This document shows, one piece after another, positions 1 to 64,000 of a DNA stretch of 64,000 bases (position 1 is its first letter; each line of letters opens with the position of its first letter). The position numbers and the translations under genes are program-made. The stretch spans positions 33,772,592 to 33,836,591 of the forward strand of contig CM067343.1 in assembly GCA_034190875.2 (NCBI GenBank). Direction: 5' to 3'. Source of the stretch: Urechis unicinctus (taxonomy: Eukaryota > Annelida > Polychaeta > Xenopneusta > Urechidae). The notes below the pieces were generated by a model. The model saw nothing but the letters and a program-made list of their open reading frames with translations, did no database searches and was not told the DNA's origin.

Positions 1-82
1 TTTGCAACAACAGTCTTGGTTGTGTTTCTTGGAACCACATGTCTGTCAGAGGAATAACGTCACCCAGGCAGTCACCATAGTG

Positions 83-608
83 TTGGTATTGTCCATCGGG
101 CCATCATGTTGATATTGTCTAACGGGCAATTATGTTGATATAGTCCATCGGACAATCATGTTGGTATTGTCCGTTGGACCATCATGTTGGTATTGTCTAT
201 CGGACCATCATGTTAGTATTGTCTATCGGACCATCATGTTGGTATTGTCTATCGGACCATCATTTTAGTAATGTCTATCGGACCATCATGTTAGTATTGT
301 CTATCGGACCAACATGTTAGTATTGTCTATCGGACCATCATGTTAGTATTGTCTATCGGACCATCATGTTAGTATTGTCTATCGGACCAACATGTTAGTA
401 TTGTCTGTCGGACCATCATATTAGTATTGTCTATCGGGCCATCATGTTAGTATTGTCTATCGGACCAACATGTTAGTATTGTCTATCGGACCAACATGTG
501 AGTATTGTCTATCGGACCATCTTGTTAGTATTGTCTATCGGGTCATCATGTAAGTATTGTCTATCGGACCATCATCTTAGTATTGCCCATCGGACCATCA
601 TATAAGTA
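83..608. repeat. 26-bp minisatellite array
   Basis: About 20 head-to-tail copies of a 26-bp unit, consensus near TTAGTATTGTCTATCGGACC followed by ATCATG. Early units read TGTTGGTATTGTCC or TGTTGATATTG and later ones TGTTAGTATTG, so the array has drifted along its length. The period is not a multiple of three and no open frame runs through it. I see no gene associated with it. Confidence 0.9.
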
Positions 609-690
609 TTATGCTTGTGTCCGTGTTGCGTTCTGTCGTTGATGATTGATTTGTGTCTTGGTCTTCTATCGTAAGCTGTCATATAGCCTT

Positions 691-817
691 CAGATGCGGT
701 CAACAACATTGAGACATGATGTAGGTTTAAGGGAGAGGTAGCCTCCAGATGCAGTCAACAACATTGAGACATGATGTAGGTTTAAGGGAGAGGTAGCCTC
801 CAGATGCAGTCAACAAC
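691..817. repeat. 55-bp direct repeat, 2.3 copies
   Basis: Two nearly identical 55-bp units beginning CAGATGCGGTCAACAAC / CAGATGCAGTCAACAAC, followed by a partial third copy. A small tandem duplication just after the 26-bp array. Confidence 0.85.
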
Positions 818-3800
818 TAAGCTCAACTAATAGGGTTCACTCTAATTCGCTAATGCAGTGACCATTCTCAGAACGCCAACCGTTAGGTGGCTCTACCATA
901 AAATCAACAGCAACACTGCTGTTTATGTTGAAGTGATGGATACCTCTTATTTGTCAAGGCGACCGCGCCTACAATTTTCCACTCGGTTTTTAGATTAACG
1001 TTATGACAAACAGCACGCTTAACACTTCGCCAGGAGTGAGCCCTTTTAGCATAACTATTAGCTCTTTGGTTCTACTGCACAATAAACGCATGCTGAATCA
1101 TAAAGCTGTCCAAACCTCTGTTTTTAGTTTTGAAGGGTCACTTGGTCATTATAAGAGCAAATAAATACACATGCTTATGCATTCCATTTAATTGTTACAT
1201 CCAGGTGGGGATTGAAACATTTATACATAGCCGGTCAAATTGGCTCCAAATGTCGGTAACTTACATCCCTATGCATTTGTCAAATAATCATCGCGTTTAC
1301 TAAAAATGATAAAATACCAAGACTGCCTCAGCTAGGCGCGCTGTTAACAGTAGTGACGTCATCAAATCTGGCATGGCAGTGATCATGGTTTGGAGTCGTG
1401 GCATTGCTTATGTCGAAACCGCAGTTATTTGCTTAAAAAATATCGGGAAGAATTCGATCGGTAGCTAATTGCGCAATATGAGTGTTTTCGTAGCACCTGA
1501 CTCCTTGTCTTTCTTTGTACATTCAAGGTCGTTTTAGCGACTGTGGGGGTGCCAATCTGTGGCTCCGGGTAAAAAGTTGAATTCCTAATCTGCACAATAT
1601 TTAGTAAGTTAGCATTATAGTGCCGGTGTGGTAAAGTCATCAGATCAAAAATTCATAATATATATTCATAATATATCATTCAGTCAATTTTGTGCCGATA
1701 CCGGACTTGTAATGTATAACGTATTGGCAAGCACGATGGTGGCAGGTTGCGACTTGACATTTTGTGTTAAATTAGTATTCATTGCGGTAAACATCCAATG
1801 TAGAGGGCGAAAAGATTATATTCATTGAGCACAACATATGTTGCCATTCATTTGTTTTTGGAATGTTATAACACGGGGTTTCTCGTACCAGTCTCGGGTA
1901 GTTTTCAACGTTCATGAAGCCAAGGGTTCAAATTACGGTACGGGGTTAGGGTTATCACAGAACTGCTTTGATATAACATACCTCAGTAGAGCAGGTGTGT
2001 CAGTGGCAATCGACTTCTGTCTTAAATAAACCTAGTGGATGACGAATTATCGAAAACGATTCATAAGCAGATGTGAATTTGTGAAAATATACAGCACGTA
2101 TTGCCTCCGCATTATGTTCCATGGTAGCAGCATGCATGAAGTGGCATTGTATTGCCTAGCCCCCCACCCAGCCCCCCATCAAACATGCCCATCCTCATCC
2201 TTCTACGACCTATTCAACTCGCTTCTTTTCATCTTACTCCGCTAGTGGCGTTATGAAGAAAATTCAGAAAAATTAACATTACCACGTTCATAACAATTGG
2301 TAACATAGTCTGCACATCCGATGACATACAAAATTCGACCTCCGGCCGAGGTATTCAATGGAAAGTGTTAATGTCGGTAAGTTTCACCTGCCCTGGAAAG
2401 GCCTGGTCTAACCCACCCGCTGGTGGTGACATGCCCTGGGATAATCGTCGGCATTTTTTATCGTTTCCACCTTATTGTTCATCTCCATACACGTGATTTC
2501 CCTCTCCCCCAACCCAACGTATCCTATAAGGCGACTACTCATTCTGGTCAATATTATCTCTTTATATTGGACTCAGTATAGGCACCATATGTGCTTGTGT
2601 GTCGTTAAGCCTTACTAACCCAGGCCATTTACAGCCACGAGTCGGCAAATTGCCAAATTCAAGCACCTTTTAAATTCTCATGGACGACTTTCAGTAAGAT
2701 TTTAGCCATTGGAACGCATCTTTACTGTACGCAAACTTGGTCTTATAATCTGTATTTTACCCTAAGCATGAAGTTCTCCTCACGAAAGCAGTGGCATAAT
2801 TGGTGCTACCACTTGCGGATTTGTTAAGAACTCTTTGAAAATACCAGCTGACGAAACGATCTGCGTTCCAATCGCACTACCGAACTTCCCATCGCCTCGT
2901 GGTTTACGCTTAGCAAAACAGAAATCCATTTTAAAAGACAACCTGAATATGGCCTGTGCTAGCGGCTTACTAATTACGAACAATAGCGGTTATGAAACTC
3001 GATATGTTTCGTTATTGATCGAACTATACTGGGTTCCTTAATCCCGTGACTGGCAAGCCACACTACTCGTGATTGTTATGGTTTATTTGGGATGATAGGG
3101 GTGGGGTGCTTCTTGGCGAATCCTCGCCATTGGACGCATTAGGACCAGCTGTCTGTGTTGGTGATATAACTATCCTTGCATTCAATGGTCGTTTAACAAT
3201 ATTGGCAGGGAATAACACAACCGTAATGGAACCACAATGTACTACACTTTATGCAGATATCGTAATGGGACATCCGTCGAGCTTGGTTCTGCCGACTTTG
3301 AATACGTGATGAATTGAAAACACAAGCGACGTTGTAGAGAAAAAAAGGAGAAATATCCTTTATTCTTCTAAAGACAGGATAACTTCTTTATTTATCAAAG
3401 CGACCAAAAAGGATGATATTTAATTATGGTTGGTGATCTGCTCTGCCGTGAGCGTGTGTTCACTCCCTTATATATCACGTTACTTTTGGGGGCTGCCCCC
3501 CATCGGCGAGTGCTATTGGCTGAGAGGCTTCTAGCAGGTTCACCAATGAGGTCGCCCCTAAATGGGGTAGTTAAGTTGGGGTTAAGGAATAACTGACGGG
3601 TAACTGGCGGGCCAGAAGCTTTACGGTAGAGAGGGAAAAATTGAGTAAAACTGTTTACGACACATCGGTTCAATGATTCTTACGAAATAAAAAAATGTGA
3701 CAGAGCACTTTTGGGTTGACGGATAACGAGCTGGATAAGCAGTTCCTTTGTGGATCTAAGGCTTTGTTTATGCCTCCTAGCGAGTTCCGGTTTAAGCTAA

Positions 3801-4328
3801 CGAGCAGAGAAATACTTCGTTAATACCTATAAATACATTCAAGCTGCCTGTTATGTCATTCCCACTCATTCTTAACACTGTCCAAGAATATTCTAAGGGA
3901 AAGACGTGGAAAAATTAGGGCTGATTTCACTTGTAGGATATAAATCGCATTTTGTGTTTGGCTCAGATTCGTTTTGTGTTTTTATGTAGCTTGGGGTCCG
4001 CTAACTATATCATTACTTCACAGAAATTCATATGCAAAAAAGAGGGAATTTCCGGTTGATTTCTTTGAATGGTGTTATCTGGCCAGTTGAAGTGTGGTTA
4101 GCCAAGGTGAGGCAAACTTATCATTCTTATAACGAGTTAAATAAGGACATATTAAGCACTATGCTGATTTGGAGGTTCGCTAAAGGGGCAACCAATATTC
4201 TTAACCCTGCCTTGTATCGATGCTGCCTGGCAGCTTTATGTAACTTTTAACAACCAGTTAAGGCCGGGTAGCATCGAGGTTCGATGATCAGCGCTGTAAT
4301 GAATGGACGTTGATGGTAAGCTCCGATA
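818..4328. other. Gene-poor stretch, nothing recognised
   Basis: About 3.5 kb of mixed-composition DNA. Open frames are all below about 95 codons, none resembles a family I know, and none sits in a convincing exon context. I see no repeats, tRNA-like boxes or transposon ends here. Unrecognised exons of flanking genes cannot be excluded. Confidence 0.4.
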
Positions 4329-4805
4329 TGGTCCGGCGATTCAAAAGCATCGGTAAAATAGTCTCGTGATTCAGAAGCATAGTAAGAATGGTCTTAAGAT
4401 TTAGAAGCATCGTAAGAATGGTCTTAAGATTTAGAAGCATCGTTAGAATGGTCTCGTGTTCAGAAGCATCGCTAGTATGGTCTCGTGTTCAGAAGCACCG
4501 TAAGAATGGTATAATGACTTAGAAGCATTGTAAGAATGGTATAATGACTCAGAAGCATCGTAAGAATGGTCGTAAGATTTAGAAGCATCGTTAGAATGGT
4601 CTCGTGATTCAGAAGCATCGTATGAATGGTCTTGTGATTTAGAAGCATCGTTTAAAATGGTCTTGTGATTTAGAAGCATTGTTATTATAGTCTCGTGATT
4701 CAGAAGCATCGTTATTATAATCTCGTGCTAAAGAAACATCGTAAGTATGGTCTCGTGATAAAGGAAGATCATTTGTATTGCATCGTACTTCAGAAACATC
4801 GTGAG
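4329..4805. repeat. 30-bp minisatellite array A
   Basis: About 16 diverged copies of a 30-bp unit with core GAAGCATCGTAAGAATGG followed by TCTCGTGATTCA. It shares its period and the core GAA-CATCGT-AG-ATGGT with the larger array at 5.3-6.5 kb, so the two arrays are probably relatives. Being a multiple of 3, the period leaves long open frames that need not be protein. Confidence 0.88.
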
Positions 4806-5315
4806 ATTTCAAATGATTTATAAAGACGGCCGCACAAGACCTATGGTGATTGGTGGCCAGGGCTAAAACACCGTCTGGTCCACAGGTGCCCTACCAATAG
4901 CCATCAACAATTGACATCCATACAGCGGGTCAAAACATTACTTGCAACCTTTGTCCTTATAATATAAATATAAATCGAGCTGGTTTTAAAAGAGTTCAAT
5001 GAACTGGCTGAAACTGTCTTGACGGTAAACTGTTCCATGAGGTTAGAACGGGATAGGGAAAACTATTCCTTGATTCTGTCCTTGCCACAGGTTTTCCGTC
5101 AAGGTGAACGAATGACCCCGAAGTATTCGGTTCTCAGCACAGCAAAGAAGAAACATATTATTATATTATCTAGTCCATTGAACGTTATGTATACCTGTAT
5201 GAGATCACAATGTTTTAAGAGATATCAGCCCTATAAAGTTGGATAAAAACTCCCTCAGAGCGACTTGTGAACGTCCGTCTGATCATCCCGAGAGTATCAC
5301 GCGAGTTGGCGTGCT
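4806..5315. other. Spacer between the two 30-bp arrays
   Basis: About 500 bp of non-repeated sequence separating the two related 30-bp arrays. No supported gene, RNA or transposon end is visible. Confidence 0.4.
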
Positions 5316-6546
5316 TAAGAAACATCGTTAGTATGGTTTCACACTTAAAAAACATCGTGAGCATGGTCTCAAACTTGAAAAACATCGTTAGCATGGTTTC
5401 ACACTTGAAAAACATCGTGAGCATGGTCTCACACTTGAAAAACATCGTTAGCATGGTTTCACACTGGAAAAACATCGTTAGCATGGTTTCACACTTGAAA
5501 ACACCGTTAGCATGGTTTCTCACTTGAAAAACATCGTTAGCATGGTTTCACACTTGAAAAACATCGTTAGCATGGTTTCACACTTGAAAAACCTCGTAAG
5601 CATGGTTTCATACATGAAAAACATCGTTAGCATGGTTTCACACTTGAAAAACATCGTAAGCATGGTCTCATACTTGAAAAACATCGTTAACATGGTTTCA
5701 AATTGAAAAACATCGTTAGCATGGTTTCACATTTAAAAAACATCGTTAGCATGGTTTCACACTTGAAAAACATCGTAAGCATGGTCTCACACTTGAAAAA
5801 CATCGTTAGCATGGTTTCACATTTAAAAAACATCGTTAGCATGGTTAAATACATGAAAAACATCGTTAGCATGGTTTCAGACTTGATAAACATCGTTAGC
5901 ATGGTCTCATACTTGAAAAACATCGTTAGCATTGTTTCATTCTTGAAAAACATCGTTAGCATGGTTTCATACTTGAAAAACATCGTGAGCATAGTTTCAC
6001 ACTTGAAAAACATCGTTAGCATGGTTTCACACTTGAAAAACATCGTTAGCATGGTTTCACACTTGAAAAACATCGTGAGCATGGTCTCCCACTTGAAAAA
6101 CATCGTTAGCATGGTTTCACACTTAAAAAACATCGTTAACATGGTTTCACACTTGAAAAACATCGTTAGCGTGGTTTCATACATGAAAACATCGTTAGCA
6201 TGGTTTCACACTTGAAAAACATCGTGAGCATGGTCTCACACTTGAAAAACATCGTTAGCATGGTTTCACACTTGAAAAACATCGTAAGCATGGTTTCACG
6301 CTTTGAAAAACTTCGTTAGCATGGTTTCACACTTGAAAAACATGGTTAGCATGGTTTCACACTTGAAAAACATCGTTAGCATGGTTTCACACTTAAAAAA
6401 CATCGTTAGCATGGTTTCACACTTGAAAAACATCGTTAGCGTGGTTTCATACATGAAAACATCGTTAGCATGTTTTCACACTTGAAAAACATCGTTAGTA
6501 TGGTTTCACACATGAAAAAAATCATTAGCATGATCTCATACTTAAG
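5316..6546. repeat. 30-bp minisatellite array B
   Basis: About 41 copies of a 30-bp unit, consensus CACTTGAAAAACATCGTTAG followed by CATGGTTTCA, highly homogeneous with scattered T/A and G/A variants (TTAG, TAAG, TGAG). A few single-base indels (near 5,505, 5,705, 6,190 and 6,300) shift the phase. Both strands stay open over long runs: a ten-residue peptide repeat MVSHLKNIVS on + and KCETMLTMFF on -. This follows from a 30-nt stop-free unit and is not evidence of translation. Confidence 0.93.
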
Positions 6547-6603
6547 AAATGACGTTAGTATAGTCTCGTGCTAGCAAGGTGCATACTGTAGAGCATCACT
6601 GGA

Positions 6604-6880
6604 ATCTGACAGCAGTGTGACACGATTATACACATGACAGCAGTGTGACATGACTGTAATCGTGACAGCAGTGTGACATGATTGGTCACATGACAGCAGT
6701 GTGACACGATTGATTACATGCCAGCAGTGTGACATGACTGTAATCGTAACAGCAATGTGACATGATTGGTCACATGACAGCAGTGTGACACGATTGATTA
6801 CATGCCAGCAGTGTGACATGACTGTAATCGTGACAACAGTGTGACATGACTGGACAGGTGACAGCAGTGTGACACGATTG
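6604..6880. repeat. 28-bp minisatellite with 84-bp higher-order period
   Basis: About ten copies of a 28-bp unit starting TGACAGCAGTGTGACA. Three variants alternate in order: ATGACTGTAATCG, ATGATTGGTCACA and ACGATTGATTACA tails. The trimer repeats as an 84-bp higher-order unit. It lies directly left of the bZIP duplication start. Confidence 0.85.
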
Positions 6881-7759
6881 TGTGGTTGCAGCTTCCCAAC
6901 TGCTTTCGTAACTTTCGGTGGGCTAGAAGCTTTGTCTCTGTTGGTGGCAATATTTATACGATCAATGTCATATTTGACCTTGTTATTTGCTCCTTCCAAC
7001 ATACTGCGTTTACCTAACCAATCAATCGATCGTCGCTCATATAGGCCTTGTGAATTGTTACTATCATCGATGTATTTGTGACCTTCGTTTCACAAAAAAA
7101 GCTTCGAGGCCTGAAAATATGTTTGGCATCATGGAAATACACTTTACCGATTAAAACTGAGAGAGTTCCTAACTCGGGACTGGTTTTCTGACCCTGCGAT
7201 GCATGGTGTACATTTAAAAAACGTCAAATATATTCTGACTTCTCAAACAGCGGGCTGATATTTAGTCTTGATCGAAGATTAACATCCGAAATGTAGCGAC
7301 CATTGACTTTTGTCGAAACGGGCCGCGCGTCGATAACACAATGGCGCCCAGAGCATAGACGTCAAAACCTCAGCTGCGGATTAAAAGGGGAAATGTACAT
7401 CAGGGAATCTATTGTGCAGCTAGGCCAGATAAAATAAACCTTGAGAGGGGTCTTGTCACAGGCAGTTATTGTCGAATCAAATGAGCTACTTGCAACATCC
7501 GCAGCGCGCCCACACTTGTCACGAAAACAACCTAACGCTATCGATTAAAACATATTAATTACAGCGAACAACGATGTCGGTTATCTGTTGTCATTTTCGT
7601 CATGTGGTGATTATGGTAAGAGATTAACAAAACACGGACGCGTTATCCACCTGATCCGCTCATTACGTGTTTTTACGCAACACCCACCCCTTCCCACCAG
7701 TGGAAACAGAGGACCAAGTGCAAGTGCGTTTTAGTGTCACTCAATCCGTGTTTCGATCT

Positions 7760-7765
7760 CACGTG
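7760..7765. promoter_or_regulatory. Canonical E-box CACGTG upstream of bZIP copy 1
   Basis: A perfect CACGTG palindrome about 480 bp upstream of the copy 1 start codon, within conserved upstream DNA. Vrille-type bZIP genes in insects are driven by clock bHLH-PAS factors through E-boxes. Function here is inference; six-base sites also occur by chance. Confidence 0.35.
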
Positions 7766-8244
7766 TATACCGCCAACACCGTATATGATATAATTTGGCC
7801 TCAGTGTGGAGATATTTCACCACAACCCCCTCGCGATCGTAATAGATGATGTAATAAAATGTGGGGGCACATATGTTTACAGCTGTAACTGATAATATCA
7901 ACAATAAATGACATTTTTTACTGGGAGCTGGGTTAACATCTTTAACTAAAATATATATATAATGGCTAACGTTTTAAACCTTTTATAATATTCGACGCGT
8001 CCAGCTGTTGCTATCAACAAATATGAAATATATGGTAAATATGAAACACACCCCACCAACTTCGCAATAGTCTTCGAGCTGTCGTGACTATAGTCTGCGA
8101 AGCTGGGCGTTTTGACGTTATTCCATGAACAAGAATCGACGGGTTAACATCTTCTCTTCATCCTGCTCCCGAACAACAGACATCAATCAGAAGAAGTTGG
8201 GCTAGCGAAGTGAATCTCAATTGATACTCTATACAAATACCACC

Positions 8245-10067
8245 ATGGTTTACACGGAAAGCTCGAGCAAGGGGCGCAGTGAAAGTGAAGCTAAAGATGA
8301 GACCAACTTGGGTCTCGGCAATGTGCTTGATATGCGCATGTATTGTCGGTGAGATATTATATCACTTATTTTATTATTGATTTGGAATGAAAGGTTATGT
8401 AAATTCTTAACACCATGTAATATTTGTGTTTGCCTTTTTGACACAGATTGTCAATCTAACTATATGGGATCAAGTTGGCTATTAAATCCTGTAGTAATAT
8501 AAATACCACTTAAAAACAAACATCTGTGATTAATTAGTATATATATGCCGTTATTTCCTTCTGGATATATATGATAATGGTTCATAATTAATTGATGTAT
8601 TTTCTGCAGACGCATGGAAACGCAAATGATGAAGGCAGTGGCTGAGCTGCCACCCACCAGCTTCCAAGAAATGGGCTCAAGGAACAACCAATGGGCTGCT
8701 GGGTATGGACCAGACAACGGCGATATAGCTGTTCAAAACTCGCCCTATTCTCGCCTTTACCAACTCGACGCCATCTCAAAGCCCATGCAGAGAAGAACGA
8801 AACGCATGGTGCCTTGCGAGCTTAAAGACAAGCGATATTGGGAAAAACGGAAACGCAATAACGACGCCGCGAGAAGGTCGCGCGAAAACAAGCGCCAAGT
8901 GGAGCTTGATATCCGCTCTCGAGTGATGGCATTGGAAGACGAAAACAGCCTGATGCGGAAAGAAAACGCCATGTTGAAATCCAAATTGGGATTATCCCTT
9001 GATTTGCGCTACTTATCACAGGATGACGCAGGTGAGCTGCTGGCGGTCGGTCCCATGCCCCCTCCTCCGACACCGTTTGATTTCACAAGATATGGCACCA
9101 GTTCTGAAACAGATTCCAGCTGCGGGCAGTACCAGCCAGAAACGACCACTCCCAAATAGCAACAGCACACAAGCCAGCAGCGCGACCGATAGCAGCAGTA
9201 TGTGTGATGACACTCAAGATGAATGCATGCCGATGAAGAAGCGACGTCGTCCCAAACACGAGGCTAGTCTGGTTGAATCCAACGCGATGACCATAGGTAG
9301 CAGTAGCAATAACAGCTCCCCTACATCTTCTGTCAACATCTACCCCCATTTTCCGGCCGCACAACCCGCCTTCGCGCCCTCGCTGGCTTCTGAAGGTCAA
9401 GGATGTTTGAACAGCTCGTCGATTCAACATGAGGATTCAAATCAGCGATCGTCCAATCCAATGGACGAAGCTGACCGTAGAGAAGGCTTACCGATGTTGA
9501 AGCATAATTACCACAGCAGCTTACCCGCGATGTCAGCGTTCTCACAAGCTACACCACGGAAAGACTCCTTTTTGCCTGCTGCGTACTACAACGCTGACGA
9601 CAAGTCTATCCCGAACCTCATTTACACACACATTCTCGTCTCATAATGGGCACGGTGTCACGAGCTCAATGGATTCAGAAAAGGGACCAGCTAATTCTCC
9701 TAATGAAGTCTCCCATCAGTCCCTTGTAGCACATACCTCCATATCCCCCTATCCCTTTTTATCGTCATCCAACATCCCGTCGACTACATCCGTTTCACCC
9801 AGCTCGGCTTCGTCCAACATGTCCTCCTCTGAGTCGGCCACAGGTAACTCATCCAATGCATTCTTTCCCGGGAATTCTCCGACCGCGGGACTTCGTGGTG
9901 ATGGGAATGGCAACAATATCTCCAGCCCTACAGGGAATCTCTCCATTAAATGCGATTCTGAAACCAGGAGTGAAAATGATATTTTCCGTTCACATCTGTT
10001 ACAACTCACAGAGGAAGTTGCCAGAATGCGGAACTATGTTCTTCAAGGTAATACGCCCAATAAATGA
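8245..10067 (+). pseudogene. NFIL3/vrille-like bZIP factor, copy 1 (frameshifted)
   Basis: Upstream duplicate of the intact gene at 13,665. Exon 1 (8,245-8,348) begins CACCATGG and ends at a GTGAGA donor; exon 2 begins at 8,610 after TTTCTGCAG. The bZIP region is intact: basic segment KRKRNNDAARRSRENKRQ, then a heptad-spaced zipper. Two single-base insertions break the frame: an extra C near 9,150 (CTCCCAAATAG versus CTCCAAACAG) gives an immediate stop after the bZIP and proline-rich part, and an extra C near 9,615 (GAACCTCATT versus GAACTCATT) breaks it again. The remaining C-terminal frame runs on to 10,067. If real, the product would be a short bZIP protein lacking the Ser/Asn-rich C-terminal two thirds, possibly a dominant competitor. 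Both breaks lie in C runs, so consensus error is possible. Confidence 0.8.
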
Positions 10068-10250
10068 AGACATCGATGGACGCCGAATAAGACAGTTTGG
10101 CAAAAACAATGACTTTTGAAATACAGTGTATTCCTGATTTATGTTGCGTTATGAAATGTGCACCATATCACTTGCACCTTGTTTGTGTATTCTATATTGA
10201 CTCTGGAACATCACCATTATAATTAGTCATAATGGTGAATAGCAATGGTG

Positions 10251-10398
<148 letters not shown>

Positions 10399-10691
10399 GA
10401 CGAAACACAGACGCCTGGAATATTGTGACGATGACGTTGAAGATGCCCAATCAAGCGGATGTATTATATGTGGTTGGCAATGTGGTTGTGGCATCATCGT
10501 ATGATATATATAGTGTTAATATTATAATTGGTTTGTTTCTTGATTATTGGAGGAAGCGGGAAGTGCAATAGATCGATCTGGCTTTTTGAGGTGTTCAAGT
10601 GCTTACTTCTTGGACTAGCTCAGACTGCATATTTATTATTGCAGAAATGTTTTTGTTGTATTCTTGAACTTGTTGGCGTGTCTTTCTTATT

Positions 10692-10697
10692 AATAAA
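10692..10697 (+). terminator. Poly(A) signal AATAAA, bZIP copy 1
   Basis: AATAAA in the context TTATTAATAAAGACC, about 625 bp after the reading frame, conserved at the same place in copy 2. It is the first perfect signal after the AT tract, so a plausible 3' end. Confidence 0.5.
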
Positions 10698-10952
10698 GAC
10701 CATAGCTATATTTTGGCTCTGTTGATCCTCGCTCTATAACTCATTGACGCCAACCAAACGGACATTCACACTTGATTGAACTAATTTCACACATTTAGGA
10801 TTTCTATAAATCTACAGTCTCAATAAATTGTTTCATGAGTTGACACGATAATTTTGGTGTCTAAATGCAGGCTCATGCTTAACTAAACACGCGGTCTATT
10901 GCAAGGTCGGATTTCCGTGTCAGTAATTTCATCTGCGTCAGACGCACAGTTA

Positions 10953-10972
10953 CACACACACACACACACACA
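10953..10972. repeat. Short (CA)n tract
   Basis: About ten CA dinucleotides; the homologous tract in unit 2 (16,378-16,391) is shorter. Directly after it both units keep a perfect TGACGTCA palindrome. Confidence 0.8.
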
Positions 10973-10997
10973 CCGCCGCAGCAGTCTATAATCGCTG

Positions 10998-11005
10998 ACG
11001 TCAGG
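10998..11005. promoter_or_regulatory. CRE-like palindrome TGACGTCA
   Basis: A perfect cAMP-response-element palindrome (context CGCTGACGTCAGGACGG) about 300 bp after the copy 1 poly(A) signal and conserved in unit 2 near 16,416. It could be a downstream enhancer element for bZIP factors; this is inference from the motif and its conservation between the two units only. Confidence 0.3.
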
Positions 11006-11491
11006 ACGGAGCACCTGTTGTATGTTTGTCATAAAAGCTAGTCTAAATTTGGATGGCAGGCTTTAAATACGTACTTCCAGTTATAACTTAAGCTAATTGG
11101 ATCCATGGAGGCTTATCAAAGTGGGATAGAGAGGTTGTACAAGGTTGTTGTTGTTGCATCAAATTAAGGTAGATTTGGCAACTTAGGCCATGTGCCACTA
11201 AAGATGATTATGGGTACTTAGTTCACCAACATATCACCAGGGTATTAAGAAGAGGAGTTTGAGGATGGAGTAATGATTGAAGAAATGCAGAAGGGTGTTT
11301 TACTAGTTGAGGATGTGTGGCTCGTGGGTTTTTAATTATCTTGTTTAATTGATATAAAAGAATAAATAACTATAATGAAAATGAAATGATGTGTACCTAA
11401 CTCGATTGTATGAATGTGCAAAATAAGGTGGTTTCTCGCACTTGGGGCCACTCCAGTGCATTAAAGTAAGAAGAACCCCCCCCACCCCTAG

Positions 11492-11571
11492 AGTACCCAT
11501 GTTCTTATAAAGACACGGGGGTTCTTAGATATAGTACTCATGTTCTTAAAAAGACACGTGGGTTCCTAGAT
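11492..11571. repeat. 40-bp direct repeat
   Basis: Two adjacent 40-bp copies starting AGTACCCATGTTCTTATAAA / AGTACTCATGTTCTTAAAAA. Unit 2 keeps one copy plus scattered fragments near 16,690-17,040. Confidence 0.75.
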
Positions 11572-12257
11572 AGTATAATAATAGTGAGGGATAGAAGAAC
11601 AACTGTAAAAAACGTGCAAATGTGGTTGTTGAGCTTGGAACAAGTGAAGAAAAAGCGATGTGTGGTTTCAGGGGTGTGGCAAGTGTGGCAGTTGCGAGGC
11701 GCTTAGCTGATGCCTTATATCATCATTCTCCATAGCGAGGCTGGTCGTTCCTACAATAGGGTAGCTGGTGGACGTTAACGCGGGGCTCGCAACGGAAAGA
11801 GTTATATCATTGAACCTTGGCAATGAAAAGATGTCTGGATGAACAGCGTCACGTGTTTATCGGTAACACCTCGCGGTCGATTGTGGTTGGTATTGTGATG
11901 CAACTTCCATGCCCCTATGGGCGGCCCTTTAGTCAGTAACACGTCTCGGTCAACAGGTTATATATTTGACCATGTTATTTGCTCCTTCCAACATACTGTG
12001 TTACCTAACCAATCCATCGATCAACGCTCATATAGGCCTTGTGAATTGATATTATCATCCAGGTATTCGTGACCTTCGTTTCACAAATAAAGCTTCGAGA
12101 CCTGAAAATATGTTTGGTATCATGGAAATACACTTTACCGATTAAAACTGAGAGAGTACCTAACTCACGACTGGTTTTCTGACCCTGTGTTGCATGGTGT
12201 ACATTTAAAAATACGTCCAATATATGCTGACTTCTCAAACAACGGGCTGATATTTAG

Positions 12258-12691
12258 GCTTGTTACTTGATTTAATCATGTAAATGTTGATGAAAGATGT
12301 CATGTTGTTCTTGGTCATTCGACCAAGCGATTGTTGGCCAATTATCGGTCGACATATGAGCGTTGCAGGGAAGTTCACGGGCATCCCATACGCCGGTCTG
12401 TTATTAGTGCTTACACTACGCTATCGCCTAAGATTTAAGAATTTAAATTCTGGCAAAATATATGCTTAACACAACTGAAACCGTCAAAGGAAACAGCAAA
12501 CGGTATGGGGATTCATGATGTGCTGTTCACCTTGAATGTCTTCGCCCTAATGGCAGCATTCCGTTGTCTTGACAAGGTTCCCGCCATTAGGATGGATCTC
12601 CGATCCGATATTTAGGATCGGGAACTAAAAGCTGTGAGCTGATTCTCTCTACTTGTTTGTGACTACACTGCACCGCTGATGACGACGACGA
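12258..12691. other. Segment present only in unit 2, with two hairpins
   Basis: About 430 bp found in unit 2 at a place where unit 1 has about 9 bp between TGATATTTAG and AAGATTAACAT. It holds two neighbouring inverted repeats: CCTAATGGC / GCCATTAGG (12,546-12,591) and CCGATCC / GGATCGG (12,600-12,621). No target duplication is clear, so it may be an old insertion or a deletion in unit 1. A 61-codon open frame inside resembles nothing I know. Confidence 0.5.
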
Positions 12692-13170
12692 AGATTAACA
12701 TTCGAAATGTAGCGACCATTGACTTTGGTCGAAACGGGCCGCGCGTCAATAACACAATGGCGCCCAGAGCATAGACGTCAAAACCTCAGCTGCGGATTAT
12801 AAGGGGAAATGTACATCAAGGAATCTATTGGGCAGCTAGGCCAGATAAAATAAACCTTGAGAGGGGTCTTGTCACAGGCAGTTATTGTCGAATCAAAATG
12901 AGCTACTTGCAACATCCGCAGCGCGCCCACACTTGTCACGAAAAAAACCTAACGCTATCGAATATAACATATCAATTACAGCGAAGAACGATGTGGGTTA
13001 TCTATTGTCATTTTCGTCATGCCGTGATTATGGTAAGAGATTAACAAAACACGGACGCGTTATCCACCTGATCCGCTCATTACGTGTTTTTACGCACCCC
13101 TCCCCCACCTGTGAGAACAGACGACCAAGGGCAAGTGCGTTTTAGTGTCACTCAATCCGTGTTTCGATCT

Positions 13171-13176
13171 CACGTG
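13171..13176. promoter_or_regulatory. Canonical E-box CACGTG upstream of bZIP copy 2
   Basis: Perfect CACGTG about 490 bp upstream of the copy 2 start codon, at the same place as in copy 1. Candidate clock-type control element by analogy with vrille; unproven. Confidence 0.35.
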
Positions 13177-13664
13177 TATACCGCCAACACCGGTCTACCC
13201 TATATGATATAATTTGGCCTCAGTATGGAGATATTTCACCACAACCCCGCGATCGTAATAGATGATGTAATAAAATGTGGGGGCACATATGTTTACAGCT
13301 GTAACTGATAATAAACACAATATATGACATTTTTCACTGGGAGCTGGGTTAACATCTTTAACTAAAATTTATATATAATGGCTAACGTTTTAAACCTTTT
13401 ATTATATTCGACGCGTCCAGCTGTTGCTATCAACAAATATGAAATATATGGTAAATATGAAACACACCCCACCAACTTCGCAATAGTCTTCGAGCTGTCG
13501 TGACTATAGTCTGCGAAGCTGGGCGGTTTGACGTTATTCCATGAACAAGAATCGACGGGTTAACATCTTCTCTTCATCCTGCTCCCGTACAACGGACATC
13601 AATCAGAAGAAGTTGGGCTAGCGAAGTGAATCCCAATTGATTCCTTGGAAATACAAATACCACC

Positions 13665-15485
13665 ATGGTTTACACGGAAAGCTCGAGCAAGGGGCGCAGT
13701 GAAAGTGAAGCTAAAGATGAGACCAACTTGGGTCTCGGCAATGTGCTTGATATGCGCATGTATTGTCGGTGAGATATTATATCACTTATTTCATTATCGA
13801 TTTGGAATGAAAGGTTATGTAAATTCTTAACACCATGTAATATTTGTGTTTGCCTTTTTGGCGCAGATTGACAATCTAACTATATGGGATCAAGTTGGCT
13901 ATTAAATCCTGTAGTAATATAAATACCACTTAAAAACAAACATCTATGATTAATTAGTATATATATGCCGTTATTTCCTTCTGGATAAATATGATAATGG
14001 TTCATAATTAATTGATGTATTTTCTGCAGACGCATGGAAACGCAAATGATGAAGGCAGTTGCGGAGCTACCACCCACCAGCTTCCAAGAAATGGGCTCAA
14101 GTAACAACCAATGGGCTGCTGGGTATGGACCAGACAACGGCGATATGGCTGTTCAAAACTCGCCCTATTCTCGCCTTTACCAACTCGACGCCATCTCAAA
14201 GCCCATGCAGAGAAGAACGAAACGCATGGTGCCTTGCGAGCTAAAAGACAAGCGATATTGGGAAAAACGGAAACGCAATAACGACGCCGCGAGAAGGTCG
14301 CGCGAAAACAAGCGCCAAGTGGAGCTTGATATCCGCTCTCGAGTGATGGCATTGGAAGACGAAAACAGCCTGATGCGGAAAGAAAACGCCATGTTGAAAT
14401 CCAAATTGGGATTATCCCCTGATTTGCGCTACTTATCGCAGGATGACGCAGGTGAGCTGCTGGCGGTCGGTCCCATGCCCCCTCCTCCGACACCGTTTGA
14501 TTTCACAAGATATGGCACCAGCTCTGAAACAGATTCCAGCTGCGGGCACTACCAGCCAGAAACGACCACTCCAAACAGCAACAGCACACAAGCCAGCAGC
14601 GCGACCGATAGCAGCAGCATGTGTGATGATACTCAAGATGAATGCATGCCGATGAAGAAGCGACGTCGTCCCAAACACGAGGCTAGTCTGGTTGAATCCA
14701 ACGCGATGACCATAGGTAGCAGTAGCAATAACAGCTCCCCTACATCTTCTGTCAACATCTACCCCCATTTTCCGGCCGCACAACCCGCCTTCGCCCCCTC
14801 GCTGGCTTCTGAAGGTCAAGGAAGTTCGAACGGCTCGTCGATTCAACACGAGGATTCAAATCAGCGATCGTCCAATCCAATGGACGAAGCTGACCGCAGA
14901 GAAGGCTTACCGATGTTGAAGCATAATTACCACCGCAGCTTACCCGCGATGTCAGCGTTCTCACAAGCTACACCACGGAAAGACTCCTTTTTGCCTGCTG
15001 CGTACTACAACGCTGACGACAAGTCTATCCCGAACTCATTTACACACACATTCTCGTCTCATAATGGGCACGGTGTCACGAACTCAATGGATTCAGAAAA
15101 GGGACCAGCTAATTCTCCTAATGAAGTCTCCCATCAGTCCCTTGTAGCACATACCTCCATATCCCCCTATCCCTTTTTATCGTCATCCAACATCCCGTCG
15201 ACTACATCCGTTTCACCCAGCTCGGCTTCGTCCAACATGTCCTCCTCTGAGTCGGCCACAGGTAACTCATCCAATGCATTCTTTCCCGGGAATTCTCCGA
15301 CCGCGGGACTTCGTGGTGATGGGAATGGCAACAATATCTCCAGCCCTACAGGGAATCTCTCCATTAAATGCGATTCTGAAACCAGGAGTGAAAATGATAT
15401 TTTCCGTTCACATCTGTTACAACTCACAGAGGAAGTTGCCAGAATGCGGAACTATGTTCTTCAAGGTAATACGCCCAATAAATGA
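13665..15485 (+). CDS. NFIL3/vrille-like bZIP transcription factor, copy 2 (intact)
   Basis: Two-exon gene, joined from exon 1 13,665-13,768 and exon 2 14,030-15,485, giving 519 residues. The start is chosen for its perfect CACCATGG context and because the phase fits exactly: exon 1 ends in the first two bases of an Arg codon at TCG|GTGAGA, and exon 2 continues it after TTTCTGCAG. Residues about 105-163 are the bZIP: a preceding LKDKRYWEKR, the basic region with N-x-A-A-x-R-S-R (NNDAARRSRE), then a leucine zipper. The KD-x-YW lead-in and NN-AA-RSR pattern are typical of the PAR/NFIL3/vrille/CES-2 group, nuclear DNA-binding dimers acting in circadian and developmental control. The rest is Ser/Asn/Pro-rich low-complexity sequence with a basic patch KKRRRPKHE and a predicted C-terminal helix (HLLQLTEEVARMRNYVLQ). 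I cannot say which family member it is; an initiation at the exon 2 Met (14,034) is an alternative. Confidence 0.88.
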
Positions 15486-15672
15486 AGACATCGATGGACG
15501 CCGAATAAGACAGTTTGGCAAAAACAATGACTTTTGAAATACAGTGTATTCCTGATTTATGTTGCGTTATGAAATGTGCACCATATCACTTGCACCTTGT
15601 TTGTGTATTCTATATTGACTCTGGAACATCACCATTATAATTAGTCATAATGGTGAATAGCAATGGTGTATT

Positions 15673-15826
<154 letters not shown>

Positions 15827-16116
15827 GAAACACAGACGCCTGGAATATTGTGACGATGACGTTGAAGATGCCCAATCAAGCGGATGTATTATATGTGGTT
15901 GGCAATGTGGTTGTGGCATCATCGTATGATATATATAGTGTTAATATTATAATTGGTTTGTTTCTTGATTATTGGAGGAAGCGGGAAGTGCAATAGATCG
16001 ATCTGGCTTTTTGAGGTGTTCAAGTGCTTACTTCTTGGACTAGCTCAGACTGCATATTTATTATTGCAGAAATGTTTTTGTTGTATTCTTGAACTTGTTG
16101 GCGTGTCTTTCTTATT

Positions 16117-16122
16117 AATAAA
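16117..16122 (+). terminator. Poly(A) signal AATAAA, bZIP copy 2
   Basis: Same sequence context as in copy 1 (TTATTAATAAAGACC), about 630 bp past the stop codon. Plausible 3' end of the transcript. Confidence 0.5.
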
Positions 16123-17200
16123 GACCATAGCTATATTTTGGCTCTGTTGATCCTCGCTCTATAACTCATTGGCGCCAACCAAACGGACATTCACACTTGA
16201 TTGAACTAATTTCACACATTTAGGATTTCTATAAATCTACAGTCTCAATAAATTGTTTCATGAGTTGACACGATAATTTTGGTGTCTAAATGCAGGCTCA
16301 TGCTTAACTAAACACGCGGTCTATTGCAAGGTCGGATTTCCGTGTCAGTAATTTCATCTGCGTCAGACGCACAGTTACACACACACACACACCGCCGCAG
16401 CAGTCTATAATCGCTGACGTCAGGACGGAGCACCTGTTGTATGTTTGTCATAAAAGCTTGTCTAAATTTGGATGGCAGGCTTTAAATACGTACTTCCAGT
16501 TATAACTTAAGCTAATTGGATCCATGGAGGCTTATCAAAGTGGGATAGAGAGGTTGTACAAGGTTGTTGATGTTGAAATGTTGTTTACCTAACTCGGTTG
16601 TGTGAATGTGCAAAATAAGGTGGTTTCTCGCACTTGGGGCCACTCCAGTGCATTAAAGTAAGAAGAACCACCCCCCCCCCCCCCCCCCTAAAGTACCCAT
16701 GTTCTTATAAAGACACGGGGTTCTTAGATAAGTATGTGTGAAGAAATGAGAAGGGTGTTTTATAGTTCAGGATGTGTGGACACGGGGGTTCCTAGATAGT
16801 ATTGTTTAATAGTGAGGGATAGAAGAACAACTGTAAAAAAATGCAAATGTGGTTGTTGAGCTTGGAACAAATGAAGAAAAAGCGAGGTGTGTTTTTCAGG
16901 GGTGTGGCAAGTGTGGCAGTTGCAGGCGCTTAGCCAATGCATTATATCATCATTCTCCGTAGCGAGGCTGGTCGTTCCTAAAGACACGGGTAGCTGGTGG
17001 ACGTAACGCATGGCTCGCAACGGAGACGTGGGTTCCTAGATTGAACCTTGGCAATGAAAAGATGTCTCGATGCACAGCGTCACGTGTTTATCGGTAACAC
17101 CTCGCGGTCGATCGTGGCTGGTATGGTGATTCAACTTCCATGCCCCTATGGGCGGCCCTTTAGTCAGTAACACGTCTCCGTAGACAGGTTATATATTTGA

Positions 17201-18833
<1,633 letters not shown>

Positions 18834-19305
18834 GCCGCCAGCTTCGCATCAATGTCACAAGTAATGCCCTCTTCTGCAAAGCTTGCCAGTCTTAAATCAA
18901 TACGAGGGGGAGTGACGTCATTACGGGGTCGGTTATACAATTTAGCTTATGGCGTTGCGACGGCCAATGATTGCATAATCCTCCGTAAAATGATAGCCGA
19001 CTGACCTTGTGGCCGATAAAGGTGGTGAGCTGGCTTACGGGACACGAGGGGGCGATATTTGATAGATAAGTCAGCTTCTACCTGGGTTATCTAGGCACCC
19101 TTTCACCCCCCCCCCCCACGCCCCACCAGTTGTCTGGTAATGCATACTGTGATCGTCCTAAGGGCTGTGGCACATAAAAATACCTCATTGTCACCGTCTT
19201 AAAATGATCCATACAACAGATTACTTAGGCTAGACCCTAATGATCCTACAATCAATCGTGCATGCTGTTGAATAAAACCAGCAGAGTTAATACTGCGATG
19301 TGGAC

Positions 19306-19668
19306 AGGAGCGTTACACCCACACCTAGCCTCGTCACACCCACACCTAGCCTCGTCAAACCCACATCTAGCCTCGTCACACCCACATCTAGCCTTGTCAC
19401 ACCAACACCTAGCCTCGTCACACCCACATCTAGCCTCGTCACACCCACATATAGCCTCGTCACACCCACATATAGCCTCGTTACACCCACACCTTTCCTC
19501 GTCACACCCACATCTAGCCTTGTCACACCCACACCTAGCCTCATCACACCCACACCTTGCCTCGTCACACCCACATCTAGCCTTGTCACACCCACATCTA
19601 GCCTCGTCACACCCACATCTAGCCTCGTCACCCTCACACCTAGCCTCGTCACACCCACACCGGACTTG
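19306..19668. repeat. 21-bp minisatellite array
   Basis: About 17 copies of a 21-bp unit, consensus CTCGTCACACCCACATCTAG plus C. Because 21 is divisible by 3 and the unit has no stop in several frames, both strands are open for 130-180 codons (seven-residue peptide repeats such as GCDEARC on - and PTSSLVT on +). No splice or Kozak context supports translation. Confidence 0.92.
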
Positions 19669-19689
19669 ACCCAGCATCGCCACACACCT

Positions 19690-21464
19690 TGCCTCGTTTA
19701 CAACACTGACTCGACCTTTAAAAACAGCCGCCGTGAGTTAGTCGAATATAGATATAACCTTGACTTAGCTGGCGTCAGCTTACATGGTTTATTTGAGAGA
19801 GGTGACATTGGTGGAAACCAAGAGGCTAAGAATGCAGCGTGCCTCACGTGTTTGCTCTGAAGTCTGCTGGAACGCCAGCCAGTCGCTGTTACAGACCAGA
19901 TCAATGGGAATGGAGAATGTGAAGATGGAGTGTAAGTAATCGTATATTGCTCACGTGAACACTTCAAGTAGGTTGTGCTATGAACACATCCTAGATTGGA
20001 TATGAATTAGCTCAAAGAAATTCTGCGTGTTCGCGTGACTTAACATTGCTGCTAGACTCACCAGAGAGATAGCGGGTAATGACTAATGACAACGCGGTTG
20101 GTTGATCTCTCTGGATTTACGAATTATTATTGTCCTCATTTCTTGAGGTCCTTATATACCATTTCATTTGGCGTGTGACCAAGTCGGCGGACGCCTCATT
20201 AATTTATCATGAATTCACTAAGGTACATGCTAATTATGTCAGGCGAACCACCTTAAACTTTCAGTTGGCCACGACATTAACATATACACATACAATTAAC
20301 ACGCGGAAGATGACATAATTTGTGACTAAAACTTAAATGGCCGTCCATTTGGCCTAGTACATTAACATACATGCATAACATTAACTACAGGTGGGAGGTG
20401 GTATACCGGATTACAACGGTTTGTACATAAATTAGACTGACCCTCAACAACTATTTCTAAACTTGGAAGGGTTGGCAACATCAATGAACTTGTCACTCGT
20501 CACGTGGTCTGACGCAATCACTTTATACCGTTATGAATTAAGACCGCCACATTATGACATATGGTTCTACTCCACAGGGGGAGCCTGGCCTTAGCCGTCA
20601 ATCATAACAGGTTGCTTGAACAACTACCACATTCTTAGATTGTCGTATTTGAATGAGTGGTTAGAAGTATACATTAAATATTTTTTGAAATTCTAAGCCT
20701 GCGTCATATGCATTAATATAATTGAATTAATAGGGTTAACGAAGGGTCTGTAGTGGGGATCGAGTTAGCAATGTCGAATAAAAATCCTCACCTTTCGGCA
20801 ATATAAAAATTGTTTCCTTTAGTCACGCTATGATTGCCATCCATACAAAACGCTATGATTGTCATCTATATTAAACATCACCTTCCATGTTTGTCTGAAA
20901 TGTATTTCATACGCAAGGGAAGTGAAACTTTTAATTCCAAACCGAGATTAGCCTAGCCAAAGTATAGAATCATCAAAATCGTGTTCCCAAACAAACTTAT
21001 GATAAACAAATTACCAATAGATTCTTGTGAACACATGCACATCACTCAAACAGATCAGTCCTTCGGATTAATGTCAATCCTATTTTTTGTCAAGTTCCAT
21101 TAAAGAAATAATCTTAAGCTTACACCAAACCGTTTTGTAGTCAGACGCAAGCAAGAATTAGGTCATGTGGTGTACGAAACCAATTTGAATTCAAGCTCGA
21201 ATAACCACACGATGCGTGCTGCAATCGTCTTTCCTTCGTCGATGTTTACCGACTGAAAATTGTCACTATGTCTATCGATGTCACTGGAAATCGTTTGATA
21301 CTTAAAAGACAACATTGAATATCATTCCATCTCACTTGGAATGACTCTCAGCAATTGGGGGTTCTTAATATTGCCTCATGAATAATGCAGCGATATCGAG
21401 AACGAGGCTAGTAAGGGCTATCAGCAGCCCTCAAGTCGCCGCATATGTAAACAACACGGTGAAG
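19690..21464. other. AT-rich stretch, nothing recognised
   Basis: About 1.8 kb without a gene I can support. Short open frames only. Confidence 0.4.
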
Positions 21465-21870
21465 ATGGCGAGTAAGCGTGATTTGTCCCTCGTTTCCCTC
21501 TTATTGTTCGGGTTTGTCGAAACCTATTTATTAAAGACTTCGGATGCTTCCGGGAAAAGAAACATCGCCAAAGCCATGAAATATTTTGATGAGGAATACG
21601 TCCGCGGCATAACAGGTAATTTTATCATTACATATACCTGCATGGTCGACCACCGCTTGGCATCTGGGCGTTTGCCGGTGGCGTTGATGGAGTTGTTTGG
21701 AGGTGTGTTTAAGTAGTTGATCGCTTTTCACTCAGGATGGATAACACAGCATAGATGCTAATTTGATCATGTTTATTTCTCCAGTGGAAAAGCTTGTCAG
21801 AAACTGCTGTGTCATCAAGGGAAGATGCCACAGATCCCAGAAGAAAAATGAAGATGCCCACTCAATAGAG
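21465..21870 (+). pseudogene. SWIM/YqaJ-type protein, N-terminal exons of a transposon gene
   Basis: Two exons can be joined in frame: 21,465-21,615 (start in GAAGATGGCG) with donor CAG|GTAATT, and 21,785-21,870 after TTTCTCCAG with donor GAG|GTATGA. The 79 joined codons include MKYFDEEYVRGIT and then CCVIKGRCHRSQKKN. From memory this matches the start of animal proteins with a SWIM zinc finger and YqaJ-like nuclease domain ('KYF-x-EGYV ... G-x-C-x-RSMKK'), often found in ISL2EU-type DNA transposons. The zinc finger and nuclease exons are not found downstream: the next good acceptor (22,156) leads straight to a stop. A transposase relic lies 0.5 kb further on in convergent orientation, which fits one decayed element. 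Function is inference from short similarity. Confidence 0.45.
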
Positions 21871-22379
21871 GTATGACATCTCGACCTGAATGTCTTGCTT
21901 GCATGGTTATTGTGGCCCATAAATGCATGTGGTTACTGTCTCTTAGCACGAGGAAAAAACTCGACTACATGGTAGTGGTCAAAATTTTTAAACATTTTTT
22001 ATTGATAAAAACTGAAGATAAGGAGAAAAGACCCTGCTGTAGAATTGTTTTTGACAACAAATGGTACGCATGAAGACATGATGATTCACACTTATATAAT
22101 CCTCACTAATATTTCCTGATTATACAACCATTAAGATACTTATCTGGCATGCTTTTCCATTTTTTGCAGAGTTAAGAACATATCCAATGCATCGCCCCGA
22201 TAGCGATAATAAAATCCACACCATGTGGTTGGTAGTGCATGGATAAAATTAAGAGGTGAAATGTTTCAAAATATCTGCAAATTCATGCTATCTCTATGAA
22301 TTAACTCAAAAACAAGTCAATCAATATGAAATGCAATTGATATTCCCAATGATGGTTTCTTAACAGATCACATTATCTA

Positions 22380-23394
22380 CAGAGGAACCGACAGCAGTCC
22401 TAACAGCCTCCTGTAGCTGTACTATAGGCCTTAGTGGTCAGTGTGGGCATATTGGTGGTGTGCTCTACCAGATGGCGAAGTTCAAGTCCAGGGGATTCAA
22501 AGTCATTCCAGAAGATTTGGCCAAGACTTCACTACCCCAGACCTAGCACCGGCTAAATCTGACTCCTAAGTCTGTAGTTTTAAGCCCAACCCTTAGACGA
22601 CACAGAAACATAAACAACTCATCAATGAGTTGCATGCCTCTAGGCTTACCTGCACATTGTAACATCTGTACTAGGAACATAGTACATACTGGTCATGTTC
22701 TTAGCCACCGGCTGTAGGTATTCAAAAAAAGCTACAAAGTAAAGATAGTTCCTGAACTATTTGAACCCAGTATAAAACCGTACCATGTCAGGATCATAGA
22801 AAAACCGACAAATACCGAACTTTTCGATCTGTAGTTGATCTTTCATGGCCTGATTCTGTTTTTGTGATTCTTCATACTTGATTTGCATATCCTGTAGCAA
22901 CTTCTCTAGCTGACTTCTTTGCTGTCACTCTCTTCCACAATCATCTGGATGTCAAGATCAGTACTGACAGGCAGGGGCTGGTCGTCCATCTGAAATCGTC
23001 CTTGGTGAAATAGAGAGAACACACAGACGTGCTGTCTGATACCTGGAGTGCATATACATTAGGAAAACAAGATAATAAATATGAAAAGTATCAACGTATT
23101 CCTTCTTATGTGCTTTACTTCCTTAAAACACATGAAACTATTCAAATATCTCAAGCCTTCTTATAATCGCTCGCAGTCACATGTTCTAGATCGTAGTTGT
23201 AAACAACTCACCATGAACCCGTGTTCTGGACCTTGTTTTCGCCATATTTTGTGAAGCCAGGCTTTTCTTTTTGTAGATTCTTTTGGAAGTCGGTGAAATG
23301 AAATAGCTGGGTTAACTGTTCCATCACTCTTACAAAACGGAACGCAAAAATAACGATGGCTATTTGGTCGAGACACAGCGGCAGACGATGACAT
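22380..23394 (-). pseudogene. THAP + HTH_Tnp_4 transposase relic
   Basis: Minus-strand remains of a transposase. Exon 1 (23,394 down to about 23,215) codes a THAP zinc-finger start: YFCVPFCKSDG, then ISFHRLPKESTKRKAWLHKI, ending at ATG|GTGAGT. After an intron, an exon from about 22,990 has an acidic start (MDDQPLPV), a frameshift, then a coiled-coil-like QRSQLEKLLQDMQIKYEES and KFGICRFFYDPDMVRFYTGF, followed by an in-frame stop. Further on, LIDELFMFLCRLRVGLKTTD is the HTH_Tnp_4 helix-turn-helix that precedes DDE_Tnp_4 nucleases. Similarity then stops at a tRNA-like insertion (22,432-22,489). At least two frame breaks and stops show it is dead. Likely an ISL2EU/PIF-type element. Confidence 0.72.
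22428..22495 (+). mobile_element. tRNA-like (SINE-head) sequence
   Basis: A possible A box TAGTGGTCAGTGTGGG at 22,432 and B box AGTTCAAGTCC at 22,479, 31 bp apart, matching a tRNA-type RNA polymerase III promoter. It sits where the transposase similarity ends, consistent with a SINE inserted into the relic. No 3' tail or target duplication identified. Confidence 0.35.
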
Positions 23395-26130
23395 GTTTAC
23401 AACTCGCTGCGGTCCGGCTAACGAGGTCGGAGGTCAACGGGGCTGCCCACCCATGGCCTCTCAAATATTGAGAACCCCAATGCGATCAATATTTGACGCA
23501 TTGAGCATTATCTTCAAATCTAAGGATATTGTTCAAGGAATAAGATATGGCCATGGTTTACTGATTTCGACATTTGTAGTAAAAGTTTAGATGAAAGGAC
23601 ACGTGGTACTGAATGTCTGGCGACAGACGCGAAAGAATAAATCGTACATTGATCAGACGCGACCATATCTGCATGTTACATTATTACTATTAGAAATGGT
23701 TGTGCTACAAATGTTTCTCATGTCAGTAGGGAAGTTATGAAGGAAACAGCATTTACGAAGCCGAGATTCTCAATGCACAACTATTGACCTTCATTCACAA
23801 ATAATGTATTAAATGAAGTGACATTCTTTTTTATTGCAAAATGATTTAGTGGGCAGGGAAACGAAACGTTATGATTGGGATATAAGATTATGATTGCTGT
23901 AGTAGACATCATAATGTGAATTTAATGTGTAAAGCGGTGTTGAAGAAATAATCATTAATGATTTGATTTAACACAATACACCTAAGTAACACTGATTAAT
24001 AAAATGCCAATCCAAGGAAAGTGATATTATATAATCGAGAGTATCGTGAGATGTCATTTAGATTTCTTGGCCAATCAGAGCTATTGGATTCTAACAGGTT
24101 GGATTGACTCAATGTGACACGTCGCAGATTTGTACTCAATCATCTGGTTTTTTTTCACATTGAAAATTGAACAAATGAGGTAATAAAAGCACAACGCCAA
24201 TCTTGCAAGAAGAATAACTCAGTAAAAAAGGAGTATTCAGTATATCTATAATTTGTAGCATAACTTGACATACAGTTCTGAGAAGAATTTGTCTGTGATG
24301 CTACCGTGCTTTATTCAGCGGCATTAGAGATGGCTTATTCCGTATGCATCTGCCTTCTCCTATTCTATTCCGTTTTCCAGCTGTCTCACGTAACTAGACT
24401 AAGCCTTGTTAGCTGACGCACGTAGTCAGGAGCCCTCTGTTCACTTTGAAGCCGTTATTGCTGACTTCTGCCTATGACAAAGCGAAATCTTACCGACCTA
24501 ACCTATTGGTCTGGAGTCGTGTAAATTTGTTTTTTCCCGATAATGTTTACATAAATCCTGAGTTGTTTTCAGGAAATTACGCCGCGCGTTTGACGTCAAT
24601 TGCCGGCTATGGGGGAACAGTGATATAATATGCATGCCGATATTAATGTTACCTCACAATGCACAAGTCCATCAATTGCACAAGTCCATCAATTGATCGT
24701 AACAAACAATTCATGTGTATGATGTACAGCATCAATGTACCCCGCGGCAAACTTTTCATTGCGATGAAAGCAAATTCAATAGGCCATGCACTTGGGAAAG
24801 TACGATTTATTTATTAGGTTCTGTTAAAGGTATGGATCTAAGTCATTGCATTTCGTCGAATGCCTGACAGAATTAACGCTATCATCACACTTTATTCTGG
24901 TCGATTTGTGTGAAAATAATTGGATGGAATGGTTTGATTTTTCTTTAGGATGTCTTAAATGCTTCAGCAAGAGGTTCAGTCGCCAGCGATAAGGTCTGAT
25001 GAAGGCTATCAAACTGGAACATCTGCTAGTCATTTCAGAAAATGCACTGTCTAATTGTGATGTTGTACTGTACCATGGCTTCCGCCATGTTTCCTTCCGC
25101 CGTCATTGGAACGTCAGATAACAATTCTATGCAAACTTTTCCCATTGTATATGTGTATACTTAAGTAAGTTCTGTTATATAGGGCGTATGTTTACAAGCA
25201 ATCGGTTCATTTTGTTTCATCAAATATGGTTGGATAGAATGATATAGCCTCGATATGGATTCGTAACATCCATTTACCTGTTTTGATAGCAAACACGATC
25301 AAATTCGGCCAAAGGCGCGTCTATTGAGCGAATATTTTGTGTGTGGAAGAAACTAAATGTGCTCAGACCCTGGAATCATTGATGCTTTGATGTACAAATT
25401 AATGCACACCTGTAAATGAAACCGAACAGGTTTGCATATTTAATATACATTAACCCTATATAAGCGATGCATTTCGTTATTGGTCGCATCGAATATTCTC
25501 AAGAATCGATAGTATGACATGAACATATTAAAGATTGAAGTTTAATCACGGACGTGACAAATAATTTAACATCAATGTAATATAGCAGCAATCCCCGAGG
25601 GCATGTACACTGCTATATTAATAACAGATGAGATACAGGTATTACAGCGAGACCGATAATCATTACATGTAGAGTATTATTATGACTGGTTGACAGATAA
25701 TGATATATGTATGAAATTTATATGATAATTGTGACAGATAAATATGATATGTCTAGAACTAGGTTACATAATGCAAAATTAAGTTACCTTAATTGGTCAT
25801 GACCAAAAGCAGTTAGTTGATGTTCCTATACATATACAAACATGTATTACAACAGCAAGTGTTAAATGGCAGCTACAGGAAAGTGTGATCAAATGGTGTG
25901 ATGGCAGTAATTACTGAACGCAAACAGGAAGGTTGATATTGGAGCTAGGGTTGGGGGGAGGTGGGGGGGGGGGGGGTGTGGTGGGTCAGGGGCAGGGACG
26001 TACAGCAGGGCAGTAAGTAAATACCCCTAGCTGAAGAGGAGGGTGAAGGTGGGGAGGGGGGATAGGAGCGGGAAAAATACTGACTTACAGAACAGGGTGA
26101 TGTTTGTCTGCTTGGTTAAGCACTACTTTC
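23395..26130. other. AT-rich stretch with few marks
   Basis: No gene recognised. It contains a 17-bp tandem duplication CACAAGTCCATCAATTG (24,659-24,693) and a G-rich tract at 25,945-26,000 with many GGG runs (possible quadruplex on +). Confidence 0.4.
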
Positions 26131-26133
26131 TAA

Positions 26134-26805
26134 GAAAAGGACAGTTTGAATGGATGGATAGATGTGTTCTGTCAGGTCACATTCAAGGCCTTTTCTCCCG
26201 TAAGTTAGATTAAGTGAGTGAGTAGACAGTGTGATGGTTGTTAGTATATATAGATTCCTGTTTAATACATGACATTGTGTTCCATAATCAAAAAGTATAG
26301 GTACATTGTAACTGTGTAAAATTCTCTGAAAACGAGCATTAAAACTGACATATTTTTCTTCACGATTGGTGCTTATATTAAGAAAGGTCGGTGTCTTAGG
26401 AGGAAACATACACACATAAATATGGCACGCCATTCGTGGGGAGATATTCCTCGAAATACTACCGGTACAGCTCCCATAAAACATTTGAACTTTAGTGCAA
26501 GGTTCAATTTCCAAACAGTGTATGTCATTCGATGAAAAAGCTAGCGACCTCAACACCAGCTATCAGTTTGTTGATATGATTTGTGATCAGATTGGTGATC
26601 AGATTGGTGATCAGATTGCTGGACGTAGAGTTTCCCAGACATCGGTTACACGTCGTTAAAGTTGGGGAAAATTGTCTTACTGACGAGGTCTACGATTTAG
26701 AGGAGAATATCGGCTGTGATACCGGCGTAGAGGTTAATGCAAACTCCAAGACGCGAGAAACATTGTGGATGACGTCACAGCGATCTGATCATCGCGAACC
26801 ACCGT
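26134..26805 (-). pseudogene. Truncated DEG/ENaC relic, copy 0
   Basis: On the minus strand, 26,805-26,580 matches the last ~70 codons and stop region of the channel genes further right: the equivalents of the C-terminal membrane segment and the GATCAGATTG tail (here amplified as three GGTGATCAGATT repeats). Downstream (26,560-26,134) it also matches the 3' flank of copy 2 at 37,670-37,960 and the GGTCACATTCAAGGCC block at 36,485. Everything upstream of the C-terminus is missing: similarity stops near 26,805. Many substitutions make this the most diverged member, so it is an old truncated duplicate. Confidence 0.75.
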
Positions 26806-27040
26806 TACTGGCATAGTTAAGGAGTGTTACCTATGGGTGCAATTGGAGAGCATGTGGGAATGCATCATAGGAAGCTGGAGGCGGTGTGCCCTTGAAGAAA
26901 TAACGTTGGTATATCTGCAGCTCTTCGCAATGACAGACGAAGAGAGTGGACTTCTCATGGGATTTCTTCAGCACCTCCACCACAGACACACTCACACAAA
27001 GGTTATTCGGTGTTTATTCAAAATTAGAAAAGAATGGTTA

Positions 27041-27473
27041 GCCACCCATTCCCAATAACATATGTATTTCAGTTGCGGACATTAGTTCTTAGGAAAGGGC
27101 AACCTTTCATATACTTTCAGCCACCATGTCTCTCGCTATAACATAACTCTTCCAAACTCAATTGATTGTTCATACGGTGGCCCAGGAAATTCATTGGGTG
27201 ATGAGGAAGTCTAGAGGAATGTCAGGACATCTGGCCTCGCCCTTGAACCGCATCCGGTTTGCCAAGTTAGCCACCCATTCCCAAGTAAGCTCCTGTGATG
27301 GCCGTTCTGGCAGGAATACATTAGTATCTTAGGAATAGGGCAACCTTTCATATACTTTCAGAGCACCACTGTCTCTCGCTATTATGAGGACATCCATTTG
27401 TCCATTTCAAGTACAATTGATATGAAAAAGTTCATACTGTGGCCCAGGATTAAACACATTGGGTGATGATATT
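27041..27473. repeat. ~200-bp direct repeat, two diverged copies
   Basis: Copies at about 27,041-27,215 and 27,268-27,473 share GCCACCCATTCCCAA, GGGCAACCTTTCATATACTT, TGTCTCTCGCTAT and TGGCCCAGGA in the same order, with indels. Not recognised as a known element. Confidence 0.7.
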
Positions 27474-27716
27474 GCCAGAAGTGAGGCATATTATAATTAC
27501 TGAATATTTTGTCGAACTCCTCACAAAATTCATGGGACTTGAGTAGTCCGAATTGGCAAAATTTGTCCGTAAAACGCTACATGTTGATAACAGTAGTTCA
27601 ACCGATTTAAACAGTGAGTAAGCTGATTCTTCCCACATTCCGGAAAAACAACCTAGCTGGTTCTGTTTATTTAATATTACAGAAGATCTCCTCACGCTTA
27701 GATTCACTCGCTTGTG

Positions 27717-27916
<200 letters not shown>

Positions 27917-28121
27917 TAGTCTGTGTTCGGATCAGCTGTCTAAAGCCCAATGTGCTTCCTCACGAAGTGGATATTCTCATGGAGACGTGTGTACGTACAT
28001 CTCTGAACATGACCATTGAAATCTTTGTTTAATTAAGATGGCCAAAGCAAGCAAACAAACAAGTGTCTGTGATCTTGTATACTCATTTATGCTATGAATG
28101 TTGCATACCCTTTATACACAA

Positions 28122-28790
28122 CTAAGTACTATGAAGCACTAGATCCATATCGGTCCTTTGGCTACATTCACAAGCTTTCACGAAAACCAATTTAGGTCGC
28201 AAAAGGACACATTCGTACATCAATCTAGAAGGAGAGATATATATGTTAAACAGAAACGAAGAGATGTGATTAGCTATTGGGCAGTCATTCATTATGTAAA
28301 TTTTATGTGACAATAGAAGTCCTGAGTTCTTAGCACAGCAAAGCTCTTTAAATAAATCAGCACTAAAATGATCAAATCCATGCAACATTTGGTACACCTA
28401 AATGTACACCTCATGGAGACGACGTGTTGTAAGAGAAGTCAGTCCTGACAAGCGCATTATTTGTTCATAACCAAACTCAGACATACCGGCTTTCACTTTA
28501 ATAGCATGCCTTTGCACTCTGTACACGCTGAAGGGATGAAGGCCACGTCTGAATTGCGTATTCTAGATGGGGCCTTTCAAGCGGGCCATATCAAGTGTGA
28601 TAAAAACACATAGAGCGACTAGGGAGCAGCCACCCGAGATCTCTGTTAGCCTGCACTGCATAGTCTACTGGATTTGAAGGACTGATCACTTATGACACCT
28701 AAATATCTTTCCTCTGACTAATCATTTAAAGTATAATCGCCTATTCAGTTTTAAAACTTTTCGTTGATTTAATGTAAACAAGCAATTGTC
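28122..28790 (-). pseudogene. LINE (CR1-like) reverse transcriptase C-terminal relic
   Basis: Reading the minus strand from about 28,790 down, several frames together give the order typical of the end of a non-LTR reverse transcriptase: a 'YLGVISDQS'-like segment, then HLEYAIQTWPSSLQRVQSAK (the RPHLEYA-x-Q-W motif), then MRLSGLTSLTTRRLHEVYI and MLHGFDHFSADLFKEL. These correspond to 'L-x-LTSLE-RR-RGDLIE-YKIL-G-D'. Frameshifts and stops are frequent, so it is dead. I see no poly-A-like tail or 5' part. Clade assignment is tentative. Confidence 0.7.
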
Positions 28791-31700
28791 AATCATTTCC
28801 TTAGTCTAAAGCTTTGTGGAAGTTTTACTGTAAGTTATATACCTGTAGAGTTATATACCTGTAGAGTTATATTGACAGTACTGTCTAGATCATTTATATT
28901 GATATTGGCTGTGGGTGGCAGCGATCGATAACTACATGGCAATAGCAACTATGTCCGACATGACGTATGCAACGTACAATAGAGCCGGTTAAGTCATCAA
29001 ATCGTCCGCAACTGAATAATAGAAAAGGTTTGCCTATGCACAAACATCTGATGTTTACCTTGGGTAAACAATGCTAGTTGAAGCGGTCGTCACCTGCTGC
29101 ATTCGGGTGGGACGAACGTTAGACAACCATCGATTTGAAGGGTCTATCACCTGAGCGTTGCTTGAAACTAAGCAGTAAGCGCTTGAAATTAGATATCGAA
29201 CACTATCAAATACGATCCTAAATGTTTCACTCGTTATGTGTAAAATAAATCCGGAACAAAACACATTGAAAAAGATAAAGCTCATGGGTACACCGAGGAA
29301 CTTGGCGAACTTTGATGACATTTTGTTTTTATCATAGTCATCATTATCACCATTATAATCATCAAGGTTATCTTCATCAATCATCTTCATCACAAAAATC
29401 GTCATTGACATCATAATTGTCGTCATAACCCTTATCGTCATGGAAATCTCACATTAAGTTATATAAATAGAAAACACTTACAATTCAATTCAGCTGCAAT
29501 AATCTGCAATTGTTCTTTTACAATCGAATCATTTTCCAGTGAGATAATGATGATTTGAAATCTGTTTTGATGACCTTGTAGAATTTATGGTCGATCAGAT
29601 TTACTTTTTTGTGTTTGACGAAAGTGTTATATCATCGCAACTGTCAGCATTGTCAAAACAGCGGAGGTGATAATATGCATATGTGCGTCCATTTTTTTTA
29701 CATGACAATCCCAGAATATTGTGTGGAATATAAAGGATATTACCGGCAAGGATTATCGGTACTATTCATACGGTCATACCTATCATAATCAAGAACCATG
29801 ATATCAAACTTGCAACCCATTGCTACAAGCATGTAACCAAATGATAATCAGCAAAATGTAACGCAGTTATCCATTGCATGCGGCCTTTGTACGCATTTAT
29901 GAAATCTGCAAAAAAATCTAAATGTCGGTTACAAGTTGAGATATTAAACAAAATTGGCTCTTCTAATTGGCTGGTTAGTAGTGTCATATTATTTCAAATT
30001 TGTGTTAAAAACATAGACGTTAATCGCGTTTGTATAACTGCAGGGATCTGTCGTCATAAAGTAGTCTACAGTCGTGAAATATTCAAGCAATTATTCGTGA
30101 GCGCTAGAATATGTTTCATAAAACGGCTTCCATTGCTTGGTCATTCAAATTAAAGTCCCATTTATGTTGCAGAATCACTTGAAATGGAATGGATTCACTC
30201 TTCCTTGACCCTGATGCTGTTTTACAAACCCAGTGATCCCATTCAAGCAAAACCATGTTAGTATCCTAGTCCCTTCAAAGTTAGACTGGCCTCGTAAGGA
30301 ATGTGTAATAAGTTAATTATATACAGGTGAGCCATGATTACAGGTTACCATCACCTTTCGTAGCGATGCTGCTCTACTGAGAGATGACCACTTAGAGGAT
30401 ACATAGTTACGTAATAAGCACATTGAATAACTTATTTATTGCGTTCATTGATCATATAAGGCAACCCCCGTCTTGCGAAATATAAGTCAATATGTGTTGT
30501 CTGAATATTGCGAATTGAGGTAAATTGGTTGGTTTGTGTTCGACAAACACAGGAGACGGGTCCCTGTATGTCAGGGCCAGCATGTTTACGCACCATATAC
30601 ATACGTATAAATTAACTTAAGATGTTCAGTATAGGGGTTTAGTTCTTCGAACAATCTGCAATATCAGCCAACGTTTGCATACTAAAGAGTGCAAGCAAAC
30701 GGTGTATGAACAATAAGTGTTCCTTCTGCGGAAACGTTCTACCGTTTCCTTTGAAGACCGAGCCTTGGAAGAAAGCTATCGAGCTGATTACTGAAATGGG
30801 TGGTAGGATACTACGACGGGCATCATTAACGTTTTCAGCAGGCTTTTGGTATATAAAATGAATGCCGATGGGCTATTGTGATTTAAGAAAGGTAATTACC
30901 CGACGCACTTGCTACCCACTAGAAGTCACTAAGACCTTTACTCTCTATTCTCCTGTCTATCTGGTATTTGAAGTGAATGCTGATTATTTCACCCGCAGTG
31001 GCAGGTATTTTCTGCTTAGCGTGAATGACAAGAGGCATCAATATATTAATGTATATTCATTATTCAAATCACCCCAACACTCAGCATGCATTTGTTCTGT
31101 GAAAAAGCGGCACATGAAAGCGGCTTGTCACACAATATATATTCTAGACCAAACAAAAAAACGATGCGTTTATAAAGCTGTATCTCAATTATGTATTCTT
31201 CAGCTCTATCTGTTGTTGTGAATTTTGTACCCTGGAAACTATGTTGATCCTAGCGTTTTTCCAGATAAGTCACTTTGTTATTGATTCGCATACAATTAAC
31301 TTGGGATTCAGTTTTTACTTTCATCTATCATCGTATTTGCTTCACCAGTGTGACCGTGGACGGAAGGCGAAGCATTGTATGAATCAGGAGTGCGGACGAC
31401 ATTACAGCAGATCGTCAAACAAGTATACCAACACACTCAAATATAAACTGCGGAACATTTTTGTCAACAAATAGGAAGCGCTTTTTTATTTTCGATGTTT
31501 TCCACGATGACGAGTTTGTCTAATTTTCTGCATACTTGTACCTACCAAGCGAAACCGTGTGTCGGAAAAAGACGTTAAACGAGGGATGCGAATTGATATT
31601 GAAGTGATATATTTAGGATATGGCATTGGAAAAAATTAATTGCAATGCAATTGTTTGGGCAATTTATGTCTTCTAGCCGTAACATTTGGTATATATATAC

Positions 31701-31862
31701 CAACACTGAAAAATACATATATATATATCACAACATTGATCATACAGAATCGATAATAATAATTGACAGATAGAATATACAATAAAAACAATACAAATAA
31801 ACAGCAAGCCGAACACGATCTAAAGAGTGTATGACATTTAAAGTAAAAGGCTAGCTACGTGA
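28791..31862. other. Gene-poor stretch left of the channel cluster
   Basis: No gene I can support. It holds a TCA-rich run (29,330-29,440), a short direct repeat TATACCTGTAGAGT (28,838-28,866), and a perfect 18-bp palindrome TTGGTATATATATACCAA at 31,686-31,703. Open frames of 90-128 codons (29,055-29,441 on -, 30,862-31,221 on +) resemble no family I know. Confidence 0.4.
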
Positions 31863-33509
31863 TCAACAGCGATCAAATTGGAGATCAGATTGCTTGGCGT
31901 GGATTTTCTGAGATATCGATTTCACGTCGTTAGATATAGGATAAATTGTCTTACTGATTAAATTGTACAATAGGTCTACGATTTCGAGGAGAAGAACGGC
32001 TGTGATGCCGGCGTAGAGGTTAAGACAACCTCCAAGACGCGATAACAGTGTGGATAACGTCAAAGCGATCTGATCATCGAGCACTATCATAGATGTGCCT
32101 ACTGACAAAAGTTTAAATTGGAGGAAATTCTTATCTATAAGATTAAGGCTTTCAGTTTTAATCAAAGCTTCTGTGGTGTTACCACTGGCGGCAAGTGAAT
32201 CTATTCCCTTATATTCTTGAAAATAGTGTGCGAATTCCGTCTCTTTGATAAAGCTGTTGTAGAATGATAGATGAGCATTAGCGTTCGGCCAGCGTGTTTG
32301 AGAAATGACGTTCTGAAGGCTCATTTCAACACACTCTTCTGTGCATTTCCTGAAACATGCCCGCTGAGAGATCAGGACTCTACGCGAGGAACATTGCAGT
32401 TCTCGTGCCACAATATTCAGATCATCAAAAAGTTTACCACAGAAATGAAGGTTTGACATCAGACCTGAAGTGGGCAGCACATGGTGGATAGGATTCAAGC
32501 AGGCACATGACGTCACCGACTCGTCCTGCATGCATGTACGAATGCAACTATTAACAGAGTATGCAAGAGTTCCATTGACAAAATCTTTCATTCCTTCCAC
32601 ACCCGTTTGACACTGGCCATAAGGCTCAGGGAGGCGCGATCGTAATTGTGGAATAGTGCGGATCGTGGTTTCGAATCCGGGCGCCAGATGTATTTCCTCG
32701 TTTATATTGGGCAACTGACCAGGGAGAGAGATGGTGAGGAGAGCCCCTGTCTCTGCGAGACCCGTATCTCTCCATACCCGAGGAACTTCTGTCTGCACGT
32801 TGTCTAAATATAGAATACCAGTCATGATATATGGCGCATACCCAAGTTCATCTAGTAGAGTCGAATTCACTTCCATGACGTAGCAATTGTAATATTCAGG
32901 CGTCGTGAATGTTCTCACATTGGCAATATCTAAGCATGGTACATTTTTAGTGCCGCCCTCATAAACAACTCTGTACTCACATTTCAGAAGGAACTGTTTG
33001 TATTCGTGGCCTATTAGTTGCAGGTGATTGAGATCGAATAGGCTGTAATAGCCATGTTTGCTTTTCAAGTAGTCGAAGACAGTGTCAATCCCGTCTGCTT
33101 GTGTGGTTGAATTGGACTCAACAATGTCGGCTTGGATAGTTTCAACGCGATTCAGGTGTTCCTCATACGTCATCAAGCCGAACTGGTGCAAGTCGTTGAG
33201 GCTGGACAAAGGCTTAGCATTGCAGAGAGTAACCGCGAAGAATGGTGGAATATTGTACTCGGCTATATCATCAACGCTCAGCAGGTTCACTTCTTTTGCT
33301 TGAGTGACCACTTGGTATTCCAAGTAGGCCTTCACATGTACACCAGCTTGATACAGCCCCGTAGCGAGTAGACACAGGAAGCCAATGAACCAGAGGCATC
33401 GCAGAAATATTCCTTTAGATTTAATCATTCGAGGAATTCCCTTTATGGAGGTCACCTCTAGGAATTTTCCCAATTCCTGCTTTATAGGTTCATCAGAAGT
33501 GCTTTCCAT
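31863..33509 (-). CDS. DEG/ENaC-type ion channel, copy 1 (intact)
   Basis: Single-exon gene of 548 residues for a degenerin/epithelial sodium channel family subunit, a plasma-membrane cation channel working as a trimer. The start is the Met before ESTSDEP, because the frame upstream differs between copies. Visible parts: cytoplasmic N-terminus with TSIKGIPR (residues 21-27), TM1 about 37-57, FFAVTLCN at 90-97 (family FPAVTxCN), a large extracellular region with N-glycosylation sites, and the cysteine-rich segment CIRTCMQDESVTSCAC ... FCGKL ... CFRKCTEEC. TM2 is about 495-517 with GGCLNLYAGITAVLLLEIVD. Oddities: the conserved His of the N-terminal HG gating motif is Lys, and the selectivity GxS reads G-I-T. 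It is one of five family copies in tandem, all on the minus strand. The ligand cannot be told. Confidence 0.9.
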   Translation of the reverse strand: MESTSDEPIKQELGKFLEVTSIKGIPRMIKSKGIFLRCLWFIGFLCLLATGLYQAGVHVKAYLEYQVVTQAKEVNLLSVDDIAEYNIPPFFAVTLCNAKPLSSLNDLHQFGLMTYEEHLNRVETIQADIVESNSTTQADGIDTVFDYLKSKHGYYSLFDLNHLQLIGHEYKQFLLKCEYRVVYEGGTKNVPCLDIANVRTFTTPEYYNCYVMEVNSTLLDELGYAPYIMTGILYLDNVQTEVPRVWRDTGLAETGALLTISLPGQLPNINEEIHLAPGFETTIRTIPQLRSRLPEPYGQCQTGVEGMKDFVNGTLAYSVNSCIRTCMQDESVTSCACLNPIHHVLPTSGLMSNLHFCGKLFDDLNIVARELQCSSRRVLISQRACFRKCTEECVEMSLQNVISQTRWPNANAHLSFYNSFIKETEFAHYFQEYKGIDSLAASGNTTEALIKTESLNLIDKNFLQFKLLSVGTSMIVLDDQIALTLSTLLSRLGGCLNLYAGITAVLLLEIVDLLYNLISKTIYPISNDVKSISQKIHAKQSDLQFDRC

Positions 33510-34129
33510 TTCGCTGAAGCAGCAAATGAACGCCGAATTTGTTTCACCACAGGCTATTATCAACCAGATTGCTATTGAGCCAAATAAACTTTTGAATAAC
33601 AGGAGTAGTTTTGAATCCCGAAAGAATCTTCCTGCATGCGAATTTCACTGACCAACGAGCGGGCGTTTGATGTTGCACGACCAATGGTATTCTACATCAA
33701 CAAATAAAAAAGGGCTTCGAGTGGTAGCATTATGTGTTGGTGTGTAAATATTGGTTTGTTTTATTTTTTCTTACTAACTTTGACTGAAAGCCCCCAAATG
33801 ATATCAGAAGGAGATATCAATATGAAAAGCCGGATTTATCTAAACAAATGATCAAATATATGCGAGAAGCACACAATTATGAACAACAGATACATAAAGT
33901 GATTAATTAAATACAACCAACAGCGATCAAGTGAGCAACTGCCCACACGGATCGTACATCATAGAAACACTCGCCGAGTTTTGATTGGATTGCTATATAC
34001 ATCTAAGTTAACAACAAACATGACAATGATAATGGTGTCAGAAGACAGAACAGACTTTATTGTTCAAGTGATGTAAATAGGAGCACCTTAATGCAGGACT
34101 TATGGATTTGTGAAGGAAGCTGTCTGTGG

Positions 34130-34985
34130 TTAACTGTAGTTTACTGATAAGAGGTGTGTTGGGTTAGGGGTTGCATATTAACATATTATCTACCACAGGT
34201 TTATTCTGTGCATAGAAATGGATATTGCATTTGAATAATTGTTGGATGAAGGGGCTAATGAGGTGCATGTTGATTGGATTTTTAGTTGAATACTTATCAA
34301 TGATAGCTACCACAGCCTGGTTGTCGCAATGAAAGAGTATGTTTCAGTTAACCATTTTGGGTATTAACATGCTGAATAACACAAATATTGGATAGAGTTC
34401 ATAGGTAATTGTTTTCATTTAGCTTGAATCCATTGGGAACCGTAAGTGGCTCCAAAAGCTATGCTCGATACATCGCTGAATAGAGGTAGATTATTGGAGG
34501 TTGCGGTACCTAATGAGGGTTGTGCTATGTAATGCTTCAGGATTGTAGCCAGATATATAAGCCCTGTCTTGCTTTATGTGTTTCAGAGATGAAATGGTTT
34601 GTGTTGGTAATGCCAATAGATAAATCATACAAACGTCACAAGATAGCTCTGCCTAGGCGATCGACAGAATTTGCAAACTGTAACATGTCTATGACAAATT
34701 GCATCTCTCGCAGTGCGGTTTTTTCTCTCCTGGGCCATGCTTTGATATATTTTCTGTGTGTATGTTTGTTATTTGTCTAAAGGGAGATTAACTGACACGT
34801 GTTATGAGTCAAGTTGTATACCAAGAAAGGTGAATTGTGCGGCGGGGCCTTATGTGTTGTCCGAAGCCAGGGTTTTACAAGTGGGATCGCATAGTTCAAC
34901 ATCGATGCTGAGCTGCTTTTGGAATCGTTGTTGAGTTAGAGCCACAAAAAGCAAATGATCGAATAATTTTACAATATTGAGCACA
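34130..34985 (-). mobile_element. DIRS-like retroelement RT/RNase H relic, block 1
   Basis: Minus-strand frames give, in order, LFVALTQQRFQKQL (after a lost YLDD), an RT segment ending in FTFLGIQLDS, REMQFVIDMLQFANSVDRLG (thumb-like RELQ...GRL...RVVRPGR), RLYDLSIGITNTNH, then RNase H marks LFSDVSSIAFGATYGSQWIQ (D-A-S-G-x-GFGA-x-F) and FHCDNQAVVAIIDK. This order and spelling match tyrosine-recombinase (DIRS/Ngaro) retroelements. Stops and frameshifts are many. The same relic occurs in blocks 2 and 3, so it was there before the channel unit duplicated. Confidence 0.75.
34348..34351. other. Empty target site TTAA (block 1)
   Basis: In GTTTCAGTTAACCATTTTGG this TTAA is the unoccupied counterpart of the site that carries the 3.8 kb insertion in block 3. 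It shows the ancestral state directly. Confidence 0.85.
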
Positions 34986-35565
34986 CCTTATATATGTTTT
35001 GATATCCAAACAATGACAAAAGATAACGTTTCAAAAATGTGGTAGAAAGAAGTGCATCCTTGAAGTTGACATTTATCACGAGTATTTCCTATTCTTACAG
35101 CATTTGTGGTCGTATTGCAGCCAGTTATGACCTTTTTTGCATCATTGACTTGACAAGTAAGTCAAAAGGTCCCCTTACTGTTGTGAGTGTTTCTGTAGGT
35201 ACACTTCCAGGAAATCATCCCAGGCGCTTAAGGAGAACGTTGAGGGATGGGGTATTCCCTGGTCCGGAGAGGTACATGGTGTTTGTATTTTATCGCATCA
35301 GGCAAGTTGGATCTGGCGTAATTTAATTTGGTCATTAGAATCCGACGACTCCCCTGCTGATGAGACAGTGTCCAAGAGGGAAGGCTACCGACCTACCACC
35401 AACTCAATCTACTACTTATTGGCAGATTCATTGACTCCCGAAATCTTACCCATTCCTTCTCTCAACTAAAGACAAATCCACCAATCTAACCACCAACTCA
35501 CTCAACCTCTCATCCACATATTCCCCGCCCATTCACATACTCACTAACCCACTGACTCAATCAGT

Positions 35566-35950
35566 TTGTATGTATGTATGTATGTATGTATGTATGTATG
35601 TATGTATGTATGTATGTATGTATGTATGTATGTATGTATGTATGTATGTATGTATGTATGTATGTATGTATGTATGTATGTATGTATGTATGTATGTATG
35701 TATGTATGTATGTATGTATGTATGTATGTATGTATGTATGTATGTATGTATGTATGTATGTATGTATGTATGTATGTATGTATGTATGTATGTATGTATG
35801 TATGTATGTATGTATTTATGTATGTATTTATGTATGTATGTAGGTACGTATGCCCGTCTGTATGCATGTATGAATGCACGTATGTATGTATGCATGTATG
35901 CGTGTGTATGTGTGTGTATGTATGTATATATGTATGTATGTATTTTTGCA
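35566..35950. repeat. (TATG)n microsatellite, block 1
   Basis: About 385 bp of TATG tetranucleotide, with a degenerate island near 35,815-35,945 (TTTATG, CCCGTCTGTATGCATG). Homologous arrays sit at the same place in blocks 2 and 3 with different lengths. Open frames across it (MYVCMYVC, HTYIHTYI) are artefacts. Confidence 0.96.
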
Positions 35951-37961
35951 TGCATGCATTTATGAAAGTTTTATGTTTTATTTATGTGTTTAATTAATCT
36001 GCACTAAACTTATATATGTCAAACTCGTGCGTCTTAATCATCATTGATCATCTATGTTCTGGCTGTATGGTTTGTTAATCGGTGACCCAAACAATACTAA
36101 GTGATGCTGGTTTTTATCATCGTACATATCATAGACATTTATGCTGCTAATTCCTAACCCTGTATATTTGACATGGACATACCCTGAATGAATAAATATA
36201 TATAACATTGTAACGAAAGGAAATGTTAGCTACGACCGTTTAAAAAAAAACACCGACGTTTATCCTCTCCTTTTGTTTGTCTCTGTTATCACACAGAGTT
36301 GTATTTTGTACTGCTGGGTACACAACTGTTGATATATCAGCATTAAGTCCTGGGTATGCTGAGTAATTTTCGTAAGTGCTGGCATGTGGTCATAACTATT
36401 TTTTTTTTATTTTAAAATGTCAGAAATGCAAAAAAACATAATATATTATACTAAATTGGAAATCATGGATAGATGTATTCAGTCAGGTCACATTCAAGGC
36501 CTTTTCTTCAAAGTTGGAATGGTGTAGAGAGTAGACAGCGTGATGATTGTTGGTATAGCATCCAATTTGAAAAACGTGCACTGTGGATATATAGTTTAAT
36601 ACAGTTTGAATGTTGTGTTTCGATTCTTTATTGATAATAATTCTATTATTTGGTTGTTAAGTAATCCATTAATGAACGTGACGAGCTGAATTTTCTAACA
36701 TGTTATACATTGTCGCAGATATATACTGTAATAAACCTCGCATTGCATCGGGTGCTGTGGTAGTGCTATTGATAGCCTCGCGAGATGGTCATGCATTTAG
36801 AATAAGACTATCGGAAGAACAGGACCTTTGGGCAGTCCCGAGTTGGTCATTACGAAGGTCAAAACATAAAAAAATCTGTCATAAGAAAAAGACCCGTTAA
36901 ATAAAATGAATGATGTAGTTCCCTTTCCTATGGAATCATTGCGAAATTGGTATAAACGAGCAGCCCATATGCAAAGGATAAGCTTATCTGTTTATCACAA
37001 ACTTATAACCAGTGCATCCCAACAAAACAGACACATTTAATTGATTGGTTGATAGCCTAGGAAGTCATGCTCAGACAACGAATAAACAACTATAGGAAGC
37101 GACCAGTCACCCCCAAAACGGAGAGAATGACGCGCCTGCAATAAATAATGAATTAGCATTGGCAATATAGTATATTGAATGACAAGCTATATTACTTGTA
37201 CCTATCCATTTCAAATATGCATGATATCTGTTTGGTTGCTGCTTTCAAGCACGACTAGTTCTGAAAGAAGTGCAAAGGCCATGGCTGGCCGGAATATTGA
37301 CATAGACTCGCTTTGATATATCATTTACATCAGATGAGTCGTTGGCCATTCAGAGCCTATCACGCATGGTAGTTTGTTGTAGGGTAACATGATACAGCGG
37401 AATATGAATAATCCACTGGAGTGCAATCACCTGACAGTACAACATAATTGCTAATTGGAAATTGTCGAACTACATAAAAATAGGCGTGGATAGTACTTTA
37501 TCAACATACACCCATGCCAATTGGGAATGTGTTTGCCTGTTGCAAATTAAGTATACTGTCTTTGTTTTGACCTCCTCATTTCCTTGTTTCGATGCCTTAT
37601 CCCTTTATAACAACTGAAACGTCCGAAACATCATGAATTGTATGATACCGAAGGTACCAGGAAAGGCAGAACTAATACATGACATTGTGTTTCATTATTA
37701 AAGAGATTAGGCACATTGTAACTGCGTAAATCTCCCTTGATACGTGCATTAATCTGACATATTTTTCTTCCCGATTGGGGCTTATATAAAGGTAGGTCGG
37801 TGTGTGTTAGTTAGGAGGAAACATATACACGTAAATATGGAACACCATTCGTGGGGAGACATATCTAAAAAAACTACCAATATAGTTCCAAACATTAGAA
37901 CACTAGTTCAAGGTTCAATTTTTTGTAAACAATGCATGGCATTTTAAGGCTGGCAACATGA

Positions 37962-39608
37962 TCAACAGCGATCAGATAGGTGATCAGATTGCTTGACGTG
38001 GATTTTCTTAGATCTCGATTTCACGTCGTTAGATATAGGATAAATGGTCTTACTGATTAAATTGTACAATAGGTCTACGATTTCGAGGAGAAGAACAGCT
38101 GTGATACCGGCGTAGAGGTTAAGACAACCTCCAAGACGCGATAACAGTGTGGATAACGTCACAGCGATCTGATCATCGAGCACTATCATAGATGTGCCTA
38201 CTGACAAAAGTTTAAATTGGAGGAAATTCTTATCTATAAGATTAAGGCTTTCGATTTTAATCAAAGCTTCTGTGGTGTTACCACTGGCGGCAAGTGAATC
38301 TATTCCCTTATATTCTTGAAAATAGTGTGCGAATTCCGTGTCTTTGATAAAGCTGTTGTAGAATGATAGATGAGCATTAGCGTTCGGCCAGCGTGTTTGA
38401 GAAATGACGTTCTGAAGGCTCATTTCAACACACTCTTCTGTGCATTTCCTGAAACATGCCCGCTGAGAGATCAGGACTCTACGCGAGGAACATTGCAGTT
38501 CTCGTGCCACAATATTCAGATCATCAAAAAGTTTACCACAGAAATGAAGGTTTGACATCAGACCTGAAGTGGGCAGCACATGGTAGATAGGATTCATGCA
38601 GGCACATGACGTCACCGACTCGTCCTGCATGCATGTACGAATGCAACTGTCAACAGAGTATGCAAGAGTTCCATTGACAAAATCCTTCATTCCTTCCAGA
38701 CCCGTTTGACACTGGCCATAAGGCTCAGGGAGGCGCGATCGTAATTGTGGAATAGTGCGGATCGTAGTTTCGAATCCGGGCGCCAGATGTATTTCCTCGT
38801 TTATATTGGGCAACTGACCAGGGAGAGAGATGGTGAGGAGAGCCCCTGTCTCTGCGAGACCCGTATCTCTCCATACCCGAGGAACTTCTGTATGCACGTT
38901 GTCTAAATATAGAATACCAGTCATGATATATGGCGCATACCCAAGTTCATCTAGTAGAGTCGAATTCACTTCCATGACGTAGCAATTGTAATATTCAGGC
39001 GTCGTGAATGTTCTCACATTGGCAATATCTAAGCATGGTACATTTTTAGTGCCTCCCTCATAAACAACTCTGTACTCACATTTCAGAAGGAACTGTTTGT
39101 ATTCGTGGCCTATTAGTTGCAGGTGATTGAGATCGAATTGGCTGTAATAGCCATGTTTGCTTTTCAAGTAGTCGAAGACAGTGTCAAGCCCGTCTGCTTG
39201 TGTGGTTGAATTGGACTCAACAATGTCGGCTTGGATAGTTTCAACGCGATTCAGGTGTTCCTCATACGTCATCAAGCCGAACTGGTGCATGTCGTTGAGG
39301 CTGGACAAAGGCTTAGCATTGCAGAGAGTAACCGCGAAGAATGGTGGAATATTGTACTCGGCTATATCATCAACGCTCAGCAGGTTCACTTCTTTTGCTT
39401 GGGTGACCACTTGGTATTCCAAGTAGGTCTTCACATGTACACCAGCTTGATACAGCCCCGTAGCGAGTAGACACAGGAAGCCAATGAACCAGAGGCATCG
39501 CAGAAATATTCCTTTAGATTTTATCATTCGAGGAATTCCCTTTATAGAGGTCACCTCTAGGAATTTTCCCAATTCCTGCTTTACAGGTTCATCAGAAGTG
39601 CTTTCCAT
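37962..39608 (-). CDS. DEG/ENaC-type ion channel, copy 2 (intact)
   Basis: Intact single-exon gene of 548 residues, very close to copy 1, with differences scattered (for example EPVKQ for EPIKQ, VKTYLE for VKAYLE, CACMNPIYH for CACLNPIHH, and a changed last 18 residues). The motif set is the same: KG in place of HG at 23-24, TM1 about 37-57, FFAVTLCN, cysteine-rich domain, TM2 with G-I-T. The frame stays open 78 codons further upstream to 39,842. The upstream part is not conserved in copy 1, so the Met at 39,608 is preferred. That extension would add sequence without channel features. Confidence 0.9.
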   Translation of the reverse strand: MESTSDEPVKQELGKFLEVTSIKGIPRMIKSKGIFLRCLWFIGFLCLLATGLYQAGVHVKTYLEYQVVTQAKEVNLLSVDDIAEYNIPPFFAVTLCNAKPLSSLNDMHQFGLMTYEEHLNRVETIQADIVESNSTTQADGLDTVFDYLKSKHGYYSQFDLNHLQLIGHEYKQFLLKCEYRVVYEGGTKNVPCLDIANVRTFTTPEYYNCYVMEVNSTLLDELGYAPYIMTGILYLDNVHTEVPRVWRDTGLAETGALLTISLPGQLPNINEEIHLAPGFETTIRTIPQLRSRLPEPYGQCQTGLEGMKDFVNGTLAYSVDSCIRTCMQDESVTSCACMNPIYHVLPTSGLMSNLHFCGKLFDDLNIVARELQCSSRRVLISQRACFRKCTEECVEMSLQNVISQTRWPNANAHLSFYNSFIKDTEFAHYFQEYKGIDSLAASGNTTEALIKIESLNLIDKNFLQFKLLSVGTSMIVLDDQIAVTLSTLLSRLGGCLNLYAGITAVLLLEIVDLLYNLISKTIYPISNDVKSRSKKIHVKQSDHLSDRC

Positions 39609-39766
39609 TTCGCTGAAGCAGCAAATGAACGGCGAATTTGTTTCACCACAGCCTATTATCAACCAGATTGCTATTGAGCAAAATAAATAGTTTTGAATCC
39701 CGAAAGAATCTTCTTGCATGCGAATTTCACTGACCAACGAGCGGGCGTTTGATGTTGCACGACCGA

Positions 39767-40332
39767 TGAGCTTTGGAGGAGACTGGCGCAGCAGCACCCA
39801 TGGATGGCCTGTCCAACCAGGCGGCGCCACGATATATTTCATGAGGTCTCACATGCTGGGGTAAATTGCCACAGCGAAGTCTATATTTCAACTTTATCTT
39901 TGGTTTTCTGAGCAGAGGTAGAAGGGAGTGGAGGTGTGGAGTGGGGCGACGTTAGCTGTGCGGTGCGTTATGGGCGGTGAATGGGCTAGTGTTATGTAGC
40001 AGTACGGGGTGGGGTCCCGCAGTCGACTTTCAAAGCGCTACATAATTGTTGAGTTGCCCCAATGCTTTTATTTATCACATCAACAGAACGTCTGCAGTAT
40101 AAAACGTCTTATTCTGAGTCGAGTGGCGATCTATAGTATGGAAATCCATGTCACAATACAAGCAATGTGAACAAGATAAGAAAGATGTGAGGCAGCGCAC
40201 CCATACATTTTATGTAACACAGCAATATATTTCATAGATTTTTAGAGAAAATTTACATATGACTATTTCTTCCTGCTATCAAATATTGCATTGGTTCACC
40301 TTGTTAGGATCAACGATGTGGTTGCTGGTATT
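39767..40332. other. Segment upstream of copy 2, shared with copy 4 only
   Basis: About 570 bp immediately upstream of copy 2 that matches 56,800-57,480 upstream of copy 4 (both contain GGCGCCAC, then GGGGTG-rich DNA and the CAGCAATATATTTCATAG block). Copies 1 and 3 lack it: there CGACCAATGGTATTCTAC joins directly. Either a deletion in the 1/3 type or an insertion in the 2/4 type. Confidence 0.7.
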
Positions 40333-40829
40333 CTAAATCAACAAATAAAAATGGGCTTCGAGTGGTAGTATTATGTGTTGGTGTGTAAATATTGGTTTGT
40401 TTGATTTTTTCTTACTAACTTTGACTGGAAGCCCCCAAATTATATCAGACGGAGATATCAATATGAAAAGCCGGATTTATCTAAACAAATGATCAAATAT
40501 ATGCGAGAAGCACACAATTATGAACAACAGATACATAAAGTGATTAATTAAATACAACCAACAGCGATCGAGTGTGCAACTGCCCACACGGATCGTACAT
40601 CATAGAAACACACGTGTGTGAAATCAAGTGCGTTTATCAAGCAAAGTGAATGGGAATAATAGATAAATCAACTCGCCGAGTTTTGATTGGATTGCTATAT
40701 ACATCTAAGTTAACAACAAACGACAATTATAATGGTGTCAGAAGACAGAACAGACTTTATTGTTCAAGTGATGTAAAAAGGAGCACCTTAAAGCAGGACT
40801 TATGGATTTGTGAAGGAGGCTGCTGTGAT

Positions 40830-41760
40830 TAACTGTAGTTTACTGATAAGAGGTGTGTTGGGTTAGGGGCTGCAAGGGGCTGCATCCCAAAACGTCGTAA
40901 GAGGCTGGGTTCCATCTGCAGGCGAGACATATCGTCACCTAACTACCTACCACAGGTTTATTCTGTGCATAGAAATGGATATTGCATTTGAATAATTGTT
41001 GGATGAAGGGGCTAATGTGGTGCATGTTGATTGGATTTTTAGTCGAATACTAATCAATGATAGCTACCACAGCCTGGTTGTCGCAATGAAAGAGTATGTT
41101 TCAGTTAACCATTTTGGGTATTAACATGCTGAATAACACAAATATTGGATAGAGTTCATAGGTAACTGTGTTCATTTAGCTTGAATCCATTGGGAACCGT
41201 AAGTGGCTCCAAAAGCTATGCTCGATACATCACTTAATAGAGGTAGATTATTGGAGGTTGCGGTACCTAATGAGGGTTGTGCTATGTAATGCTTCAGGAT
41301 TGTAGCCAGATATATAACCCATGTCTTGCTTTATGTGTTTCAGAGATGAAATGGTTTGTGTTGGTAATGCCAATAGATAAATCATACAAACGTCACAAGA
41401 TAGCTCTGCCTAGGCGATCGAAAAAATTTGCAAACTGTAACATGTCTATGACAAATTGCATCTCTCGCAGTGTTTTTTTTTCTCTCCTGGACTGTGCTTT
41501 TATATATTTTCTGTGTGTATGTTTGTCATTTGTCTAAAGGGAGATTATCTGACACGTGTTATGAGTCAAGTTGTATACCAAGAAAGGTGAATTTTGCGGC
41601 GGGGCCTTATGTGTTGTCCGAAGCCAGGGTTTTACAAGTGGGATCGCATAGTTCAACATCGATGCTGAGCTGCTTTTGGAATTGTCGTTGAGTTAGAGCC
41701 ACAAAAAGGAAATGATCGAATAATTTTACAATATTGAGCACACCATATATATGTTTTGAT
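40830..41760 (-). mobile_element. DIRS-like relic, block 2
   Basis: Second copy of the decayed DIRS-type RT/RNase H sequence with the same marks as in block 1. It keeps about 60 bp at the RNase H end that block 1 lost and that carries the 'DxxSRLQ' ending typical of the domain. Confidence 0.7.
41105..41108. other. Empty target site TTAA (block 2)
   Basis: GTTTCAGTTAACCATTTTGG, the second natural empty site matching the occupied site at 47,473-51,287. Confidence 0.85.
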
Positions 41761-42333
41761 ATCCAAACAATGACAGAAGATAATGTTTCAAAAATGTGGT
41801 AGAAAGAAGAGCATCCTTGAGGTTGACATTTATCATAACGAGTGTTTCCTATTCCTACAGCATTTGTGGTCGTATTGCAGCCAGTTATGACCTTTTTTGC
41901 ATCATTGACTTGACAAGTAAGTCAAAAGGTCCCCTTACTGTTGTGAGTGTTTCTGTAGGTACACTTCCAGGAAATGATCCCAGGCGTTTAAGGAGAACGT
42001 TGAGGGATGGGGTATTCCCTGGTCCGGAGAGGTACATGGTGTTTGTATTTTACCGCATCAGGCAGGTTGGATCTGGCGTCATTTAATTTGGTCATTAGAA
42101 TCCGAAGACTCCCCTGCTGATGAGGCAGTGTCCAAGAGGGAAGGCTACCGACCTACCACCAACTCACTCTACTACTTATTGGCAGATTCATTGACTTCCG
42201 AAATCTTACCCATTCCTTCACTCAACTAAAGACAAATCCACCAATCTAACCATCAACTCACTCAAACTCTCATCCACATATTCCCCGCCCATTCACATAC
42301 TCACTCACCCACTGACTCAATCAATTACTCACT

Positions 42334-42893
42334 GTATGTATGTATGTATGTATGTATGTATGTATGTATGTATGTTGTATGTATGTATGTATGTATGTAT
42401 GTATGTATGTATGTATGTATGTATGTATGTATGTATGTATGTATGTATGTATGTATGTATGTATGTATGTATGTATGTATGTATGTATGTATGTATGTAT
42501 GTATGTATGTATGTATGTATGTATGTATGTATGTATGTATGTATGTATGTATGTATGTATGTATGTATGTATGTATGTATGTATGTATGTATGTATGTAT
42601 GTATGTATGTATGTATGTATGTATGTATGTATGTATGTATGTATGTACGTATGCACGTCTGTATGCATTTATGTGTGCACGTATGTATGTATGTATGTAT
42701 GTATGTATGTATGTATGTATGTATGTATGTATGTATGTATGTATGTATGTATGTATGTATGTATGTATGTATGTATGTATGTATGTATGTATGTATGTAT
42801 GTATGTATGTATGTATGTATGTATGTATGTATGTATGTATGTATGCGTTTGTATGTAAGTGTATGTATGTATATATGTATGTATGTATTTTTG
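42334..42893. repeat. (TATG)n microsatellite, block 2
   Basis: About 560 bp of TATG in two pure runs separated by an island TACGTATGCACGTCTGTATG and following bases (42,645-42,680). The same island divides the block 3 array and, diverged, ends the block 1 array. Confidence 0.96.
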
Positions 42894-44934
42894 CATGCAT
42901 GCATCTATGAAAGTTTTATGTTTTATTTATGTGTTTAATTAATCTGTACTAAACTTATATATGTCAAACTCGTGCGTCTTAATCATCATTGATCATCTAT
43001 GTTCTGGCTGTATGGTTTGTGAATCGGTGACCCAAAGAATACTTAGTGATGCTGGTTTTTATCATAGTACATATCATAGACATTTATGCTGCTAATTCCT
43101 AACCCTGTTTATTTGACTTGGACATACCCTGAATGAATAAATATATATAACATTGTCAGGCGTTATTGTTTCCAATAACTTCTTCATTGTAACGAAAGGA
43201 AATGTTAGCTACGACCGTTTAAAAAAAAAAACACCGACGTTTATCCTCTCCTTTTGTTTATCTCTGTTATCACACAGAGTTGTATTTTGTACTGCTGGGT
43301 ACACAACTGTAGATATATCAGCATTACGTCGTGGGTATGCCGAGTAATTTTCGCAAGCGCTGGCATGTGGTCATAACTATTTTTTTATTTATTTTAAAAT
43401 GTCAGAAATGCAAAAAAAACCCCGATATATTATACTAAATTGGAAAGCATGGATAGATGTATTCAGTCAGGTCACATTCAAGGCCAGTTCTCCAAAGTTG
43501 AAATGGTGTAGAGAGTGGACAGCGTGATGATTTCTGGCATGTTTAGCATCCAATTTGAAAAACGTGCACTGTGGATATATAGTTTAATACAGTTTGAATG
43601 TTGTGTTTCGATTCTTTATTGATAATAATTCTATTATTTGGTTGTTAAGTAATCCATTAATGAACGTGACGAGCTGAATTTTCTAACATGTTATACATTG
43701 TCGCAGATATATACTGTAATAAACCTCGCATTGCATCGGGTGCTGTGGTAGTGCTATTGATAGCCTCGCGAGATGGTCATGCATTTAGAATAAGACTATC
43801 GGAAGAACAGGACCTTTGGGCAGTCCCGAGTTGGTCATTACGAAGGTCAAAACATAAAAAAATCTGTCATAAGAAAAGACCTGTTAAATAAAATGAATGA
43901 TGTAGTTCCCTTTCCTATGGAATCATTGCGAAATTGGTATAAACGAGCAGCCCATATGCAAAGGATAAGCTTATCTGTTTATCACAAACTTATAACCAGT
44001 GCATCCCAACAAAACAGACACATTTAATTGATTGGTTGATAGCCTAGGAAGTCATGCTCAGACAACGAATAAACAACTATAGGAAGCGACCAGTCACCCC
44101 CAAAACGGAGAGAATGACGCGCCTGCAATAAATAATGAATTAGCATTGGCAATATAGTATATTGAATGACAAGCTATATTACTTGTACCCTATCCATTTC
44201 AAATATGCATGATATCTGTTTGGTTGCTGCTTTCAAGCACGACTAGTTCTGAAAGAAGTGCAAAGGCCATGGCTGGCCGGAATATTGACATAGACTCGCT
44301 TTGATATATCATTTACATCAGATGAGTCGTTGGCCATTCAGAGCCTATCACGCATGGTAGTTTGTTGTAGGGTAACATGATACAGCGGAATATGAATAAT
44401 CCACTGGAGTGCAATCACCTGACAGTACAACATAATTGCTAATCGGAAATTGTCGAACTACATAAAAATAGGCGTGGATAGTACTTTATCAACATACACC
44501 CATGCCAATTGGGAATGTGTCTGCCTGTTGCAAATTAAGTATACTGTCTTTGTTTTGACCTCCTCATTTCCTTGTTTCGATGCCTTATCCCTTTAAAACA
44601 ACTGAAACGCACGAAACATCATGATTTGTATGATACCGAAGGTACCAGGAAAGGCAGAACTAATACATGACATTGTGTTTCATTATTAAAGAGATTAGGC
44701 ACATTGTAACTGCGTAAAACTCTCTTAATACGTGCATTAATCTGACATCTTTTTCTTCCCGATTGGGGCTAATATAAAGGTAGGTCGGTGTGTTAGGAGG
44801 AAACATATACACATACACCATTTGTGGGGAGACATATCGAAAAAAAAACCTACCAATATAGGTCCAAACATTAGAACACTAGTTCAAGGTTCAATTTCTA
44901 AACAATACATGGCATTTTAAGGCTGGCAACATGA

Positions 44935-46575
44935 TCAACAGCGATCAGATTGGTGATCGGATTGCTTGACGTGGATTTTCTTAGATCTCGATTTCACGTC
45001 GTTAGATATAGGATAAATTGTCTTACTGATTAAATTGTACAATAGGTCTACGATTTCGAGGAGAAGAACGGCTGTGATGCCGGCGTAGAGGTTAAGACAA
45101 CCTCCAAGACGCGATAACAGTGTGGATAACGTCACAGCGATCTGATCATCGAGCACTATCACAGATGTGACCACTGACAAAAGTTTAAATTGGAGGAAAT
45201 TCTTATCTATAAGATTAAGGCTTTCGATTTTAATCAAAGCTTCTGTGGTGTTACCACTGGCGGCAAGTGAATCTATTCCCTTATATTCTTGAAAATAGTG
45301 TGCGAATTCCGTGTCTTTGATAAAGCTGTGTTGTAGAATGATAGATGAGCATTAGCGTTCGGCCAGCGTGTTTGAGAAATGACGTTCTGAAGGCTCATTT
45401 CAACACACTCTTCTGTGCATTTCCTGAAACATGCCCGCTGAGAGATCAGGACTCTACGCGAGGAACATTGCAGTTCTCGTGCCACAATATTCAGATCATC
45501 AAAAAGTTTACCACAGAAATGAAGGTTTGACATCAGACCTGAAGTGGGCAGCACATGGTAGATAGGATTCATGCAGGCACATGACGTCACCGACTCGTCC
45601 TGCATGCATGTACGAATGCAACTGTCAACAGAGTATGCAAGAGTTCCATTGACAAAATCCGTCATTCCTTCCAGACCCGTTTGACACTGGCCATAAGGCT
45701 CAGGTAGGCGCGATCGTAATTGTGGAATAGTGCGGATCGTAGTTTCGAATCCGGGCGCCAGATGTATTTCCTCGTTTATATTGGGCAACTGACCAGGGAG
45801 AGAGATGGTGAGGAGAGCCCCTGTCTCTGCGAGACCCGTATCTCTCCATACCCGAGGAACTTCTGTATGCACGTTGTCTAAATATAGAATACCAGTCATG
45901 ATATATGGCGCATACCCAAGTTCATCTAGTAGAGTCGAATTCACTTCCATGACGTAGCAATTGTAATATTCAGGCGTCGTGAATGTTCTCACATTGGCAA
46001 TATCTAAGCATGGTACATTTTTAGTGCCTCCCTCATAAACAACTCTGTACTCACATTTCAGAAGGAACTGTTTGTATTCGTGGCCTATTAAGGGCAGGTG
46101 ATTGAGATCGAATTGGCTGTAATAGCCATGTTTGCTTTTCAAGTATTCGAAGACAGTGTCAATCCCGTCTGCTTGTGTGGTTGAATTGGACTCAACAATG
46201 TCGGCTTGGATAGTTTCAACGCGATTCAGGTGTTCCTCATACGTCATCAAGCCGAACTGGTGCAAGTCTGTGAGGCTGGACAAAGGCTTAGCATTGCAGA
46301 GAGTAACCGCGAAGAATGGTGGAATATTGTATATCGTCAACGCTCAGCAGGTTCACTTCTTTTGCTTGGGTGACCACTTGGTATTCCAAGTAGGTCTTCA
46401 CATGTACACCAGCTTGATACAGCCCCGTAGCGAGTAGACACAGGAAGCCAATGAACCAGAGGCATCGCAGAAATATTCCTTTAGATTTTATCATTCGAGG
46501 AATTCCATTTATGGAGGTCACCTCTAGGAATTTTCCCAATTCCTGCTTTACAGGTTCATCAGAAGTGCTTTCCAT
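44935..46575 (-). pseudogene. DEG/ENaC-type channel, copy 3 (two frameshifts)
   Basis: Full-length copy of the channel gene with the start at 46,575 and stop at 44,935, broken twice. An 8-base deletion near 46,331 (GTATATCGTCAACG versus GTACTCGGCTATATCATCAA) falls just before the FFAVTLCN motif, and a 2-base insertion near 45,329 (GCTGTGTTGTAG versus GCTGTTGTAG) falls after the cysteine-rich domain. The long middle frame and the C-terminal frame remain open, with near-identical residues to copy 2, so the damage is recent or an error. N-terminal motif here is INGIPR (HG to NG). Confidence 0.85.
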
Positions 46576-47192
46576 TTCGCTGAAGCAGCAAATGAACGGC
46601 GAATTTGTTTCACCACAGGCTATTATACACCAGATTGCTATTGAGCCAAATAAACTTTTGAATAACAGGAGTAGTTTTGAATCCCGAAAGAATCTTCCTG
46701 CATGCGAATTTCACTGACCAACGAGCGGGCGTTTGATGTTGCACGACCAATGGTATTCTACATCAACAAATAAAAAAGGGTTTCGAGTGGTAGCATTATG
46801 TGTTGGTGTGTAAATATTGGTTTGTTTTATTTTTTCTTACTAACTTTGACTGAAAGCCCCCAAATGATATCAGAAGGAGATATCAATATGAAAAGCCGGA
46901 TTTATCTAAACAAATGATCAAATATATGCGAGCACACAATTATGAACAACAGATACATAAAGTGATTAATTAAATACAACCAACAGCGATCAAGTGAGCA
47001 ACTGCCCACACGGATCGTACATCATAGAAACACTCGCCGAGTTTTGATTGGATTGCTATATACATCTAAGTTAACAACAAACATGACAATGATAATGGTG
47101 TCAGAAGACAGAACAGACTTTATTGTTCAAGTGATGTAAATAGGAGCACCTTAATGCAGGACTTATGGATTTGTGAAGGAAGCTATCTGTGG

Positions 47193-47472
47193 TTAACTGT
47201 AGTTTACTGATAAGAGGTGTGTTGGGTTAGGGGTTGCAAGGGGCTGCATCCCATAACGTCGTGAGAGGCTGGGTTCAACCTGCAGGCGAGACATATCGTC
47301 ACCTAACATATTATCTACCACAGGTTTATTCTGTGCATAGAAATGGATATTGCATTTGAATAATTGTTGGATGAAGGGGCTAATGAGGTGCATGTTGATT
47401 GGATTTTTAGTTGAATACTTATCAATGATAGCTACCACAGCCTGGTTGTCGCAATGAAAGAGTATGTTTCAA
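47193..47472 (-). mobile_element. DIRS-like relic, block 3, RNase H part
   Basis: The RNase H end of the relic, with FHCDNQAVV-type start near 47,460, AIIDKYSTKNP, LFKCNIHFYAQNKPVVDN and DDMSRLQ. It is cut at its upstream side by the TTAA insertion; its other part continues at 51,288. Confidence 0.75.
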
Positions 47473-47647
47473 TTAAAGTGCAAGTAATGGGTAAAATATG
47501 AATTTTCGGGATCTTATAGAACGCGATTTTCTGATCAATAATTCGCAGTTCTTTTTTCGATCCGACGCGTAGTAAACAAGAAATAAGCAAAAACAAACAA
47601 CATATTCCGGAACTTCCCGACCACACACCGAAGATGAACGAAGGCGC

Positions 47648-47666
47648 TGTGACGTCATATGTCACC
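47648..47666. repeat. Subterminal inverted repeat, left
   Basis: TGTGACGTCATATGTCACC, 19 bases, an exact reverse complement of 51,074-51,092. Contains a CRE palindrome TGACGTCA. Confidence 0.85.
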
Positions 47667-48667
47667 AGAAGATCTATGTTACCACGGACGCCGTTTCTAT
47701 TCGCGAACTAGCTGTCGTACTAATTTATCGCTATTTACAGAAACTCATAAGCGTTTTTGTATCCATGGTTTCTTGAGAATCTGTAAGTATACTCATCCTT
47801 ACAATTCCCATATGAAAGTCGAATTAGAATTCATTAGTTTTGTTTCCGTACTGATTTTGAAAACAGAATTTGCACTTGCCCGTTGACAAAATTGACATGG
47901 CCGGTAGTGATCAGTGTGGGGCGTCTCAAGTTTTATAAGGCTGTTTCACAGATAACATATAGATTTGTCTCGTCAGGCTGCAATATGTAGATGTATGCTA
48001 GCCTGACAGTAGCTTACACTTGTCCTAAACAATCCTCGGACGATGCCCAGTGCTCAGTGAGTCAGTTCTGGCCTACTGTCAAATTTGCTTCATATAACTT
48101 TACCCTTATGTCTTCCAGTCTGTATCATCATTGTGCGAATATGTGAGTACCAGTACTGCAATAATTCGCATCTAGGGCCTCAAACGAAGCATGTCATTTC
48201 TTTTGGATGACCAAGGACTCCAGTTGGACTGCATCATCACCGATAGGCACACGAGTATCAATAAGTACATCCGTGATGACCAATGAACCAGGTGCACTTG
48301 CTGAAATGTATGACTACCCTGACAAGGAGGAGGCTGAGAGGCAGCATATGGAGAGGTTTCTTCTTTAGATGAGTCATGTAGTAAGGTATCTAAAGGTGAT
48401 GATGAATGATGGTGGTGGTAGTGATGGGGTAGGGGAGGGGTGGTGATGGAGTTGATGGTGGTGGCCTAAGCATTATATTGGTGGTTGGCCGATTGATATT
48501 TGCTTGTTTACAAGTAATATCTAAGCTCTGTTTATTTTTCAGCTTTGGTTTCAGCTAAGTCAAGCTTGTAACATTTAATTTTACCTATCTGTTAACAAGT
48601 GCACAAGGACATAACTATTTCTTATCATCATACTTACAAAATAAATGGTAAATATTGGGGTTAAAAT

Positions 48668-48906
48668 TCACTTTGAACATCAAAGGTCATTTCAAACTGG
48701 TGGTGTAAGATGACGAACAAACATTGGAGTTTAAGATCCTATCGCCCAAATGGCACCACCGTGCATAGCACACAGTGGGATTTGAACTTGCCACATTTGG
48801 GAAACTAGACAAACACCCACCCTGCTAGACCACAGTTGTGGACCTATCATCTTAAACATCATTGGTGAGGTAACCGCCACAATATGACCTCTGATGTTGA
48901 AAGTGA
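48668..48906. mobile_element. Nested hairpin element with terminal inverted repeats
   Basis: Ends 48,668-48,690 and 48,884-48,906 are 23-base inverted repeats with two mismatches (starting TCACTTTGAACATC / TCACTTTCAACATC). A further inverted match GTTTAAGAT lies inside (about 48,726-48,745 versus 48,843-48,866). The centre holds a tRNA-like promoter. It looks like a ~240 bp MITE or a foldback SINE nested in the larger transposon. Confidence 0.6.
48760..48845 (-). ncRNA. tRNA-like pol III promoter (SINE-like core)
   Basis: On the minus strand an A box TGGTCTAGCAGG (48,821-48,832) and B box AGTTCAAATCC (48,778-48,788) lie 32 bp apart, the layout of a tRNA gene or tRNA-derived SINE. The folded acceptor stem of a real tRNA is not evident, so a SINE head or tRNA pseudogene is more likely. 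Confidence 0.5.
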
Positions 48907-49494
48907 TGTTAAACAACAATATTAACCATTTTTATTTTCAAATCATCCAGCATGTGTATGGCTTTATGACTTAATTTGAATGTTAAATGGGTCTGAGGTA
49001 AGCTAAGCTGTGGTGAAACTCAAACACTGTTATATGATTCCTCTTTGTGGCTTGCTGAGAATTAATTTTGTAAATATATATGTTGGACTGGTGTATATAT
49101 TTTGCCATTTCTATTGAATAAGACATTGTTGGTATTTGTGAGCAGAATTGCATAAGCATTATTTGTATAATGTGCCCGCAAAATTTAATCATGATGATTG
49201 ATGTGCAATGGCACAGGATATATAAAATATCCTGCAAAAATTATTAAACGACTGTTAACATACTGTTATTTGAGTGATAAAATATCTTTAGTACGAGATA
49301 CAGGATACAGGAACAAGATGCCCTGCAGGTATGTCATGATTTTGGAATTGATGCTTCCTATCATTTTATGCATATGGTATAATAAATTAGGTGGACTGGC
49401 CTTAACTGAATTTTGTTGCTGGTTGTCATCAGCATGTAGTATCATCATAGCTGAATGTAAATAACAGAATAAGACACATAATGCTTTTTGTCCC

Positions 49495-50303
49495 TTTATT
49501 ATTGTAATGCTGGCAGTTTGAAACCAACATAAACTGATTCACCCTTGGGAAATCATCTCTAATTTTAAGTACAGAACAAGCTGGGAGTGGCACTCTATGA
49601 TGTCTGCCTAGATTACCCCATCACCACTGTACCAACTGCCGATATGCAGTGAATCGGAATAACCTGCAATAAAAAGAGTACATGAATATTTTTCATCAGT
49701 TATCATCTGAACCAGACCATTTTTAAGTATATTCACTCATGCTGAGTAGTAACTTTCTTCTTGTACCTCTGGATATAAGCACTATATGCTATTTCTAGTG
49801 TCGAGGGACGCAGGAACCCTGAGACAAATCCTGGGTGTGCTGTAATACAGGACGCACCCATAGATTACTTTCTCGAGAACTTGTGGAATTTCCTGGCAGC
49901 ATTTACTCTCTGCTACTGTAATCATTGGCCCACATGAGCACCTAGTACAGAACATAATTACAATGAATAACTAGCTTTTCAGCAAACAAAAAATTGACAT
50001 AAAACATGAATAAGAAGATGACTTGAAGCAAGACTTAAGGACAACTGTAAAGTAAAGAGAAAAATATCTGCAAAGATTGTTTGGACTGAAATGTGCCAAT
50101 ACCAAGTGCTGTTACCCAGTCGGCTCAAGTCCTCTTCTTTTTGAGGAGAATTTGCAGGCCTTGTCTTAGCTGGAGGTTCAAATCTGCATGCCTGTATGCC
50201 CCCCTTAGGTTCCTAGTTCCTCTTCTTGGTGAGACAAACACTCACTGCTGTAATACAGCTCATCGCTTCCGGAGTTGTCTGTATATGAGGAAGATGAGGA
50301 CAT
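49495..50303 (-). pseudogene. P2X7 receptor C-terminal-like domain gene (P2RX7_C), broken
   Basis: Minus-strand remains of at least three exons. Exon 1 (ATG at 50,303) codes an acidic Ser-rich start MSSSSSYTDNSGSDELYY, a stop, then in another frame EEDLSRLGNSTW. Exon 2 (about 49,930-49,740) gives CTRCSCGPMITVAESKCCQE, then after a frameshift SCITAHPGFVSGFLRPSTLE and IAYSAYIQRY. The last exon, after TTTTATTGCAG at 49,665, gives LFRFTAYRQLVQW, a TGA, then HRVPLPACSVLKIRDDFP. This follows the human P2X7 cytoplasmic 'ballast' order: CQCG-x-C, CC, CIT, AYR, LPSC, IRKEFP. In P2X7 that domain binds zinc and guanine nucleotide. No channel part is present; free-standing versions of this domain are common in aquatic invertebrates. 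At least two breaks make it a pseudogene. Confidence 0.78.
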
Positions 50304-51073
50304 TTTGCTCCCTTGACATATAATAAAAGCAAAGTATAATGGCAGTTATGCACTGTACTAGGTGTAAGTAATAAATATAAAACTAATAAGGACAAGATAA
50401 AGTATGTATTATTGAGGTTGGTACCCCAGGTAATTCAAAGAACTAGTGTAAGGCCTTGAACTCTTTAAAGGCCTATGATATATGTAAGTCATAAACATGT
50501 CACTGAACTTGGATCCTGTACAATTCACTGGAGAGGTATATTCAATTGTAACAGCTTATCCCTGATAGGTCTCGGTTCCCAAAACCAGTGCCAATATTTA
50601 AAATAAAATTGATATTTTCTGTTGTCAAGGAGAATATAAATTATTGAAATTTTATTCAATTTATAGCAAAAGCGAAATATCGAGTGAAATCCCCATTTAA
50701 TGTAGTATCAGTTTTCATTTGCGATTAAATCAAATAAAAGCACAAGAAAATATATTCTCCGTAACAGGACAGGCAAATGGTGAATCAATCATTGATAACC
50801 ATTAAACGGGCCTGAAATCGAGGTGCAGACCTCTGTTCCAGTACTGCCTGTATTATCGCTCGGTCCCCTTTGGTTGACGTTTTCACCCAACATAATAGAA
50901 GTTTATCACAATTTAATGTATTCTAGGCGAACAAGTACTCCATGCCACATTAAATGATGTGATTCGTTGCGGTATATGATGTACATGATGACGGTATAAA
51001 ATACGATTATGCTCACACCTACCACAGTTCCCATGTAAACAAACGAGGAAATGACTGCGCTATCCGGCTGGAC

Positions 51074-51092
51074 GGTGACATATGACGTCACA
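51074..51092. repeat. Subterminal inverted repeat, right
   Basis: GGTGACATATGACGTCACA, exact reverse complement of 47,648-47,666. It lies about 770 bp upstream of the P2X7-like gene start and contains a CRE, so it may have served as promoter. Confidence 0.85.
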
Positions 51093-51287
51093 AACTCAGG
51101 AGCCAATGGCCGTCGTTTTTTTGCGCATATGCCAAAACGGTCCGAAAAATCGATGGAAATATTGAAAAAAAACACACAAAACGACATCTATGGACGAAAA
51201 TATTGTCGGAAACGTCTTTCACAGGCTGAAATACATCTAATTCCACTTTGATTAGGGATTCGAAAATAGACGTTACTTGCACTTTAA

Positions 51288-51905
51288 CCATTTTGGGTAT
51301 TAACATGCTGAATAACACAAATATTGGATAGAGTTCATAGGTAATTGTTTTCATTTAGCTTGAATCCATTGGGAACCGTAAGTGGCTCCAAAAGCTATGC
51401 TCGATACATCGCTGAATAGAGGAAGATTATTGGAGGTTGCGGTACCTAATGAGGGTTGTGCTATGTAATGCTTCAGGATTGTAGCCAGATATATAAGCCC
51501 TGTCTTGCTTTATGTGTTTCAGAGATGAAATGGTTTGTGTTGGTAATGCCAATAGATAAATCATACAAACGTCACAAGATAGCTCTGCCTAGGCGATCGA
51601 CAGAATTTGCAGTGCGGTTTTTTCTCTCCTGGGCCATGCTTTGATATATTTTCTGTGTGTATGTTTGTTATTTGTCTAAAGGGAGATTAACTGACACGTG
51701 TTATGAGTCAAGTTGTATACCAAGAAAGGTGAATTTTGCGGCGGGGCCTTGTGTGTTGTCCGAAGCCAGGGTTTTACAAGTGGGATCGCATAGTTCAACA
51801 TCGATGCTGAGCTGCTTTTGGAATCGTTGTTGAGTTAGAGCCACAAAAAGCAAATGACCGAATAATTTTACAATATTGAGCACACCATATATATGTTTTG
51901 ATATC
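51288..51905 (-). mobile_element. DIRS-like relic, block 3, RT part
   Basis: The reverse-transcriptase side of the relic whose RNase H side is at 47,193-47,472. Visible marks: LLFVALTQQRFQKQL, PAAKFTFLGIQLDS. Compared with block 1 it has a deletion of about 40 bp near 51,610 (GAATTTGCAGTGCGG). Confidence 0.72.
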
Positions 51906-52475
51906 CAAACAATGACAGAAGATAATGTTTCAAAAATGTGGTAGAAAGAAGAGCATCCTTGAGGTTGACATTTATCATAACGAGTGTTTCCTATTCCTAC
52001 AGCATTTGTGGTCGTATTGCAGCCAGTTATGACCTTTTTTGCATCATTGACTTGACAAGTAAGTCAAAAGGTCCCCTTACTGTTGTGAGTGTTTCTGTAG
52101 GTACACTTCCAGGAAATGATCCCAGGCGTTTAAGGAGAACGTTGAGGGATGGGGTATTCCCTGGTCCGGAGAGGTACATGGTGTTTGTATTTTACCGCAT
52201 CAGGCAGGTTGGATCTGGCGTCATTTAATTTGGTCATTAGAATCCGAAGACTCCCCTGCTGATGAGGCAGTGTCCAAGAGGGAAGGCTACCGACCTACCA
52301 CCAACTAACTCTACTACTTATTGGCAGATTCATTGACTTCCGAAATCTTACCCATTCCTTCACTCAACTAAAGACAAATCCACCAATCTAACCATCAACT
52401 CACTCAAACTCTCATCCACATATTCCCCGCCCATTCACATACTCACTCACCCACTGACTCAATCAATTACTCACT

Positions 52476-52982
52476 GTATGTATGTATGTATGTATGTATG
52501 TATGTATGTATGTATGTATGTATGTATGTATGTATGTATGTATGTATGTATGTATGTATGTATGTATGTATGTATGTATGTATGTATGTATGTATGTATG
52601 TATGTATGTATGTATGTATGTATGTATGTATGTATGTATGTATGTATGTATGTATGTATGTATGTATGTATGTATGTATGTATGTATGTATGTATGTATG
52701 TATGTACGTATGCACGTCTGTATGCATTATGTGTGCACGTATGTATGTATGTATGTATGTATGTATGTATGTATGTATGTATGTATGTATGTATGTATGT
52801 ATGTATGTATGTATGTATGTATGTATGTATGTATGTATGTATGTATGTATGTATGTATGTATGTATGTATGCATGTATATGAATGTATGTATGTATGTAT
52901 GTATGTATGTATGTATGTATGTATGTATGTATGTATGCGTTTGTATGTAAGTGTATGTATGTATATATGTATGTATGTATTT
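52476..52982. repeat. (TATG)n microsatellite, block 3
   Basis: About 505 bp of TATG in pure runs with the conserved island near 52,704-52,740 and one extra interruption near 52,870 (GCATGTATATGAATG) absent from block 2. Confidence 0.96.
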
Positions 52983-55024
52983 TTTTGCATGCATGCTTTT
53001 ATGAAAGTTTTATGTTTTATTTATGTGTTTAATTAATCTGTACTAAACTTATATATGTCAAACTCGTGCGTCTTAATCATCATTGATCATCTATGTTCTG
53101 GCTGTATGGTTTGTGAATCGGTGACCCAAAGAATACTTAGTGATGCTGGTTTTTATCATAGTACATATCATAGACATTTATGCTGCTAATTCCTAACCAT
53201 GTTTATTTGACTTGGACATACCCTGAATGAATAAATATATATAACATTGTCAGGCGTTATTGTTTCCAATAACTTCTTCATTGTAACGAAAGGAAATGTT
53301 AGCTACGACCGTTTAAAAAAAAAAAAACGAAGTTTATCCTCTCCTTTTGTTTATCTCTGTTATCACACAGAGTTGTATTTTGTACTGCTGGGTACACAAC
53401 TGTAGATATATCAGCATTACGTCGTGGGTATGCCGAGTAATTTTCGCAAGCGCTGGCATGTGGTCATAACTATTTTTTTATTTATTTTAAAATGTCAGAA
53501 ATGCAAAAAAAAACCCCGATATATTATACTAAATTGGAAAGCATGGATAGATGTATTCAGTCAGGTCACATTCAAGGCCAGTTCTCCAAAGTTGAAATGG
53601 TGTAGAGAGTGGACAGCGTGATGATTGCTGGCATGTTTAGCATCCAATTTGAAAAACGTGCACTGTGGATATATAGTTTAATACAGTTTGAATGTTGTGT
53701 TTCGATTCTTTATTGATAATAATTCTATTATTTGGTTGTTAAGTAATCCATTAATGAACGTGACGAGCTGAATTTTCTAACATGTTATACATTGTCGCAG
53801 ATATATACTGTAATAAACCTCGCATTGCATCGGGTGCTGTGGTAGTGCTATTGATAGCCTCGCGAGATGGTCATGCATTTAGAATAAGACTATCGGAAGA
53901 ACAGGACCTTTGGGCAGTCCCGAGTTGGTCATTACGAAGGTCAAAACATAAAAAAATCTGTCATAAGAAAAGACCTGTTAAATAAAATGAATGATGTAGT
54001 TCCCTTTCCTATGGAATCATTGCGAAATTGGTATAAACGAGCAGCCCATATGCAAAGGATAAGCTTATCTGTTTATCACAAACTTATAACCAGTGCATCC
54101 CAACAAAACAGACACATTTAATTGATTGGTTGATAGCCTAGGAAGTCATGCTCAGACAACGAATAAACAACTATAGGAAGCGACCAGTCACCCCCAAAAC
54201 GGAGAGAATGACGCGCCTGCAATAAATAATGAATTAGCATTGGCAATATAGTATATTGAATGACAAGCTATATTACTTGTACCTATCCATTTCAAATATG
54301 CATGATATCTGTTTGGTTGCTGCTTTCAAGCACGACTAGTTCTGAAAGAAGTGCAAAGGCCATGGCTGGCCGGAATATTGACATAGACTCGCTTTGATAT
54401 ATCATTTACATCAGATGAGTCGTTGGCCATTCAGAGCCTATCACGCATGGTAGTTTGTAGGGTAACATGATACAGCGGAATATGAATAATCCACTGGAGT
54501 GCAATCACCTGACAGTACAACATAATTGCTAATCGGAAATTGTCGAACTACATAAAAATAGGCGTGGATAGTACTTTATCAACATACACCCATGCCAATT
54601 GGGAATGTGTCTGCCTGTTGCAAATTAAGTATACTGTCTTTGTTTTGACCTCCTCATTTCCTTGTTTCGATGCCTTATCCCTTTAAAACAACTGAAACGC
54701 ACGAAACATCATGATTTGTATGATACCGAAGGTACCAGGAAAGGCAGAACTAATACATGACATTGTGTTTCATTATTAAAGAGATTAGGCACATTGTAAC
54801 TGCGTAAAACTCTCTTAATACGTGCATTAATCTGACATCTTTTTCTTCCCGATTGGGGCTAATATAAAGGTAGGTCGGTGTGTTAGGAGGAAACATATAC
54901 ACATACATCATTTGTGGGGAGACATATCGAAAAAAAAACCTACCAATATAGGTCCAAACATTAGAACACTAGTTCAAGGTTCAATTTCTAAACAATACAT
55001 GGCATTTTAAGGCTGGCAACATGA

Positions 55025-56672
55025 TCAACAGCGATCAGATTGGTGATCGGATTGCTTGACGTGGATTTTCTTAGATCTCGATTTCACGTCGTTAGATATA
55101 GGATAAATTGTCTTACTGATTAAATTGTACAATAGGTCTACGATTTCGAGGAGAAGAACGGCTGTGATGCCGGCGTAGAGGTTAAGACAACCTCCAAGAC
55201 GCGATAACAGTGTGGATAACGTCACAGCGATCTGATCATCGAGCACTATCACAGATGTGACCACTGACAAAAGTTTAAATTGGAGGAAATTCTTATCTAT
55301 AAGATTAAGGCTTTCGATTTTAATCAAAGCTTCTGTGGTGTTACCACTGGCGGCAAGTGAATCTATTCCCTTATATTCTTGAAAATAGTGTGCGAATTCC
55401 GTGTCTTTGATAAAGCTGTTGTAGAATGATAGATGAGCATTAGCGTTCGGCCAGCGTGTTTGAGAAATGACGTTCTGAAGGCTCATTTCAACACACTCTT
55501 CTGTGCATTTCCTGAAACATGCCCGCTGAGAGATCAGGACTCTACGCGAGGAACATTGCAGTTCTCGTGCCACAATATTCAGATCATCAAAAAGTTTACC
55601 ACAGAAATGAAGGTTTGACATCAGACCTGAAGTGGGCAGCACATGGTAGATAGGATTCATGCAGGCACATGACGTCACCGACTCGTCCTGCATGCATGTA
55701 CGAATGCAACTGTCAACAGAGTATGCAAGAGTTCCATTGACAAAATCTTTCATTCCTTCCAGACACCCGTTGACACTGGCCATAAGGCTCAGGGAGGCGC
55801 GATCGTAATTGTGGAATAGTGCGGATCGTAGTTTCGAATCCGGGCGCCAGATGTATTTCCTCGTTTATATTGGGCAACTGACCAGGGAGAGAGATGGTGA
55901 GGAGAGCCCCTGTCTCTGCGAGACCCGTATCTCTCCATACCCGAGGAACTTCTGTCTGCACGTTGTCTAAATATAGAATACCAGTCATGATATATGGCGC
56001 ATACCCAAGTTCATCTAGTAGAGTCGAATTCACTTCCAGTACGTAGCAATTGTAATATTCAGGCGTCGTGAATGTTCTCACATTGGCAATATCTAAGCAT
56101 GGTACATTTTTAGTGCCTCCCTCATAAACAACTCTGTACTCACATTTCAGAAGGAACTGTTTGTATTCGTGGCCTATTAGTTGCAGGTGATTGAGATCGA
56201 ATTGGCTGTAATAGCCATGTTTGCTTTTCAAGAAGGCGAAGACAGTGTCAAGCCCGTCTGCTTGTGTGGTTGAAATGGACTCAACAATGTCGGCTTGGAT
56301 AGTTTCAACGCGATTCAGGTGTTCCTCATACGTCATCAAGCCGAACTGGTGCAAGTCGTTGAGGCTGGACAAAGGTTTAGCATTGCAGAGAGTAACCGCG
56401 AAGAATGGTGGAATATTGTACTCGGCTATATCATCAACGCTCAGCAGGTTCACTTCTTTTGCTTGAGTGACCACTTGGTATTCCAAGTAGGCCTTCACAT
56501 GTACACCAGCTTGATACAGCCCAATAGCGAGTAGACACAGGAAGCCAATGAACCAGAGACAGCGCAGGAATATACCTTTAGATTTTATCATTCGAGGAAT
56601 TCCCTTTATGGAGGTCACCTCTAGGAATTTTCCTAACTCGTCCTTTACATGTCCATTAGAAGTGCTTTCCAT
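55025..56672 (-). pseudogene. DEG/ENaC-type channel, copy 4 (one frameshift)
   Basis: Full-length copy with start 56,672 and stop 55,025. The frame breaks near 55,762, where AGACACCCGTTGACACTGG replaces AGACCCGTTTGACACTGG (two bases gained, one lost), just before the cysteine-rich domain. Both halves are otherwise open and nearly identical to copies 2 and 3. The N-terminus is the most diverged (MESTSNGHVKDELG), while KGIPR, TM1, FFAVTLCN and G-I-T in TM2 are kept. Its 3' flank is almost the same as that of copy 3. Confidence 0.85.
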
Positions 56673-56734
56673 TTCGCTGAAGCAGCGAATGAATGGTTAG
56701 ATAAAAACCAACCAGATTGCTACGAGGCCCAGTA

Positions 56735-57480
56735 AAAGTTGGATTGCACCAGTGCTTTTGATTATCCCAAAAAATATTTCCGCATGCCAATTTCACCGAC
56801 TAACGAGCGAGCGTTTGATGTTGCAGCACCAACCGTTTGGGAGGCGACAGGCGCAGCTGCACCCATGTGTGGATGGCCCCTCCAACTAGGCGGCGCCACA
56901 AAATATTTTATAAGGTCACAAGTGCAAGGGTATATTGCCATGGCGAAGCCTCGCTCGCTTTACCAGGTAGACACTGTATCCACCTTCGATTATCTTCGGT
57001 ATTCAACTCTTCCACCTTCTAAAAACGGCAAACTATTATCACATAATTTCCCTAACAAGGGCCGTTAAATAATTGCGTAACACTAGGGGTGAAGGGAGGA
57101 GTAAGGGGAGTGGGGGGGGGGTGGTGTTGTAGGTGAATGACAGTTGTTTACTCTATGGTGCGTTAAGGGATGTGAATGGGCTACAGCAATGGCGCGGTAT
57201 GGGGTGAGGCACCGCAATCGGTTTATACTGCGCTACGTATTTTTTTGGGAGAACACAACATTTCTGTCTTCAGACAGATAACAAATGTCTGGTTCTATTT
57301 GGCGCATCATCCTAATCCATGTCACAAAACCAGGAATCAAGTCGAATGAATGTGGACAAGACAAGAATGATGTGGGGACACATACATACGATGTTACACA
57401 GCAATATATTTCATAGATTTTTAGAGAAGAATTAGGTGTACCATATTTAAATATAATTGCTTCTTCTTGGTATCAAATAA
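56735..57480. repeat. Upstream flank of copy 4, homologous to 39,690-40,330
   Basis: More diverged counterpart of the DNA upstream of copy 2, including the GGCGCCAC motif, GT-rich tract and the ACACAGCAATATATTTCATA block. Similarity to the channel cluster ends near 57,480. This marks the right edge of the duplicated region. Confidence 0.7.
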
Positions 57481-57792
57481 TGCGTGGTTCAGTTGTAAAT
57501 CAACCAGTGGTGAGGAAGGCGTCGAGTGGTCGCATTGTAAACGTTTACGTGTGTGATTCTTATTCACCAAGCAAGTAGTGCTTGCCTATAAACGAACCTT
57601 TTGTACAATGCAATATTGTTCTATGAAATGATACGTTCTGTGCAATTTATGCTGTAGGTAATGGGATGACTACCACAACTATTGAAAGGAACATTGCCTG
57701 AATTATTATTAGTTAAGCCAAGGTGCTTGGTGAATACAAATATCCAAATATTCAGTAGGTAGGACGTACGTCAGGAAGAGAGATAGAGAGAG

Positions 57793-57867
<75 letters not shown>

Positions 57868-59089
57868 AAGAGAGACAGAGACAGAGAGAGACAGATAGAG
57901 ACAGAGAGAGACAGAGAGAGATAGAGAGAGAGACAGAGAGAGATGAATAGATAGATAGATGGATAGAGAGAGAGGGGGGGAGAGGAGTGGGGGGGGGGTA
58001 GGAGAGGTACAAACCTGATCGACTGTCAGTCTCCATCAAACTGATCCTCGCAAATACCCTCTCCCTCAATATAAAGAAACGCTCAGAATGATCTTGAACT
58101 CATTAAAATTTCAGCAGTTCTTATGCACAATACTGCTTTTTGTTTCTTTCGAACTGATCCAGGATCTTAAACAAAAATTGGCTTGTCCTTACAAATACGA
58201 TAACTAGTGAAAATGTCAACATTAGGTCATAAACTGTTTTATATGCATTACGAATAGGGAAACAAACAAACAGACAGGCAGATAGGCATACGGACAAATA
58301 TCAGACAGACGAGAGTGAGCAAATACCCTAATTGACAGTGAATAGTTCGGGGTTACTGAAATTAAATAGCAATTCAATACGCCTATTGAATCAATGATCT
58401 TATTGTCCGATACTAATTTACTTTTACAAGCTATTTTTAGTCGATTGCAGGGATGGCCACCAGGCCATACTGAAGTGGGCTTTGACGTTTATTTGCCATT
58501 GGGTTTATTCCCGTTCAAACACTACCCTTCCAGTCCAGTCGTAAAACAAATAAATACATTTACATTATCGCGTACTAACAACCAGTTTACTAAAGCTTAC
58601 AGCCATCAGACCTGGCTGTTTCTGAAGATAAGTAATCCGGTGAAATAAATATACAGTTCATGATTTTATTTGCTTTAAAACTGAAACGGTTGAAGATTTC
58701 TCTCCTTTTGGACTTTCTAAAGCAGCGAAAGTCAACAAACACGCCCTGTCAGAACTTCCAAAATGAAACAAGTCTTACTAGCAGACAGCTGCAATATTCA
58801 TTGTTAATGATATAATTATTGCATAATTCTGATTTGTCTCACTTTATGCAGGTCACAGAATGCATTATCATCAACCAGTTGAGAAAGTACTGCTCGGGTT
58901 TAATTCCGATTGAATTTTCCAAGTCCATTTTGCACCTGTTGGTCGCTAAAAGGCAGGTCACGTGACGTCACGTATACTTGTTGTCCCAAAACAAATTCTT
59001 AGGCGGAATTTCAGAAGCTGAGTAAAAAATTATGCGATCCGCGATGTTACCCTTGTAACTTTCCTTCCGACTGATTATTATCTAATAAC
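57481..59089. other. Gene-poor stretch with GA microsatellite
   Basis: No gene recognised. Contains the GA array (57,776-57,976) and, at about 58,956-58,975, the dense regulatory-looking run GGTCACGTGACGTCACGTAT (overlapping E-box and CRE) just upstream of the P2X7-like relic at 59,090. Confidence 0.45.
57776..57976. repeat. (GA)n microsatellite with GATA end
   Basis: About 200 bp of AG repeats with interspersed ACAGAG and a short GATA run, followed by G-rich sequence. A 105-codon Ser/Leu frame on the minus strand is an artefact. Confidence 0.95.
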
Positions 59090-59715
59090 ATGTCGTCGTC
59101 AGATGAAGATTATGAAACCTCATTAGGTGAAATGAAGATTTATGATGTCCGTGGATATTTATTTGAGCCCACGCGATTGTGTGGAGACGGAATACAACCG
59201 AGTCAGATAGTGAGGCTGGGAGCTCAGAAACGGATTCTGATTCGGAAAATAAATTAAGAAAAGACGCTTTAACTTTCAGGCCAGTGCAAGTGTGGTGGGT
59301 AGAAATTGTTCGTCTCTATTAGTCTAAATATCGAAATGGATTACCACCGGTAGAAATAACAATACCGTGTAACGGGGTCTATCTGACCCACACACCCAAG
59401 TCAATAAATTCACAATGTGAATCCAAGTGACCATGCAGTGCAATACATTTGGTTATCATGTTCAGTGCTACTTAGGGACATGGCAACAAACAGCAAAGCC
59501 AGCATTACATTTATATCTGGAGTAAATAGTTGACAAAAAATGAGTTAAAAAACTAAGAAATAATCAATTCTTTTTTGCTCCAGGTTGTTCAGATATTTGG
59601 CCTATAACCGTTTCATCCACTTGGTGTGGCACAGATTAGGTTGACATAGCAGAAAAGTATTGCCATCATGTGCCATAATCAAAATACATTCCCAGACCCA
59701 GAGGGTCTTTACAGA
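59090..59715 (+). pseudogene. Second P2X7 C-terminal-like domain relic
   Basis: Plus-strand remains with the same plan as the relic in the 3.8 kb insertion. Exon 1 starts at 59,090 with MSSSDEDYETSLGEMKIYD and YLFEPT, then after a +1 shift an acidic run ESDSEAGSSETDSDSENK. After TTTCAG (59,279) comes QCKCGG, the start of the CxCGxC motif, followed by a stop. A last exon after GCTCCAG (59,584) gives LFRYLAYNRFIHLVWHRLG, a TGA, and HSRKVLPSCAIIKIHS, the AYR ... LPSC ... I-K of the domain. The middle CIT exon is not found. No flanking TTAA inverted repeats recognised. Dead copy, different in sequence from the other relic, so not a recent duplicate. Confidence 0.68.
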
Positions 59716-61430
59716 GGATGCCTAGAAAGGAGCTGAGGAGATTTTCTTTGTATGATTGAAGCGGCATCGGTGTGCTCCCAAAAGGATGTACTTTGCTGGC
59801 TTCTCAAATTGAGCAACATTAGGGGGTGGAACACTCCTTTATGCCGAAAGAACATTCGCCAGTCTGTAACTTGGATATTTCTCACGGAGCACAAATACTT
59901 CTGCAAAGAGGTGGTCAGAATAATATGAAGCATAACCAGTTAATAAAAGATTTGTAATAAATTGTCGTTGAATCATTAAATGGAATGCTTGGTCTTTTGT
60001 GCCAGTATAATACCTACATTGATAAATGGTAACCCTATGGGCACGGCGGAGACTCGTTTATCGTGATAAATGCCAGCATTACATGACTGTCTAATTCATA
60101 TTTATGCATATTGAACAACAAATCCTGTGATATATACCAACCAAAAGTGATGGGAACTTTGCGGCATTCACCACTGGATCCCCCTGTCTGGACTTTGGAT
60201 AGGACACTCCTCAAGAGCTACAAAGATCCCACAAACTCTCTTCATAGCCATTATGCACTGGGTTAGGCACAGGAAACATGAAGCCAGAAGAGTTTTAATG
60301 CAGCTTTCGTAGACAATGAACTTCCGATGCCTTTGCCATCCTCTAGCTCAATGTAACTATAAAACCAAAGCTGAAGGTGCTTTATTAGGCTTATGAGAGA
60401 GCACTGATTTCTATACGTATGCAATACAATTCTATTGTTTACAGGGGTATTTTCAAAGTAAACTATCACTTACACTTCCTGGTAGATTGGCGTGAGTTTT
60501 CACCTGTTTCAACCGTCATTAAATATTGAATACATTTTACTTTGAAGGAAGTGTGTTCTAACTCTCATTGATAATATAACGTGCAGGTGGGTTACAAATA
60601 GCGGATGTTAAGTCTACTTCCAAATAGTTTCATCTGAAATTATTTTGAAGTAAATCCACCATGTAACATATACACAAAAATCATTTCATCTCAACGGAAC
60701 GCAAAAAATCTAAATTTTACAATTCAGACAATCCTTAGTCGCACTGACGTTGAAAACCCCGGACTTATCGGAGCAATTGGGCGTGAACAACAAAGAATAC
60801 CACGGACTGTTCCGCTTAACAGTATGAGTCACAGGGGAGTATCCCAGATACATCTCATTCCCCACCAAGTGGGTTAAAGTTATTACGAAGGAGGGGTGCC
60901 TCGTAACTGCTTTCTCTGTACTGTGAGTATTCGCTTTTTAAACACCCTACATCGTAGTATAGATTCGTTGACTTTTGTTTGTGTTGTAAGTATAATTGCC
61001 TTTGTGTGCAGCAGTATTACACAATTACTGTGAGTTCCCCTCCAAAAATGTTTAAGATTCTCTGGAATTTTTTTGTGCTTATTCTTAGAGATTGAAATAT
61101 ATTTTGCTTTGTTTGTAGGATGAAGATAGAAGAAATTAGTTAGAAATAAATATAAATAAATGTTATACTGGTGTTTGTGTTATTAATCTCACTTGACGAA
61201 TTACACAATTGGGCAATGTGATTGATCTGATCGTTGAATTCACGATGCGCTTCTATGGTAATTAGGTAATGGCTCTTGTCATACGATTGGAGTCATTGTG
61301 AGCTGCGTGGTGAAAGCGTTTAAGATGACTCAAGCGTATATCAACTCTGGGTGATTTCACAATCTCCTCGGATATTTCACCCTCATTTTCTGATCTTTGC
61401 TAAGTTCAGTAATACCTCATGTCAATACAT
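59716..61430. other. Gene-poor stretch
   Basis: No gene, RNA or repeat that I can support in about 1.7 kb. Open frames are short and resemble nothing known. Confidence 0.4.
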
Positions 61431-61437
61431 TGGAGGT

Positions 61438-61446
61438 GTATATAAA
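61438..61446 (+). promoter_or_regulatory. TATA box of the 61,477 reading frame
   Basis: GTATATAAAC about 35-40 bp before the ATG in TTTACCATGGCT. If the start of transcription lies the usual ~30 bp downstream, the 5' leader would be under 15 bases, unusually compact for an animal gene. Confidence 0.45.
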
Positions 61447-61476
61447 CTCGAGAGGGTTGATCATTGATCATTTACC

Positions 61477-61928
61477 ATGGCTGGCAAACTGATGAGCGAT
61501 ACAGACTTGTTAAAAGCGGTAGAACAAATTGAGATGGAGCAAGTGAAGCCGCTATACACTCGCTACTTTGCGCAGTATTCAATAGTGGTTTGGAATAAAG
61601 ATGTGGTGTTTTTGAAAAACAATTTCATGAAATGTCACATAGAGAGGGGGATGAACTGTGTATTGGACTGTGAATATGAAATGGCTGCTGTCACAGACAC
61701 TTTGAAACAGGTAGAAGCGGGAGACGACAGTCGTTTCGAGGTCTCAATTGGCACAGATGTGACGTACGATACCCGGTCCCTATGGTGCTGATCAAGAAGG
61801 GTCACGTGACAATGCGTGGGACGAATCCCATCCAGTTCTATGGAACCCACGTGGAAAAAGCGAAATTGATGGAGGAACATCTGATGGTGGTGTACACGGA
61901 CACGCTTGTCGACTTGATACAAACCCTA
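61477..61928 (+). pseudogene. Unrecognised reading frame, frameshifted and cut by an LTR
   Basis: Starts in a good Kozak context (TTTACCATGGCT). The first 95 codons code a Glu/Val-rich soluble-looking protein with MEQVKPLYTRYFAQYSIVVW and CVLDCEYEMAAVTDTLKQ. Near 61,765 the frame stops soon, but a one-base shift keeps a long open frame with VPMVLIKKGHVTMRGTNPIQ and KAKLMEEHLMVVYTDTLVDL up to 61,928, where the candidate LTR begins. So it seems to be one gene with a frameshift, interrupted by the retroelement. I recognise no family. No signal peptide or membrane segment seen. Could be a host gene, a viral or a transposon gene; the compact promoter slightly favours the latter two. Confidence 0.45.
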
Positions 61929-62069
61929 TGTAATGTTTTGATCCATCTGAGTGTTTGAAACTGCAACTCACAACACAACATAACTTGAACAAGAAACGTA
62001 TATTCAACGAAAAGCCAGTCACATCATAAACAAGATAGTGTCTTTTAAAAAGTACACTAGCACACCACA
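61929..62069 (-). repeat. Candidate 3' LTR of Ty3/gypsy element
   Basis: On the minus strand, right after a purine-rich run AAGGTGGAGGAA (62,071-62,082, polypurine-tract-like), sequence begins TGTGGTGTGCTAG and ends AACATTACA, giving a TG...CA segment of 141 bp. It contains TTTTTAAAAG. The partner LTR is outside the window, so the limits are not proven. Confidence 0.5.
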
Positions 62070-62265
62070 TTTCCTCCACCTTAGATAAAACTATTTCTTT
62101 GTCAGCAATACAGATTACAAGCTACATATACTTAAATACGATGACATTATCATAATGTTTCCATCATAACGTTCCAATATCAGGGTTATGCATAGAACAG
62201 CATAATTAGCATTCAGGTCAAATCAAAGTCACTGAGTACACATGCAATTATATCAGTCATACTAA

Positions 62266-64000
62266 TTATTTCAACAACAAGGTGAGTCTATCTGGTGGTT
62301 TAATATTCCTTGAAGATCTTCTGGGGCTTGGTTTAGGTGGTGACTCTTGCTGAATTGGTTAAGTTTCTGGTGCTGCAGACATAGGTGGTAATGTATCATG
62401 TTCGGATGAGTTGTTTTCAGCAGGCAGTGTTACAGAAGATTTGTTTTCGACACTAGTAAGTGTTATAGATTGAGGGACAGGTAATATATCCTCACTGTTA
62501 AAGTTGGTATCTAGGCTGTCAATATGATTATTGGTGTCCTCTGCTAGTCTTGTGCGAATGTGGTCCATGTGGCGGCGTAGTACGCGACCATCTGAGATAC
62601 GCACTAAAGCTGATACTGGTCCTGTAACCTCCTGAATTACACCTGGCAACCATTTTTGTCTGGTTCCAAAATTAGTGGTGAATACAGTAGTACCTACAGA
62701 CAACATTCTATCCTTTGCCTTTCGGTCATGGTACTGTTTTTGCTTAGATTGTGATTGCAGAACTGTAGTTGATGCATCTGGTATCAGGATATCCAGACGA
62801 GAACGAGGTCGACGGTTCAACAGGAGTTCGGCTGGAGATTTTCCTGTTGTTGAATGTTGAGTTATCCTGTAGCGTGACAGAAAACGGTAGAGTTTACTTT
62901 CAAGAGATCCACCTTCCATTTTCTGGAGTCCATGTTTGATGACTTGAACGGCACGTTCTGCTAAGCCATTCGACGCAGCGTGATAAGGGCTACTTGTGGA
63001 TACCGTTAGACTTGGTAAACATACGAAACTCTTCACTGGTGAAACATGTACCATTATCACTGACTAATATCTTTGGTAACCCATGAGTGGCAAAAGTTTG
63101 CATCAAACGTTCAATAGTGACTGCCGATGTAGATGAAGAAACTACAAGTGCATCAATCCATTTTGAGTGCGAGTCAACTATCACAAGGATCATTTTCCCA
63201 CAAACAGGTCCGGCGTAATCCACGTGTAGACGTTCCCAGGGCTGTTTTGGCCATTCCCATGGATGTAACGGTGCAGTACGAGGCAGATTTCTGTTCTGTT
63301 GACAGATTGAACACTCTTGAACAAAAGCAGCAATGTCAAAATCCAAACTTGGCCACCAGACATAGCTTCGAGCTAGTCTTTTCATTCTCACAATACCAGG
63401 ATGTGTTTCATGGATTTCCTTGAGTACTTCCTTCTGACCTTGTTTGGGAACCACCACACGGCTTCCCCAAAGAAGACAGTTATTATCGACACTGAGTTCG
63501 TGACGACGTGTAAAGAAGGGTTGCATTGCAGGTTCTACAACTGAATCCTCTGGCCAACCATACAGAACATGGCGAAGTACACGTGAAATAACAGGGTCCC
63601 GTGATGACCATACTTTCACTTGTTTTGCATCCACACACCGTAGGTTATTGATTACATCACCAGGTACTGGCACTGAGTTTGGTCTGTCAAGTAGTGTCAA
63701 TCTGCTCATAGCATCTGCGTTAGCATTTGCTAAACCTGGTTGATACTTAATCTGATAGTTGTATGCACTTAGAGTGAGACTCCATCGTAGAACACGTGGT
63801 GACACCATCAATGGAATCATTCGACATTCACTGAGTAGGCTTACAAGTGGTTTGTGATCTGTGTAGATAGTGCAGAAACGACCATAAATGTACTGATGAA
63901 ATTTCTTCACAGCGAAGATAACAGCCAGTGCCTCTTTGTCGAGTTGTGAGTAGTTAGTTTCTTCTGTAGCTAGGGTACGTGATGCAAAAGCGATGGGTCG
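62266..64000 (-). mobile_element. Ty3/gypsy retroelement pol (RNase H to integrase), broken
   Basis: Minus-strand pol running in from beyond the right edge. In order: FASRTL ... YSQLDKEALAVIFAVKKF and TDHKPL (end of RT/RNase H), DAMSRL, integrase zinc finger HETHPGIVRMK ... CSICQQN, catalytic core VDYAGPV and VSDNGTCFTSEEF, then SPYHAASNGLAERAVQ with the catalytic Glu, and a GPY/F-type end (KWLPGVIQEVTGP ... RRHMDHIR). An extra base near 62,992 (AAGTAGCCC) shifts the frame between the second Asp and the Glu, and an in-frame TAA at 62,359 precedes a remaining tail RRSSRNIKPPDRL up to the TAA at 62,266. So this copy cannot make an intact integrase. Recently active by its low decay. Confidence 0.9.

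What the first reader, a model, noticed from the sequence alone, without database searches (positions are those of the whole stretch)
47473..51287. TTAA-flanked transposon with a P2X7-C-like gene as cargo, with two natural empty sites
Seen: precise insertion into one of three homologous blocks, TTAA on both sides, inverted ends AGTGCAAGTAA, a second 19-base inverted match inside each end, and one intact TTAA at the two empty sites (34,348 and 41,105). Inside is a broken multi-exon gene for the P2X7 cytoplasmic cysteine domain without a channel. Known: TTAA targets are typical of piggyBac and Kolobok elements, and stand-alone P2X7-C-like genes are numerous in aquatic invertebrates. Inference: mobile-element carriage may explain that multiplicity, and this could be an undescribed cargo family.
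Basis: partly seen in the sequence, partly recalled or inferred. Interest (0 to 1): 0.88.

Follow-up and report, generated by a model that had tools for sequence, protein, structure and literature searches.

The report
Kolobok jumping gene, broken KolX passenger
The insert is a recently moved, transposase-less copy of a Kolobok jumping gene, and its P2X7-like gene is a broken copy of KolX, a protein Kolobok elements are already known to carry and the published source of part of the vertebrate P2X7 receptor.

Summary
In detail: 47,477-51,283 is a 3,807-bp DNA transposon between TTAA duplications, with 11-bp terminal and 19-bp subterminal inverted repeats and two natural empty sites. The genome holds 620 exact TTAA+end sites against 10 for the reversed control. 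All 20 copies aligned have TTAA on both sides; the window copy differs from the commonest base at 4 of 3,805 sites. The interpretation needs changing. Two longer relatives with the same ends (L033, L034) carry a THAP domain, DDE transposase exons and, tail to tail, a three-exon P2X7-C-like gene with an open 193-aa frame. The window element matches them in pieces and keeps two transposase scraps and a dead copy of that gene. TTAA targets, AG...CT ends, THAP, DDE, H2CH and this gene are published Kolobok traits; the gene is KolX, which Kojima and Bao (2022) identified as the P2X7 ballast domain and source of P2X7. So it is the family's own accessory gene, not an undescribed cargo. The element is an internally deleted member of a known kind, probably moved in trans, useful mainly because autonomous and deleted forms coexist.

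The parts
47473..47476 (.). left TTAA target-site duplication
47477..51283 (.). whole non-autonomous Kolobok-type element, 3,807 bp
   Evidence: single TTAA at the two paralogous empty sites; end-to-end relatives at other loci
47477..47487 (+). left terminal inverted repeat AGTGCAAGTAA
47477..48174 (+). left end shared with the autonomous relatives, up to a deletion inside their THAP exon
   Evidence: 92% identical to L034:49-737
47648..47666 (+). 19-bp subterminal inverted motif TGTGACGTCATATGTCACC; a transposase-binding site is inferred, not shown
   Evidence: exact at both ends of L033, L034, L035 and L036; exact at one end of L037, one mismatch at the other; not found in the fetched stretches of L038 and L039, which lack recognisable ends
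48174..48281 (+). transposase scrap around the second catalytic D (LDDQGLQLDCIITDRHTSINKYIRDD)
   Evidence: 98% identical to L034:2641-2748; 27-aa, 41% match to Dreissena P0006
48280..48373 (+). second transposase scrap, joined after a second internal deletion
   Evidence: 93% identical to L034:3681-3775
48850..50327 (-). KolX region kept from the autonomous element
   Evidence: 86% identical to L034:3846-5397
50103..50303 (-). KolX exon 1, degenerate; ends ...RLGNSTW at the splice donor
49737..49941 (-). KolX exon 2 with ballast cysteines; two bases short against the open frame in this copy and 13 others of 20
49498..49663 (-). KolX exon 3 (far end approximate), with an in-frame TGA shared by all 20 copies examined
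50789..51283 (+). right end shared with the autonomous relatives
   Evidence: 93% identical to L034:5380-5869
51074..51092 (-). 19-bp subterminal inverted motif, right copy
51273..51283 (-). right terminal inverted repeat
51284..51287 (.). right TTAA target-site duplication
34348..34351 (.). natural empty site (single TTAA) in a paralogous block
41105..41108 (.). natural empty site (single TTAA) in a paralogous block

Best explanation
The element is a young non-autonomous (internally deleted) member of a Kolobok DNA-transposon family. Autonomous-looking members of the same family in the same genome (5.8 and 6.2 kb) encode a THAP-DDE transposase and, convergent to it, KolX, a zinc-cysteine protein homologous to the P2X7 cytoplasmic ballast. 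Internal deletions removed most of the transposase from one lineage, whose KolX then decayed. That transposase-less lineage kept the ends and was amplified, by inference cut and pasted into TTAA by the transposase of the autonomous copies. Shown: same ends, piecewise identity with the longer copies, TTAA duplications, empty sites, KolX with an open frame beside the transposase there, dead KolX in all 20 non-autonomous copies aligned. Inferred: that the longer copies are active, the trans supply of transposase, the binding role of the 19-bp motif, and any job of KolX.
For: 620 exact end sites against 10 in the control. 20 of 20 aligned copies have TTAA on both sides; mean pairwise difference 0.6% with 137 private and 29 shared substitutions, so a recent star-like burst. 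L033/L034 have the same ends, the same 19-bp motif, THAP (E=4.1e-14), DDE exons aligning to animal proteins found with a second Kolobok-like transposase (D, D, DxxH, H2CH), and KolX with an open 193-aa frame. 10 copies of this transposase exon are 97-100% identical with no stop inside the best row. With the L030 transposase as query, 12 of 150 KolX rows lie within 10 kb of a transposase hit and all 12 are convergent, 0.23 expected by chance. Ends AG...CT, TTAA, THAP, DDE, H2CH and KolX are published for Kolobok.
Against: About 940 bp of the window element (48,374-48,849 and 50,328-50,788) have no match in L034, so L033/L034 are close relatives and not the direct parent. A tree placing the transposase in the Kol0 lineage was not made. 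No transposition was observed. The 20 copies came from the top of a search by end identity, which favours young ones. With the L034 transposase exon as query only 2 of 150 KolX rows had a hit within 12 kb, one convergent and one on the same strand. One of three KolX places fetched blindly, L031, showed no transposase match at E 1e-3 and no convincing ends.
Confidence: 0.96

Rival explanations
1. The transposon captured a host stand-alone P2X7-C-like gene as foreign cargo.
For: In the window copy alone no transposase gene is evident and the only gene-like part is P2X7-C-like.
Against: The gene sits with an open frame, convergent to the transposase, in longer relatives with the same ends, and beside a transposase in other Kolobok families of this genome (L029, L030, 12 of 12 near pairs convergent with the L030 query). 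The literature names it as Kolobok's own KolX.
Confidence: 0.03
2. A piggyBac-type element, the other TTAA superfamily; [quoted passage not shown]
For: TTAA duplication; published mention of KolX-like proteins in some piggyBac families.
Against: Ends are AG...CT, the Kolobok rule; piggyBac CCY-type ends are recalled knowledge. The L034 DDE exon gives a weak Mutator-like transposase match (E=0.0023, under the cut-off) and no piggyBac family; a THAP domain is present.
Confidence: 0.01
3. KolX is kept in the deleted family because the KolX region does something useful for the non-autonomous element (protein or cis signal), not as a mere leftover.
For: Deletions removed most of the transposase but kept almost the whole KolX region.
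Against: All 20 copies aligned share an in-frame TGA; exons are no better conserved than introns against L034 (exons 0.90-0.93, introns 0.92-0.96). Two of the 20 (L010, L021) have lost part of the region and still look young.
Confidence: 0.06

Closest known systems
Kolobok superfamily, Kol0 lineage (Kolobok-1_XT type), PMC9587614
   Same: TTAA duplications, RR/YY ends, DDE transposase plus a second protein KolX with the P2X7 ballast domain
   Different: The window copy has lost the transposase and its KolX is dead; whether this exact family is already named in a repeat library could not be checked; Kol0 placement by tree was not tested
Xenopus XKol elements and T2-MITEs, PMC6004289
   Same: THAP with an AVPTIF-type box, DDE, H2CH, AG ends, TTAA; non-autonomous families beside autonomous ones; one published end (AGAGCAAGTAAAGTCG, subfamily A6) resembles AGTGCAAGTAATGGG
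   Different: The window family's members are mostly 3.8 kb with a KolX fossil; that paper's main text does not hold the word KolX (0 occurrences)
KolobokP (long terminal direct repeats), PMC9587614
   Same: Kolobok superfamily
   Different: No long terminal direct repeats here (longest direct repeat reported 23 nt)
Stand-alone ZCD/ballast genes and nanor, PMC7016195
   Same: Same zinc-cysteine domain in a short protein without a channel
   Different: That paper treats them as ordinary animal genes (<10 per species) and its main text does not contain the string 'transpos'; here at least some are transposon genes and the number of matches is far higher
P2X7 receptor
   Same: C-terminal ballast domain (PDB 9e3q, E=2e-7 with the L034 KolX)
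   Different: No channel domain in the proteins scanned; the published direction is KolX to P2X7

Membership tests
Kolobok superfamily | 4-bp TTAA target-site duplication | tested here: met
   window copy with two empty sites; 20 of 20 aligned copies; L033, L034
Kolobok superfamily | termini 5'-RR ... YY-3' | tested here: met
   AG...CT in all 20 aligned copies; rule
[quoted passage not shown]
   met in relatives L033/L034 (GDGRCDSPGHSA, IITDRH, FDIWH; TSTLEAFHS in L033); the E residue was placed by eye; the window copy keeps only the second-D scrap
Kolobok superfamily | THAP domain with an AVPTIF-type box, and H2CH motif | tested here: met
   L034: PF05485 E=4.1e-14, AVPTIH read by eye; HIRNLH...CEH in L033 read by eye; definition; window copy lacks them
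Kol0 lineage | second gene KolX with the P2X7 ballast domain | tested here: met
   open 193-aa frame in L033 and L034, PF20478 E=1.3e-15; degenerate in the window
Kol0 lineage | transposase groups with Kol0 in a tree | not tested
   no labelled reference transposases were at hand
piggyBac superfamily | piggyBac DDE transposase domain | tested here: not met
   Pfam scan of two L034 transposase frames gives only a weak Mutator-like hit and a DnaJ hit, both under the cut-off
KolobokP | long terminal direct repeats of about 450 or 660 bp | tested here: not met
   longest direct repeat reported in 47,400-51,400 is 23 nt; lengths
P2X7 receptor gene | P2X channel domain | tested here: inconclusive
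   no channel family among the hits of the KolX pieces and proteins scanned; not every frame of the element was scanned

The most novel reading that the evidence does not exclude
KolX is a working second transposition protein of this family, supplied in trans with the THAP-DDE transposase to the deleted copies during the present burst. The coexistence of KolX-open autonomous copies and KolX-dead followers would then make its role, and the ancestral job of the P2X7 ballast, directly testable.
Probability: 0.35. Interest if true: 0.6.

Novelty: new member of a known kind. Interest (0 to 1): 0.33.

Why it matters
It removes a possible false discovery: P2X7-C-like genes in transposons are not unexplained cargo but KolX. 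It also gives a clear example of the published claim that the P2X7 ballast came from a transposon: one genome with KolX-carrying autonomous-looking copies, their deleted followers, natural empty sites, and many PF20478 matches (150 of 150 scored are over the cut-off, from 2,591 first-look candidates). Stand-alone 'P2X purinoceptor 7-like' gene models in invertebrate annotations should be checked for Kolobok transposases and TTAA ends before they are read as receptor or immune genes. Because longer and deleted forms coexist, the unknown job of KolX could be tested.

Tried and rejected
Host-gene capture and piggyBac membership were considered and rejected (see rivals). KolobokP was rejected because no long terminal direct repeats were found. 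Retention of KolX in the deleted family under selection was tested and found no support: exons no better conserved than introns, shared stop. Selection on KolX in older autonomous-type copies is undecided: against L034, L033 has 1 synonymous and 0 non-synonymous codon changes, L036 1 and 3 (with 28 gap columns in exon 2), L037 6 and 15 (1 gap column), L038 0 and 2 (1 gap column); the copies are few and partly decayed, so this gives no evidence of purifying selection. Adjacency of KolX hits with the L034 transposase exon gave 2 near pairs within 12 kb for 150 KolX rows, one convergent and one on the same strand; I think those two capped lists are dominated by different families. With the L030 transposase it gave 12 within 10 kb, all convergent. 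For one search I used 119 of 138 rows (extra exon rows of the same places dropped); for I used 93 of 134 rows (extra exon rows, and most of the weakest tail of about 24-27% identity, dropped). Of three KolX places fetched first, L029 and L030 have a transposase and L031 does not at E 1e-3. L027 was fetched but left out of the 20-copy alignment because it is a nested array; L001-L008 are short pieces of the same top hits and were not counted. Six single frames, among them four KolX fragments, found nothing in Pfam, and the window read-through found nothing in the PDB. Paper searches for a link. None of the 25 papers listed held the P2X term. One search found one paper with KolX and Kolobok, PMC9587614; one search found two with Kolobok and P2X7, the other being PMC9319628 with one mention of each, seen in the listing only.

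Full report
Observation. The insert is real and exact. The window has TTAA, then 3,807 bp starting AGTGCAAGTAA and ending with its reverse complement, then TTAA; a second 19-bp perfect inverted match lies about 170-190 bp inside each end. The two other homologous blocks hold a single TTAA at 34,348 and 41,105, and the flanks agree ungapped at 377 of 404 and 365 of 404 positions. Nothing else in the window resembles the element strongly (best E 0.017).

Family. Searching the window's own genome (1.19 Gb, 926 contigs) with the first 200 bases gave 651 first-look candidates, of which 40 were scored, all 99-100% identical. The exact 15-mer TTAAAGTGCAAGTAA occurs 317 + 303 times, against 1 + 9 for the reversed control. 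Of the first 100 places listed, 58 form 29 facing pairs; 19 of the 29 pairs are 3.7-3.86 kb apart. I fetched 20 regions: 19 hold an end-to-end copy, some with internal gaps or an insertion, and one (L027) is a nested array. Those 19 and the window copy all have TTAA on both sides (20 of 20). Mean pairwise difference is 0.6% with 137 private and 29 shared substitutions; the window copy differs from the commonest base at 4 of 3,805 sites. The sample favours young copies because it came from the top of an identity-ranked list.

The longer relatives. Three longer pairs and one of 4.0 kb were fetched. One long pair (L032) is a partial and a near-complete copy in tandem. The other two, L033 (6.2 kb) and L034 (5.8 kb), have the same ends and TTAA, and the window element matches L034 in pieces: element 1-698, 698-805, 804-897, 1374-2851 and 3313-3807. 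Between these pieces L034 holds what the window element lacks: a THAP domain (PF05485, E=4.1e-14) and DDE transposase exons. These align with uncharacterised proteins of Dreissena, Branchiostoma and a fish, which had been found by searching with the transposase of another locus, L030 (20 proteins). The first D (GDGRCDSPGHSA), second D (IITDRH), DxxH (FDIWH), H2CH (HIRNLH...CEH) and a likely E (TSTLEAFHS) are present; the last was placed by eye. The window's own relic IITDRHTSINKYIRDD is the second-D piece. In the genome, 10 copies of this transposase exon are 97-100% identical with no stop inside the best row; L034 and L033 are two of them, 8 of the 10 rows cover residues 1-209 of 291, and one (C102) has a stop in its other row. 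Older copies carry stops (1,336 first-look candidates, 134 scored).

The P2X7-like gene. On the opposite strand, tail to tail with the transposase, L033 and L034 have a three-exon gene with GT-AG introns and an open frame for an identical 193-aa protein. It matches Pfam P2RX7_C at E=1.3e-15 and the ballast of solved P2X7 structures at E=2e-7; the two best database relatives are from Lamellibrachia and Littorina (8 proteins). In the window family the gene is dead. All 20 copies share an in-frame TGA. The window copy and 13 others are also two bases short in exon 2; L010, L015, L020, L025 and L026 have the length of the open frame there, and so does L012 with different letters. Exons are not better conserved than introns (0.90-0.93 against 0.92-0.96). 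So the gene had decayed before the burst and rides along.

Generality in this genome. PF20478 gave 2,591 first-look candidates, 150 scored, all over the cut-off; the 14 control genomes had none. L029 is a second Kolobok family: near-identical ends AGRTGCATTTTTTGAAAAAA beside TTAA, 5.2 kb apart, with KolX convergent to a transposase. L030 has the same gene layout, its ends not found. L031, the third place fetched, has KolX exons but no transposase match at E 1e-3 and no convincing ends. With the L030 transposase as query, 12 of the 150 KolX rows (11 places) lie within 10 kb of a hit, all 12 convergent, with 0.23 expected if hits were spread evenly; 8 of the 15 best-scoring KolX hits are among them. 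With the L034 exon as query only 2 of 150 rows had a hit within 12 kb, one convergent and one not. The other matches were not examined; the lists are capped.

What is known. Kojima and Bao 2022 (PMC9587614; I saw passages, part 1 and section 16) state that Kolobok makes TTAA duplications with RR/YY ends, that Kol0 families encode a transposase and KolX, that KolX is the P2X7 cytoplasmic ballast, that it had not been pointed out before that such proteins are parts of Kolobok, and that P2X7 arose by fusion with KolX. The Xenopus study PMC6004289 (passages seen) lists THAP, DDE and H2CH as Kolobok features and shows an end, AGAGCAAGTAAAGTCG, like the one here. Rump et al. 2020 (PMC7016195; parts 2 and 3 of 6 and a word search) described stand-alone ballast genes, with no occurrence of 'transpos' in the main text.

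Mechanism and verdict. Shown: ends, duplications, empty sites, longer relatives with transposase, deletion structure, dead KolX. Inferred from the known biology of cut-and-paste transposons: the THAP-DDE transposase of the longer copies recognises the ends, perhaps with the 19-bp motif, and moves the deleted copies. The motif is exact at both ends of L033, L034, L035 and L036 and at one end of L037, with one mismatch at the other; L038 and L039, whose fetched stretches show no recognisable ends, lack it. The role of KolX is unknown. The finding is an ordinary but well-preserved non-autonomous Kolobok, a new member of a known kind; the idea of an undescribed cargo family is not supported.

Noticed in passing
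L027:243-4926: The element's first 1,437 bp occur head to tail three times; the second and third units start at the same internal TTAA (element 1432-1435): serial self-insertion into one internal target.
   Followed up: partly
L014:363-6379 and L032: Partial copy followed by a full or near-full copy in the same direction; in L014 the same flank sequence recurs before the second copy, so the flank was duplicated too.
   Followed up: no
31,863-33,644; 37,962-39,848; 44,935-46,710; 55,025-56,696: Tandem blocks of about 6-7 kb each with a DEG/ENaC channel gene (PF00858 in the four frames scanned); some copies are split by stops or frame changes.
   Followed up: partly
8,596-10,067 and 14,016-15,485: Duplicated bZIP gene (PF07716 in both); the second copy is one open frame of 489 aa, the first is split.
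   Followed up: no
47,193-47,468 (-): Reading frame resembling the RNase H part of a DIRS-type retroelement by recalled motif (no Pfam hit), so the Kolobok probably landed in an older retroelement relic inside the block.
   Followed up: no
62,359-63,063 (-): 234-aa frame resembling the integrase tail of a retroelement by recalled motif; no Pfam hit.
   Followed up: no
48,374-48,849 and 50,328-50,788: About 940 bp of the window element without a match in L034; origin unknown.
   Followed up: no
L030:2983-3300 (+): Cysteine-rich, CXC-like frame upstream of KolX in another Kolobok family; no Pfam hit.
   Followed up: no
35.5 kb, 42.3 kb and 52.4 kb: Long arrays of a short ATGTATGT-type repeat in each block, differing in length between blocks.
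   Followed up: no
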